In this document: one piece after another, positions 1 through 64,000 of the stretch
Numbering within the stretch: the stretch's first letter is position 1
How the letters are laid out: every line of letters starts with the position of its first letter
From: Amphiura filiformis
Lineage: Eukaryota > Echinodermata > Ophiuroidea > Amphilepidida > Amphiuridae
DNA: 64,000 nucleotides
NCBI RefSeq assembly: GCF_039555335.1
Contig: NC_092636.1
Span: 2,785,464-2,849,463, forward strand
Direction of reading: 5' to 3'
Made by a program: the position numbers and the translations under genes
The notes under the pieces: model-generated
Told to the model about the DNA's origin: nothing
The model's input: only the letters and a program-made list of their open reading frames with translations
Databases searched by the model: none

Positions 1-163
1 TTGTACAGCAAAAGAAATACATATTGAATGACAAATGAATGAGGAAAACACACAACTACCTGAACCCAAGTTGACTTGAAGTGGGTTTACGGCAATAAAA
101 ATATTATATACGATATAGATTATATAAAACAAGCAACGTAGAATTTAGCACATACAATTATTA

Positions 164-3100
164 TTAGTTGTCAGTAGTCTTCAATTCTGATCTTGCTTTC
201 CACGCTCTCTTTGCGAAAGATTTACAGAATTTATCAAGAATTTCATATATATCATCAGCATTAGTTATATTACAGAAAGTGGTCGCTGTACTTCCAAGAG
301 CAAGATTAAATTTTACATCTAGATTGCCAGAAATAAACAATTCCCATATATCAAGGCCATTTAAATTAATCAATTCATTCTCTAGTTTACAGTATTCATC
401 AACTCTAATATTGTTAAGTGCATAACAAGTAAAAAGAAAATGCTTTACATCTTCAACACCAATGTTACAAAGCTTACATATACCGTCGTTATCTGGAGTC
501 CATCTGCTGATTTTACGTTCTAAAGGAAGTGTATTTGAGCGAATCTTGAATTTGAGACAAGCACCATGAAAATCAATTTCATCTAAGAGATAAGTTTCCA
601 TACATGGAGCGTTCTTGATTGTCAAATAATCGATGAGAGAAGATTTAGATTTAACATCATCTTTCCATTCATTATTAAAGATGTTATAGATAGTACCTTT
701 AATTGATTTAGCCCATTGTGGATTACTAGAAGCTATTCCCACTTTTGCGCGATCAATGGCGTCATTTAAGTCGCATTTGCTTAAAATATTCTGAACACAA
801 TTTAAAATTTGTATCGCAATTTAGAGGGCTCAATGTCTAAACTAATCATCGTGTTTAGAAGCAATTTAGGCCAACGATGATGCTCCATTTCAATAACACG
901 TGCAAAGTATTTTGCCCTAAACGAATTCTGCATAGTGGAAATTGGGACCCATCCCAAATCACCGTAAAAGCGCTGCTCATGTGTATTCCGTGGTGCTTTT
1001 AGAATATGGCGCGCCATTTGAAGCTGTAGATTTTCAATTTTATCAATGTCTGCCTGACTACTAGGAATCCACACTGCGCTAGCATAGTTAATTGATGGTA
1101 GGGCTATTGTTCTCCATAAAATATCACCATAATAGACACGATTAAAGTTATCAAAATTATTGATTACAGACTTAATGTACGCAATTAGTCTATTACCTTT
1201 TTAATTTTTTCCTGAATGTGATGGTGATCTGAGATGTTACGAGATATGTTTACGCCTAAATACTTATATGAATCAACTTCTGAAATACATTTATCGCCTA
1301 ACTTCCATAACTTACTATTATCGATACGCTGACCTGCAATTAAAATATTAGATTTATCGTGATTAAAGCTCAGTTTCCAGTCATTAGCAAATTCTGCTGC
1401 TATGTTTAACATTCTGTTAAGTTCGTTTTCATCGTTTGCAAGTAAGACAACATCATCTGCCCAAAAAGGCTACCAACACATACGTTATGAATCCTCACAC
1501 CAACATTGTGTTTTTAAGCAATTTAGTGAATTCATGAATGAAAATACAGAATAATACAGGTGATAATACACAACCTTGCTGTACTCCTTCAGAAACTTCA
1601 AAGAAATCAGTTTCGATGCTACCAAATTAGACCTGAGCCTGAACATTATCATAAAGAGCATCGACCAATCTCACATACGCCCTCTCAACCCTGAATTCCA
1701 AGCTGCCAACAGCAAACCCTCCCTCCAAACCGTGTCAAAGCGCTTTACGAAAATCTAAAAAAATGCCATAAACGTTTTCTTTCCTTCTGCTAACCGGCAT
1801 GCGGTAATGCTTCTTAGTGTGAACACGTGATCTTCGCACCTATGTAGAAACGGAACCGCCTTGGACTTCGAAAAGCGTGTTTGAATTTTCCAAAAATTTT
1901 GAGATGCTCATCGCAATTATTCTATTAAATATTTTTGAAACGCATGAAGTAAGTGATATACCCTGTAATTATTGAGATCTTTGCGATCCCTTTTTAAAAA
2001 TAGGAACAATTATGCCGCGATTCCATTCCTTAGGAGTTTTCTCCAGAGCAATACATTTCTTAAACATAACTAGGATAGTTGTATGCATATATTCACCACC
2101 GTTTTTAAGAAGTTCATTTGTGATTCCATCTAGACCGGGTGATTTGTTATTTTTCGCTAGGCTCAATGCTTCTAAAACAATATCCATATTAATTTCAACA
2201 TCATGCAAACAATTATCGTCATTAATATTACCATTTGAGTGACACCTAATTGAATTAACCATATTATTAACCATGTTTACTCTATTTGTACTTACATTAT
2301 TCTCATCATTATCATTAATATTCATGTACATCTTGCCTAAAAGTACGCCAATATTGGAGAATAGTTTGGTTCATCTTTGTTTTATCATACAATATTTCAT
2401 CAGAATGCGGTACTTTAATACAATGTACATCAGAATTCTTGTGACTATTATGATTACCCTTAAGTACTTTCCAGAAGTCTTTACAAGCTGGACCCCCTTT
2501 CTTTGCAAGATCGATAGACCTGTTAACTCGCATTTGTGTAATTTTACTCTTAATTAGATTTTTGACATGAAGACGCTTATCCTGATAGGATTTCCATAAA
2601 TTATCGCCTATTTCTTTGTCCCTTGATCACCCTTTGCCCACTTCCTGTGCTCCCTTGCTGCGTTTCTACGATCTTTTATACCAGAATCAATTGTCTTGTC
2701 AAACCAAGAATTGCATTTTCCTTTAATCTCTTTAGATCCTAATCCCTCAGACGCAGCCGCCAGAACTTTACCTTTCCACGAATCCCACATTGTATCAACA
2801 TCATCAAAAGAATCAATATCCCAATCGCAAAAGTTTAACCTCAATTTATTTTGTACGCTACATAATCTGTGTCTTTTTGGATATTCCAAATAACCTTTTT
2901 GTTATTGTTAATATACTTTTTATCCATATCCTTACACTTTTTCAACATGTTCAAAGTCAATAATAAGACATTATGGTCACTGCCTAAACCGTATTTACGT
3001 TCTTCATCAACTATCATTTGACTTACTCTTTGCATGAAACTATCAGAACATAACATATAATCAATAGTACTCTTCAAGTTACCTCTAGACCAAGTTATTT

Positions 3101-3854
3101 TACCAATACATTTTTAGTACAATTTAAAATCTCTAAATTTGAATCATCACGAAAATTAAGTAGGCGTTCACCATTACTGTTTAATACAGGATCCCCAAAG
3201 GAATTTCCGGCCAATTCTGGCGTTCATGTCGCTCATGATCAAGATATCTGGATCGTCATCTTGATCCTCAATGAGCATAACTTCAGAAAGTAATTGACTA
3301 TATAATTCATTAGTCAAGTCCGCGTTAACACCTTCACCTGGGAAATACGCTACTGCTATATACATTGGTTTATCATCGAAAACACACTTTAACCCACAAC
3401 CTTTCATACTCATCAGTGAATGAATTAAAGACATCGTCATTAATAATAACACAAGTCGACTCAGAAATTAAAAGACCGATGCCCCCTCCCCCTTTATTAA
3501 TTCTATTTTTGCCCACCCATCTGTAACCTTGTATATTAACTCCATCATCTCCTTTAAAGAAAGTTTCAGCAATGCCAAAAACATCAAATTTTTCATCATT
3601 AATTAACTTCTCAACTTCATGAACTTTTGGATGAAGTCTGTTTACATTGTTGAAAGCAAGTTTAATTTTAGTTTGTGTACAGTTATTTCTAATTGACTTA
3701 TTCTTACCTCCCGTCTATGACGGCGTTTTTTAGGTTTTGTGACTTTATCATCATTTTTAAACACATCATTATTATCAATACACACACAATCATCATAATC
3801 ATCAACATATTCAAGTTCATCAATTAAAGGTGAAAAAGAGTTCGTGCATTCCAC
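164..3854 (-). pseudogene. LINE ORF2: AP-like endonuclease and reverse transcriptase
   Basis: The second LINE protein, read in pieces across several frames. The endonuclease shows an early FGIAETFF segment (catalytic Glu) near 3560, SDMNARIG near 3215 and GSDHNVLLL near 2970, as in APE-type LINE nucleases. The reverse transcriptase shows SPGLDGITNELLK near 2125, IVPIFKKGS near 1995 and the catalytic WADD motif, whose ADD codons lie at 1452-1460. Thumb-like sequence (LGWVPI) follows near 950. A C-terminal Cys/His motif, CKLCNIGVEDVKHFLFTC, lies at about 425-478. The enzyme would nick target DNA and copy the element's RNA onto it. At least five frame breaks mean it is no longer functional. I am sure of the class, less of the clade. 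Confidence 0.88.
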
Positions 3855-3869
3855 GATGCTTGCTATATC

Positions 3870-5540
3870 CTAGTAGCGGTTATCCTGGTAATAATATCCA
3901 TTATGTTCATGTCTGTTGTAGCTTTCGGCGGCAATAATATGACTTATGTCCGAATTCATGGCAAGAATGACATTGCACGGGCGACGATGTCTACAGTCAC
4001 TGGTTTCGTGGTTTGTCAGGCCACAGAAATTGCACCGGGCATCGCGTTTGCGTCTGTTTTCTTGGTTCATGTGCGGTCGTTGTCTTCTTTCGTTTTGATA
4101 GCCACGCGAGTCTCTTCTTGCTGGTTTCCTGTGCTCTGATGGTTCCGATTCTGTAGGTCTTGTCTTCGTTGATACTATCTTATGCGTTTCATTTAAGTTC
4201 CTTAAAAGATTCCGTGTACCCATTACCGAAAGATGCAACTTTCTGCCGTTGAAATTGTTCACATCAATATCGTTGTTCGTGTAGGAAGTTGCCATCATTG
4301 TCCACAAAATGCCCCCACCTCTCTGTAGATATTCGCTTCAATGCCACGTTAAACTTCTGGACGCGCTCATAGTTGGAAGTACTGTCTGCACTCGGGCAAA
4401 CCGAAGATAAAACAACCTTACAAGTCGGCGCACTAGACTTTACGTTGTCCACAAGTTCTTCATACCGCTGAATTCCCTCGGCTAACTTATTATCTGCAGA
4501 ACAATCGTTGGTGCCAACGTGTATCATAACAGTATCATACTGATTCAAGTCATCATTTAGAATTTCATACATAACATCCTTGACATATCCGCCGCGAATA
4601 CAGGTGACTTTGGTGTCGGTCAAGCCTTTCTCTTTATGTCCTTAATGATAGAGTCCCCGATGAGAAGAGTGTTGTATCGCGGTAGCACTTTAGGATCTTC
4701 CGAATGCGCGGTAGGTGAAGTATTATCCTCAGTTGACGGTGGCATAGGCTTGACATTGGCTTTCATATTTGCGCTTCTGTCTTGTTGTTCAATGAGATTG
4801 TCAATAAGAAGTCGTTGGTCGGACATAATCTTCATGAGCGAGCTGTTTTCAGTGCGTAGATCCGCTATCACTTTATCTTGCGTCTTCTGGTTGGCGACAA
4901 GTAACTTCATAGTTTGCGGGATGTTCTTACAGTCAGGGCATATCCACAAAGACGGTCTAGAGTTGGGTTTCAAACCCACGCAAGATCTATGCAAAAGAGC
5001 CTGACACAAACCACATTCCATAGACTTGCCTCTTTCTAGGTGTTGCAGTTCACAAGACTCTAAACATTCTACTCTGGATGCGGTTGCGCTTGGAGCAGGT
5101 ATTGAGTTATCGAGATCTGTAGTAGGCGAAACTAATGACTGTGAAACGTCAGGAACCGAAAGTTCTACTGTCCTTGTTGTAATAAATTCCTTGATGTTGT
5201 TATCCCTGGGCCGAGCGTCATACCCGATTGCAACTTGATCAGCGTCGGCGGGGACCATCTTGACGATTCCAGAACGAATATCTTGTAACATTTGATTCAA
5301 GTTTACATTGCTTAATTCCGTTCTGTCCATTCCTTTCATTTTACGTAACTTGGATGCGTATACTGCTGAAGCAGCTTGATCCACGGACATTGTTTTGGAA
5401 GAGTTGGCAGCGTTTTTGGATTTTGACCAGTTGTCGCTATTTGGCCATCTTTTTGTAGCACATTCCGAACATATAATGAGATCACCTTGACGAGGTTTAG
5501 TGTCCTTCTTATCAACTTTGCAGTCATAACAAAACCTCAT
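3870..5540 (-). pseudogene. LINE ORF1: zinc finger, PHD-like finger, coiled coil, SGNH esterase, zinc knuckle
   Basis: The first LINE protein. I choose the Met at 5538-5540, which starts MRFCYDC, over the upstream hydrophobic Met at 5579 because the CYDC...CSEC finger follows at once. Next come a PHD-like Cys/His cluster (CELQHLE...CGLC...HRSC...CPDC), a polar helical stretch likely to form a coiled coil, and an SGNH hydrolase domain. That domain's block I is LLIGDSIIKDI and its HVGTND block lies near 4500. A CCHC-type knuckle (CNFCGLTNHETSDC) sits in a basic C-terminal region. Single-base shifts near 4620 and near 4270 split the frame into three pieces whose ends meet within a few bases. In related elements this protein coats the RNA; the esterase role is unclear. 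No known host function. Confidence 0.85.
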
Positions 5541-5720
5541 TGTGCAGATAAATAGCAGTATAAATATAATAAATATCAAATGGCACGTTGAAAAAGAGAG
5601 TGTTCAATATTAGCGGCTATACGGCGTTACCATAAACAAATATGTTGCTATGCATATATATCCGGTTGAATGAGAGCAGTGCAGAGACACGTCCGTTCAC
5701 TATGAAAGCAGGAAGCTATT

Positions 5721-6120
5721 TATCCTATTAGACTAGTCGACTTCCTGCTGAGAAATAGAAGTTTTAGGTGCATTTTTTTAGTTAAAAACGGTATATATGC
5801 AAATTAGCAGGTCAAAGCATATACATTATTTTTGGTATCTGTGATACATGGATTCAGCATAGGTCATGCCGATTTTAAGGATGAATACTAACAAATATAA
5901 TATTTCATGATTTAGAGATAAGTTACAACAAAAGGTGAATGATCTTCATGATACAACATTATCTATATAACACAACAAACGCAGTATATAATACTAAGAA
6001 GCCACAATAAATGCGCATAATAGTGACATTTTGCATTTTATTTGAAAAAAGGAGTTTGTTCGTCTGCAAAGCAATTTTGAAAGAAAATTGTCATGAAATA
6101 ATTATATTATAACAATAAAA
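5721..6120. other. AT-rich intergenic DNA, no gene seen
   Basis: No open frame with coding character and no repeat ends I could pair. The first bases next to the LINE 5' edge contain a short inverted repeat (AGGAAG...CTTCCT, about 5708-5756) that may belong to the LINE 5' UTR. Confidence 0.4.
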
Positions 6121-6126
6121 AAAATT

Positions 6127-6196
6127 GGATGGAGTCGAACCCGCGCTGTCTATTGGAGATGACCAGCGCGCTAACCAATTGAGCTATCGGAAACCA
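6127..6196 (-). repeat. tRNA-like sequence, SINE head or tRNA pseudogene
   Basis: Read on the minus strand it contains an A-box-like TAGCTCAATTGGTTAG (complement of 6171-6186) and a B-box-like GGTTCGACTCC (complement of 6131-6141) at tRNA spacing. The region between them does not fold into a proper anticodon arm and the acceptor ends do not pair. It is therefore a polymerase III promoter relic rather than a working tRNA gene. Confidence 0.6.
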
Positions 6197-6199
6197 CTG

Positions 6200-7465
6200 G
6201 TGTTCGTATGGTTTTGTTTATTGACAAGTGTCAAATTAATCATGATATTTAAATTGACAATATTGTGCTAAATAAGTTGAATTTCTGAAATGATCATATC
6301 GTTAATCCATATTGTTGTGAAAATATTGTGTCGATTTGTAAAACATAACGCCATGAATCCACGATATACCACCGTATTCTTAGAATAAAAGCAATTGACT
6401 ATGATCAGACTTTATAGCAATGGTTTATCGATGGGATGCATTCATTTGTGTATGGTCATGATGGTGTTTCGTTGGTTTACCGTCGCATCCTTAATACAAA
6501 GTCCATACAATATATTTAAATTTCATGATTAGTCTTACTTTAAGAACGAGACTGAATGCGGACATGCTTGAGTTCATGTCACGGTATGCACTATAATAAA
6601 AGAGAATCACTACTATCTCTTGATTCAGTTTACGAGTGCATACCGTGGGTTTCAAACTTTCTTACACTTTAAGACTCGATTTTTTCTTGAAAAGGCCTTG
6701 AATACCGTTGTTACGTTTCATGTCCTAAAAGCAGCGGGTTAGTTTCAACACTTTTATTCCATTTTAATAGCTTTTATACCCAAAAATACTTCATAATGTC
6801 ACTTGAACATGTTAGCTCACTTGATAAGTTGTCTGTCTTGTACTCAAAAGTCCGAGTTCAATTCCTATTTATTTTTTTTTTTTGCTTTCTTTTTAAAATA
6901 AATAATCTCTCATATCACTGAATTTCTGTTGAAATGAAAATGTGTAGGATTTTTTTTCATAAATAAGATCACAAATAAAAGCAGAGCATCAACTGAGCTA
7001 ACACACTGTACTTGTTCATCCATTATTGTATGTAGTCTAAATTAATCCTAACAAGTTGATTTACTCCGTTACTTCAATTGAGGTAGACAGCATTAAATTG
7101 GAAAAACAAGTGTGCATGGGTTCGATTCCTTTATTTGTTTTTGATCACGAGATGTTGTGATAACTTTTATTTTCTTCTATAACTTTAATATAAGATTTTA
7201 ATTGGTGGAAACAATAATTTGTCATTTTAAAACCTAACTTTTGACAGTTAAAGTGACGAATAGTGAACTTAAACATGGCCAAAAATATGGCTTTAAGCCT
7301 TTTTAAGTGACCAGTCCCTAAATTTAGAATGTAGCCATTTATATTTTTTGTGGTCAAGCATAATCATAGGATCTCTTACTGCTCCACATTTGGTGTCAAT
7401 ATCATAATTACTTTTTGAGTTATAAGCAAAAACTGATATTAGATGATTTTTTTCAACTTTTCAAA
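6200..7465. other. AT-rich intergenic DNA with weak tRNA-like relics
   Basis: No gene. Around 6808-6868 a degenerate tRNA-like stretch (TTAGCTCACTTGATAAG and, about 40 bases on, GAGTTCAATTCC) is followed by a T-rich run. A second B-box-like GGTTCGATTCC lies near 7118. Both look like decayed SINE heads. Confidence 0.35.
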
Positions 7466-7744
7466 TACAACCATGGCCAAAATGTGTTGGGACACTTACG
7501 GAAAGCGTACACTATATTATGGCCTTATTTCCGTTATTGTTAACGTGATAAAATGGAGGTTTCTTTGGTGACAAGCCTAAACCCTTTCCTAACACCCCAA
7601 CCCTCCCCCTTCCCCATCAATCAATGTTGGGTGCCACTAGGCGCGTGTGACCAAAAAAGTAGGATTCAACATTGATCGGGGGGAGTGGGGGGCTTATTTA
7701 CATTACCCTATCAAACCGTCCCAACACTTATGGCCAGCATTGTA
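7466..7744. mobile_element. Tc1/mariner-like MITE, about 279 bp
   Basis: Imperfect terminal inverted repeats of about 27 bases: left TACAACCATGGCCAAAATG, right end the complement of TACAATGCTGGCCATAAGTG, both continuing into TGTTGGGAC. The ends begin with TA, as expected for a TA target site. The interior is G-rich and non-coding. The superfamily call rests only on the TA ends and TIR style. Confidence 0.6.
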
Positions 7745-8989
7745 GTAACATACACACTTATAGGCTGATACCATTTCATGGTTCAGCAAAAAGATCATGA
7801 ATTTCTATCATGATTTCTAGTTTATGCATTGAATCTTTGGCCAGGGGGGTCAACTTTGGTTTGGGTGGGGATGTACCGGCTGGGACTCCAAAAAACTACC
7901 CAACCCGAAATTATACCATTTTAAGGAAAATGATACATAAATTTTACTAAAAACAATGAAAAATTGGCGCTTTTCAAGTTCAATAAAACAAAAACTTATA
8001 AAAACACCCTTTCTTACTGAAACCAAATTTTCACAAAAAATGACCCACCCCCCTCGGATCTTGGGTGGAGAAAATCCGAAAGCATGATCATTGACCCAAT
8101 TTTGTTTGCAAAACAAAAAATAATTCTTCAGTAAAATTATTTTACTTACTAATTGTCAAAAACTGGATATTAAGATCTATTAACTTTTTTTTTCATTTCG
8201 ACCAAACTTTTTAGTTAAAATCATGTTTGTTTGTGATTTTCTCCAAAAATTAGCATTTCAGCCAATGGTGGTGGGTGTTTTTCATAATACTAAAATAGGC
8301 AAAAAAGTGGTATGTTTGGACTCACTTGGTTTGGGAAAAAAAGGTTGGTTGGTCGATTACTTTTTTTATTAAATTATAAAGTAAAAACTATGAATGAATT
8401 GACAGTATCTCATACTGATCAAACCATGAAAGTTTAAAATTTGGCATTCATTGCAACATGATGGGGAAACCCAGCTAATGCAAGAATTGCCACATGATGG
8501 GGAAAACCCAGCTAATGATTCTATAACCCATGACCATGACAGTGTGTATTTAGGATTTTAGGGTTTTTCCTACAACTTATTTTATTCCAGCCATACTGAT
8601 ACATGATATGCATGCTAGAAAGATTGTAGCAATCTCGGTGCTGGACCATTGAATTTAAATTCACCATTCATTTACATGTACAACTGGCACAACCTTACCA
8701 GGTCATTTTGTCAGTTCTATTCCACCATACCTGACTAATTATTAGGACAAATTAAACTGCTGAAAAGTTGGAATAGCTGTGACTCTAAGCTACTCTAGTC
8801 TACTAGATGTGTACCTCTTGTAAAAAACCTTTAAACCATCAAATTTCAGCCGAGCTGGGTTGTATGTATTCTGCTGAATCTGGAGTTTTAATTAATTCCT
8901 ACAAGTGAAACAGCATCCCATTGTGCACGGAAGTGATTATGACTTACATGATATAGAGCTATATAGCATAGGCCTGCTAGACTTTCACC
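7745..8989. other. Intergenic, no gene seen; short direct repeat
   Basis: A 30-odd-base direct repeat occurs near 8455-8520 (TGATGGGGAAACCCAGCTAA twice). The bases just upstream of 8990 give a good translation start context (CACCATGGC) for the following gene but show no clear TATA box. Confidence 0.35.
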
Positions 8990-9301
8990 ATGGCTGAGTA
9001 TGTTACAACAGAGTTTACTTCACTACCTACAGATTTAACATCTCAAAATAGGCCTATTCTTGAACAGAATACTTGTGGAATATGTCACAAGGAACTTTCC
9101 AATCCCTGCTGTCTTCCATGTAAGCATGTATTTTGTCATCAATGTTTGGTAGATCAATGTTGCGCCAGTGAGGATCCAGAGACAATCATTTGTTGTGTGT
9201 GTCACAAATCTTGTCACAAACCGATGGATGGAATTGGAGCTTTCCCCTCATCACAACGTTCAAGTAGACAATCCGTTCGAGGTGTTAGGCCCAAGTACCA
9301 G
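8990..9301 (+). CDS. Exon 1 of the fusion gene: RING finger
   Basis: 104 codons in phase 0, ending at a GTAAGT donor at 9302. The start ATG sits in CACCATGGC. The RING ligands are C29, C32, C44, H46, C49, C52, C68 and C71 (CGIC...CKHVFCHQC...CCVC), the C3HC4 order of E3 ubiquitin ligases such as TRIM proteins. The segment between C52 and C68 is a little long and lacks the usual Pro in the last CPxC, but all eight ligands are present. A Ser/Arg-rich linker follows. This exon has no defect. Confidence 0.88.
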
Positions 9302-9779
9302 GTAAGTTTCTGCCAGTATAGTAGGCTTTAGGGACAAATCATATGTGTGTTCAGTGGAGTGATTTGAATATTTTTTTTTTCAATCAAACAGTGATTTAAA
9401 GTTAGGGGCAAATCTTTTTTTGATTGAATTTTCACAGTATAGAAAGGATTGATTTTCATTCTAATATTTTGAAGACTGGAATTAGGGACAAATTCTTTCC
9501 AGTTGAAAAAAAGATTGAAAATATACACTCTAAAAAGTTTGAAATCTCATTCCAAACCCATTTAACTCTCGACATGCCATTTGGCAGTAGGCCTACATTT
9601 AGGAGTAACACATGATTGAAAATTGAAATCAGTCTACAAAAGAGTAATAAGAGTTAAACCAAAACCATTTCAATCTATTTGGATTGATGCCTTTCACTAA
9701 TTGTTAAAAGATTGAAATATTTCAATCAGTCAATAGCTCTGGAAAAAATGTTAACCATGATATGGTAAACAGTTCAAGG

Positions 9780-10172
9780 GGCTGTGCAATAATTATGAGC
9801 CCTGGTGGGAGGGTAAAATTGGGGGAAACAAATTTTGGAGATCCAAAAGGGGGCAGCAATTTCTTGCAAGCCGAGAGGGGGAAGTGATTTTTGGTACACA
9901 TGGGCGCCTTTGAAATAAAGTGCTCCAAAAAGGCTTAGGAAAACAGTACAGAAACACCGTATAAATATGCACATTTTCCTGCTCGCTGCACTCGCAACAT
10001 GTATCTAAACCATTTAACTTAAGGTTTGTAAACTGGGATTCAAAAATATTGGCATGCGCAAGGGGGGGAGTTTTGGCAGGCGGGGGCAAGTGATTTTTAG
10101 CAGGCCGAGAGGAGGGGGAAAGTGATTTGTGGCGAGCCATTTGGAAATTTGACTCATAATTATTGCACAGCC
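9780..10172. mobile_element. TIR element in intron 1 of the fusion gene
   Basis: About 22-base terminal inverted repeats: GGCTGTGCAATAATTATGAG on the left and its near-complement ending CTCATAATTATTGCACAGCC on the right. The interior is G-rich and non-coding. No clear target-site duplication, so the superfamily is open. Confidence 0.6.
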
Positions 10173-10330
10173 TCTAACCATGGTTGATCATGGTTACTGA
10201 CCAAAGGTTGATCACACCATGGTCAAGCATGGCTTAAGCATGGTTGCCCATGGTTAGCCATGGTCATTTGCTGACTTGTCCATGTCTGTGGTCATCAGTG
10301 CAGATCATGGTTGACCATAGATAGCCATAG
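10173..10330. repeat. Irregular CCATGGT/CATGGTTG array
   Basis: About a dozen copies of CATGGT or its complement at irregular spacing over 150 bases, immediately after the TIR element. Low-complexity expansion; no coding sense. Confidence 0.5.
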
Positions 10331-10839
10331 ATTTTTGTAAGCATTTGACAAGTTATAGCCTATATCTCAAATCAAGAAAAATGGATTATCACTTTTTGCA
10401 TCTGCACTCCTCATTTTTTAGCGATCATTTATGTAAGTTGATCGACAGCCTCACCCCCCCCCCCTGATTTTTCTCATTGTGGATGAGTTTTTGGTATCAT
10501 ATAACAGATAATTACCATCGTGAAATTTGATGCTCCTACTTGATGTATTTCCAAAGAAATCATGAAAAACAGTCCATTTATGCCTGGTTATCAATTTCAG
10601 TGATATTTCACATGCCCAGGAATTGCAGGTAGCCAAAGAATGAAATCAGGATGAATTTGAGATGTTTTAGCCCGATACCAGTTTGCCCGCAAACATGTGA
10701 ACACTATTATTATAATATTTCTCTGTTATCAGTTATCAGGGCGCTATAACAATATAGACTTGAAACAAAAATAAAGAAATACACAAAGGGCAAAATAAAC
10801 AAAATGCATTTCACTTAGGGTCATTTTAACCATTTTCAG

Positions 10840-11477
10840 AGTCGCCGTTCATCAAAAACAAGAGAATTATGCAAGGTTCACACTCTTTCACCAATGTCAA
10901 AGGATTATTATTGTCATACATGTGAAAAGTCCATCTGCAGAGATTGTTCAAATTTGAAAACCATGTGCCATGATCATCATACAGTATACTTGAGTGATGC
11001 AGCAAAAGAGCATAAAAAAATCTTAGAGGACAAAGCTGAACTGCTGGTATGTAAACAAAAAGAAGTTCAAGATGCCATAGCTGAGATCAACTCTTTCCAA
11101 AGAGGATGTGCAGTGGCAGTAGAGGCAAAAGTAAAAGAAATAGCCAGAGAAAAACAGCAGCATTCCAATAAGTTTGAAGAAGCGGCAAAGAAACAACAGC
11201 AAAGACAGGAAGAAGTAGCCAAAAAGCTTGCTGAAACAACCGCAAAATTATTTGAAAGAGAAATGCAGCTACAACAGGCCATAGAAGAAGTTTCAAGTAC
11301 GAAAGAGAGTGAAGATGACCACTTTGTGTCTGGGAAGTTTGCCAATCTTGCAAAGAATGTGGAGAAGTTAAGTCAAATCCAACCCAAAAAGCTGACTGAA
11401 GATGAAAAAAGCTGAGTTGCGGGACATTGGGAATATTGCAGATATGCCTCTTCCGGATGGCAGTTACAAGTTTCAAG
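10840..11477 (+). CDS. Exon 2 of the fusion gene: B-box and coiled coil
   Basis: The acceptor CAG lies at 10837-10839. Reading in phase from exon 1 gives CKVHTLSPMSKDYYCHTC, then EKSICRDC and HDHHTVYL, a B-box zinc finger. About 130 residues rich in Lys, Glu and Gln with heptad-like spacing follow, the coiled coil through which TRIM proteins dimerise. The frame hits a TGA at 11413 unless one A is dropped from the six-A run at 11405-11410. After the shift it reads DMPLPDGSYKFQ into the GTAAGT donor at 11478, so the downstream part was clearly coding. A homopolymer error in the assembly is as likely as a true mutation. Confidence 0.85.
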
Positions 11478-11874
11478 GTAAGTTATTTTGAAAAGATCAT
11501 GATTTCCTAAAATATCAACAATAACAGCTATCTAGGCACCAACCCATCAGCTTTACCATATAGGTCTAAATGTTTAGCTGTTATTGTGTTAATGCCTTGA
11601 TTTGTCTTGACATAAGTATATGTCAGCAAAGTTCATTTTTGTGATTTTAATGCTACGCTACAATTTGTTCAAATTTCTCTCGCTTATGTATTAATTTGTT
11701 GAACAAATCATCTTGGGGGGTTATATATATTACTTCACAAATTTCTCCCGTAAAATGTATATTGCTGTGAAGTGATTATATCACTGTTTCTACGGGCGAT
11801 CACCCTCAAGTGGTGGCATGTCACAAACGAACACTGACTATAGGCTTAAAACTCGATCTTTACCACTATAAGAT

Positions 11875-11946
11875 GCCGTCATAGCTAAGTGGTAGAGCAC
11901 AGCAACTAGTAACGCCGAGGTCGTTGTTTGAGTCCTTCTGTCGGCA
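11875..11946 (+). repeat. tRNA-Thr-like SINE head in intron 2
   Basis: A 72-base tRNA-like unit: acceptor strands GCCGTCA and TGTCGGC pair at six of seven positions, the D-arm is TAGCTAAGTGGTAGAGCA and the loop CTAGTAA gives anticodon AGT (Thr). The anticodon stem is badly mismatched. The following 60 bases (AAAGTTCATTTTTGTGATTT onward) repeat the sequence at about 11625-11686 almost exactly, so this is a SINE, possibly inserted into or next to another copy. Not a working tRNA gene. Confidence 0.6.
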
Positions 11947-12053
11947 AAGTTCATTTTTGTGATTTTAATGCTACACTACAATTTGTTCAAATTTCTCTTG
12001 CTTTTTATATAATATATTATAATAAACATTGCCTATATTGTATCTTTTCTCAG

Positions 12054-13013
12054 GTGTAGATACATTACGTCTGGTTCTCATAGGCCTCACAGGAGCTGGG
12101 AAAAGTACTACTGGTAACAGCATTCTAGCACCTGCTTACCTTTCCACAGAAGCACCTCACTATGGCAAGAGTGGAATGTGGGGAACAATAAAACGTCCTT
12201 TGAAGATTAAGCGCAAGTGGAGGTTCTGTTACTTCAAAATGTGAAAGAAAGAAAGCTCAAATTCAGGGTCGCTTGGTTACTGTCATTGATACTCCTGGAT
12301 TCTATGATACTAAGAAGAATTATGAGAGCACCATCACTGAAATCCTGAACTGCATGTATCTCTCAGCTCCAGGCCCTCATGCTATTTTGCTTGTCATTAA
12401 GATAGGACGTCACACAGAAGATGATATCAAAGCAGTTGAACTCATGAGACATGTGTTTGGAGAAGACTCAATCAAGTTTCTCATGATTGTCTTTACTGGA
12501 GCTGATCAGTTGAAGGCTACCGGTGAAGATATCGAAGAAGTGGTTGCAAATTAAGAGGGGCCAATTCAAGATTTACTGCAAGAATGTGAAAATCGATATG
12601 TACATTTTGATAACATGGTCAAGCCTCTGTCAGCAGAGAATTCAAACCAGATCAGCAATCTCTTGACAATGGCTGAAGATATTGCCAAAAGTAATGATGG
12701 AAAGTGCTTTAAGGATACTCTATCCACCAGGGTAGCAGAAATGATAGAAAGGAAGCTTAACCAAACAAAAGAGCAGATCAAGACACTGACACAGATGAAG
12801 ATGGAACTGGAGAAGAAGCTGCAAGAAGCAGCAAGAAAACTGAAACAAGGAGAAAATCTAGCAGAGGTTGAAAAGGCTGAATTGAGGAAACAAATAGAAG
12901 ACCTGAAAAACGAAATAGAGGAAAAGAGAAGATACTTCATGAACGTACACTTGCATCAGAACAACCAAAAGTCATGTTGATAGAAGATGAAGCAACAGTT
13001 GACATGGTTGGAG
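12054..13013 (+). CDS. Exon 3 of the fusion gene: AIG1/GIMAP-type GTPase and coiled coil
   Basis: Joined to exon 2 in phase 1, it reads G1 (P-loop) GLTGAGKSTTGNSIL, G3 DTPGFYD, G4 FTGADQL and a G5-like CENRYVHFDN, in AIG1 order and spacing. A Lys/Glu-rich helical stretch follows. Between the P-loop and the switch region about 50 bases (about 12127-12177) do not match AIG1, and the frame changes before SGGSVTSKCERK. A TAA at 12552 interrupts the domain between EEVVAN and the clearly homologous LLQECENRY. A shift near 12930 moves the tail into the frame that reads LHERTLASEQPKVM and reaches the GTAAGT donor at 13014. The family match is firm; an intact product is doubtful. Confidence 0.85.
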
Positions 13014-14374
13014 GTAAGTTTTATCATGGGATGTAAACTGATGCAAATATCTTGATTTTCATACATTATAAGTCCCAGACGACTCTCAGAAGTAGTAAGT
13101 TTCAAATGCCAAAATAAAATGAATGATTGAATTAAATTACTCATGCATCACAGCATAAAGCAAAAACAATACAATGGATCATTATATCATATATGAGCCT
13201 GCATAAAAACTTCCGATTTGTATCAAAAGAAGTAGTCAATATGTAATAGCAGGAAAGTTGAAAAAAGAAGGAGGAGAACGGAATTATATCCTTGAGATAA
13301 TCCCGTAGGTAATCCTGTTGCACCTATTCATCGTCCTTTATTCTCAAGTAGTTACTCATCTGCTTGAAAGTAGCCTTTGATGTGATGTGTGTTGCCGACT
13401 CACGGTTGATTAATTTTCACTCCAGAATTGAAACCATATCCAATGTTTCTATAGAGAATCCCTTGAAAGTATGACACGTGTGTGTTAAGTACCTGATGTT
13501 GCTCTGAAGGGATGCACACGTGGATACTATAAGAAAGAAATGTAGTTTTGTAACCGCCCATTGTGGAACATATATTAATTATTTAGGAGAGTGTTTTAGG
13601 ATTTTGTTAGAAAAGGGATGATTTTTGATCATCTATATTTTATTGTTTTATGTATTTTCCTGTCATTTCCTGCAAACCTAATAAAGATATTTTGATAATT
13701 GAAAATAGGCTGTATCATAAATCGTAGAGGTTGAAAGCGTAACCAAGCGTGCAGAATTATTATTTGCCATGGAACTTGGTCATATTTTATTTGAAATAAA
13801 CTGGATGTTAGGATCTGCATGCATGGTATGCATAGTATTGATGGTATACAGACACTGACCTTTCCTTAAAACTAGTAAGCAGCAACTTGTGTATCACACC
13901 AGTCATGGGTTCGAACCCTTTTGTTGTATTTTATTGTTAAACCTAAATAGCGTGATTGCTTTTGAATGAGCGGCAACACACATATTTTGTTTGAGGATAG
14001 CTGGATCTATCTCCTTTCTTTACATCTTCTCTGGTAATAGGAACAATATGGATCCTCGGGTTAAATATTCTAGATGCAAGTAATTTAACGACAAAGAGAT
14101 GAAACAAGAAGGGATCATGAAGACTGATGTTTGTGCAAGCGATGGCTTCAATTGCAAATCCAGGCTGGGGTAGCCCTTTCCATGGGACCTTTTGGGACTC
14201 TTTGACATTATATAGAACACCTATGTAGATTGGCACCTCATTTCAAGTAATGGTTTACTATCATTTTTTTTCTATTTTTTCAATGTTTTATGTTGAGATG
14301 CCAGTTTGTGGTAATTTGATAGGTAAACAATAATTATTGAAAATACTTTGTTTGTCTCTGACCCACTGCAATAG

Positions 14375-14616
14375 ATTTGGAGAAGAGACTACAAGAAGCT
14401 GATGATGCAGGCAAAGAAGATCAGAAGAAAGAAGTAGCAACTCTGGAAGCCCAGATGAAGGAAATGGGAAGAACAATTGAAGAACAAGACAGGGAGCTTC
14501 AAGAAAAAGACAGGGAAATTCAGGAACTACGAGGTCAGCATAGAGATGTTCAGGACAATGGATACGGAGAATTGGGGAATGTTCAACATGATGCTCATGG
14601 TATAATAAGTATGTGA
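14375..14616 (+). CDS. Exon 4 of the fusion gene: C-terminal coiled coil
   Basis: Acceptor TAG at 14372-14374 and phase 1 entry give DLEKRLQEADDAGKEDQKKE and on for about 80 residues to a TGA at 14614-14616. The sequence is a charged heptad-rich helix (EEQDRELQEKDREIQEL), probably a coiled coil as in GIMAP C-terminal extensions. No defect here. The assignment to the same gene rests on phase match and compositional similarity to the end of exon 3. Confidence 0.7.
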
Positions 14617-15653
14617 TACAGATTAAAATGGGAAATTGTCCATCTCATAAAGAGTGCCTATAGTGGCTGTATACGGAAAGATTGTACTGCAATTGTGGTT
14701 ATCCACTTCACTCATGTGTGACTTCTAACAAAAGGCAATGATTCCCGTAGTATTCCTCATTCAAACCAATTCAGTGCACGCCCTCAGAGTTACCTGCATG
14801 ACTTTGGCGGGCTATTTTGAAACAGTCATGGTTGCACATACAGGTACTTCTTTTGAAAGTCCTGAACAAGGTATAGAGTACCCAAGTGATGACGTCACAA
14901 AAAAACTTTTTTTGAATTTCAGCATTTTCATGACCATACGTATTTCAGTAGAACATGATGAAAAACATCCACAGTCCAAATTTGGTGGGAATCAGATCAT
15001 GAGGGCCCGAGATATGGCCGCATGAATACCTAATTAGCCCCATTGATATGAACCAGGCCAATTTACACTGATTTCAATGGGGCTAATTAGGTATCCATGC
15101 AATCAATCAATGATTGTACACAGTACAGGTGATGAGTGTGGCCTGATTATACATTAAGGTTAGCAACTATTTTAAATTGCTGCGATTTGGCAGTTCACAG
15201 CATCTTGCGAATGGTAGTGAGCTTTGGCAAAAATTGCATTTATCATTTCATAGCGAGTGTGTATAGGAATACAAATTTTACAGATATACTTTTGTAGGTC
15301 CTGTACGGTTCTTGAGTTATGTTGTAAAGAGGGCTGAAACAACAACACTTTTGTAAAATGTACTTTTGTAAAATTAACAACAATAAATCAAGCAAGTTTT
15401 CAAAGTACATGATTTGTAAAATGAACTTTTGCAAAACATTAAGTGTTATTTTTCAATAATATATTGATTTAGATAATGAAGATCAATTTTTTTTGGCTGC
15501 TTCGGCCAACAATCTACTCTACCCTTAAATCCTTGAGTTCCTGCAATCTTATTTGTTCTTAGCCGTGTGATATGACAAGATAACATGATTCAGCGCATGT
15601 GAGTCGATGTAATACTCATACACACTATTTGAACCAATCTGAAGCACATAGCA
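14617..15653. other. Downstream of the fusion gene; hairpin, no gene
   Basis: No gene. At 15021-15099 a near-perfect inverted repeat with arms of about 26 bases (ATACCTAATTAGCCCCATTG and its complement) could form a cruciform or mark a tiny foldback element. No poly(A) signal close to 14616 is obvious. Confidence 0.45.
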
Positions 15654-16017
15654 ATAAGGCAAAAAAAAATATTGTTGTGTTGCCCTCAAGTGGGAAAATG
15701 GGAAATTTGGGTCGGACGGTCAGATTTTTTTAAATTTTTTTTTTTAAACCTTCAGTTTTTAAAAATTCCCTCAAATATTAAATAATGCTTCTTCAATTAG
15801 GGACATTTGTCAATTTTGACTTCTGGGTACCTGTTAGACATCAATTAAAGACTAGTCTTTCAATAAAATATTAATTTTAAGTGAAAAACATTGAGTTTTT
15901 GAACAAATCTGTAAAAATCATCATTCAAAAAAAAAAAAAAAAAAATTGCACCCCTGATTTTTCAGGATTTAGGGTCGGGCGGTTGAGGGCAACACAACAA
16001 TTTTTTTTTTGGCCTAA
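15654..16017. mobile_element. MITE with TTAGGCC-type ends, copy 1
   Basis: Terminal inverted repeats of about 33 bases: left TAAGGC, an A-run, then TTGTTGTGTTGCCCTCAA; the right end is its complement finishing GGCCTAA. The interior holds long A and T runs and a second GGGTCGG(A/G)CGGT inverted pair. Related ends occur at 24041-24289 and 47712-48150, so this is a family of non-autonomous elements. Confidence 0.6.
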
Positions 16018-16239
16018 CGGCACTGATCAATTCTAAGCCATAGTGGTTTTTAAACCACTGCTTCCCATCAAAACCAATTATATTTCTAATTAACTGTTAT
16101 TTCAGACATTAGGGTTCCCCTCTAAGGGCCTCTATGCCTTAAAGTTGAACAATATTTTTTTATCATTTTTAAGTTACCCCGCATTTGGGGCAACTTAGGT
16201 CAAGGTATTACATTCCATGAAGGAAAAAATATATATGGG

Positions 16240-16680
16240 CAAGTTATTCACCATTGTTTCCAATGGACATTTTATTGTGAAATGTCACTGTACAAGGAAT
16301 ACATTTAAAAAAACTTCCACAAGCCCCGGAATGAAAAATATTAAATTATCTTTGTAATCACTCAAAAAGCATTTTGTGTAAATTTTACATCAGAACTAAG
16401 TGCTATGAAATTTTTATGAGCCTTTTTATTTTACATGTAAAGTCTATGGGGGTGACGATTAGAAATGGACGGCAATATTGAAAAACTTTCATTTTGGGCC
16501 ATTTTTGATTTTTTGACACTATAATGCCCATAAAAAAAGAATAGCACTTAGTTGGGATGTATAATTCACACACAATGCTACCTGAGTGAGTACAAACATA
16601 ATTAAATACATTTCATTCGGGGGCTATAGCAAAAACGAAAAATGTCCTATATCTTAATGGTTACGGAACAAAGGTGTATT
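16240..16680. repeat. Foldback repeat, copy A (inverted copy at 62528-62960)
   Basis: Two arms of about 100 bases face each other, both built around CCCCCGAATGAAATGTATT and ATTTTACATC(A/T)GAACTAAGTG. The spacer includes TGACGATTAGAAATGGACGG. A second copy lies at 62528-62960 in the opposite orientation, 46 kb away. No coding capacity. Confidence 0.65.
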
Positions 16681-18028
16681 GTTTTTTGTGACAGATGATC
16701 CCTTAAAATGAACCAAGCACACATCCTCTTCACAAAGATCAGTTTTCATTTTTCTGAAAAAAAATGTAAAAATGCTTATTTTTGGTCAAAAAATTTTGGA
16801 AAATAATTAAATGTCTAAAGCTAATGATAAATATGGCGCCTCTGCCGAGTGCATCGCTTCAGAGCATAAAATTAAAAACATTAAAACCATGTTTTTCCTG
16901 TAAATTCACACATCCGGATAACAGAGAGATCTGTTAAGAGGTCCGGATAAGGGAGATTGGACTGGTTCTTGTGCAATGACAGCATATACCATAAGTGTTA
17001 AAATATTTAAATGAAGAAACAAAACTTCAATTATTAATTTTGCAGATGATGAGGCACCTGCGGAAAGTTTTTGGCGCTGTTTCATCCTATGAAGTTACCA
17101 TGGAAATGAAGATGAAGTTGTTGTATACATGCAAATGTTTGCAGTCTACAGCTATGTATGTGAGTGGGACAGATTTTAGTGTACAGAACTCTTAGGTCCA
17201 ATTTCTCAAAGCTTGGCTAGTGGTCAGGCTTAAATTCAGTAAGCTGCCCTACCAATGTGGATCCATTTTATTGATTTATCTTTCTAGGTGATTTATGATG
17301 TTAAATTGTAAACACTGGTATATAGGACTAATTGGGCTTTAAAAGCCTGATGGCTTAGGAAACCTGACCAGTAGCCATGCTTCGAGAAACCGGACCTAAG
17401 TGGTTAAAAAGTTTACGAAGGTTGTTCCATAGTATATGATCGTAAACCAACATGAATGAAATACAATACAAATTTTGAAAGTAATTCACAAGCGAAGTGT
17501 TTGGGCATCTCTTTGGTAACTGGATCACACGCCTTTTGGAATGTGGTATAGAGGCCCTGCATGAAATTATCGTTTAGCTCCAAACAAAGGATTTGAGCCG
17601 GTGTCCTTCACCGTAGTTATAGCGGAGTGCAGTCCATTCAATCAAATGTTGTCATTAACCTATTTGATCGTAGTGCAGGGTTATGTGTGTGAGAGGAACT
17701 GTCACGGTAGATTGCAATCATGCTTTTGTTGAATGCATTTGAGTAGTCCGCCATATTTACGGGATGATACGTCACATGCAAGGCCTCTATACATTGTGTA
17801 GTGATCATGGTTCAGGACTCAATAGCAATTTGGTTTAAATTCCTGGTAACTGAATCACATACCTATTGGAATGTGACTAAATGAGATAGACTTTGTGTGT
17901 GATCATTTTGAGCGTAGTTCAGGACTCAAGTTCATGCGCATAATAGGCTTACATATTAACACTTCACTGGCGAATAGAGGTTCTGCCTATGATTATACTG
18001 TAATACTGAAGTAATACATATCTTCATG
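16681..18028. other. Intergenic, no gene seen
   Basis: No coding exon recognised. Two weakly similar segments, near 17510-17550 and 17840-17880 (GGTAACTGRATCACA... TTGGAATGTG), suggest an old tandem duplication of about 330 bases. Confidence 0.3.
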
Positions 18029-18229
18029 CAGTGGTGGCACCAGGAATTTTTTTCTGGGGGGGTATTGAGGGGGCAAAGTGAATTTCAGGGGGATCAACAA
18101 ATTTTGCACAAAATTACTGCAAAAGGTGACATTTTTGTAATTTTGGGTTTTTACTGGGGGGACAATAGAGGAGAAAGAGTTCTGACTGGGGGGCATTTGC
18201 CCCCTCATGCCCCTGTAGCGCCGCCACTG
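18029..18229. mobile_element. hAT-like MITE (CAGTGG family), copy 1
   Basis: A 201-base element starting CAGTGGTGGCACC and ending GGCGCTACA-complement GCGCCGCCACTG. It is flanked by an 8-base target duplication, TCTTCATG at 18021-18028 and TCTTTATG at 18230-18237, seven of eight matching. The interior is rich in G-runs with CAACAAATTTTGCACAAAAT. Copies at 39769-39960 and (partial) 28250-28412 share the interior. Eight-base duplications and CAG...CTG ends point to hAT. Confidence 0.75.
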
Positions 18230-18610
18230 TCTTTATGTATGGTATCAGAAAACAATATCCATATTTCAGTTATGTAATGCCTCTCCTTATTGTTGTGCAC
18301 ACAGTGCCCATGCAGATTTTTTATGTCAAATTATTATGTATCAAAAATGTGTTAAATGGCATTTTAATATAAATCTGGTATATAAAAGCTATGCCAAATA
18401 GTTTGTTACATATATTTAATTGTATCAAATATAATACCAAAACTGTCAAATACAACTTAGACAAATGTACAAAGTCTTTTTTTATTTCATTCTTTCTTTT
18501 TTAAATTTGCAACTGGTTTCGAATTAGGTTTATTGACACTTGTTATTTGTACATTGCTGTTTTAAAAATAGATTTAAATGTAAATATTTGTTACTATTTA
18601 CAATGTTCAA

Positions 18611-18890
18611 ATGTGTACCTCCATATCAAAACGATAATGATGCACTTGTCGGCTGCTACATGTTTCTCTTTTTACATAATAGCTAGGAACAAATACCAGA
18701 CAGACTCGGCTCACTTCAAATCATCCCCAAATCACATGGTTTAGGAATACAGAAAACATTCCTAAACCATGTAACTTGGGGATGATTTGAAGTAACCTCC
18801 GCTTGAGATGAAATTTATTCCTAGCTATTATGTAAAAAAGAGATACATGTAGCAGCCGACAAGTGCATCGCTTTGATATGGATGTACACA
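18611..18890. repeat. Foldback element, 280 bp
   Basis: Arms of about 135 bases face each other around a centre near 18751. The left arm runs from TGTGTACCTCCATATCAAAA through GCACTTGTCGGCTGCTACAT to ACATGGTTTAGGAAT; the right arm is its complement with roughly 10 percent differences and a few small gaps. No protein coded. Probably a MITE of foldback type. Confidence 0.75.
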
Positions 18891-18967
18891 AAAAAAAGAT
18901 AAAATCTCTAGTTCATTTTAGATGGCTCTGGATGAAGAGTTAGTAACTGTTTACTATATATTATTTA

Positions 18968-19070
18968 GGGGTTCATTCATAGGATTGAGGGCATGATCGC
19001 TGTTTATGCCCGAGGCGTGAGCCGAGGGCCTAAATCAACGATCATGCCCGAAATCCTATGAATGAACCCC
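18968..19070. repeat. Short hairpin element, 103 bp
   Basis: Nearly perfect inverted repeat with arms of about 40 bases (GGGGTTCATTCATAGGATT... and complement) around the loop GCCCGAGGCGTGAGCCGAGG. It lies within a GC-richer patch to about 19400 containing many GCGC/CGCG words, unlike its surroundings. Confidence 0.65.
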
Positions 19071-19654
19071 GTTCATACATACCCAATATTCTGAACATTG
19101 TTATTCAATACAAATGAAAATAATGAGGGTTTACAAGTTTAAATAACATTTCCATACCGTTTTCCTTCAAAAATTGGGAGAAAATGAGTAGGCCTACTTG
19201 CAGGAAGCACCTCGGCTCATAAGGTCAACGGCCGGGAGTCAACGCGTTCATATTTGCGCTCCGCGTGAGATGGGCGCGGTTAAATGCGCATGTACGCAAC
19301 ACTAGCAAATCGTTGATCACGTTAATTGGGTTCCAACGCTGCGCGACGCAGCTTGTTTATGCCCTGCGTACTGGTCATAAACGGTATTTATGACCAGCAA
19401 AAAAGGGCCCAAATCCAATCAGAAACGTCGTTATATCGTGAGAATGTATGAATAAGATTTATGTAACTCATGCAAAGTTTCTTGTCATTTGATTGGCTAA
19501 TTACTATTGATTATTTATTCGTTCAAATGAAAGAATATTTCCATTCGGTGAAATATATACTCCATTCAACTCGACAAAGCCTCACTGAATGGAACAGTCC
19601 ATATTTCACCTCATGAAAACATTCTTACCATTGAACTCATAAACATTCAATATT

Positions 19655-20245
19655 TGTATATACAATTGACCAGGATACCTGTCACCATGCTGTTCGCTCT
19701 CTCATACTGTCCCAACTTGATTATGGCAATGCAATCCTCTATGGTATCACTCAAGGTGAAAGAAATAGACTGCAGAAGCTGCAAAATCGTGCTGTGTGTT
19801 TGATTTTCTCTGTCCCTCGCTCAACTGGTACCTCCGACCTTCTCATTCAATTGCATTGGCTTCCAATCCAGGACCGAATTCTTTTTAAACTTCTGCTTTA
19901 TGTTTTCAAGTGCTCTCAGGGCCGTGCCCCCAATTATATTTGTGAGCTTCTTTCAGCCTATGCTCCCGGAAGAGAATTGAGATCTTCTTCCGATAAGACT
20001 CTGCTTAGTCAGCCTAGGGCACATAGAGGATCTGGTTTAAATACCTTCTCTGGAAGAAACTCCCTAAAGCCATCAGGGAGTCTCCATCAATTCCAGTTTT
20101 CAGGAAGAAACTGAAAACTCACCTTTTCAGTTAGCTTCTTTCTTGTTCCGCTGTGTTTCTTTTTTCCCCATCCTTTCTCTCCTTGTTCAGCGCTTTGATA
20201 AATTTAAGGCGCTATATAAATACCTTTATGTATGTATGTATGTAT
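19655..20245 (+). mobile_element. 5'-truncated CR1/L2-like LINE tail
   Basis: Translation gives fragments of the reverse transcriptase C-terminus: SQLDYGNAILYGI, RLQKLQNRAVCLIFSVPR, then LIQLHWLPIQDRILFKLLLY and GRAPNYICELLS, all typical of CR1/L2/Rex-type LINEs. A frame shift falls near 20060. The non-coding tail ends GGCGCTATATAAATACC followed by a (TATG)n microsatellite at about 20225-20246, the normal 3' end of such elements. Only about 590 bases remain. Confidence 0.85.
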
Positions 20246-20423
20246 ATTTGTACATGACCGATATGTGAATATCTAATACACGACAACGGCTCCAAAATGC
20301 CGTCTCCTAATTTGCATTCATCATATCCTAACATGGTACATTTTGACATCGATATCAAATACTGTCGTATGTCAAAAGGCTGCCTTGTGTGGCTTCTATT
20401 ATCAATGTTGTATTTCATATTAT

Positions 20424-21226
20424 AAACATTTTGGATTTTTTGTTTGACAAAACCAAGTGAGTACTCACTACAATATTTCGTCCTACTCGTCGGAGGACTT
20501 CATCAGGTATGACTGATATGGTCATCTGATCCACTTTCCCGCAAACAAGTTTGAGTGATTTCGGTTTTCCTTAGTCTCTTTTGCAGACTTCAGTAGTGGA
20601 TCATAGACGTGACTTAAGAGGTATGTGCCCTCCTCTCTGTTTAGGGTCTTGGTGCACCGTCTCCTTATTTCCATTGCTTCCGGCACTTCTCTAGACCTTT
20701 TCTCGTGTTCCCGTCCAAGGATCTTAGATTCTTCCCAGTCTATAACATGGTTTGCCCGTGCAACGTGATCTGAAATTGCTGATTTTGTTTGTTCCATTTC
20801 GGATGTCTTTCGTTCAGAGCGGTGTACTTTTTCTCACTCGCCTTTTGACTTCTGCCTGGTGTTCAGCTAACCTGGTACCTAACATGCGTGAAGTTTCTCC
20901 TACATAACTGAGGTCACAATTATGATCCTTGGACGGGAACACGATAAAAGGTCTAGAGAAGTGCGGGAAGCAATGGAAATAAGGAGACGGGGCACCAAGA
21001 CCCTAAACAGAGAGGAGGGCACATACCTCTTAAGTCACGCCTTATGATCCACTACTGAAGTCTGCAAAAGAGACTAAGGAAAACCGAAATCACTCAAACT
21101 TGTTTGTTGGGAAAGTGGATCAGATGACCATATCAGTCATACCTGATGAAGTCCTCCGACAGTAGGACGTAAATATTGTAGTGAGTATTCACTTGGTTTT
21201 GTCAAACAAAAAATCCAAAATGTTTA
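20424..21226 (-). mobile_element. Penelope-like element fragment with inverted end copies
   Basis: On the minus strand 20930-20522 encodes GIY-YIG endonuclease sequence: YVGETSRMLGTRLAEHQAEV, then SAISDHVARANHVIDWE and NREEGTYLLSHVYDPLL, the hallmark C-terminus of Penelope-like retroelements. The terminal 300 bases (20424-20728) recur as an inverted copy at about 20930-21226. An imperfect direct repeat, TCAATG..GTATTTCATATT, flanks the structure at 20403-20421 and 21255-21273 and may be the target duplication. Inverted partial end copies are known for this class. The element is strongly 5'-truncated and inactive. Confidence 0.8.
20460..20520 (-). ncRNA. Hammerhead-ribozyme-like core in the Penelope-like element
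   Basis: On the minus strand CTGATGA (complement of 20500-20506) is followed by stem II, GTCC pairing with GGAC around an 11-base loop, and then GAAA (complement of 20476-20479). This is the conserved hammerhead core. TATT and a possible GTA cleavage triplet come next, then GTGAG, which can partly pair with the bases before CTGATGA (stem I). Stem III would be very short, as in the minimal type I hammerheads known in Penelope-like elements, which may need a dimer. The inverted copy at about 21130-21185 has CTGATGA but GTAAA in place of GAAA. Confidence 0.65.
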
Positions 21227-21489
21227 TTTACTGAACAAACCTGATGAATCTATTCAATGAAGTATTTCATATTGTTATTTAAATTTTATATTTCAGCATG
21301 CTTCTTTCATTTATGAATGGGCATGAGATTGTAATACGGTGATAATACCTCAAAATGAATATATATATAAAGTTAATTTTGCAGGGTATCTCCTCACAAT
21401 TAGATGACAATTATACAAAAATCACAAATGGCAGCCTTATGAAATATGGCAGTATGTGCAACAGACAACGATTTACCCTGTGTGCTGTT

Positions 21490-21800
21490 AGCCATTCTTT
21501 GCTTTATTTAAAGGGGGTCATTGGGTATAATATTTTGAAAAAAGGGGGTCATTGAGTATAAGATTTTTAAAAAAGGGTCATCGGGTAGAAAATTATGAAA
21601 AAATGGAGCAACATTTTGAAATTTTCGGCATAATTTTGAAAAAATTGAGCAAAATTTGAAAGTTTCGGCATTATTTTTTGGCATTTTGATGATGCTATTC
21701 TAGAAAAATTAGAAAAAGGGGTCATTGGGTAGCCTGCAACTAAAAAAAAGGGGTCATCGGGTATAACTTTTAAAAAAGGGGTCATCGGGTCTAGTCGACT
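21490..21800. repeat. Degenerate GGGGTCATTGGGTA tandem array
   Basis: At least six diverged units of AAAGGGGGTCATTGGGTATA with A/T-rich spacers over 300 bases. The same motif recurs singly near 49270. Minisatellite, non-coding. Confidence 0.55.
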
Positions 21801-22073
21801 TCAAAAGAGGGGGCCTATTGACAGGCACATACTGTCACTTCCAAAGTTGAGTGCCCCGGGGTAATTCCCTGTGTAAGTATATTTTCAAAAGTATACATGG
21901 TAAAAAAAGTTTTTATTTTCATTTCAAAGTATCTATATAACATTATACAATTCTAAAGTATATTATTTCTCACAGCTCACTTTTACGGCCATAGCTACTA
22001 TTGGCTACTTGCAGAGAGGAGATAGTTGAAAGTGACCGTTTATAGGTTCAAATTTCACCAGCCTAACCATGAA

Positions 22074-22150
22074 GCTCCTGTGGGCAAGTAGTTAAGGCAC
22101 AAGTCTCGTAAACCTGAGGCTGAGGTCCTGGGTTCGATTCTCAGGAGGGA
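22074..22150 (+). repeat. tRNA-Thr-like SINE head
   Basis: The acceptor strands GCTCCTG and CAGGAGG pair at six of seven positions, the T-arm CTGGGTTCGATTCTCAG is good, and the loop CTCGTAA gives anticodon CGT (Thr). The D-arm is poor and the anticodon stem has a mismatch. The trailing sequence contains TTTGCGACGGCAAACCCGGTGA, which recurs at 33915-33945. Better seen as a SINE than a functional tRNA. Confidence 0.55.
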
Positions 22151-22480
22151 TCACTTTTCAATTCTCCCTTTATTATTTGCGACGGCAAACCCGGTGACAA
22201 ATTATCTTTTTTATATAACTCTATATACTATAGTTTTATAATGTTAATTTGAAGAGTGAAAATAATTTTAAAAATACAAAATTTTGACATTTTTCTTGTT
22301 TTGTTTCCAATGTGTGTATTGTTTGTTGTCAAATGGAGGTTTTATTTGTAAAATATGGGTTATTGGTGACAAAATGGACATACACTAAAAGAACATTTAT
22401 TGGAGACTAAAAAACATTTATTGGAGATGGTTATAATAATATAATGAAGATATAGTTTGTATGATCCTTTTATACACTTT

Positions 22481-22719
22481 ACACTTTTAGTAAAAAAGGT
22501 TCAAAGTAGAAAAGAGGTTCTTAAGTTGTCCTATCGGTGGAACCTTAAATGGTTCTACAAAGGGCACTGAATAGGGTTCTAGAAGGGCTAGAAAGAACAT
22601 GAAAAAGGTTCTAAAAAGGCCAGATAGAACCATTTTGGGGTTCTCAATTTTTAAGAACATTTTGCTCTTGAGGGTTTTACATACCAGGACAGCCAAGAAC
22701 CTTTTTTTTCTACGAGTGA
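22481..22719. mobile_element. MITE with AAAAAGGTTC ends
   Basis: Inverted ends: ACACTTTTAGTAAAAAAGGTTC and the complement of CACTCGTAGAAAAAAAAGGTTC. The interior is a series of GGTTCT/AGAACC words. Non-coding. No clear target duplication. Confidence 0.5.
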
Positions 22720-23090
22720 ATAAAATATCATATCCATGAATATGCATATACCTTGACACATATGCTTGTAAAAGATTTCTAAATCAAATAAAAATGTAGT
22801 GCAGCAACAAATTATTAATATTTGCAGGAATTTTTGGCAACTTTCTTTACTTATCAATTTTACACATCACACCACTTCATTTCCTGTCCCTAGTTTTGTT
22901 ACACTCCCATAGGTAACTCTCCTTTGTTTTAATTGCTTCCTTCTACAATTTCCCATCACTACACACTTCCTGTTTCTTTTGTTACACTCCAAAACTCTCA
23001 TCTCTCTTTTGATTATCTCTATTTTTAATTATCATCCTTAATTATCACCAAGGATGTAGTCCATTGATGTCTATCTCTCCTTTTATAAGC

Positions 23091-23245
23091 TTGCCTGTGT
23101 CTTGCCCAGTCATATTATCTTCTGGCATCGACAGTACATGTAGTGACTTGGACTTTTTACCATACCTTTGAATTTTTGAAAAAGTTATACTTCCATTTGG
23201 ACTTTACATATTGGAAAGCAAGTTTTACTACAGCTCCTTTCTGAA
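23091..23245 (+). promoter_or_regulatory. Candidate promoter and non-coding first exon of the TAZ gene
   Basis: TTTTATAAGC at 23091-23100 could be a TATA box. About 145 bases on, CTGAA is followed by a strong donor GTAAGT at 23246. The first coding exon of the TAZ gene (from 25105) begins with an acceptor and therefore needs an upstream non-coding exon. This is the best candidate I see, but it is inference only. Confidence 0.25.
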
Positions 23246-23571
23246 GTAAGTATTCATAGCTTTGCTTTGTTGTTGTTTATATTGTGTTATACAGCCATGG
23301 ACAAAAAGTTTAGAAAACAGTTGTTCAAAAAATATTATTTCAAACTTTTTCCATGAATGTAAAATTTGTGTGTTGAGCTCTTTGGGTGTGACAGTTCAAA
23401 AGCCTCATCTCCCAGATTGAGATTTTGATATAAATCAGAAAATTTTGAACGTTGGCTGGGAAGAGGTGGTCAATTACATTTCTTATTTTCAGCAACATAA
23501 AACTGATCTTATCTTTAGAAACAGAATTCCGTATGTCTGTAAAATGAGTAATTCACAAGAAAGGGAGAAAA

Positions 23572-23935
23572 CCCAGCAAACAAAAAAACATTTTTAAAAA
23601 TGTTATAAAGGTGCTATAAACACATTTTGGTTTTGTTCAAAATTTTTAACAACATTTAAAAGTCAGGTTATGATAAAGGTCATTGAAAACATTTTAAAAA
23701 CATTTTACATGAAAACACACTGCAACGACATTTTCAAAATGTTGCCAAAATGTTATTGCAAAATATTTTATGCTGAAACATTTTTGAAAAATATTTTATC
23801 AACACTTACAAAAACATAATGTTTATGTTAGAATGTTTTGCATCAAATTTTCAAAATGTTTTCTGGAAGTTATATTAAAACGTTTTATACCCTTTATATA
23901 ACCAGACATTTATACGTTTTCTGTAAATGGCTGGG
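23572..23935. mobile_element. MITE of the CCCAGCAAA family, copy 1
   Basis: Starts CCCAGCAAACAAAAAAAC and ends AATGGCTGGG. The interior is built of repeated ACATTTT/AAAATGT and AACGTTTT words. Two related copies lie at 38128-38465 and 39274-39625. Non-coding. Confidence 0.6.
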
Positions 23936-24040
23936 AAGCGAACATTAGCACTCACTTTCCTGTATGCAATGTATTAAAAAAGAAGATGTTTTGAAAGTCA
24001 CATTATATGAATGTACTCGCATCCTGGTTGAATATCTATC

Positions 24041-24289
24041 TTAGGCCTAAAAAAGAAAATTGTTTGATTGGCGTAACCCGACCGACCCTAAAAGTAGGCC
24101 AGACCCTGACATTTTTTCTTCTAAATTTCTTCTAACTAAATTTTAAAAAAAAGATGAACAAAAGTTCCAAAGCCTTTGTCAAACAAAATTTACATCTTAT
24201 AAAGAAAAAAAAAAAAAAATCCCGACTGACCTAACCTAATTTATTTTTTATGTTACGCCAATCACACAATTTGCTTTTTTAGGCCTTAT
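24041..24289. mobile_element. MITE with TTAGGCC-type ends, copy 2
   Basis: Inverted repeats of about 37 bases: TTAGGCCTAAAAAAGAAAAT then TGTTTGATTGGCGTAAC, with the complement at 24252-24288. A nested inverted pair, CCGACCGACCCTAA/TTAGGTCAGTCGGG, lies inside. Same end style as 15654-16017 and 47712-48150. Confidence 0.65.
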
Positions 24290-25104
24290 TAGAATGGGTT
24301 ATTCCATCTAAAATACACATTACCCCTGGGGAGTATGTTTTTCAAATGTAATTAGTCCAACTTCATTTCCAAGACACACTTGGCTCAATTGTCCTCCAAA
24401 TACCCCCAAATTAGCTTAAAAGTTATTACAACGTTAAGTTTTGTGCACCTATGGCGTGAAATTCAGAGTTGTAACTCGATGTAATATTTTCCAGGGGGGG
24501 GGGATACTCATATTCATACCCTAATCAATGTCCTTCTTGTAAAAAAAAGGACCCTTTTTACTGACCATTAATATTTTGGCACCCTTTTCACTGACCACCA
24601 TAAGCTATCCTTTTCACTGACCTATCACCCGGGTTTGCCATAACTAACACAATTACATTTTAACATTGACAAATCTATGATACTCACCAAAGGGACATGA
24701 CCCCCGGAATATTTTATAAATCGTCAGCCTGCTACGCTTTTTGCCAAAGTCAATTTTGATAAATTTGAGAACAAAGTACGAAATATGGTTCAATCATGCA
24801 TTTAAACAAATTTATTCACCAATCTTTGCACAAGAACAAATGATAATAATACAAATGAAAGGGAATAATCCGAAATAATTAGGATGATTACGTAACTGAT
24901 GCATGCCTGAACCACATTTTGTTCTTTGTTCTCAAAATTACAAAAAATGACTTAGGCAATTAGCGTAGCAGGCTGACGAAAAGCTCTAATTTTTATTTGT
25001 ATTGAGTGCTATTACAGATACTCTTGCTATAATATTGCTGAGAGTGCATGGATAACAAAAACTATTCAATAGAATGGTTTAAATTAATATTTTCTTCATT
25101 TCAG
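24290..25104. other. Upstream or intronic region of the TAZ gene, no gene seen
   Basis: A G-run at 24493-24502 begins a degenerate repeat with ACCCTTTTTACTGACC and ACCCTTTTCACTGACC. Near 24720-24745 and 24960-24980 GTCAGCCTGCTACGC and its complement GCGTAGCAGGCTGAC face each other about 240 bases apart, marking another small inverted-end element. Confidence 0.45.
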
Positions 25105-25110
25105 AACAGT

Positions 25111-28100
25111 ATGGACCAAGCTGAAGACATCTGTCCCCAATGTGAAAAGCGCCCTTCTGCTACCACTAAAGATTGCTTGGTTTGCAATCTGAATAACTTA
25201 GTTGACGCTGATTTACAGGTACATTGTATACAGTATACTGATCAAAGGTCTTCAACTTTTTTGTGTCATGACACACAAGGCAAAATTTACACTTGACATG
25301 CAAAGAATTCTATTAATCAACTCCAGCATGTAAAATTACATATTGATTTACCAAGTAAATCCAGATTAAATAACGAAGGCATGTAGCATCGAATGTCGAA
25401 TAAAAAGTCTGCAGCAGGCCTTAACTGGCATGGCAGCTTGGACTCATGTCTATATCTTTAAAAAAAACACAATGGCTAACACAGGGCCATTCCGACCATT
25501 AGGCCAGGTAAGGCGGTCACCTAGGGCAGCAAACGCAGAGGGGCGGGCGCAAAAAGAAAAAACAGGAATGGAGAAAGAAATGAAAAGGAAAAATGAGGGT
25601 GGATAAAAAGAAAAAATGGGGGACAAAATGAAAAGGGGGCGAAAAGAGAAACAGAAAACAGAGCGAAAAAGGGGGACCTGAGAAAAAGAAATGAAACGGG
25701 GCAGAGAAAAGGAAAGAGGACACGGGTGAAGAAAAAGAAAGGGTGTAACCCCCTAAACACTTATTTGGTATGTTTTGGTGGGGCAGCAGGGAGAGGCTTT
25801 GCCTAGGGCGGCAAAATCCCTAGGAACGGCCCTGGGCGCTAACACCCAGGGACTAACCGACTAAGAGTGCATTTATTTTCTATTTGATATCAGCCTCTGG
25901 AACAGGGTCAGCAGGAGCAACAGTCATTGCTCATGGAAAGCGAATCTGCAGCCAGTATGGACCAAAATGAAGATATATGTCCCCAATGTGAAAAGCGCCC
26001 TCCTGCCACCACTATAGATTGCTTAGTCTGCAATTTGAATAGCACTGACATGCAGGTACATATTTGTATAGCTAAATCATTGAGACTTGATCATTTTTAT
26101 TAATGAACATTAAAGGCGGGAGCCGTGTGATATTTTACAGGCATATGAGATGAGAACAATTTATTTTGATAGATTGAATTTTAGCAGCAGCCCAGCCCAG
26201 TGGCAAGATGCAGAACAAAGTCTGTATAATACAGGAAAAAGCTATTTGTGAGAAACATGATTAAAAAATTATCTGATATTCAATTGTGTTGGGGAAATTA
26301 AGTTCCAGATACGATACTTAATGATGCCAAAATCACACTTTTACAAAAAATAATCATGTCAATATAAGCTTCACTATATCTGCTAACATTGTATTGCTAA
26401 CAGTGCATTTATTTTCTATCAGCCTCCCAAACAGGACCAGCAAATCCAGCGAAATCCAGTTCCTCAATCTCACCAACCAAACATGGCTGCAATCAATGGT
26501 CGGGTGGACAAACAAACGGCAATTCAGCGGCTTGCAATGCTCTTACATGCACAAAAGTGCCAGAGACAGTGCACTTTGCATCGTTATCGACTTCGTGCTT
26601 ATTGCCGTACGATGAAAAATGTGCTGAATCACATGACAAAGTTCTGCCATTCCAAAAGCTTATGCCAAGGTATGATATTCTCTACAAAGTCTTGGTTAGT
26701 TTTATGATTATGGTTTGTTAGGCTTATAATTGGTGAAAATGATTGTTTTTGTTACTGCACATGTCAATTAAGCACCATCTTAAATTGACATAAGTGTGTG
26801 CCAGTCACCACGAGTGGTTTGAAAACAAATGCGAAATGCGATTTAAAAAAAAATTTTATTCCCGACTTTTTTTACGGTATTTTTAGGAAAAAAGTCTGAT
26901 TTTCGCCGAATTTTTCTGAAAAAACTAAAAAGGGTGCTGTGCTCAACTAATATATTTAAACTTGCTTTCCACTTAATTCCAAAAGTTTAAAATCACACAC
27001 CACAACTTAATATTTTTATCTTTGGTGAATATTAATAGGATGCCTTAAAAGGGCAAATTAAACATTTAAGCTATCTTCAGTAGATAGCACTGGCAGCACA
27101 TATTATACATGGCTCATTAAAAAATTCTCCAACCACACCACAAACACTTACAAGAATGTTTTGTTCGTGGAGTGAACTATGATTCCACTTGATAAACACA
27201 TATCTTATTTGCACAGTTTATCCCTTATATACCCTGTGTCTTGAATAGCTATTGTAGCCCATCAACTCGTATAAAACATTAAAGCTATCTTCAGTAGATA
27301 GTACAGTAAGAACAAATCTTCATAATGTAAACTGAACAATATTGTATGTACTTGTTTGTTTTGCTTTGTTTTCCCTGCATTGGTCCATGCTGTTGTTTTG
27401 CACTGACATGAAGGCCACTGTCCTGGGTTTTTTGTGTGCTTTTTAACCTTGTTTGTTATAAAAGAAATAAGAAGATCATGGTTTAGACAGGATGGGTTAA
27501 ATTAAGATCATAAATATGTTTTAAACTTTAAAAAAAATCAAAAACACTACCAAAATATTTTAATAATATTAACAAAAAGTTAGTATAAAATAGTTTTTTA
27601 TAGTTTTTTAAAAATAATATGCTATTATTTGGGCTAATAGTCTGCATTTTTATCCCATTTCAGTTGCATATTGTGCTTCATCAAGACGAATCCTTTCTCA
27701 CTGGGAAACCTGCCCTGCTCCTCGAAACAACTGCCCTGTATGCACACCTATAAGGCAAGTTTCAGAAAGGCGAAAGAGTAGTAAGTACTTCAAGATTCTT
27801 GGATTTTGGTTGGGCTTAGTCTCCATAGTACATAACAAGTAATAGTTTATCATGCAGTGCGTAAAATGGGTCCTCCCAGAAGGGCTTTCATGGTTTGTTA
27901 TGATATGATATTAAAGTATAAGCACAATGACCTCCATTGACCCCTAGATGACATATGACCTTGTGTCTGTTGACATCACAAATGTCAATGTACCCAAGGG
28001 TCATTGTGTCCAAGTAGAAATCCATCAAAGCAACAACAAAAAAATGGATGTCCGACTGACTGAATGCTCCCCACAATTTTGAGGGCATGGTATTTGGGAG

Positions 28101-31100
28101 CTGAAGGCATACCAGTCAAAGGGGGTCATTTGGACCAACAAAAGGTCAAAATCTAGGGCTTTCCCAGTTTTCTGGTTGAAAATCACCTGGAAATCAAGTG
28201 TCTTTCAGTGCTCTCTACAATTACATTTTGACAATGTGTTTAAAATGGGGAGGGGGGTTGATGAGGGGGCAAATTCCCCCAGTCACAACTCTTGCCCCCC
28301 TGTTTCCCAAACCAAAAATTACGAAAATTTCCATATTTTGCTGCAATTTTGTGCAAAATTTGGTGATTTTGCCCCCCTAAAATTCACTTTGCCCCCTCAA
28401 TGCCCTCAATGATGACTTAAATTCTGTTTTTCTCTCAATTTCTCTTCAGACAAAAACAGGTTGATCATACGTCGGCTTTTGCTGCTGTTACATGCACACC
28501 GTTGTATGCGTAGAGAAAGGAACCAGGCTAACCAACCAATCCGACCATGCACTCAACATGTCCCTCACTGCCAAGCTATGAAAAATGTGCTGAATCACAT
28601 GAGAAACTGTCATGCAGGAAAGTCCTGTAAAGGTATGGTATTCCTTGTCCCTTATTGCATGGCAGCTAACATTCAGTGTGTTTATACTGAGAGTATGGCG
28701 TTTTTTTGACATGCTATTTCCGGGGTACAAAATACCGATCATATTCCAACCGCCATGATTACCCAGCTTGTTAGCTCTTGTTTCTACTGAGGCAGAAAGC
28801 TGTGTCTCGAAAGATGCACAGCATTTTTTCCTGTAAACTGGAAGTACGGAAAACAGATTTCAACATAAGTAAATAACTGCCTGACTGTAAAAAGATCATC
28901 TCATAAGCATGATAAGGTAGAGAAGATCTCCCACCACCAAATCAAAGTCCCATAGAGATAATGTACTAAATCATTTTTTCTTCATAGGAGTGACTCAGTT
29001 CTTAGCGGAAGCTATGAGGGTTGAAATCAACCCTTGTCTGGCCCCTCTGGCTGGAAAAAAATAGGTTGACCGTCATTATTTTGCACAACTGGTTCACAAA
29101 AGTATTATTGTGTCCTGAAAATTTACATGCAAAATCATGCCATTGTTACTGTATAGAACAAAAAGGGCTGCTTAAAATCATTAAAAATGACTTGACCTCT
29201 CCCATCTGTTGTACACTTGCAGGATTTAAGAGGGTTTATCCGATAGACTCAGATGGTAGGTGGAAGATGGGGGTCAGCAAATTTTGTTCATATTTTGTCA
29301 ATCAAACATGTGTCCATGAGTATTTACAGTGGAGGTATTAAAAATTTTGAGGACCCCCACTGGGAGATACTGGACCCCCCTCAAATTGACCCCCATGATT
29401 GTCTTCTCAGACACAAAAACTTTGAAATGTGCACTAACTTTTGATTAGAGCCACGTAATAACGCGCATCTGCAGACATTTTATTTATACTTCACAGTAAT
29501 AATACACATTTTGTCTCGACATAACAATTAAAAATTCTTTGTACAACATTTGGGTTGTTCCATATTCAGAGAGGGGTGTAATGCCCTTTTCAGCAATTGT
29601 GTAAATGTGAAAAATTCTAATTTTGAAGCAAAGTTTGCAAGATGATTGTGAGAGTTCCTCAATATTTTTGACAAAGTTATTTACTTGTTGGATAAAGTAG
29701 ATATAGGTTGATTAATTGAGCAAATAAAAATCGTGGAAACTTTTTCCGTTTTAAAATGAGCACATCTTACTTTATGCTCTTTTTCAGAAAAGTGCAAAAT
29801 ACTAATTTTGAAGCAAAGTTTGCAAGATGATTGTGAGAGTTCCTCAATATTTTTGTCAAAGTTATTTACTTGTTGGATAAAGTTGATATAGGTTGAACAA
29901 TTGAGCAAATAAAAATTGTGGAGACTTTTTCCGTTTTAAAATGAGCACATCTTACTTTATGCTCTTTTTCAGAAAAGTGCAAAATTGCGATATTTTCATG
30001 CTAAACTCAGGTACGGTGATTTTTCTAAGTTTAAAAATGAAATTTGATGAAAAGGGAGCCTATCAGAAGTAAACAACATCAACAAAACTATTACATAATA
30101 AATTGGGGCCTAAATTATGTTGGATAAATGCTTATAGAACAGGACTATTCTATAAAGGGGTTCAGTAGGCCTACCCCGGGTCAGTACTAAAATTCTGTCT
30201 GTGCTGATTTAAAAATAACCTTTTTGCATCATGCTTTATGCACCCTCAAATGAATATTACCTTTTTCTTCCAAGGAACGCAGGTAGGGCTTACAATAATT
30301 ATTTTCTATCACTATGTAGTTAACAACAAAGACAATAATATATTGGAACACTACATTGATCAAGTAGGGGTGTTATTGTGTTAAACATAAAAACGCTTAT
30401 GTATCTATGATTCTCGATTTTTGAAATACCAAAAATGCCGACATATTATATGGATTTTGGGGTTTGTATTGAGGATCCTTTGATGGTCAATATACTAGTA
30501 AACTGCTCTCTTTCATCTGAGTGACCTCTGTCTATTAAGGGCGCAGACCACCAAATAACCTCTCCATCATAGTGAAAAGCATGTAAAAATCAACATTTTT
30601 AAGCGGCAATTCTACCACGCATGACAATAGTTTTCTTTATTTTTAGCTGTATTAAATAAAGCCTAAATTTTCACTTAAGCTCCAATTTTGTCTATCTTTA
30701 CAGGTAAGGTTCAGTTTTTATTAACAAATGTTAGAAAGTGATGCTGCTATTTCAACATCGAAATTAGTACTAAAACGGGCTCTGTTAGCAGTTATTCGGA
30801 GAGGGCCTATACTTTTCTGGTGAAATCGAATTTGCTTAATGTTACTGGGGAAATTCGCTTAAATATTAGTATAAATGGCCATTGCCATGACAACTGCCTT
30901 GTCTTTGAAATCTCCAATACATGTAGCTTAAAATTAAAGAATCCATGTATATCAATAGTATACTTATAAAGTGTAATACAAACTTTTTAATGCAACAAAT
31001 TGCTCAAAATGAAGAAAATGGGTCAATTTGGGTCAAACTGCCCAAAATTCAAAGATCATAGATTACTGGGGAAATTCGCTTAAATATTAGTATAAATGGC

Positions 31101-34100
31101 CATTGCCATGGCAATTGCCTTCCTTTGAAATCTCCTAATACATGTAACTTAAAATTAAAGAATCCATATATCAATAATATACTCATTAAGTGTAATACAA
31201 ACTTTTTTAAAACAACAAATTGCTCAAAATGTTGTTGCTGTCATCTGGGATGAGGGAGGCAACAAAAGTTGGTATATTGGGTTTTACCTTGATGATAATG
31301 GGGATGAAACGCGGGGACAAAACCTTCGAGTGGATCACCTGATGCTTGGCGTTTGGTACTGATACCGGAGATGAAAGTTAGCAGCGACAACATGGCACTG
31401 ATGATGATATCTAGGACACTATCATGCAGCAGTTTGAGATTGTGCCTGTGACACTTATCAGTTTCCGTAGCAACATAACAAGTAGCCATTTATATTATGG
31501 TTTTTTTTGTAAATTTTACCTCATATTGTGGAGATGTCTTAAAGTTTTACTCCCAAATAGTTAGTATTGGGGATAACAAATTTTCTTTCCCTCATCTTAT
31601 TTTAACATACCACTGTCACCGTAGAAGGTCAAGGGTCAATACACATGGCTTAGTTGGAGCTCTCCCATACTGACAGTGTAAAAAATGAGATCAGGAAAAG
31701 AGAATTTATTATCCCTGATACTGGCTATTCCGGGTAAAATGTATAGGTCATGTTCACATGATGAGGGAATTTGTCAAATGTTACTGGGGAAAATTTGCTT
31801 TAAAATTAGTATATATGGCCGTTGCCATGGAAACTGCCTTCTCTTTGAATAATCCTAGCTCACAATTAAAGAAGCCTCATATAATCAGTAAATATAAAGT
31901 GTAACTTTTGTAATGCAAGAAATTGCTAAAAATGTAAATACAATAAAATCCATTAAACTATCAAAATTGTATAAAAGTCTGCAATGCAAAAATCTACATT
32001 TTTTACTTGATGTAACGTATGTTGTGTGTCTATTTCGTTTTTCCAATTTATAGTGTTATGGAAGTTTTTACCTGTTGTCTAGCTTTTTCTGTAATTTAAA
32101 TATGAGGTCTATGGGCCTGGTTCAAAATTTGGGTAAAAAAGGTGCATTGGGTCAGAAATGGTCGTAACTCAACACATGAAGATTTGAGACTACTTCTAAC
32201 TGCATAAATAGATTGATTGACCAAAAAACCCATAGACTAGACACCAGAACCTGGTAAAAGACCCAAAAATGACAAAGTTATGGCTAAAATGTGATTTTCA
32301 GGGAAAATGTGGCCATTTTGGATTTTTTGCTGTGCACATTCTTTTTGAAACACAGGCTTAACATTTTGTAATTTCATGTTGAGATAAGCCTAGGTTAAAT
32401 AGAACATACAAAAAACTTATCCCAAGCAAAACAAAACAAGTCCCATTTATAGCCCACTCCTAGCATTAAGTTCCACCCCAGGTTATTAGGATTTAGTACT
32501 TTGGGGTATGGGGCCCTACTAGGCCTAGTTCCTATAGCTTAAGTACTGATGCATGTGAAATGATTAAGAATCAGAATAGGAGCTTGTGATTTTCATAATA
32601 ATCATAATACCACTAACATGTATGAATACGAGCTTGTGACATTAGAGGGGCTCATATTCAAGGAGCATTATCTACTGGCGATTTTACCAATATGCTGTAA
32701 AAGAGAAACACCTACCCCTGTACTTGATTTGCATTCTTAAATGTGGTTCTTAACTCCTCAATGGAATAACTGACTATTGGCTCAAGAAAAGGGACTGCTA
32801 CAGTGAAAAGATATTATATTTGATGTTGGCGTTATATACAGCATCATTATACCAATCTCACATATTGGGAATATCCATGTTTGTCTTCTATGAAAAGTAA
32901 AAAAGTCTCCATGATTTTTATTGCATTATATAAATGACCTATGTACAGAGGTTCTCTCCTGTAATGAACAATTTGAGAAAGATTGAGGAACTCCTACAAT
33001 GACGTCACAAAGTAGAGGGATATTTCACCTTTTTTCAAAAGTTGTAAAATGTGAAATATTGGCCCCCACCCCTGTTCATAAATGGAACATCCCAATATAA
33101 ACATTTGTTGTTTTATATTTTTTGATAAAGACAAAGGATGAAAGAAGATGTGTAGAAAAATTTACTTTCATAGATGCTTGTCTTAGGTGCCAAAAATTTG
33201 TTCAAAATGGCATAAAACGGCATTTTACAAGTCAGGGAAATACGTGTTAGGGGGCATATTTTAGGGGCCCATATTTCCCAGGAGGGGCATAGCAGATTTT
33301 TTTATACTGATTATTATGAACACTTATCCAAACTTATTAAATTGCCAAAATATGGTTGAAATTTGCTGACCCCCATCTTCCACCTTTTTCCCATGGCATC
33401 AGTATTTCTCAGAAAATCTCTCTTAACATCACTAATCATGACCAATCCAAATTTAGCCAAAATTATGCAAATTTCTGCTCATTTTAATGCTTAATTTAAT
33501 GCAGACAGTGATTTTTTCTGAGAATTGAAATTAAGGGTGCACAACTATATTTCTATTTGGTGGTGTGAAATCAGATCTTTTCTACATTATTACAGCAAAG
33601 AAGGGTGCTGGAGATAGAGCTAGCCTTTTCATTGGCAGCTTCACTTTACCTGTTCGTAAGTGCTATTACTCTCTATTAAGATATTTTTTCATAATAATGA
33701 ATATTTATTTATAACTCATATTTTGTCCAATTTCAGTTCCAAATTGTAGGTCATCAAGACAAATCCTTTCTCACTGGAACCACTGCTCTGCTCGTAGAAA
33801 GAACTGCCATATATGCACACCTTTAATGAAAGCTAAAACTAATCCATCACAGAGAGGTAGGTAGTGTTCTAATTTCTTACATTACATAAACATTATTTTT
33901 TCACCAGGTTCGCCATTTGCGACGGCGAACCTGGTGAAAAATAATGTTTATTTATATAATTCCCATTGATCTTGCCACTGTTTTTCCGTGTTCTTACATT
34001 AGATTATCCAAACATTTTTGACGACAAAATAAGCTTTAAAAAGTCAGTGGTTCACTAACAAAACTGTCAGCAAGAAACTAAGTTGGTTTTGACAGATTTT

Positions 34101-35956
34101 AATCTTTTAATTTTTTTAAAAACTCTTTATTATTAATTAATAATTAATCTGTTAAACTTGTTTTTGTGATTTTCTGACTTTGCTTAAGGGATCCGGAATG
34201 AGCGTTTCGACAGTATCTTTTGTGAGACATGTGAGCACATCAGACATATCGAACTGCATTCTGAATATGAAGAATGTCTTTCTGATATCAAATAATTTTC
34301 ATTTTTGAAATTCATGATAATTTATAATACCAATTTTATGACAAATTATTAACATTTGATATTTTTCACATTTTTGATATATAACAGTCCTCGAAATAAA
34401 TTATATAAATCTAATGATATATTCTTAAAGTGTATGTAGCTGTGAGGAAAAGCCGACGATCAAATGAAAATTTTGACTTTTCATATTGAAGATATGGATT
34501 TTTTTCCCAAAAAGACCTAATTTTTTCTGGTGTTTTGGGAAAAAATCCATATCTTCAATACGAAAAGGTCAAAATTTTCAATTGATCGTCGGCTTTTCAT
34601 CCCACCTACATACACTTTAAGTATAAATCATCAGATTTATAAAGTTTACCAGTACTGTTAAATATCAAAAATATCAATTTTTAATCATTTGCCATAAAAT
34701 GTGTATTACATTGCTAATTTCAAAAAATCAAAATTATTTGATATCAGAAGGACATTCTTCGCATTCAGAATGCAATTCGATATGTCTGATGTGCTCCAAT
34801 GTCCCACAATAAATACTGTCCAAACGATCATACCCCACCCCGTAATAATCAGACACATATTCAAATGTAACAGATTTAGAACAAATTTGGACTTGTTTTA
34901 AATTTGTAAATTGTCTTCTTGTTTAACTTCACAACTTGGGATAAATCACAATAAAATGGGAGATATTATTATTATCAATGATTTAGTACCAATAAGCTGT
35001 ATCTGCAATAGCTACCCTATAGAATTTTGTGATGCGATGAAGCTATGAGTCTGTCGATCAAAATCAAAATTCAGTTTTCAATTTCATTACAAGTGCCGTT
35101 CTCATATACCTTTATTTTGCTGAAAACTTCATCATAATTAAACGTACATTTCCAGTGATAATGCCTTTTAAATGTTGCTTAGAAAAACAAAATACAAAAG
35201 AAAGTATTATTGAGTATTTGATCTTTTAAAACCAAAATATTGACACTGACCTGACAGTTTTGTATGTATTGCTATTGGACAACATACTTCTTCAGAGTAC
35301 TTGCTATCCCATCATTCTCTTTGCTGGTAACACAGCAATCTCTGCATAATTTATTGGCTATATCTCATAAGTAATATTCCAGACATCTAACTCATTTGCT
35401 TGATCACATCACATCGTAATTTCTGTACTCCATAATTGACATTTGACAATTTCTGCATTCTAATTGTACACATCTAGAAATATGACAACCGTCATCTATT
35501 GCAGATAGGCCCTTATCTTGCGCAAAGAGCTGTAATTTTGTTTTGACTCCATGGTTTTATTTAAAATCTTAAATTTTTATCACAAATACAGTGCCTGAAG
35601 CCTTTGTTTTTGCAGGGTATGTTAGTTTATTAAGTACATTACAATCACATAAAAGTCAGAATTTTGAAAAACATTAAGAGTATCCTCCTCAGCAAGTTAC
35701 AATTTTTCTTTAATTAAATACATTACAGTCGTGTGTAAAAATCATAAAAATTGTAAAACCAATTGATGGGATCCTCCTCAGCAAATGTTAAAATATTGAA
35801 GACAAAATCTGAATTTAGAATTTATGTTATTTTTAAAGGTTTGATTTTATAATCTATGCTTTGTATATCTTTTTCCTGATCAAATCTTTACTTGCTGTTC
35901 TACATTTTTTCACAGCTCTCCTTGCTCGGTTGAGTATCATGAGTATGAATGATTAG
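25111..35956 (+). CDS. Tandem TAZ zinc-finger protein, 325 aa
   Basis: Seven coding exons: 25111-25218, 25894-26055, 26423-26669, 27664-27780, 28450-28632, 33737-33856 and 35916-35956. All have GT-AG borders and matching phases, and the summed length is exactly 326 codons including TAG. The first coding exon opens with an acceptor at 25104, so a 5' UTR exon lies upstream. Order: two near-identical CxxC-x10-CxxC mini-motifs (ICPQCEKRP...DCLVC), then two TAZ domains closely resembling CBP/p300 TAZ1 ([22 protein letters not shown]). In CBP, TAZ domains bind activation domains of transcription factors. No acetyltransferase, bromodomain or KIX region follows, so this is a free-standing adaptor-like protein, probably nuclear (inferred). 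No disabling change seen. Confidence 0.9.
25482..25834. mobile_element. TIR element with polypurine core in TAZ intron 1
   Basis: Ends CAGGGCCATTCC and the complement of CAGGGCCGTTCC, typical of hAT-type elements. An imperfect GCTAACAC lies on both sides. The next inner parts, CACCTAGGGCAGC and GCCTAGGGCGGC, are also shared between the ends. About 190 bases inside (25550-25742) are almost pure A/G on the plus strand, which may be a simple-repeat expansion. Confidence 0.6.
26423..27780 (+). CDS. TAZ module 1 (exons 3-4 of the TAZ gene)
   Basis: A Gln/Pro-rich lead ([18 protein letters not shown]) precedes the domain. It reads [35 protein letters not shown], then across the intron [17 protein letters not shown] and NCPVCTP. 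The second and third zinc sites (HCCC: His of NHM with Cys of FC, LC, YC; His of SHW with Cys of TC, NC, VC) are complete. At the first site the Cys pair is spaced differently from CBP (C-x10-C, not C-x4-C) and the loop is recast, so this site may be lost or altered. The exon shares its upstream intron end with 25861-25893, showing it arose next to a duplicated exon. Confidence 0.88.
26670..27663. other. TAZ intron 3 with a repeated small hairpin
   Basis: ACATTWAAGCTATCTTCAGTAGATAG occurs twice, near 27061 and 27280. The inner GCTATC...GATAGC is an inverted repeat. Otherwise AT-rich, nothing coding. Confidence 0.4.
28250..28412. mobile_element. Partial hAT-like MITE (CAGTGG family), copy 2
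   Basis: Shares the interior of 39769-39960: GGGGGCAAATTCCCCCAGTC, CAAAAATTACGAAAATTTCC and TTGCCCCCCTAAAATTCACT. The terminal CAGTGG ends are eroded and no target duplication is visible. Lies in the intron before TAZ module 2, ending about 40 bases before the exon. Confidence 0.6.
28450..33856 (+). CDS. TAZ module 2 (exons 5-6 of the TAZ gene)
   Basis: Exon 5 reads [38 protein letters not shown] and CHAGKSCK; exon 6, 5.1 kb away, continues [17 protein letters not shown] and NCHICTPL. All twelve zinc ligands of a TAZ fold can be placed, including a first site close to CBP (C-x6-C). The exon split falls at the same point (between the two Cys of the second zinc site, phase 1) as in module 1, so the two modules come from duplication of an exon pair. 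The very long intron is filled with repeats. Confidence 0.88.
29617..29986. repeat. 185-bp tandem duplication in a TAZ intron
   Basis: 29617-29801 and 29802-29986 are about 97 percent identical (CTAATTTTGAAGCAAAGTTT opens each; TGCTCTTTTTCAGAAAAGTG closes each). High identity implies a recent event. No reading frame runs through it. Confidence 0.85.
30841..31935. repeat. Three spaced copies of a 165-bp repeat in a TAZ intron
   Basis: Copies at 30841-31010, 31063-31230 and 31780-31935 each begin TTACTGGGGAAA and contain AGTATAAATGGCCATTGCCATG. The first two are about 93 percent alike, the third more diverged. The gap between copies two and three holds unrelated sequence. No coding sense seen. 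Confidence 0.75.
31936..33595. other. TAZ intron with dispersed repeats, no gene
   Basis: The segment 33230-33400 is an inverted, diverged copy of 29253-29440 (shared GGTGGAAGATGGGGGTCAGC). Nothing coding recognised. Confidence 0.4.
33596..33655 (+). CDS. Possible 60-base cassette exon of the TAZ gene
   Basis: TATTACAG at 33588-33595 and a GTAAGT donor at 33656 bound 60 bases. They are open in phase 1 on both sides and would add [19 protein letters not shown]-like residues in the middle of TAZ module 2. Symmetric phase and good splice sites favour a cassette. Interrupting a zinc site with 20 residues argues against it being constitutive. Confidence 0.35.
33893..33951. repeat. Perfect hairpin in a TAZ intron
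   Basis: Arms of 22 bases (TTTTTCACCAGGTTCGCC and complement) flank ATTTGCGAC. The core TTTGCGACGGCGAACC recurs after the tRNA-like unit at 22074 and in part near 40190, so it may be the stub of a SINE or MITE family. Confidence 0.6.
34184..34845. repeat. Long foldback element, about 660 bp
   Basis: Two arms of about 320 bases face each other around 34511-34534. Arm landmarks: TCAGACATATCGAACTGCAT outermost, TTGATATCAAATAATTT in the middle and GATATGGATTTTTTCCCAAA innermost, each with its complement on the right. Ends are TTAAGGGATCCGGAATGA and, complemented, TTACGGGGTGGGGTATGA. Arms differ at roughly one base in ten. No protein. Transcribed within the TAZ intron, it would form a long double-stranded RNA stem. 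Confidence 0.8.
35590..35800. repeat. Dispersed repeat, inverted copy near 51945-52065
   Basis: Contains GTGCCTGAAGCCTTTGTTTTTGC, TTAAGTACATTACAATC and GATCCTCCTCAGCAAATGTT. The complement of these blocks occurs in reverse order at 51945-52065 (AACATTTGCTGAGGAGAACA onward). Lies about 115 bases before the last TAZ exon. Confidence 0.5.
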
Positions 35957-36812
35957 CAAAGACTGGAGTTGTTTAGAAGATACAGAGATTGATGACCAGA
36001 ACACTGTGGAGTATATAAAAAAAACAATGGGGGCATTTCAGTACAGTAGCATAGCCAGCAGGGGGAAATGAAAGAAAAAGCGCCCTCTGACAAAAAAAAA
36101 AGAGAAAATCAGGAAGGCAAAGGAAAAAAAAACTACTAAAATTCAGCCTGATCATGGGCCAAAATAGTGTAAAATACAATTTTTTGTGGGCTACGTGCAC
36201 ACTTTGCAATTTTCATCCTGATAATGGGCAAAAATAGTGTAAAATACCAAAATTGTGCACGCTACATGTACACATCTTCCCAGTAAAGCCTCTCTTAAAG
36301 CTCAGACATACAGTCTCTATGTACTGTATAATGCAACTGTAATTTTTTCATCTGTGCTCCCCAAAAATTTTATTTTGCCCCCCCCAAAGCTGACTACACC
36401 CCTGCTTCAGTAGAAAAGAGGAGGCAATTGAAAGATGCAGTAAAATATCAGTAAAGGCTACATTATAAGGATGATGGAAGATAGATATAGACAGGTTGAA
36501 GAATTTGGTTTAAAAACACTATTATAAGGCCCATGTTGCTGGGGAGTTTGCAAAAGTTTGCATAAAAATGCCTAGAATAAAAATGCCATTTCAGTGGAAG
36601 TGTAGAAAAAATTGTGTAAAATTGCTAAAAAGTGAAAGTATATGCTGCGTCCATCTGGGAGTAGTAATTTTAGATTTAGATCTGTGGTTGTTTTTAAGTT
36701 AGTCTAGTATGTATTCAATTTTCTAATTATTTATTATAATAGTAATTTTGTCAGTGCATGTTTATGTTGTACATGTATTATGTGCAATTTAAACATCAGC
36801 ATACCTCAAGTT

Positions 36813-37368
36813 AGCCTCGGTTCGAGGCTTCTGGGCTCTGGGATGGTGTTTTATTTTTCTATAGAAAAAATAGAAGAAAAAAAACACCATCCCAGAGCCC
36901 AGAAGCCTCAAACCGAGGCCAACCTCAAGTTTGGTAGTGACATCAATGCTGTCAGTGGCGTAGCTATGGGTTAATTGTGGCGCCCAAGGATACATGACGC
37001 CCCATCCATCCCATTCTTGAAACAATTATGTGTGAAGCTCATGAAAATTTTCACAAATACGGTACCACTAAGTAATTTTGGTTATAGTGAAGTTTAGTCA
37101 ATTTCGGTCTTAAATTGATTTTTCAAATGAGTATTTGTGTTAAAATGCAAAAATGCTCAAAATTTTTACTTCCATCGTCGAGGGGGTGCAGAATCCATGC
37201 TAAAAAATGGTCAATTCAGTGCCCCCCTAAGGTGGTGCCCAAGACATGTGCCCCGCTCTGAAAACATTGCCACAAACCTGCATGAATAACTTTTATGTCC
37301 ATGATTCAATACTGTGACCAGCGAAATACATACCTACGTCACCCGCTATGTCACTACCAAACCTGAGG
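36813..37368. mobile_element. Nested elements: foldback inserted in the end of a TIR element
   Basis: An outer element has ends CCTCAAGTTTGGTAGTGAC (from 36923) and GTCACTACCAAACCTGAGG (to 37368). Inside its left end a 109-base foldback, 36813-36921 (arms AGCCTCGGTTCGAGGCTTCT and complement), has inserted. CCTCAAGTT occurs on both sides (36804-36812 and 36923-36931), consistent with a 9-10-base target duplication. A lone copy of the outer end lies at 45085-45103. Confidence 0.6.
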
Positions 37369-38127
37369 TGAACCAAAGTATACACACGCATCTATGTGAT
37401 CTAAGTTATTGAATTTAAATGGGCATTTCGTGATCCACAGCCTCATCCCCCCACTTTTCTCAAAAAAAGTTGAGATTTTTATACCACTGGAAACCTCTCG
37501 CTACTTATGTTTATGTACCAAAAATTTCTTGCAGATTAATTGGTTTAACCAAAATATTGTCAAATTTTAATTTCGTTCTGGTATACCAGAATGAAATTAC
37601 AACAGTGGCCTATGGCGCAGTGTAATGCACATAATCATGCATAACTCGCAAATGCAAAATCGGAATCAACTGAAATTTTGGGAATAAGCTTTTTTTATGG
37701 ATATCTACTGAAAAATGTCATAAAAAATGGATGCTAGGATCACAAAATCCTCCTTTAAGTTATTTGTGGCTCAAATCATGCCAAATTACAGTTCTTGTAT
37801 CATGGTGCATCCCTGTTGCAGATGGACTTATATCAACATGATTATAGTACATAGTTTTGGTGTTAATAATACAATATAAAAGCAACCAAATATACTGTTC
37901 TGAATGTGTTGTATTAGGTTCATCTGGACTGTTCTGAATGATTGTATTTGTATTATAACGAGATGTATAATATCATTATTTTATAATTCCATATGATCAA
38001 AAAATAACCACCAGATGTTTTGCATCATATCATACAAGTTTCATCATTTATTATTCAAACAAAATACAATTCTATACAACATTTGAATGAGGACATGCTC
38101 AAGAGGCCAAACGTTCCGAAGCGAGCA
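37369..38127. other. Intergenic, no gene seen
   Basis: A palindromic TTTCGTTCTGGTATACCAGAATGAAA lies at 37572-37598. Otherwise nothing recognised. Confidence 0.35.
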
Positions 38128-38465
38128 TCCCAAAGCAAACACAAAATGCTTTACAAAAAATGTTTTAATGTCAGGTTACATGTATAAGGGCTGTAAATCG
38201 TGTTTACATTCAAAAACATGATTTTTTAAATATTTGCTGCAAAACATTCAAACACAACATTATTTAAGAGTTGAAAAAATATTTTACAATGACATTTTGA
38301 CAACATTTTTAAAATGTTGTAGTGTTTTTTTCATACAAAACAAATATTTTTATGACCTTTATATAACAATTTTTAAATGTGACACAACATTTAATGTTAT
38401 TGATACGTTTTATCCAAAACTGAAACACATTTATTATGTTTAAAAACATGTTTTTATTTGCTGGG
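38128..38465. mobile_element. MITE of the CCCAGCAAA family, copy 2
   Basis: Starts CCCAAAGCAAACACAAAATG and ends TTTTTATTTGCTGGG. The interior has ACAACATTTTTAAAATGTTG and repeated ACATTTAA words. It resembles 23572-23935 and 39274-39625. Confidence 0.6.
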
Positions 38466-38623
38466 CCTACATCGCCATGGAGATATAGGCCATTTTTATT
38501 GTTTTAGAATTAGAGTGCACAGGCCCAAACACTATGCACAATTTGATATTTACATGTTCACAATGCATGCTGTGCAATTTTATCCCAAAAATAGTTGAAG
38601 CTAATGCTACACTAAAATTGTGA

Positions 38624-39036
38624 TCGGGGGGGGGGGGCACTTACATTACGTGATGGACACCATGCTCAGGTATGGACTCTCGAAACGCACCCTAAAAGAG
38701 TATTACTCGGCGCGTGCAAAACATACCCTAAACTAGTATTTTGCCATTTTTTTAGTTTGATGTTTCTTAATGTTTTACCCTACAATTGTGTGCTGATAGA
38801 AGCCAAACATAGCCTATTTCACCCTTTTTTATTTTGCCATTAAACTTTGGTACCCTAACATGCCTAAGCAAGTATTTTGCTTGGCAAGTATACCCTTTTT
38901 CTTGATTTGTGGCATGTTTGACACCCTAAACAAGTACAGCGCTGTACTTGCCCAATGCTGAAAAACAACTTGTTTTACTTGTTTTTGTTCCCAAGCATGG
39001 TGTCTACTTTGAAATACAAGTACCCCCCCCCCCCAA
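38624..39036. mobile_element. Probable TIR element with G-run/C-run ends
   Basis: A run of twelve G (from 38626) with CACTTACATTACGTGATGGACACCATGC faces GCATGGTGTCTACTTTGAAATACAAGT and a run of eleven C. The interior repeats CCTAAA(C/A)(A/T)AGTA words. Non-coding; superfamily unknown. Confidence 0.5.
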
Positions 39037-39273
39037 CGCCAGTGTGATCACTGTATACTGCCCTCAATACTGGCAAGTTAAAGCTGTTAGGGTTTCCAAA
39101 AGTAGCCTACAATTGAATCACATGAAATGTTTAATATGAAGGTGTAACTAAATATATTCAATTAAAAAATCCAAAAACAAAACAATTTCCTTTGTCTGTG
39201 AGTTATAATTTCTAAATAAAAAATTGGAACCAACCATTGTGTTGTCTCAACAGTATTTACACAAAATAATCAT

Positions 39274-39625
39274 CCCAGAAAACACTAATTGTTTAACAGA
39301 AAACATTTAAATTTTGGGTTTAAGGGTATAAAACGTTTTAATAACATTCGGAAAACATTTTTGAAAACTTAATGCAAAACATTATAATATATAAAGTTAT
39401 AAGTGTTCATAAAATATTTTGCAAAGATATTTGCCAAAAAACTAAAAATTAATTTTGACAACATTTTAAAAATGATGTTGTAGTGTTTTTTCATATAAAA
39501 CGTTTTTAAAATGTTTCCATAACCTTTATATAACCCGCATTTAATGTTATCAAAAGTTTTGACCAAAACCAGAATGTGTTTATAACATATTTATAACATT
39601 TTCAAAACATTTTTGTTTTTGCTGA
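39274..39625. mobile_element. MITE of the CCCAGCAAA family, copy 3
   Basis: Starts CCCAGAAAACACTAATTG and ends TTTTTGTTTTTGCTGAG. Interior made of ACATTT/AAATGT and AAACGTTTT words, as in copies 1 and 2. Confidence 0.55.
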
Positions 39626-39720
39626 GTTGTTCACCGTATTCATTATGTTCAAAAATGATTTAAGTTCTTGTTGTATCATCCATTGGTAAAATAATAGTCA
39701 CATTATTAGACTAAATAGTC

Positions 39721-40080
39721 ATTTTCACATTCATTCTTTTCATAAACCTAAATCATTCCACTTTCCTTCAGTGGCTGCGCCACGGGGGGATGGGGCAAAT
39801 GCCCCCCCCCCCAGTCAGAACTCTTGCCCCCCTGTTGCCCCCCCCAGAAAAAACCCAAAATTACGAAAATTTCCACTTATTACGGTAATTTTGCGCAAAC
39901 TTTGTTGATTTTGCCCCCCTGAAATTCACTTTTCCCCTAATGCCCCCCCCGCCGCCACTGCTTTCCTTCAACACAGACAACTTCTTCCCAAACCCCAACT
40001 TGATCAGATTTGCCCCCAGAAGAGAGAATGAAATACACATGTATATTCCCACCTAAGCTGATGCACTATCAAAACAAGAA
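39721..40080 (-). pseudogene. Decayed duplicate of the 3' end of the adjacent B-box gene
   Basis: 39721-39768 and 39969-40075 match parts of the neighbouring gene: its stop region at 40233-40330 (shared CATTTTCACATTCATTCTTT and CCTTCAACAC.GACAACTTCTTCCC) and the segment near 40757-40800 (AGAAGAGAGAATGAA and AAGCTGATGCACT). The pieces are joined with internal deletion, and a hAT-like MITE has inserted at 39769-39960. It cannot code for a propeller. It shows a past tandem duplication of this locus. Confidence 0.7.
39769..39960. mobile_element. hAT-like MITE (CAGTGG family), copy 3, with perfect target duplication
   Basis: Starts CAGTGGCTGCGCCACG and ends CCGCCGCCACTG. The 8-base duplication CTTTCCTT at 39761-39768 and 39961-39968 is perfect. 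The interior carries long C and G runs and ATTACGAAAATTTCCA. The exact duplication suggests a recent insertion. Confidence 0.85.
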
Positions 40081-40243
40081 CCAAAATTACCACATCATCC
40101 TGTTTTCACAATATGTCACTGACTTGCTATGATTTCAGTTCTTGTCATATCTGCTGGTAAAATAACAGTCACAATTAAACTTGTACGATGGCGAACCCGC
40201 TAAAAACATTACTAACAATTAGACTAATTAGTCATTTTCACAT

Positions 40244-41819
40244 TCATTCTTTTTCATAAACCTGAATCATTCCACTGGTTTCCTTCAACACAAACAACTT
40301 CTTCCCATCTAATGAAACCCCAACTTGATCAGAGATGTCAAAATCAACATCCACCTGTGCCAAATAAATACCACACAGAGTATAAGAGAAGATCTTCATC
40401 ACTGGAGATGCATTCACAATGTACAACTCATTGCCACAGCACCAAACGTCTCTTGGTGCCCAATGTGTAACATCTGGAGGAGATGGAATGATGCGGACAT
40501 TATCTCCTGAATACTTCACTAATTGAACAGTGTTATCATAGAATATGATGATGATATCTTCATTGTTGCCAACAGCTGCAAGATGTCTTGGACTTGATGA
40601 AGTAATGAAGCTGTTTATGAGTGAGCCATCTGGGTTGTGAACGGAGACGCAAGGTGGCCTGGGGACTAAAGTTGGCTGTTTTTGATCCAGCTAAGATCCT
40701 ACCTTTCGAATCGGAAGTCATAACAGGTTTGTGAAATGGCAGAGGGATCCCATTTGCTCCTAGAAGAGAGAATGAAGAATGTCCCTTCCCATCAAGCTGA
40801 TGCACTGCCAATCTGCTATTATTGTAAGAAATGAATCCTCCATCTGATAAGATGATGACACCATCTTTTGGAGGAACTTCGGAAGTATGTATCAATTCTC
40901 CAAGTTCTGAGAGAATGACTAGCTTACAGTCCATAACTATACTGATATTTCCATTACTGTGAGATTCAATTCTAACAACAGGCGTGGAATTCAAATAACA
41001 CTTTGCATCAATCGTTTGAATCCGTTTCCATGACGATTTGCTATAGAATGGCACACTTGGAAGCATCACTTCCATTTTGCTCAATGAAGCATCTGCTGGA
41101 ATAATCCTCAAGTTGCCGATTTCTTGAAGCTTATTTGATAACATCGTAAACTTCGACACAATTTCAAACTTGGAAGATTCCATAGCAGATGCTCCTGAAT
41201 GAATAACATCTCTTACAGCATCATAATCTGACTGCAGATTGGTCTTAACTTCACCTATTGCTTGTAACCCTGTTTCCTCAATCTTCATCACATTGTTCTC
41301 AAAGGATGCAAAACTTTCATCCAACTTACTTATACATTCATTTCTGGTATTATTCAATGTAACTCTTGATGTTTCCACCGCATCTGCAAACTTAGTTTCA
41401 AGTTCCTCAGTCTTCTTTAAAGCAAACTGACATCTTATGACAGTAAACTTACATTGGTAAATAAGAGTGTTCAGTTGTCTCAACTGCTCCGTAGATGCAT
41501 CTTTCAAAGTCATATAAAGATGATCAAAGCAAAAGCTCTTCAAAATACAATCCCCACATACGACTTCATCACATGTCTTGCAGTAAAACCGTTTGACTTC
41601 TCTATGCTTGCTACAACACTGTTCTGGTTGGAGGCCACCTTTCAATACATCATGGTCTTCCACTTTTAAGATATTGTGATGTTTCATAACCTTAAAGGAT
41701 TCATGAGATGCATGACAGGGTTGGCAGAGAGCTTCCTGGCAGTCTAGGCAATATGCTATTGGTTTGGTGCCTGGGATGTTGCAAATCCTGCACTCGGTTA
41801 TTGGTAGACCATCTTTTAT
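40244..41819 (-). CDS. Double B-box, coiled-coil, beta-propeller-like protein (TRIM-like, no RING)
   Basis: A single large coding exon entered through an acceptor (TTTCTAG, complement of 41820-41826), so an upstream start exon is missing. Translation: an atypical first B-box (ECRICNIPG...YCLDCQEALCQPCHASH), a standard second B-box (CSKHREVKRFYCKTC, VVCGDC, DHLYMTL), about 130 residues of coiled coil, then a C-terminal repeat region of NHL/propeller style (VHNPDGSLINSF; SLDGKKLFVLKE) ending at TGA 40244-40246. It is a clear paralogue of the gene at 51038-55711, facing away from it. One extra base in the G4 run at 40661-40664 shifts the frame between NFSP and CVSVHNPDG. A homopolymer error or a late mutation would both explain this. 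Probable role, by family: protein-binding scaffold. Confidence 0.85.
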
Positions 41820-41883
41820 CTAGAAACAAAGTATATGCGTAGAAATTCAAATTTTCTGTATCTAGGTTTTAATGTAATGATAG

Positions 41884-42038
<155 letters not shown>

Positions 42039-42144
42039 TTATTACACCCCAATACACAGTCTGTATTTGCTAGCAGTTTGTAATCAGCTTGCCAGGCTTG
42101 CCGGGCACTCCCACTTTGGAGTTGACACGTATGTAGGACTGTAA

Positions 42145-42540
42145 AGAGTAAAGACCCCCTTTTCAGCGTCGCTGTCACCCAAAGACCCCATATTTTTTTA
42201 CGAACACATGCTCTGTCACCCGAAGACCCCCTATTTTTCCATTTGATCTGTCACCCAAAGTTCAATTTGAACAGCAACTTTCATTTATCACTGATTTTGT
42301 TACTTATTTTCAAATTTGGAGCCATTTAGAACTAGAATTTCGATGTTTGAGGTTTCTGTGGCACTATTTCGGCTGTCACTCAAAGGTTCCATTTAAAAAA
42401 AGGTCATGTTCTCACCCAATGACTCCATATTTTTTACATTTTGCTCTCACTGAATGCCAAAAATCAAGCTCTCACCGGGCACAATGACCCCATATTTTTT
42501 ACATTTTGCTCTCACCAAATGCCCCTTACTGCGCCGAAAG
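42145..42540. repeat. Degenerate TCACCCAAAGACCCCATATTTTT array
   Basis: Seven or more diverged units of (TCACC)(C/G)AA(A/T)GACCCC(A/C)TATTTTT over 400 bases, in the putative first intron of the B-box gene. A related array (AAAGACCCCATTTTTC) lies at 63450-63720. Confidence 0.55.
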
Positions 42541-43959
42541 TGCCAGCCCTACATGTATATCCATTTCATATTGAAGTGCCCCCCCCCCGCCCTCGGGCCA
42601 CAAACAGCCTTTGCAGTGTGCATATTTTCCAAGAACTTGAAAATGGGGGTCTGAGGGGGCCCTGGGAGGGGGCCTGCAGTCAAGAGACATATAAAAGGCA
42701 AAAGTTTGCCCATTCGCCTTTTTGAAGAATTTTTCAAAGGGCCCTGAATTTTCATCTACCCCCTGACCATAAACATCCGAGCATCGACACTTTCTCATCA
42801 TTGCACCACATAAGCTCATGAGGTAAACCACCATCGCACATGCTAGTCCTGCATTTATACAAACATTTGTAGGCGCATACAAGGACCGCCTTTTGAGGAG
42901 AGCGAGAGCAATTGCTCTAACTGCTCTCCTTATATCTGATATAGGAGCCTTAGTTGGCCATTCTCTCCTTACATTATATCTAAATGCTCTAAACAGCTCT
43001 CCTCGAAGGCCCCAGAATGTATATTCCTGCAATTTCCAAAAGACAGTCCCTGCACATACACATTATGCTGATGGACCTACTCCTCACTGGACCAGGTAGG
43101 CCTAAAAAACAGAACTACAGATGAAAACGCTACAAACCCATGCATGCAATCATCATACCTTAGACATTTTTCTTCAGTAAAAGCTGTAACAGAAATAACA
43201 TGTTTATGCTGCCGGTCCTTCACACTGCTCATATATAAATATCCATTTGAAACTTAGCTTTACCAGGAACTTTACACTTTAAAAAGGGGGAAACTTGATT
43301 CCAAGGTTCAATCATGAATCATTAAATCCATGAATCACCATTTTGCTTACACAATATCCACTGTCTGTTGAATAATCAATGCAATGCTAAATACAAACTT
43401 CTTGGGATGTCAAAATGCAAGATATATATGTTTTACAAATCACTATCACAGCAAGTTGAAGCACCCTAAAATGGCTTACTCATCAAAACAGTAAAAAAAA
43501 AGTTGCCACTCTCACATTTAAAAAAAGGTAACATACATTTTGTTACAGCTAGTTTATCTAATGACTTATTCCTCGCACCTCATTACTTCTGAATCGAACA
43601 TGGGGATATGAAGAAAAGGCAGAATAAAGGAAATTATATTTATCTTCATTTAAATATTTATGATACTTTCATGAAAACAAAATTTAAGGGATGATAGTGT
43701 GTAATATAAAAAATATAAAATGTCACTATTTTCAAAGAAAATGGTGTTTTTAGACAAAATTGATTTCTTTTCTGGATTGAGGTTGATTTGTCTCGGTCCC
43801 AGCCGGCGTGTGTCCATCCGTCACTAAAATGGTTTGTTTTGACGAAGGAGGACAATTCGGCTAGGACCGAGACTAGATGTTTTTTTTTACTAATTGTATT
43901 GAGCTTGTGTGGTGATACATTGACAAAACATTCTTTCATTTATAAAATTCCCTTTAAAA
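42541..43959. other. Intergenic or intronic, no recognised gene
   Basis: Short inverted repeats occur at 42895-42920 (GAGAGCAATTGCTCT) and 43789-43873 (GTCTCGGTCCCAGCCG facing CGGCTAGGACCGAGAC). The minus-strand frame covering 42526-43032 shows no family features. Confidence 0.35.
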
Positions 43960-44333
43960 CAGGGGTGTGATTGGTGCTTTCTGAAAAAAACCCCAAAGCA
44001 ATGAAATTGCGGCGGGCGAGCGAGCGAAGCGTAGCTATATCGCCTGTTGCGGCGGGGGGTCCAGGGGCCGCTTAAGGGCCCCTGGTGGGAATCCAGGGCA
44101 ACGCCAGAGGGTTTTACACACTTGAGCACCACTGGAGATGCAATTTCATGGGGTAAAATGCAAAAATGAGAAACTGTTAAAATACTTCACTTTATAGTAT
44201 CAAAACATTTATTATCTGTGAATAGATACTTCCATTTTTTTTGTTTTTTTTTTGTTGAAAATCCGGATTTTTTTTTTTTTTTTAATCCCAGAAATCCGGA
44301 AATCCGGAAAAATCCGGAAAAATCACACCCCTG
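43960..44333. mobile_element. hAT-like MITE, 374 bp, perfect 8-base target duplication
   Basis: Ends CAGGGGTGTGATT and AATCACACCCCTG are exact inverted repeats. CTTTAAAA lies on both sides (43952-43959 and 44334-44341). The interior has a GC-rich part (GGGCGAGCGAGCGAAGCG) and a tail of AATCCGGAAA repeats. Non-coding. One of the clearest insertions in the window. Confidence 0.88.
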
Positions 44334-44627
44334 CTTTAAAAGGAAAGCTAAGCAATAAATATACGTCACTTATACGTCAACTGGAAAATATCAGTTATTG
44401 ATCAAATTCCTTTATAAAGGGCTGTGTCTGTCATTTTTATTTTGGATCCATATATAATAAGGGGCTCAGACGGCGAAGGGGTGTCGGGGTAGGTCATGGG
44501 GTGTCATGGTTGGTCATGAGGTGTCATTGAGAGTATGTGGGTGTCATAGTGGGTCAAGGGTTTCATGGTTGGTTAGGGGTGTTATACTGGGTCAATCTAT
44601 AGTTCTTTTTGACATTGGTGGTAGACA

Positions 44628-45086
44628 CTTTTTGTACTTTTGTGCACTTTACCCTCTTTCTTTTTAATCAATCATCATAGAGAGTCATGCGATATGTCAA
44701 ACTTTTCCTTGGTCTTTTTGTTCATTAAAAGGAACAAAAAAGTCAGTGGTCGCATATCTGTAGGATCATTGGTTAGTGAGATAGCCACTTTTTTGTACTT
44801 TGTGCACTTAACCCTCTATCTTTTAAACCAAATATCCTAGAAAGTCGTGCTGTATGTCAAACTTTTCTTCTGGCCATGAGGAACAAAAAAGTCAGTGGTT
44901 GCATCCGGGGGTTGCATATCTGCAGGAATCAGCAGGATCATGGTTAATCAGATATAGTAACTTTTTGTACTTTGTGCATTTAGCCCTCTATATTTTTAAC
45001 CAATCCTAGAGAGTTGTGGGATACAAACTTTTCCTCTGGTCATAAGGAACAAAGAAGTGGTCACATAACTGTAGGATCATTGGTTT
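44628..45086. repeat. Three tandem copies of a 160-bp unit
   Basis: Units start at 44628, 44790 and 44951 with CTTTTTGTACTTTGTGCA and contain GGAACAAAAAAGTCAGTGGT and CTGTAGGATCAT. Identity is roughly 80-85 percent. Just upstream (44480-44590) a short GGGTGTCATGGTTGGTCA array occurs. No coding sense. Confidence 0.75.
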
Positions 45087-45103
45087 CACTACCAAACTTG
45101 AGG

Positions 45104-46673
45104 CAATGCATAGTAAGAGTAAGACCCCCAGGGTGGTGTCAAATGAATGACAAAAAAATAAGGAATACAATAAAAAAAAACTGGGGGTCGTACATCTAAC
45201 AGTTTTATAGTTATAGGCAAAATCATAAAATGTGGGTCCCTATTTTCAGGGTTACCTATTTCTCCAATGCTTTAGCATTAAAATATATAGCTTGGACGGG
45301 AGGTTCATATTGGTGCCTATGCATCAAATAGGCCTATGTATCTTGTAATAGTTTGAGAATAACCCAAATAAATAATAAAGCAGCTGTTTTATGCTCATTA
45401 GATGTAACATTCTGGGGAGGGGGCAAGACTGCTCACTGGGGGACAGCTGCCCATTTCCCCCCTGGCTACACCACTGACTGGCCACACCCTGGTTGGCTAT
45501 ACAGGCTGTGGGTAGCGGATGCCTTTACCATGACAAAACCCAAGGGTACTAATTGAAATCTATGTTCATCTTCACTCCTTTTCTCTGCCTTCCGATGATA
45601 GCAAAAAAACATGGTCCATGCTAGGGTTAAAGCACTATCACTGGACATGTCTCTACCCTGGATGTCAAGATGATAGGTTCATTTGTCACTGTCTAAATGT
45701 GGGCTGACTTTTTACTACAATTCAATTGACAAAACAACATTACATGCAAGGTTAATAAGTCTACATGATGTAATAATGGTCCTTCACACATTATAAAAAG
45801 GCATGAGTTAAATTTAATTATTAATTACTTATTATTTCCTTTATTTTAAAACATGAGGTCACAGCCCTATATCAATGGTACATTTTGGTACCAATTATGG
45901 TTGATTTTATACATTGATAATAATGTAGGGGTGTTATTTGTTCGTTCAGCATCATAGTTAAGATGATCAAAGTAAGAAAGTACCAAATTAATGTAATTAA
46001 AATGTCATTTAACAGAGAAAAGGTCAAATAAAAATCAAATAATTAAATATTTTGCAATTCTCAATTTTGGAGGCGGGAAGGAAACAGCAAACTCAATGTC
46101 AATTGTGAAGGGCCTAATGGTCCTTCCAGGACCTAGTCTAATTAATTACAAATGTTGAAATGAACTAAATTTGTACTTTTATTTTTGAAACTATTTTCAT
46201 CTTCAAAACGTAATTATGATTAATCAAGGATAAGAAAGGCATTGTTACACATAGCTGCATAAAGTACTCTCCCCTTTGGTTCCTGCATAAATTTGTAATA
46301 GTCCCACCCCTTTTCTAGCCTAGGCTTAGGAAGATACGTCACATGTCAAAGACCCCTTTTCCCTCTATTTTATCACAATTTTTAAAGTTCACCAAGGATT
46401 ATTGGGGGTGGGGGGCTGAAAGGTATTCCAGCATCCGCACCAAAATTATTGAGGGGCTGAGCCCCTCAAGCCCCCGGTTCCTAAGCCTATGAGCCCCCTC
46501 AAGCCCTCCCTGGTTCCTAAGCCTATGTCTAGGTGAAAAATTTCCAAAATTGGGGGAGGGAGGAAGTGGTGGTGTGACTATACTTGAATTGAAAAAAAAA
46601 AAAATTCATACTTGATTTAAAAAACAAATTGTGTCTTCAATATGTAAAGTTATAATTTGTATTCATGTCATAG
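45104..46673. other. Intergenic, no gene seen
   Basis: Near 46460-46530 GAGCCCCTCAAGCCC and GGTTCCTAAGCCTATG are repeated in tandem. Nothing else recognised. Confidence 0.3.
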
Positions 46674-47230
46674 TCCCGGGGGTGGGGGTGGGTCACTCTC
46701 ACACAAAAGTGCTACCCACCCGTGTCCGACCACCTCTGAAATGCACCCTTAATGGCGAATTTTCATATAACCAAATTGCACCCCTTAATGGCGAAACACA
46801 TTCAAAATCCTACCCTAAATGGCGTGGCACATGCAAAAACCATACCCTAAATAGCGTCAACTGAGAAATATCTAATTTATACCCTAATGGCATAAACAGG
46901 AAAATGAGCTAATTTGATACCCAAGGTGTCTTTCTGATGTTGCAGACCTATAGATACTAAAGAAAAAATGCAAAAAGGTAACAAGAATCAATTAAAAAGT
47001 GGTGATTTTTATAAAATTAGTGCAAACTCACTCAAACAATAATTTTACTAACCCTAAACGTCTAAGGATTTGGCTTAAAAAGGATCCCTAAATGGAGATG
47101 CCTTCTAAAAAAGTACCCCTTTTTTCAAAAAGACGTCGACGACGCTGTGTGGTGAAAAACATACCCTTTTAGGCGTTTTTTCTTGGACGCGAGTGCGTAG
47201 CAAGTCAAGTAGTGAGTGACACCCCTGGGT
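46674..47230. mobile_element. Possible TIR element with CCCGGGGGTG ends
   Basis: CCCGGGGGTGGGGGTGGGTCACTC at the left faces GAGTGACACCCCTGGG at the right. The interior repeats ACCCTAAATGGCG words. Ends are imperfect and no target duplication was found. Confidence 0.4.
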
Positions 47231-47711
47231 CACAGTCTGTCATAGTCTGCAAATGGATATACCCTCAATGCATTTTGAAATCATTAAAAGATTATGAAAT
47301 GAAAAAAAATTATAATTTTGCATATTAAAATAACAAAATGTAATTTTTTAAGGTCAACCATGAATTATCTTAGCATTTAGCTCTAGGTTCAGATACACTA
47401 CAAACCGAAAATTCAATCAAAAAGAAGAAAGAATTTTTACAATTTCTGTAATTTTTCGAAAAATTGGGTGTGGTTACTCGAACGTTGGACTATACTCAGA
47501 CAATTACGGTCATTAATTTCAACATGAAAAATTTTTCTGGCCATTCTGAAATATTTACTAAAGGAACATATTCTTGTTTATACCATGATATTGTGGTATC
47601 TCTGTTACTATCACAGCTTCAGCTGTGTAACTTTTAAAAAAGCGGTAGAAAAAATAAATAAAAACATAAATTGAAGTTGAGTCCCCCCAGGACAAGAGTA
47701 TGTAGAGTTAT

Positions 47712-48150
47712 GTAAGGCCAAAAACAAAACATGTTTGTTTTCTGTAGCAGGTCAAAAAGTCAAATACTGAAATGTTTTTTTTTTAATTTCTTTTTATAAT
47801 CCATGTCTTCAAATGAAAAACAAAATACCTTTTTTGCTGCAATTTACAGTGGGTCTCTCCAACACACACAAAAAAAATCACATTTCTTCAATAATATTTA
47901 TGATTCCCTTTCGACCTGCAGATTAAAAAAGGTATTTTATAAAATGTGTGACGTTTTCTCCAGTAGTTTTTCACTACGTTCATTTGTTGTGTGATGTGTA
48001 AATGTTTACTCCAGTAGTGTTTTATATTATTTTTTCCGGTTTGGTTTTTTTCTTTCTTTGTATTAAGTGAAAAACATTTCTAATGCACAAAATAATCTGT
48101 CAAAACATAAAGAGCGCTACAGGAAACAAACTTGTTTTTTTTTGGTCTAA
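47712..48150. mobile_element. MITE with TTAGGCC-type ends, copy 3
   Basis: Left AAGGCCAAAAACAAAACATG...TCTGTAGC and right GCTACAGGAAACAAACTTG...GGTCTAA are complementary over about 33 bases. Same architecture as 15654-16017 and 24041-24289. Inside, TTTTTCACTACG and related words face ACTGGAGTAAACA-like complements. Confidence 0.55.
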
Positions 48151-49045
48151 CATTGTGTAATTTCCTGACTGTAACCCCTGGATTGGCAATATTAGAAACA
48201 ACACTGTGGCATAAAAATTTGGTACACACCAGGGTAGGGGAATAGGCCTATGCCAAAATTAAAGTTGAGTGCCCCTGGGTGCCCCCAGGAATAGACCATG
48301 TAGAGTTCTTTCTAGGGTCTATGGTAATATTTGTGTAATTTCCTGACTGCAACCCTATTATAAAAAGACTAGTTCAAGGCGTCTAAAATTCTGACAACTA
48401 GACAGAAAAATGGCGTACCACGAGGTAATCAACCAATCACGGTATGCCTTTGCCCTGATGTCAGATGCAAACTAGTCTTTTTTATCTGTCTTTCAATATA
48501 GTGGGCATGTAAATACTAGTAATGTCTGTGGTACTGTACACAGGGGTATGTAATTACATGTAGTCCAAAATTTACAAGCCTCATCATTAAAGCCATATAG
48601 GCCTAGTAACATGTTTTACTTAAATCCTGGAGGGAGTGCTCACTGCTCATATGTAAATATACAAGCTTCACACAAAATTCAGCTCATTAGCTCAAATTTG
48701 GAATTTCTTAGCTTCAAAGCCTATAATTTGGCCCAATTTTATTTCACGCGACCAAAAAATCTGTTGAAATTTGACAGTTCAGAAGCCCTATGTTGCTTTA
48801 AGTTGAAAATCAGTTCTCAGTTTGGCATGGAGTGCCACACACCCCTGCCAAAATTAAAGTTAATTCCCCAAGGACTAAAAGTGTTGGCCTAACATGTTAG
48901 TAGGATAGGGGGGACATTTAAAGTGAGACACAAAGTACAAGAAAGAGTACTAGGGGTAAGTGTTATTGTGTGGGTCAATGGGTGACTAGCCCCTTAAAAA
49001 TGTGGGTCATTCAGTGAGGCCTGGGCAATTTTGGGCACATAACAC

Positions 49046-49182
49046 TGGCGTGCCCAGGATCTGTTGTGCGGGGGGCTCAGCTGGGGCTTTCAGAGTTATG
49101 CGGGGGGCTTAATGGCTAAAATCGCTAAAAAACGGCTGATTTTACATGATGTTTTACAAAGCATCCCCCTGGACACGCCATG
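49046..49182. repeat. Dispersed MITE-like repeat, copy 1
   Basis: ACTGGCGTGCCCAGGATCTG at the left faces GGACACGCCA at the right, and GATGGCTAAAATCG(C/C)-type sequence (ATGGCTAAAATCGCTAAAAA) fills the middle. A second copy lies at 63738-63899. Confidence 0.6.
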
Positions 49183-50169
49183 CATAAACAGTACCAAAAT
49201 ACAAAAAGTTTCAGAAAAGCATTCAATATTGGGAAACATTCTATTCATAATCATTCAGAACTATTTAAAAAGGGGGTCATTGGGTGACAACAAAACAAAA
49301 TGGCCGTTAAATGGGGACATTGGGTTGGAGAGATTAGAAAAATGGGAGTGAATGTGTCCGCACATTCCGTCACAAGCTGTCACACATATTCAGTGAGGCC
49401 CCTGCTTCCGAACACAGATTTGTATTCAGATCAACTTAAGGCCAGTGTAATGGGAGAGAACATGGACCTTTTCGAGCATCATTATTTCTGAATTGTATGT
49501 CCAAAGTATATAAAACTATACATTTTTGGAAAGGAAATGAGTCAAGGAATCTCATGGTGACGTCAGATTTGTTCAAAAATCTTGAGTTTTTGACAAAATC
49601 ACAAAAATTCACTTTTTTACCCCAATTTTTTTGTGAACTTAGGGAAGGTTTTTAATTTTTTTAAATTCGTCTCTTTTTCAAATATTGGAAAAAACATGTG
49701 AAAAAAACAATTTTGTCACTCTATTAAGCTAAAAATTGCACATAATGATGTATATTTTTGTTTAAAACAAATATTTTGAAAAAACCTTCCCTATAGGCTT
49801 TGATATACTCTAAACGATAGTGCAAAAAGTTTACCTTTTGCTTGCATATTTTTCGAGTTATCTTGTCACAAAAATCGTGCAATATTGTCAAAAGTGAACT
49901 CTGAGAAATCAACGTTTTAGTAAAAAAATGTGAAAATTATGCACAAAACCGGCGTCCTTATATTTTAAAACGGTAAGACTTTCACGCTTGTAAAAGCTGT
50001 ATCTGGTGCATGGTCTAAATATGCATCTTTTTGCACCAATAAATCTATAATGTCTGCTTTCAGTGTGCCAAAATTCAAAATAATTAAAAAATCTAAGTGA
50101 CATTTTGACTGCAAATTTTTGTTTTGTTTACACCACATTTGCTGGCATGAACAACTTACCAAATGGGCC
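49183..50169. other. Intergenic, no gene seen
   Basis: AT-rich with long T and A runs; no repeat ends paired and no exon recognised. Confidence 0.3.
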
Positions 50170-50310
50170 TAGACTGCATTGGACATACGCGCAGAGCTGC
50201 GCCGTGTCACGTTACGCGAATCACGGGCGTAATCACAATATTTCGCATTTGCGCATTTCTGACTCATTATTTCCCGCCAATTTACTAAGCTGTCTTGAGC
50301 CACGTGACTT
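50170..50310 (+). promoter_or_regulatory. Candidate CpG-rich promoter of the plus-strand B-box gene
   Basis: A 140-base island of CG-containing words in AT-rich surroundings, about 0.8 kb before the first coding exon. It holds an AP-1-like TGACTCA at 50260-50266, an E2F-like TTTCCCGCC at 50270-50278 and an E-box CACGTG at 50301-50306. No TATA box. Site matches alone are weak evidence; the clustering and position are what suggest a promoter. Confidence 0.35.
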
Positions 50311-51037
50311 TTTAGAGTTAAAAAGAGTGAAACAAATTAAGCAAAAATACGAGTAAATATTAGCAAGTTGTATTTTATCAGTTTCAAATGAAAGAATACA
50401 TCTTAGTGTTGATAAAATATCAAGAAATCTCAAATTCGGGCGTGAACGAATGTGTCTTCCATTACTCTGGCCTTAATAAACTGCAGTGTAGGCCTACAAT
50501 CAATATTGACCTGCATAACCAGCATTTTAGTATGTGTGTGTGTGTGGGGTGGGGGAGGATGTTAAGCCAAATATTTGTCCCCATTTGTCAATTTTTTGTC
50601 CTGTTTAGTCATTTCAAAAGACATTTTACTCTTTGTCATCCCCATTTCATACCCTAAAATTTTTATGGGGGCTCCCCCTGGCTATAGGCCATTCCCTGTC
50701 GTTGGCATTTAGCACTTCTTATAACAGACAATTACATAACACTGACTACTGAAACAAGCAAGTCACTAAACATGTCAACATGAATCATACAGCAATCTGT
50801 CCCAGGCTGTAAGCTGTAGCTGTGGCCACCTCAATATTAAACTTGCATAACACTGAATCATACATTTTAATATAGCAACCTCTTACAGGTCTACCATTGT
50901 ATAACTGTGACCCCTCAAGCCCACCCTACTTATGTTAGCCACATTTTAGTAAGCATTTTCGTTCTTGTATGAGATTGAATAAGAGTGCATCCCCATGATC
51001 ACTGTACAGGATTACTGCAAGAATTATTTAAAACAGG

Positions 51038-54000
51038 ATGGACATCACCAAGGAAAACAAGGTAAGAATTACAGGCTTACTATCATGATAGGCTCATAAT
51101 CATGAAGATAGTTTCAATATTCAAAGCAATTAAAGCTAATAAGCATAAATAGTTGCCAAACAATCATGTTAAATTTTCTGTATTTGGCAGAGATAGAGTA
51201 CTTATAACGCTAATCATTATAGGCTATGGAGGCATTTCAACAACACCCTTATTTGGTAGGAAAAGGTAGTTCAACTTTTACACAGAGGTCAAGTTCCAAA
51301 TTGCTCAGACTTGGTTAAAAACAAAGGCAATGTGACGTGCTCCTCTAGTTGTAAGGATTCAGAAAAAGTATAGTTTGACCTATTTATGATGTACAGTTAT
51401 GGAGTTATGAGCAAAAATGTAACGTTGTGACGTCATAGGTCTAATTTTGGCACCCCATGAAGCAAAATTGAACAATGCTCCGATTTTGTTGAAAATGGTC
51501 CCAAATTATTGGCCTTTCAATGATAAATCAGGAAAATAATAGTACTGTGTAGGATGTTTTGTTACCTCCGGAATATATCAAAATCGGCAATCACCTCTGA
51601 GTCGCATTGAGTTCTATAGTGAATCAATTTGACCTTGACAAATTGTTGTATTAACTGGATAAGAAAGCATCTTAGATAGTTAAAACTATCCTTTTTGCGC
51701 AAGAAGCGTACGCGCTTCTCGCGCTATTTTGGTATCACTTTTGACATCTTCATGACTTCTAGTGTAATCACATTTTTCTGGTTTCTTGCAACAAGACAAA
51801 TAATTTGAGACCAGTTTCATTAAAATAAGAGCAAATTTCACAATTTTCTACTAGAATGAGGGTACTGTTAAAGTGCCTCCATAGCCTAGATTAATTAGCA
51901 CTGTAAGTACTATTCATCTGCCAAATATGACAACTTAAAGCCATATTATAACATTTGCTGAGGAGAACACCCTCAAATTTTTCTTAAATTCTGGTTTTTA
52001 CACGATTGTAATGTACTTTAGTCAGTAAGATACTCTGCAAAAATCAAGACTTTAGGTGCTGTATTACAACCGCGGAAGTAACATGCATGGGCGCTAGTAG
52101 TAAATTCCAATTTTCTATGCTTTACCTCACTTGTTCAGCTCAAAATTAAAAGGGGACATGTCTGACAGTAAAAGCTAACATTTTATGGAAAATAAATACT
52201 AATCTATTTTTACAGAAATATTATAATATGGCTTTAAATATGATTTGCACGATTGTAGTGCATGTGAACCGAAATCAATTGCACTGTCAGTTTCAGAGGC
52301 CCTATACAGCATTATACAGCAGAGACACCGAAATGAATACCGGGATCGATACACATGAATGTGCTATGCACATTTGATATTCACACGATAAATCTTTGTA
52401 TACCGGGGTAGAAAATGATGAATATCTCTCGTAATTGATTTAGTCTAAAGAAGCCAGATTTTGTTCCTTGCACTTGAATATACGTGTTCAACAGATATGA
52501 TAGTCATTAGCTTGCGTCTTGAGAAAGAACCATTGCATCTTGAACTCAAAACCTGACAAAAATATTCTGATTTTATATGTGCCGAACTATTATAGCGTAG
52601 GCTATAGCTGCACTCACTCATGCAAGCAGTCTAAAAGCATATGACCATTGACCTCATCAATGGCGTATACATGCTCACTCACACACAGAGAGGTCAATTA
52701 CCAGGCTATTGTCAGTAGCCTTAGTCGAATGTCCCTCGGCTCATTATGTGTCTCAAAGGTCAGAACAAAATGGCCATGCGTGGCTGTGGATTCAACCTAC
52801 CATGGAGACTTCTGCCATGAAGATATCGGGGCGATGACACTGTGCGGGTCAGAGGCATAGAAGGACCGCTATACCTATGGTTCACTATCTCTAAGGTTCG
52901 CTATCACTAATTACAAATAAAGTTTGCTATCACTAATTTCATATAAGGATCGCTATCTCTAATTTCAAATAAGTTTCGCTATTTCTATTATTTCAAATGT
53001 GCTCTAGAACTTTATTCCTAAGGTTCGATATCACTAATTTCAAATAAGGTTCGATATCACTAATTTCAAGGTTAAAAGGTTCGCTATCTCTGAGTTCAAA
53101 TAAGTGTTGCTATCTCTAATATTTCAAATGTTTTCAAGCAAATAAAATTGAATTTTATTTGCTTAAAAACATTAAAATGTATTTAAGCAAATAAAATTCC
53201 AAAATATGGTACGTTTTCTGTCTTTGCTTGTCATGTGGTAAGCCTATGTTGAAGTTGCAATTATATGTTCAAAAAAGTTTCAAGATGGATACCAACAAGT
53301 TAGGTGGCCGAGCGGTCTAAGGCGCTAGGCTCATTCAGAATTCATGATAGCGTTGCGGCGTGAGTTCGAGCCCCACCTCTGCCAAACTGAATTTCCCTGT
53401 TAGGGAAATGTGGCTGGGAGAATTTATGTATGACGAAGAGTGGTGTGGTGCCTCCGCATCTTAAAATAAACGTTGGACATAGTTATGTGTTGAGAGAATT
53501 TTGGTGGAGTTGAGAGAAATCATTTTGGGTGCTTTTGGACCTGCAATTTTAAATATGTAAATCATTTCAATTTGTTGCAATAAGTTTTGAAATATATCTC
53601 TGAGTGTGTATGGATAATGTTTATGCTACTTTGAATCGAAGCTCAAAACTATGAAATAAAGATAAAATATTAAGTCACAGAGAGAGCAATGCATTGTAAG
53701 ATACAACGTGTCCACCGTATGCAACATGCTGCCATCAGAAAGTGTTGCCACTGATCTAGATCTAGGTCACTGACAAACCTTGATACTTTTGTGTACATTT
53801 AAAATCCTTACTAAATCAGTAAACACTCCCAAACTGTATTTTCACATCAATAATGACAAATATCAGAACTTGTATCAAAAACTGAGCATTAAGCAAGGAA
53901 GCCAAATTTGGAAACCAATCAAACCATAGACTTACTAATCAACTGAAAGCTGAGCAAACATTCAAACAATAATTATTTTCTAAGAAATATCTGTAAATGT

Positions 54001-55711
54001 TACTTTATGTAGGATGGGGACCTTTAATGACACTTTTTCCTGATTTTATACATTTCAGATGTATCATACAACCACCTCACAACCAGAAGAGAAGACCAAC
54101 ACCACATGTAATACCTGTAACACAGGAGAACATGCAGATGTCTTCTGCCTGGACTGCAAGGAACACCTATGCCACTCCTGTCACACTTCTCACCAAGCCT
54201 TCAAAGCCATGAAGCATCATAAAGTAGTCTCCATCGAAGGCCTGCGATCAGGCAAAGTGGTTCCGTTGAGTGGGATTGACATTGAAGATCAACACTGTAA
54301 TGTGCATGATGGAGAGATTAAGCGATTCTATTGTGAGACTTGTGTTAAGCTTGTCTGTCGTGATTGTGTGGTGGTGAAGCAGTGTTGTCGTGATCACAGA
54401 TATGTTACTTTAAGTGAAGCTGCAAATAAACATACTAAATCTCTCACGAAGCTACTTGACAAAAGCAAAGAAAAGGAAAAAGAATGCCAAGATGCTATAC
54501 GAGAAACGGAAAAAGTTGAGGAAGATTTCAAAAATGCTGCCAGGGCTTATCGAGAAGCTGTTGGTAAAATGAGAGGCGAGTACATCAAGATGCTGGAGCA
54601 GATTTTCACACAGCAAGAAAATGATCTCAAAATCATTGAAGTTGAAAAAGCTCAGGAGCTTTATGGCATCAAAACTGATCTGTTATCCAAATTGGATCAG
54701 ATGAAGAGTGCAATTGAACTTGTCACTACTGTTACTCAGATGGGAACAGAGTATGATATTGTTTCCAAGTTTACAAGTCTTTCACAAGACCTGGAAAGAC
54801 TTATTAGGTCACAACCTATACCTGCTGATGATAGCCTAGGTCAGATCCAGATCAAGATACCCTTAATATATTTCCATTCTACCAAGCCATGGAAGCATGT
54901 AGGGAAGTTCACCACCAAACCATGGGTTTACTATCCTCTTGGAATCACCATTCATCCAGATGGGGATATTGCTGTGGCATCTCCTAGGAATGTCCAGGTT
55001 TTCTCAAGGGCAGGTGGCCTTCTCTACTCATTCAAAGCAGCATCATGTGATCAAGTCATTGTCACACCAGACAAGAAGTACCTTCTCAACGCACTAGATG
55101 GGCTAAGTTGCTTTGACTTTCCAAACAAGCAGAAATCTGCAATTCAAATCCTTGATGATACAAAACAAAGCATCAATCCAGTTTCTTTAGGGGTTGATCC
55201 AAATGGTCAAATCATTGCAGCTTCAGGTAGCTCAAACGGTTCCCATGCAACTTGGTTTGGGTTAATTAGCTCTATGATACTGACATCATCTCAAGAGGAA
55301 CCACAGATCTCTATTCATCAACCAGATGGCTCTTTCATCAGAAGCTTCAAACCTACTGCATATCCAAGACACATTGCCATGACATCAGACAAAGACATCA
55401 TTGCCACCCTGGATAATGACTCTCTTCAACTGATGGATTACTCTGGCAATAACATCAGGATTCTGGCTCCTCCTCATGATGTACAAAAATGGCTTCCACA
55501 GAATGTGTGCTGTGACAAGAATAATCTATTTGTGGTCAATGCTGGTGAACCATTGGCGGTGTATAGATACACCATCTCTGGTATATATTTGGGACTTGTT
55601 GCCTTGTTGGAAAACTTTCAACCACCTGTAGATATAGCCATTTCACCAGATGGCACAGAACTCTTTGCTCTTGACAAAAAAGCTGGTTGTGTGCAGATTT
55701 ATAAAGAATAA
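51038..55711 (+). CDS. Double B-box, coiled-coil, beta-propeller-like protein, 558 aa (TRIM-like, no RING)
   Basis: Two exons: 51038-51061 (MDITKENK, donor GTAAGA) and 54059-55711 (acceptor TTTCAG, phase 0), stop TAA. Starting instead at the Met opening exon 2 gives 550 residues. In the 550-residue numbering, B-box 1 uses C17, C20, C30, C33, C38, C41, H45 and H53; B-box 2 uses C80, H83, C92, C95, C100, C103 and H113. A coiled coil spans about 118-250. The rest has propeller-type repeats (ITIHPDGDIAVAS; SIHQPDGSFIRSF; ISPDGTELFALD). This is the TRIM2/3/NHL style of scaffold without the RING, so it is unlikely to be a ubiquitin ligase alone. It is intact and paralogous to the minus-strand gene at 40244-41819. 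The 3 kb intron holds a minisatellite and a SINE. Confidence 0.92.
51062..52879. other. First part of the intron of the plus-strand B-box gene
   Basis: 51945-52065 is the inverted copy of the dispersed repeat at 35590-35800. No further exon recognised. Confidence 0.4.
52880..53125. repeat. Minisatellite GGTTCGCTATCTCTAATTTC
   Basis: About nine diverged units of 26-30 bases (RGTTCGCTATCACTAATTTC AAATAA) inside the B-box gene's intron. Units vary in CGCTAT/CGATAT and in length. Confidence 0.75.
53298..53480 (+). repeat. tRNA-derived SINE
   Basis: A tRNA-Leu/Ser-like head with a long variable arm (TGGCCGAGCGGTCTAAGGCG as A-box region, GAGTTCGAGCCCC as B-box) is followed by an unrelated body with TTCCCTGTTAGGGAAATGTG. 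Acceptor strands pair badly. A similar head starts the SINE at 59016. Confidence 0.65.
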
Positions 55712-57040
55712 CATGAATTATATATGCTTTTGAATCTTTATGGTCTAAGAAAATGAACCCCTAACAAAAAAATTGAGGTATTTTTCCGATTAAAAAAATG
55801 TGATGGGTGGTATTTATATGTGCTCATAATATGGTCATTTGTACTACTGAGTACCCTCAGTATGGCTCAGAGGCATTGCAATCAGGGGAGTAAGTACCAG
55901 GAGTGGATCAATATTTTTGAAAGAGGCATTCCCCTAATGGAGTCAACAAAATTTGCACAAGGGGTTAAAATATGAGTTTTTCTAATGAAATTCATGTTTT
56001 ACTTTGCCGATACGCAACTTCAAACAAACTAATGCACAATGAGAAATTTTTACATAATGTTATGTAAGTATATACTTGTATAATTACTAGTAAGTAAAAT
56101 TTACCTCAGAAGTATGCAATATTTAGTAAATTATGTAACATTTTAATTAAGTAAAATAAAATTTTATGTAATTTAGTAATATTTCTGAGGTACATTTTTT
56201 CTATACTTACATATAGGCCCTCTACCATTATGTAAAAATTTCTCCGTGTGTATGTTAAAACCTCTAATGCTACGTAAGAAGTTTCTCTGAACATTTGTAT
56301 GGAGTATGTGCATATATAACACTTTAGACCCATTCAGTGATCCCAGCGCAAGTGTAAAAAATTAAAATGGTTTATAAATTGCTTAAAAGTGAAGGATAAG
56401 TCATTCAAATTGTCATTTGGTATTTTTGAAATGACAAAAAAAAAAAAAAAACAAAGAAAACAGCAGTACTGACGAAGTTGAAGCCCCATTCAAATACATG
56501 TAGCTAATTTAGATACTGTCAGTATCTAAATTACAGATTCATGTAAAATGTCTCATTTTGTCTTAAATACACAGCTTTCGGCTGAACCACTCGCAGGCTA
56601 TATTAGCACATCTATGACAATGACAAAGGTACCAAAATCTGAATTTTGATGATTTTTACGATCGTCCGGATGAGCAAATCACTGAATGGGCCTTTACTGA
56701 AGATCACAGAAAAGATAAATTGTTTGTTGAGACTAAGATACTGCGTAAAATGGCAAATGGCATAGTGACATTTAATTTCCACCTCTTTCTTTTTCAGTTT
56801 TTATTTGTTACAATTTCAATGATAAGTCTGTAGATGGTAGTGCATCATAATCAATTTTCTCCAATCTGTAAAAGCACCTTTTTTGCACTTGTACTTTTGT
56901 TTGTGAAATAGCTGGTGAAATGCATGGTAGACTATTTCATAGTCTTGACTTGTTTACTCAAATATCTGATTAGCAGTTAATGTATTTGACATACCAAGTG
57001 TCTGTACGCTTAATTATTAAGGGACGATACAATTGTTAAA
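55712..57040. other. Intergenic, with a foldback at 56041-56245
   Basis: The foldback has arms GAGAAATTTTTACATAATG...TACCTCAGAA and complement, about 95 bases each, around an AT-rich centre rich in TTAAGTAAAAT. No coding exon recognised. Confidence 0.55.
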
Positions 57041-57049
57041 CTTCCTATT

Positions 57050-57130
57050 CTCTTGGTCGGGCTGACGTCACAAAGGCGAAATAGCCTTGTAAAACCAGTG
57101 TGCGCATGTGCAGTTCCCCTTTCTCGAGCT
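57050..57130. promoter_or_regulatory. CpG-rich patch with CRE and NRF1-like sites
   Basis: TGACGTCA (perfect CRE) at 57063-57070 and GTGCGCATGTGCAG (NRF1-like) near 57100, followed by CGGCGC words. Such pairs are common in housekeeping promoters. No adjacent first exon is clear on either strand, so the role is open. Confidence 0.3.
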
Positions 57131-57157
57131 GGTTGCTATGCGGCGCTTGTGCAAAGG

Positions 57158-57340
57158 CAGGCGTATCCAGGGAGGGCGAAGAAGGCGCGTGCCCCGGTAA
57201 AAAAAAGGAGAGGAGAGAAAGGGAAGGGAAAGAGGGAAGGGAAGATTGACACCCCTTCGTCGCGCAGCTCCGCGCCATATTGTATTTGACTAAGATCTAA
57301 TTTTCGCCCCCCGGTCTACGAATTCCTGGATACGCGCCTG
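57158..57340. mobile_element. MITE with CAGGCGTATCCAGG ends
   Basis: CAGGCGTATCCAGG at the left and CCTGGATACGCGCCTG at the right are inverted repeats (one-base differences). The interior has a polypurine run (57208-57246) and CGTCGCGCAGCTCCGCGCC. GCAAAG/GAAAGG flanks are only loosely alike. It interrupts a minus-strand open stretch of unknown nature. Confidence 0.65.
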
Positions 57341-59015
57341 AAAGGGGACAAAGTTCCCGGATGTCCGACCGAGTGAATGACTTGAGTTTCTGGTTGATAG
57401 GAGAGAGAACATTAACAATAATTTTGCAGGTTTGCCAATGGGCTTGCCAACTCATTCCGTACCAATGATCTTCATCATTCCAAAAAGACAGGCAAATCAT
57501 GCTTGTAATCTCCACAATGTGCATAATATTTCTCCTAGCTGCATTTCAGAACATCAAAAAGAGTCCCATCTCCTATGATTTATTAAAGAAGCAACGTACC
57601 TTTATCCAGGATTTTTCATACATGCATGCTTCATAAGCTTTCATATATATATAATGTGTAATAATATTTAGAATTTCAGCTTATTATCTTGTTCATGGCA
57701 ATTTATGCTATTTTATTTATGCATTTTGCATTCATGTTTATATATTAATTTTAAAGTTTGCTTTTGACATTCAGGTCACAATATGTTGATCAATAAACTT
57801 GAAATATGTTAGGAAAGTCAAAGTGAACATTTTCCATGTTGACTACTTTCGTCTCATACAAATTTGCATTTGAAGTTCGACTGATGGTGCTAGTGCTATA
57901 CCGTATACTAGTAACCGCCACTGTCACACTCTCCCCTGCCACACCCTCCCGGCTGTATACAGATTTTACCAGACAGTGTGTGGAGATATAAAGATTAAGA
58001 ATAAAAAATGTGCCAGCAAAGTAGCTTCATAACTCCCTGCTAACTGGAACACACACCCAGTCACACACCTTTTATGCAGTGGCAATCATTTTGATCATGG
58101 TTCAGAACTCAACATATGTGACCCAGTTTACAGAGCACTAAGCCTAACCAAATTATACATAACACTTCGCTAATGAACTGAATGATAATCAACCAATGAA
58201 CTGTCTTGAATTTATGTTTGAATGATATAAGGCGATGACAAAAAAAATGGCCCTAACTTCACTGAAAGCTTGAAAATCTGATAAAAATCTGAAAATATTT
58301 TGCGAACATATTTTGAACATATTCTAGTTAAAAATCTAAGTGGAAGAAGGTCCCAACTCCACCATTTTACAAAAATGAGTTAGATGCTGGCATTTTATTG
58401 CTAAAGATAGTTCCTCCTTTTGTGTGAAAGAAGGGCTGTCGCGGTGTCGACTGCATGCAGGCGACAAGTTTCAATTTTTTTTTTTAATTCAAAATTTTCA
58501 GAATTGTACATTTTCATGCCCATATTTGGAATCAGCATGAAAAATGCATTAAAATGAGTACAAACAAGCCTAGTATTGGTTCAGTGCTTCTTAAGATAGC
58601 TCTTGCTCTTGATATTTTCAGAAAATATCTCAAATCTTGGATTTTTTATGTTAAAGCCCATGGCTAGCACGCAGAGCATTAACATGGTTTCCATGGAAGA
58701 AAGGCCTAACTCCGTGGAGTAGGCTGCTTTCTTCCGCACATATTATGGCGATGAAGTTTGGCCCTTCTTCCTCTTAGGTATTCGATTGTTAAAAAATAAA
58801 ATACACAAAATGCAAAATCTAGGCCAGTTAGGCCCGTAAAACAGGGTTTTTCGTAAATACCTCATGACACCGCGGCCCTATGTTTAAAGTCAGATACAAT
58901 ATATGCGTGTTGTGTGTGCAGGCAGAGCTGCAGAGAGTGCTTCTTTGTGCAACTCATACTGGCATTTACCTTAGCTATAGCTATTCTAAATTGTTGAAAA
59001 TATGAGCTAATATGG
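57341..59015. other. Intergenic, no confirmed gene
   Basis: A minus-strand open stretch at 57341-57524 (SFWNDEDHWYGMSWQAHWQT) is oddly rich in Trp but matches no family I know and is cut by the MITE. Otherwise AT-rich with nothing recognised. Confidence 0.3.
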
Positions 59016-59290
59016 GAGCATGTGTGGCCGAGTGGATAAGGCGCCCGACTCATAATCCCTAGGTTGTGAGTTCGAGCCCGGCTCGTGCCAACATGTTATG
59101 TCCTTGGGCAAGGCACTTTATCCTCATTGCCTGCTGCGGGATGGGGTGGGGTTGGATTTGATGTTTGTATAGTTGTTTGTTTCAATGTTGCAATATTGGC
59201 ACTGATTAAGCTGCTGCCTGCAAATTGCATTGTGTCTGTTTAGTTGTGTTTAATGTACAATTCTAGCATTTTGACCTCATGGGTCACCAT
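59016..59290 (+). repeat. tRNA-derived SINE
   Basis: The head GTGTGGCCGAGTGGATAAGG with B-box GAGTTCGAGCCCGG and a CTCATAA loop is followed by TCCTTGGGCAAGGCACTTTA, a block shared by several metazoan SINE superfamilies, and a tail to about 59290. I cannot name the family by eye. Confidence 0.7.
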
Positions 59291-59423
59291 TAGAGTTTGA
59301 AATAAAACCTTCCTAAAACCTTCCTAAATTGTGTCAGAGCAAAATTTTGTATTGACATGTGAGTATTAAATATTCTTGTAGTGTAATAATGACCTTTGGT
59401 CAAGTTCAAGCGTTCTTTCTTAC

Positions 59424-59756
59424 CTTGGCTTTAGGCCTTGCTCCAGAGCCTGCATAGCCATCTTCCAATTTTTCCACATCTATTAAAATCTCCTCCAAAT
59501 TACATGATAAATGCTCACCACCCATAAATGACTCCTTGCTTGCAGATTTTTCCTGCATCATCTGGGTGCTCGATGACAATGATGGGTCTTGGTTTGGAAA
59601 CCATGATGCAGGGGAAGTGGCAGCACGAGGGCGCATGTCCTCTGATGCATCTTTGGGGAATTCTGGCTTGATTGGTTTGTTGTCACGTGGGCTGATAAGT
59701 GCCAAGACTCGTTGGATCACACCAGCAGGTGGTGTTGAATTACGCTGTGTAGTCAT
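59424..59756 (-). CDS. Coding exon of an unidentified gene
   Basis: 111 open codons starting with an ATG at 59754-59756. The exon itself starts at 59776 after a strong acceptor (TTTTTTACAG) and ends at a GTAAGA donor (complement of 59418-59423), phase 0. The product begins MTTQRNSTPPAGVIQRVLAL and has Pro/Ser-rich, charged sequence (PRDNKPIKPEFPKDASEDM; LEEILIDVEKLEDGY) with no domain I recognise; it is probably disordered with one acidic helix. I found no following exon on the minus strand, so the gene may use a long intron. The ATG-bearing exon plus 5' UTR acceptor is what argues for reality. Confidence 0.5.
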
Positions 59757-59862
59757 GATGGTTTATACCCCAGACCCTGTAAAAAATATCAACATTTAAA
59801 GAATAATTTTAAAAAGGCGGTTCTCGACCCCCTGCTTTCGCGATTACTAACCTGCAACAACA

Positions 59863-61840
59863 TATGGTGACCCTGAAATGACCTTCCAAAAATTTGGCTC
59901 TAAATGTGACTGTACCCACAAAGTTTCACGCCCATTATGATAGTTTTGACTAATTTGACCTTGTCTGACCCCTGGATGACCCCAAAATAACCTTCCAAAC
60001 ATTTTGCTCTAAATGTCGACTGTACCCACCAAGTTTCATGCCCATACAACAGTTTTTAGTAACTTGACCTCAGATGACCCCTGGGTGACCGTGGATGACC
60101 TTGAAATGACCTTCCAAAATTTGGCCCAAATGTTGACTGTACCCACCAAGTTTTCAGTAATTTGACCTTGGACAACCCCTGGGTGACCTCGGATGACCTT
60201 GAAATGACCTTCCAAAATTTGGCTCAAAATGTTGACTGTACCCACCAAATGTCATGCCCATACAACAGTTTTTAGTAATTTGACCTCAGATGACCTCAGG
60301 GTGACCCCAAAATGACCTTCCAAAAATTTGACTCTAACTGTTGACTGTACATACCAAGTTTCATGCCCATACGATAGTTTTTAGTAATTTGACCTCAGAT
60401 GACCCCTGGGTGACCTTGGATGACCCCAAAATGACCTTCCAAAAATTTAACTCTAAATGTTGACTGTACCTACCATGTTTCATGCCCATACAATAGTTTT
60501 TAGTAATTTGACCTCAGATGACCTCTTTTTTCCCTTCCACCAGGCCCAAGTACAGGTGAATAAAAATACAACAGTTTCTAGTAATTTGACCTCAGATGAC
60601 CCCGGATGACCCCGAAATGACCTTCCAAAAAATGTTGACTGTATACCCACCAAGTTTCGTGCCCAAATGGCAGTTTTAGTAATTTGACCTCAGATGACCC
60701 CTGATGACCCCAAAATGACCTTCCAAAAATTTGGCTCTAAACGTTTCATGCCCATACAACAGTTTTTAGTAATTTGACCTCAAATGACCCCTGGGTGATC
60801 CCAAAATGACCTCTGGTGTGGTCACGCTACTCCCCACCAAGTCACGTCACTGTACCACATGTACCGGATCTCCAGATATTTTTTCACAGGGTATTTTGCT
60901 TGTTATCTTCTGCCTTAACCCCTTCCTCCCCTCCCCCGTATTACCCACCCTGCCCTCCTGCACTTTCCCCCCATCACTGAGCAGCTCAACACACTTGCCC
61001 CTATCACTGTTCAAAATTGCAGCTGGATACATCAAAGCGTGACAAAATACATAGCCTGAGAACAAATTTCAATTTTAGTAATTTCATTTTTAGTAATTTG
61101 ACCTCAGATGACCCCTGGGTGACCTTGGATGACCCCAAAATGACCTTCCAAAAATTTAACTCTAAATGTTGACTGTACATTTCATGCCCATACAATAGTT
61201 TTTAGTAATTTGACCTCAGATGACCTCTTTTCTCCCTTCCACCAGGCCCAAGTACAGGTGAATAAAAATACAACAGTTTCTAGTAATTTGACCTCAGATG
61301 ACCCCGGATGACCCCGAAATGACCTTCCAAAAATTTTACTCTAAATGTTGACTGTATACCCACCAAGTTTCGTGCCCAAATGGCAGTTTTAGTAATTTGA
61401 CCTCAGATGACCCCTGATGACCCCAAAATGACCTTCCAAAAATTTGGCTCTAAACGTTTCATGCTTATACAACAGTTTTTAGTAATTTGACCTCAAATGA
61501 CCCCTGGGTGATCCCAAAATGACCTCTAGTGTGGTCACGCTTACTCCCCACCAAGTCACGTCACTGTACCACATGTACCGGATCTCCAGATATTTTTTCA
61601 CAGGGTATTTTGCTTGTTATCTTCTGCCTTAACCCCTTCCTCCCCTCCCCCGTATTACCCACCCTGCCCTCCTGCACTTTCCCCACATCACTGAGCAGCT
61701 CAACACACTTGCCCCTATCACTGTTCAAAATTGCAGCTGGATACATCAAAGCGTGACGAAATACATAGCCTGAGAGCAAATTTCAAGAAAACATTTGACC
61801 TCAAATGACCTATGGTGACCTTGAAATGACCTTGAAATTA
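59863..61840. repeat. Large minisatellite rich in TGACCT half-sites
   Basis: Units of about 100-120 bases carry TTTGACCTCAGATGACCCCT, GGATGACCCCAAAATGACCT, TCCAAAAATTTGGCTCTAAA and CCCACCAAGTTTCATGCCC in order, ten or more times. Superimposed is a segmental duplication of about 0.7 kb (about 60373-61068 and 61083-61785) that includes a non-satellite part (GTACCGGATCTCCAGATATT). TGACCT words stand at 4- and 5-base spacings throughout. No frame is open along the array. Confidence 0.9.
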
Positions 61841-62295
61841 TGTGACACAACTTCATATTAAACATACAGACCTTCATACCGGGCTTCATACTTCACCTAT
61901 GGTCCAAGTTTCCTTGCAATAGGATTTTGCAAATCAACACAAAAGTTCTACATTTTACACAGTTTTTCACTATTTTGTGGCATAACAAATTTCCGTGAGC
62001 AAACCCCGAATTCTGTGAATTTGTCCGTTTTTACGTATCACGGAGAAATCATGGCTTTACTATGATGCTGCACCACTGTTCTGCACTGCTGCCTAAAGTA
62101 AGAGCAAAGCGGTGCATGATTGGTGAGTAGCTATATGTGAACAATTTACCCCACCATGCACTCATGAAATGCGCTGTCACAAATTTGTGATTGGTTGTGG
62201 TGTGTTTGTTCTGATCACCTGCCTGCTGAAAATTAGGTCTATGTATATTGTTTTGTATTATGGGTGTCTAAAGAAATACCAGAGAGTAACAAACT
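61841..62295. other. Intergenic, no gene seen
   Basis: Nothing recognised beyond the end of the minisatellite. Confidence 0.3.
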
Positions 62296-63094
62296 CATGG
62301 GAATGAAAGTTTTAGATTTGCCTCCATCACCTTTTTAAATCACATGCGGCCATTTTTCATTACTCATTAGTCATTATTACCTTCTGTAGGCTTTTAAAGT
62401 GAATCCGTTGAACAGAGGTATCATTCATGAGTGCACAGATCGAATCTATTATAGCAGTATACGGATATGATTTAGTATGAGGCCCTAGGTGCTGATTATT
62501 GCGTAAATAAAGCATTCACAAGCACACACGTTTGTTCCATAACCATTAAGGTATAGGACATTTTTTGTTTTTGCTATAGCCCCCGAATGAAATGTATTTA
62601 ATTATGTTTGTACTCACTCAGGTAGCATTGTGTGTGTGAATTTTACATCTGAACTAAGTGCTATTCTTTTTTATGGGCATTTTAGTGTCTAAAATGGCCC
62701 AAAATGAGGGGTTTTCAATATTGCCGTCCATTTCTAATTGTCACCCCCACAGACTTTACATGTAAAATAAAAAGGCTCATAAAAGGCACTTGGTTCGGAT
62801 GTAAAATTCACACAAAATGCTTTTTGAGTGATTACAAAGATAATTAAATACTTTTCATTCGGGGGCTATGTGGAAATTTTTTTAATGTATTCATTGTACA
62901 ATGACATTTCACAATAAAATGTCCATTTTTTTGGAAACAAAGGTGAGCAGCTTGTCCATCTAGAACTTAAACTTTTATTTCAGAGCCTTGTTTTGTGAAA
63001 AGAATGATTTTTTTTTAACAATGAAAATTTCATGCAGTTGGTTTCGAAGCATGCGGGCAGTGGATGCAAATCTAAAACTTTCATTCCCATGGCC
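62296..63094. mobile_element. TIR element containing foldback repeat copy B
   Basis: Outer inverted ends CATGGGAATGAAAGTTTTAG (62298 on) and CTAAAACTTTCATTCCCATG (to 63093), about 27 bases. Inside, 62528-62960 is the inverted counterpart of the foldback at 16240-16680, with CATTCGGGGGCTAT at both of its ends. Either the foldback inserted into a TIR element or both belong to one larger family. Non-coding. Confidence 0.6.
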
Positions 63095-63449
63095 TAAGGA
63101 TTGTGACAGCCACACAAACATTCCCTGTTCAACATACAATTATTGAAATTGTTAAATATTTTCATGCAAATGCATTAACCCAAAAAAAATCTAACATTAA
63201 AAATATGAAAACCAAAAACTGAAAATCAATCTGCATTGCTGCACAAACCTATAACTTTTGTATTAAGCCTGTTTTATAATTGACATCAGATAATGCCTAT
63301 CTCACACAATATGAAGCATATTTTAAAGGAAAAAAATTAAAAAGGAAAATTAAATTTTTAAAATTTCGTATTTTGGTTTTCAGGCTACCTACAGGAAACT
63401 CAAGGGGGCACTCATCAATATTAAGATGTGAATAATGTGCACGCCCTAT

Positions 63450-63720
63450 GAACTCCAGATTTTTTTGCTGGTCTGCCCCTCACCAAGACACCATATTTTT
63501 TTTGCTTCCCCCAAAGACCTGTATTTTTCTTGTTTTTCCCCTCAAACCCCCCTTTCCTACTCAAAGACCCCATTTTTCTGTTCCCAAACCAATTTTTGTT
63601 ATTAAGACTTTTTATGTGAGAAAATTCTTACTCACAACATCTGCTACCTAAAGACCCAATTTTTAGAATCTGCCCCAGAAAGAGTTCACATTTAGGATCT
63701 TCCCTCAAAAGGCCCCATTT
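63450..63720. repeat. Degenerate AAAGACCCCATTTTTC array
   Basis: Several diverged units of AAAGACC(C)CAT(A)TTTTT separated by CTGCCCC-type linkers, continuing past the MITE-like copy to the window end. It resembles 42145-42540. Confidence 0.5.
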
Positions 63721-63737
63721 CTTAGTATCCACCGGTG

Positions 63738-63899
63738 TGTCCAGAATCTGTTCCTGCAGGGGGCTCAGAGGGGCTTTCAGAATTATGCAGGGGATTGATG
63801 GCTAAAATCGCCAAAAAACGGCAGATTTTACATGATTTTGAACAAAGTGTGCGGAGCTTCAGTCCTTAAAGCACCCCCTCCCCCCGACACGCCACTGGC
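63738..63899. repeat. Dispersed MITE-like repeat, copy 2
   Basis: GGTGTGTCCAGAATCTG at the left and CCGACACGCCACTGG at the right enclose GATGGCTAAAATCGCCAAAA and TTTACATGATTTTGAACAAA, matching 49046-49182. Confidence 0.6.
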
Positions 63900-64000
63900 A
63901 TCTGTCCCCAAAAGACCCCAAAGGTCCCCAATTTTTTAGCATCTGCCCATGAAAGATTCAGATTTTTAACATTTCCCCCCAAAAGCCTGTATTTTTTGCA

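Follow-up and report, generated by a model that had tools for sequence, protein, structure and literature searches.

A candidate gene for a protein with two TAZ1 domains and a zinc-knuckle pair, found apart from other CBP/p300 domains in a 64-kb stretch of the Amphiura filiformis genome

We analyzed a 64,000-nucleotide stretch of contig NC_092636.1 of Amphiura filiformis, referred to here as the window. A predicted gene of seven GT-AG-bounded exons lies on the forward strand at 25111-35956 (Table 1), encoding two TAZ1-like domains, TAZ-A and TAZ-B, preceded by a pair of short Cys4 motifs. The joined exons measure 978 nt, or 326 codons (325 amino acids and a stop), with no internal stop, in agreement with the sequence-only reading of seven exons totalling exactly 326 codons. 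The entry phases of exons 1 to 7 are 0, 0, 0, 1, 1, 1 and 1. The intron within the TAZ1 domain of human CREBBP and EP300 is also of phase 1, placed after the Cys-Gln of zinc site 2, and is followed by an exon of ~114 nt with phases 1-1. The predicted product has a mass of about 37 kDa and a pI of about 9.5.

Table 1. The exons of the double-TAZ1 gene and other features of the window.
Feature	Position	Strand	Content	Evidence or location
Exon 1	25111-25218	+	read from ATG; zinc-knuckle copy 1, C-X2-C-X10-C-X2-C	acceptor 25104/25105
Exon 2	25894-26055	+	Q-rich lead, then zinc-knuckle copy 2	
Exon 3	26423-26669	+	Q-rich linker and TAZ-A first half	zf-TAZ profile, tblastn
Exon 4	27664-27780	+	TAZ-A second half	zf-TAZ profile, tblastn
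Exon 5	28450-28632	+	TAZ-B first half	zf-TAZ profile, PDB search, tblastn
Exon 6	33737-33856	+	TAZ-B second half	zf-TAZ profile, PDB search, tblastn
Exon 7	35916-35956	+	final 13 codons; stop ends at 35956	weakly supported
Direct repeat	29603-29985		period 185, 2.1 copies, 95% matches	within intron 5-6
Inverted repeat	34198-34834		~640 nt, 82% identity to own reverse complement	within intron 6-7
LINE-like element	167-5603	-	reverse-transcriptase-like, endonuclease-like and PHD-like ORFs	assigned by eye from translations
Possible GTPase gene	8981-12977	+	RING-like, B-box-like/coiled-coil and AIG1/GIMAP-type GTPase pieces	AIG1 4.2e-29; P-loop at ~12071
ORF	19635-20111	+		
ORF	20525-20833	-		
B-box gene	40247-41819	-	B-box	zf-B_box 3.5e-7
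Microsatellite	41808-42080		long, ATG/ATC-type	adjoins minus-strand B-box gene
B-box gene	54044-55708	+	B-box	zf-B_box 1.7e-8; weak NHL repeat match
ORF	59409-59762	-		

Splice sites were ranked with a simple score based on consensus frequencies. Among 3313 GT sites of the window the six donors fall within the top 0.3-4.0%, and the seven acceptors, that of exon 1 being taken from Table 1, within the top 1.2-7.9% of 3286 AG sites. TAZ1 homology runs across joins 3-4 and 5-6, and join 4-5, which links TAZ-A to TAZ-B, was placed by phase and splice sites only. At the 5' end, exon 1 is preceded by an acceptor in phase 0, which points to a further exon upstream, coding or non-coding. Support for exon 7 is limited to a well-scoring acceptor and an open frame; read-through of the exon 6 donor gives an alternative end, GR-stop. 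The earliest AATAAA 3' of the stop lies at 36576, 620 nt on.

We also considered a 60-nt cassette exon before exon 6 (33596-33655, forward strand), which is in frame with AG/GT borders and, if spliced in, would add 20 residues between two of the zinc-2 cysteines of TAZ-B. It was rejected as chance-level: its donor has a negative score, and the window contains 38 phase-1 open candidates whose summed score is equal or better. A direct repeat and an inverted repeat are present in the two last introns.

Other features surround the gene. Two pieces of the LINE-like element scanned with Pfam gave no reverse-transcriptase hit and only PHD below cut-off. In the possible GTPase gene the RING score is below the Pfam cut-off, and a Pfam scan of 10819-11412 gave no B-box hit; the ORF there is 30% identical over 166 residues to the B-box gene at 54 kb. 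The two B-box genes are related to each other (~30% identical) and both look like TRIM relatives. The microsatellite beside one of them translates as poly-Met/poly-Ile. Three ORFs of 103-159 codons, for which Pfam gave no match above cut-off, may be coding or derived from mobile elements. No Rfam families were found in the window at gathering scores.

The Pfam zf-TAZ profile (PF02135) matches the whole protein in two stretches with an E value of 1.7e-23. Scanned alone, TAZ-A (7.5e-12, 46 bits) and TAZ-B (7.5e-16, 58.8 bits) each pass the curated cut-off of 25 bits. In tblastn with pieces of human p300 as queries, p300 TAZ1 matched exons 3, 4, 5 and 6 at E values of 1.4e-8, 6e-10, 2.4e-12 and 4.7e-6. 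Chance is excluded for this match, since the best single-exon score is 53.1 bits and the best scores per window in 20 triplet-shuffled windows are 17.3-24.3 bits. The subtype is TAZ1, as both copies were matched by the p300 TAZ1 piece and the ZZ/TAZ2 piece reached only E 0.19, on exon 5. A PDB sequence search returned seven distinct sequences, named CBP, p300 or histone acetyltransferase (best 1.1e-27), and the alignments listed, five of the seven, are to TAZ1. The best stretch was always in TAZ-B, so the TAZ1 type of TAZ-A comes from the p300 tblastn and not from the PDB search. With zf-TAZ above cut-off in each copy, and TAZ1 rather than TAZ2 indicated by tblastn, the two CBP-TAZ1-like domains in tandem that had been read from the sequence are borne out. 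No further TAZ or zinc-knuckle copies were found in the 64-kb window, where other tblastn hits reached E 0.19 at best. TAZ1 relatives were not confirmed among 60 pattern stretches from viral contigs or among 45 from prokaryote genome contigs.

Alignment with CBP and p300 indicates that all presumed zinc ligands are kept, 12/12 in TAZ-A and 12/12 in TAZ-B (24/24 in total). The three HCCC zinc sites that we took as the mark of a TAZ1 domain are, by these presumed ligands, present in each copy. TAZ-B is identical to CBP TAZ1 at 52 of 89 positions and TAZ-A at 45 of 80, and the two copies are identical to each other at 42 of 89. In each copy the zinc-3 loop is longer by two residues. TAZ-A has further changes: zinc site 1 reads C-X10-C, compared with C-X4-C in CBP, and is 11 residues shorter than that of TAZ-B from the second ligand to the third, while zinc site 2 reads H-X4-C, compared with H-X3-C. 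The altered spacing at these two sites makes the geometry of TAZ-A uncertain, notably at site 1, and given this spacing its binding may be different or weak.

We then mapped the binding surface, using the positions named in the passages of PMC3760798 available to us: the pocket for RelA Leu465, the Val481 contacts, the core and exchange-protected residues, and the basic cleft. Lys366 of that account was read as K365, since position 366 is a ligand cysteine, and Lys438 and Arg439 lie outside the alignment. The Leu465 pocket comprises eight residues, two of them also ligands, of which TAZ-B keeps seven (V428I changed) and TAZ-A six (I353A and Q413R changed). At the 19 listed non-ligand positions, 12 residues are identical in TAZ-B, compared with 28/58 elsewhere, and 10 in TAZ-A, compared with 23/58, a conservation excess that appears modest. 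Basic residues are present at three of four mapped positions in TAZ-B (K419N lost) and at two in TAZ-A (R369Q, K419E). An acidic activation domain is described as lying on a strongly electropositive TAZ1 surface (PMC3760798). The two domains here carry net charges of +20 and +16, compared with +10 for CBP TAZ1 (stretches of 101, 96 and 89 residues), and the N-terminal 110 residues of the protein carry -11.

The N-terminal region contains a second duplication. Exons 1 and 2 each encode the same C-X2-C-X10-C-X2-C motif, and their DNA is 88.8% identical over 89 nt. No PDB match was found for knuckle copy 2 and no NCBIfam match for either copy; the Pfam double zinc ribbon (PF12773) scored 18 bits on the N-terminal 110 residues (E 0.0034), below its cut-off of 27.3. 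Exons 2 and 3 are alike at their 5' ends and in the intron ends that precede them, which suggests that exon 2 arose by local exon shuffling. This zinc-knuckle duplication, together with the uneven divergence of the repeated exons, is additional to what the sequence-only reading had claimed. CxxC...CxxC stretches are also present in the two B-box genes and in the RING-like ORF of the window.

The duplicated exon pairs, compared by Nei-Gojobori dN/dS with a one-sided Fisher test, have diverged unevenly. Two of the three pairs look purifying: exons 1/2 (dN/dS 0.15, 29 codons, p 0.004) and the core of exons 3/5 (dN/dS 0.22, p 0.019, over 22 hand-picked codons with one unpaired codon omitted). Exons 4/6 are without a purifying signal (dN/dS 3.1, 30 codons), with 15.3 nonsynonymous and 1.7 synonymous differences, and are 82.9% identical in DNA over 111 columns, 19 intron bases included. 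The three pairs pooled give p 0.036. Positive selection on exons 4/6 was considered and set aside, the excess not being significant (p 0.18). Synonymous differences are fewer in exons 4/6 (~2/21) than in exons 3/5 (7/11; p 0.0026), and the shortage relative to exons 1/2 is borderline (p 0.055), both comparisons being post hoc with rounded counts. On these small counts, a simple reading would place the duplication or conversion of the second-half exon after that of the first half.

The rest of CBP/p300 was sought in the 64-kb window by tblastn with five human p300 pieces, which covered the N-terminal 50 residues, KIX, the bromodomain through HAT, ZZ/TAZ2 and NCBD. The HAT core with bromodomain gave nothing better than E 4.2, and KIX, ZZ/TAZ2 and NCBD gave at best E 0.72, 0.19 and 1.6. 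For the N-terminal 50 residues nothing was found below E 0.19. The hit at E 0.19 falls on exon 5, within TAZ-B itself, and comes from the TAZ2 part of the query. Within the 64 kb, the claim that the catalytic parts of CBP/p300 are missing is upheld.

We propose that the gene encodes a non-catalytic double-TAZ1 protein derived from CBP/p300, which docks activation domains and competes with CBP; on the sequence evidence we rate this reading at about an even chance. Its observed part comprises the gene model, the domain identity, the presumed ligands, the lack, within 64 kb, of the CBP domains searched for, and the purifying signal in two of the three exon pairs. A CBP/p300 gene would have been duplicated in part, over its TAZ1 exons, to give a separate protein-coding gene, in which TAZ1 was then doubled in tandem and combined with a short Cys4 zinc-knuckle exon, itself duplicated. 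The product would lack acetyltransferase, bromodomain, KIX and TAZ2. Its two basic TAZ1 modules may dock the acidic disordered activation domains to which CBP TAZ1 binds, of the HIF-alpha, CITED, Rel/NF-kB and STAT types, which, in an expressed and nuclear protein, would thereby be kept from CBP by competition. A competitor role appears plausible since the domains retain the zinc ligands and the basic charge, along with the greater part of one listed binding pocket. In a more elaborate and rather unlikely form of this proposal, the protein would be an activation-domain trap in which the TAZ1 second halves were homogenised and then diversified, tuned to two sets of transcription factors, and the zinc-knuckle pair was joined, giving a lineage-specific CBP antagonist without HAT. 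The sequence of homogenisation and diversification is suggested by the few synonymous and many amino-acid changes between exons 4 and 6.

A different use of the same domains is possible, though we hold it only tentatively. The protein may be an adaptor, whose two TAZ1 modules bridge two activators while the knuckles recruit a third partner, so that activation or assembly would proceed with no acetylation; in addition, the acidic stretch of 110 residues at the N-terminus might fold back on the basic TAZ1 modules. The divergence of the TAZ1 copies and the acidic N-terminus are consistent with this reading, as is the presence of a further duplicated motif, the zinc knuckle, for which no family model scored above cut-off. 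Of fourteen cbp-1-dependent reporters in C. elegans, only some respond to cbp-2 and only some to cbp-3, according to the passages of PMC10320766 available, which would also fit. Exons 4/6, with dN/dS 3.1, would by themselves accord with a decaying or silent duplicate that is still open by chance, but such a pseudogene is unlikely when all seven exons are open, the 12 splice sites of the six introns are intact, 24/24 presumed ligands are kept and two of three exon pairs retain a purifying signal.

The extent of the gene has likewise to be weighed. CBP TAZ1 is located N-terminal to KIX and HAT in the part of PMC12547938 consulted, so catalytic exons would be expected downstream if these exons formed the N-terminal end of a larger CBP-like gene, with other exons outside the window or missed, and exon 7 is short and weakly supported. 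We consider this very unlikely: the searched CBP domains were found neither in the 28 kb downstream nor in the 25 kb upstream, an unrelated B-box gene on the minus strand follows, and two TAZ1 copies with zinc knuckles are unlike the CBP layout. Least probable of all, to a degree that we regard as slight, is that the exons do not form one protein, for example if exon 7 or exon 1 is wrongly called, or if the two TAZ copies lie on separate transcripts. The 13-codon exon 7, the read-through of exon 6 that ends after GR, and the possibly internal exon 1 would allow it, but the phases fit throughout and TAZ1 homology crosses joins 3-4 and 5-6.

TAZ1 is a hub in CBP/p300 function. Its partners include HIF-1alpha, CITED2, RelA, STAT2, p53 and beta-catenin, factors that often compete for TAZ1, as stated in the part of PMC12547938 consulted, and CBP/p300 is described as limiting in the passages of PMC3760798. 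An unattached double TAZ1 with no HAT, if it binds TAZ1 partners, would naturally serve as competitor or adaptor at this hub. A double-TAZ1 protein could either withhold transcription factors or link them.

Finally, we compared the predicted protein with known systems. The premise of a TAZ domain largely restricted to CBP/p300 has to be qualified, as the TAZ1 paralogues CBP-2 and CBP-3 of C. elegans lack HAT (PMC10320766). In the available passages of that account, CBP-3 has the first zinc finger domain only and CBP-2 that domain and KIX; we read the first zinc finger domain as TAZ1. Both genes are located within 160 kb of cbp-1 and likely arose by partial gene duplication. RNAi of cbp-2 and of cbp-3 each affected multiple promoters, though not all of the fourteen cbp-1-dependent reporters, a precedent for function in such short paralogues, and in these passages competition is not established as the mechanism (PMC10320766). 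The CBP/P300 family counts 12 genes in P. pacificus and seven in C. elegans (PMC11075575, Table 1, seen as an extract), and the TAZ type is listed among fungal transcription factor domains in the part of PMC5415576 consulted. The A. filiformis gene shares with CBP-2 and CBP-3 the form of a short CBP/p300 homologue that keeps TAZ1 and lacks HAT, here within 64 kb. It differs in having two TAZ1 domains, compared with one in each nematode protein, and a zinc-knuckle pair, none being reported there in section 22 of the account. In C. elegans cbp-1 is nearby; here no other CBP part was found in the 64-kb window. The gene would extend the nematode type of short CBP paralogue to a two-TAZ1 architecture.

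Compared with the TAZ1 domain of CBP/p300 (CH1; PDB 1r8u, 1l8c, 1l3e), the two domains share the fold family, 12 presumed ligands per domain, the basic charge and, for the positions listed in the source used, most of the RelA Leu465 pocket. The loops at zinc sites 1 and 3 are longer here, and site 2 is changed in TAZ-A. Whereas TAZ1 is joined to catalytic domains in CBP/p300, no such domains accompany it in the window. Plant BTB-TAZ proteins also carry a TAZ domain outside the KAT3 acetyltransferases, together with a BTB domain. TAZ outside KAT3 is common to both, whereas BTB is absent here, with no Pfam BTB match in the 325 residues. No report of a tandem-TAZ1 protein was found among the literature matches listed, which were judged by title, consisted mostly of unrelated work, and came from a search with most subscription journals outside it. 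Free TAZ1 proteins were already known; among the matches listed, what is new here is the tandem of two TAZ1 domains combined with a zinc-knuckle pair.
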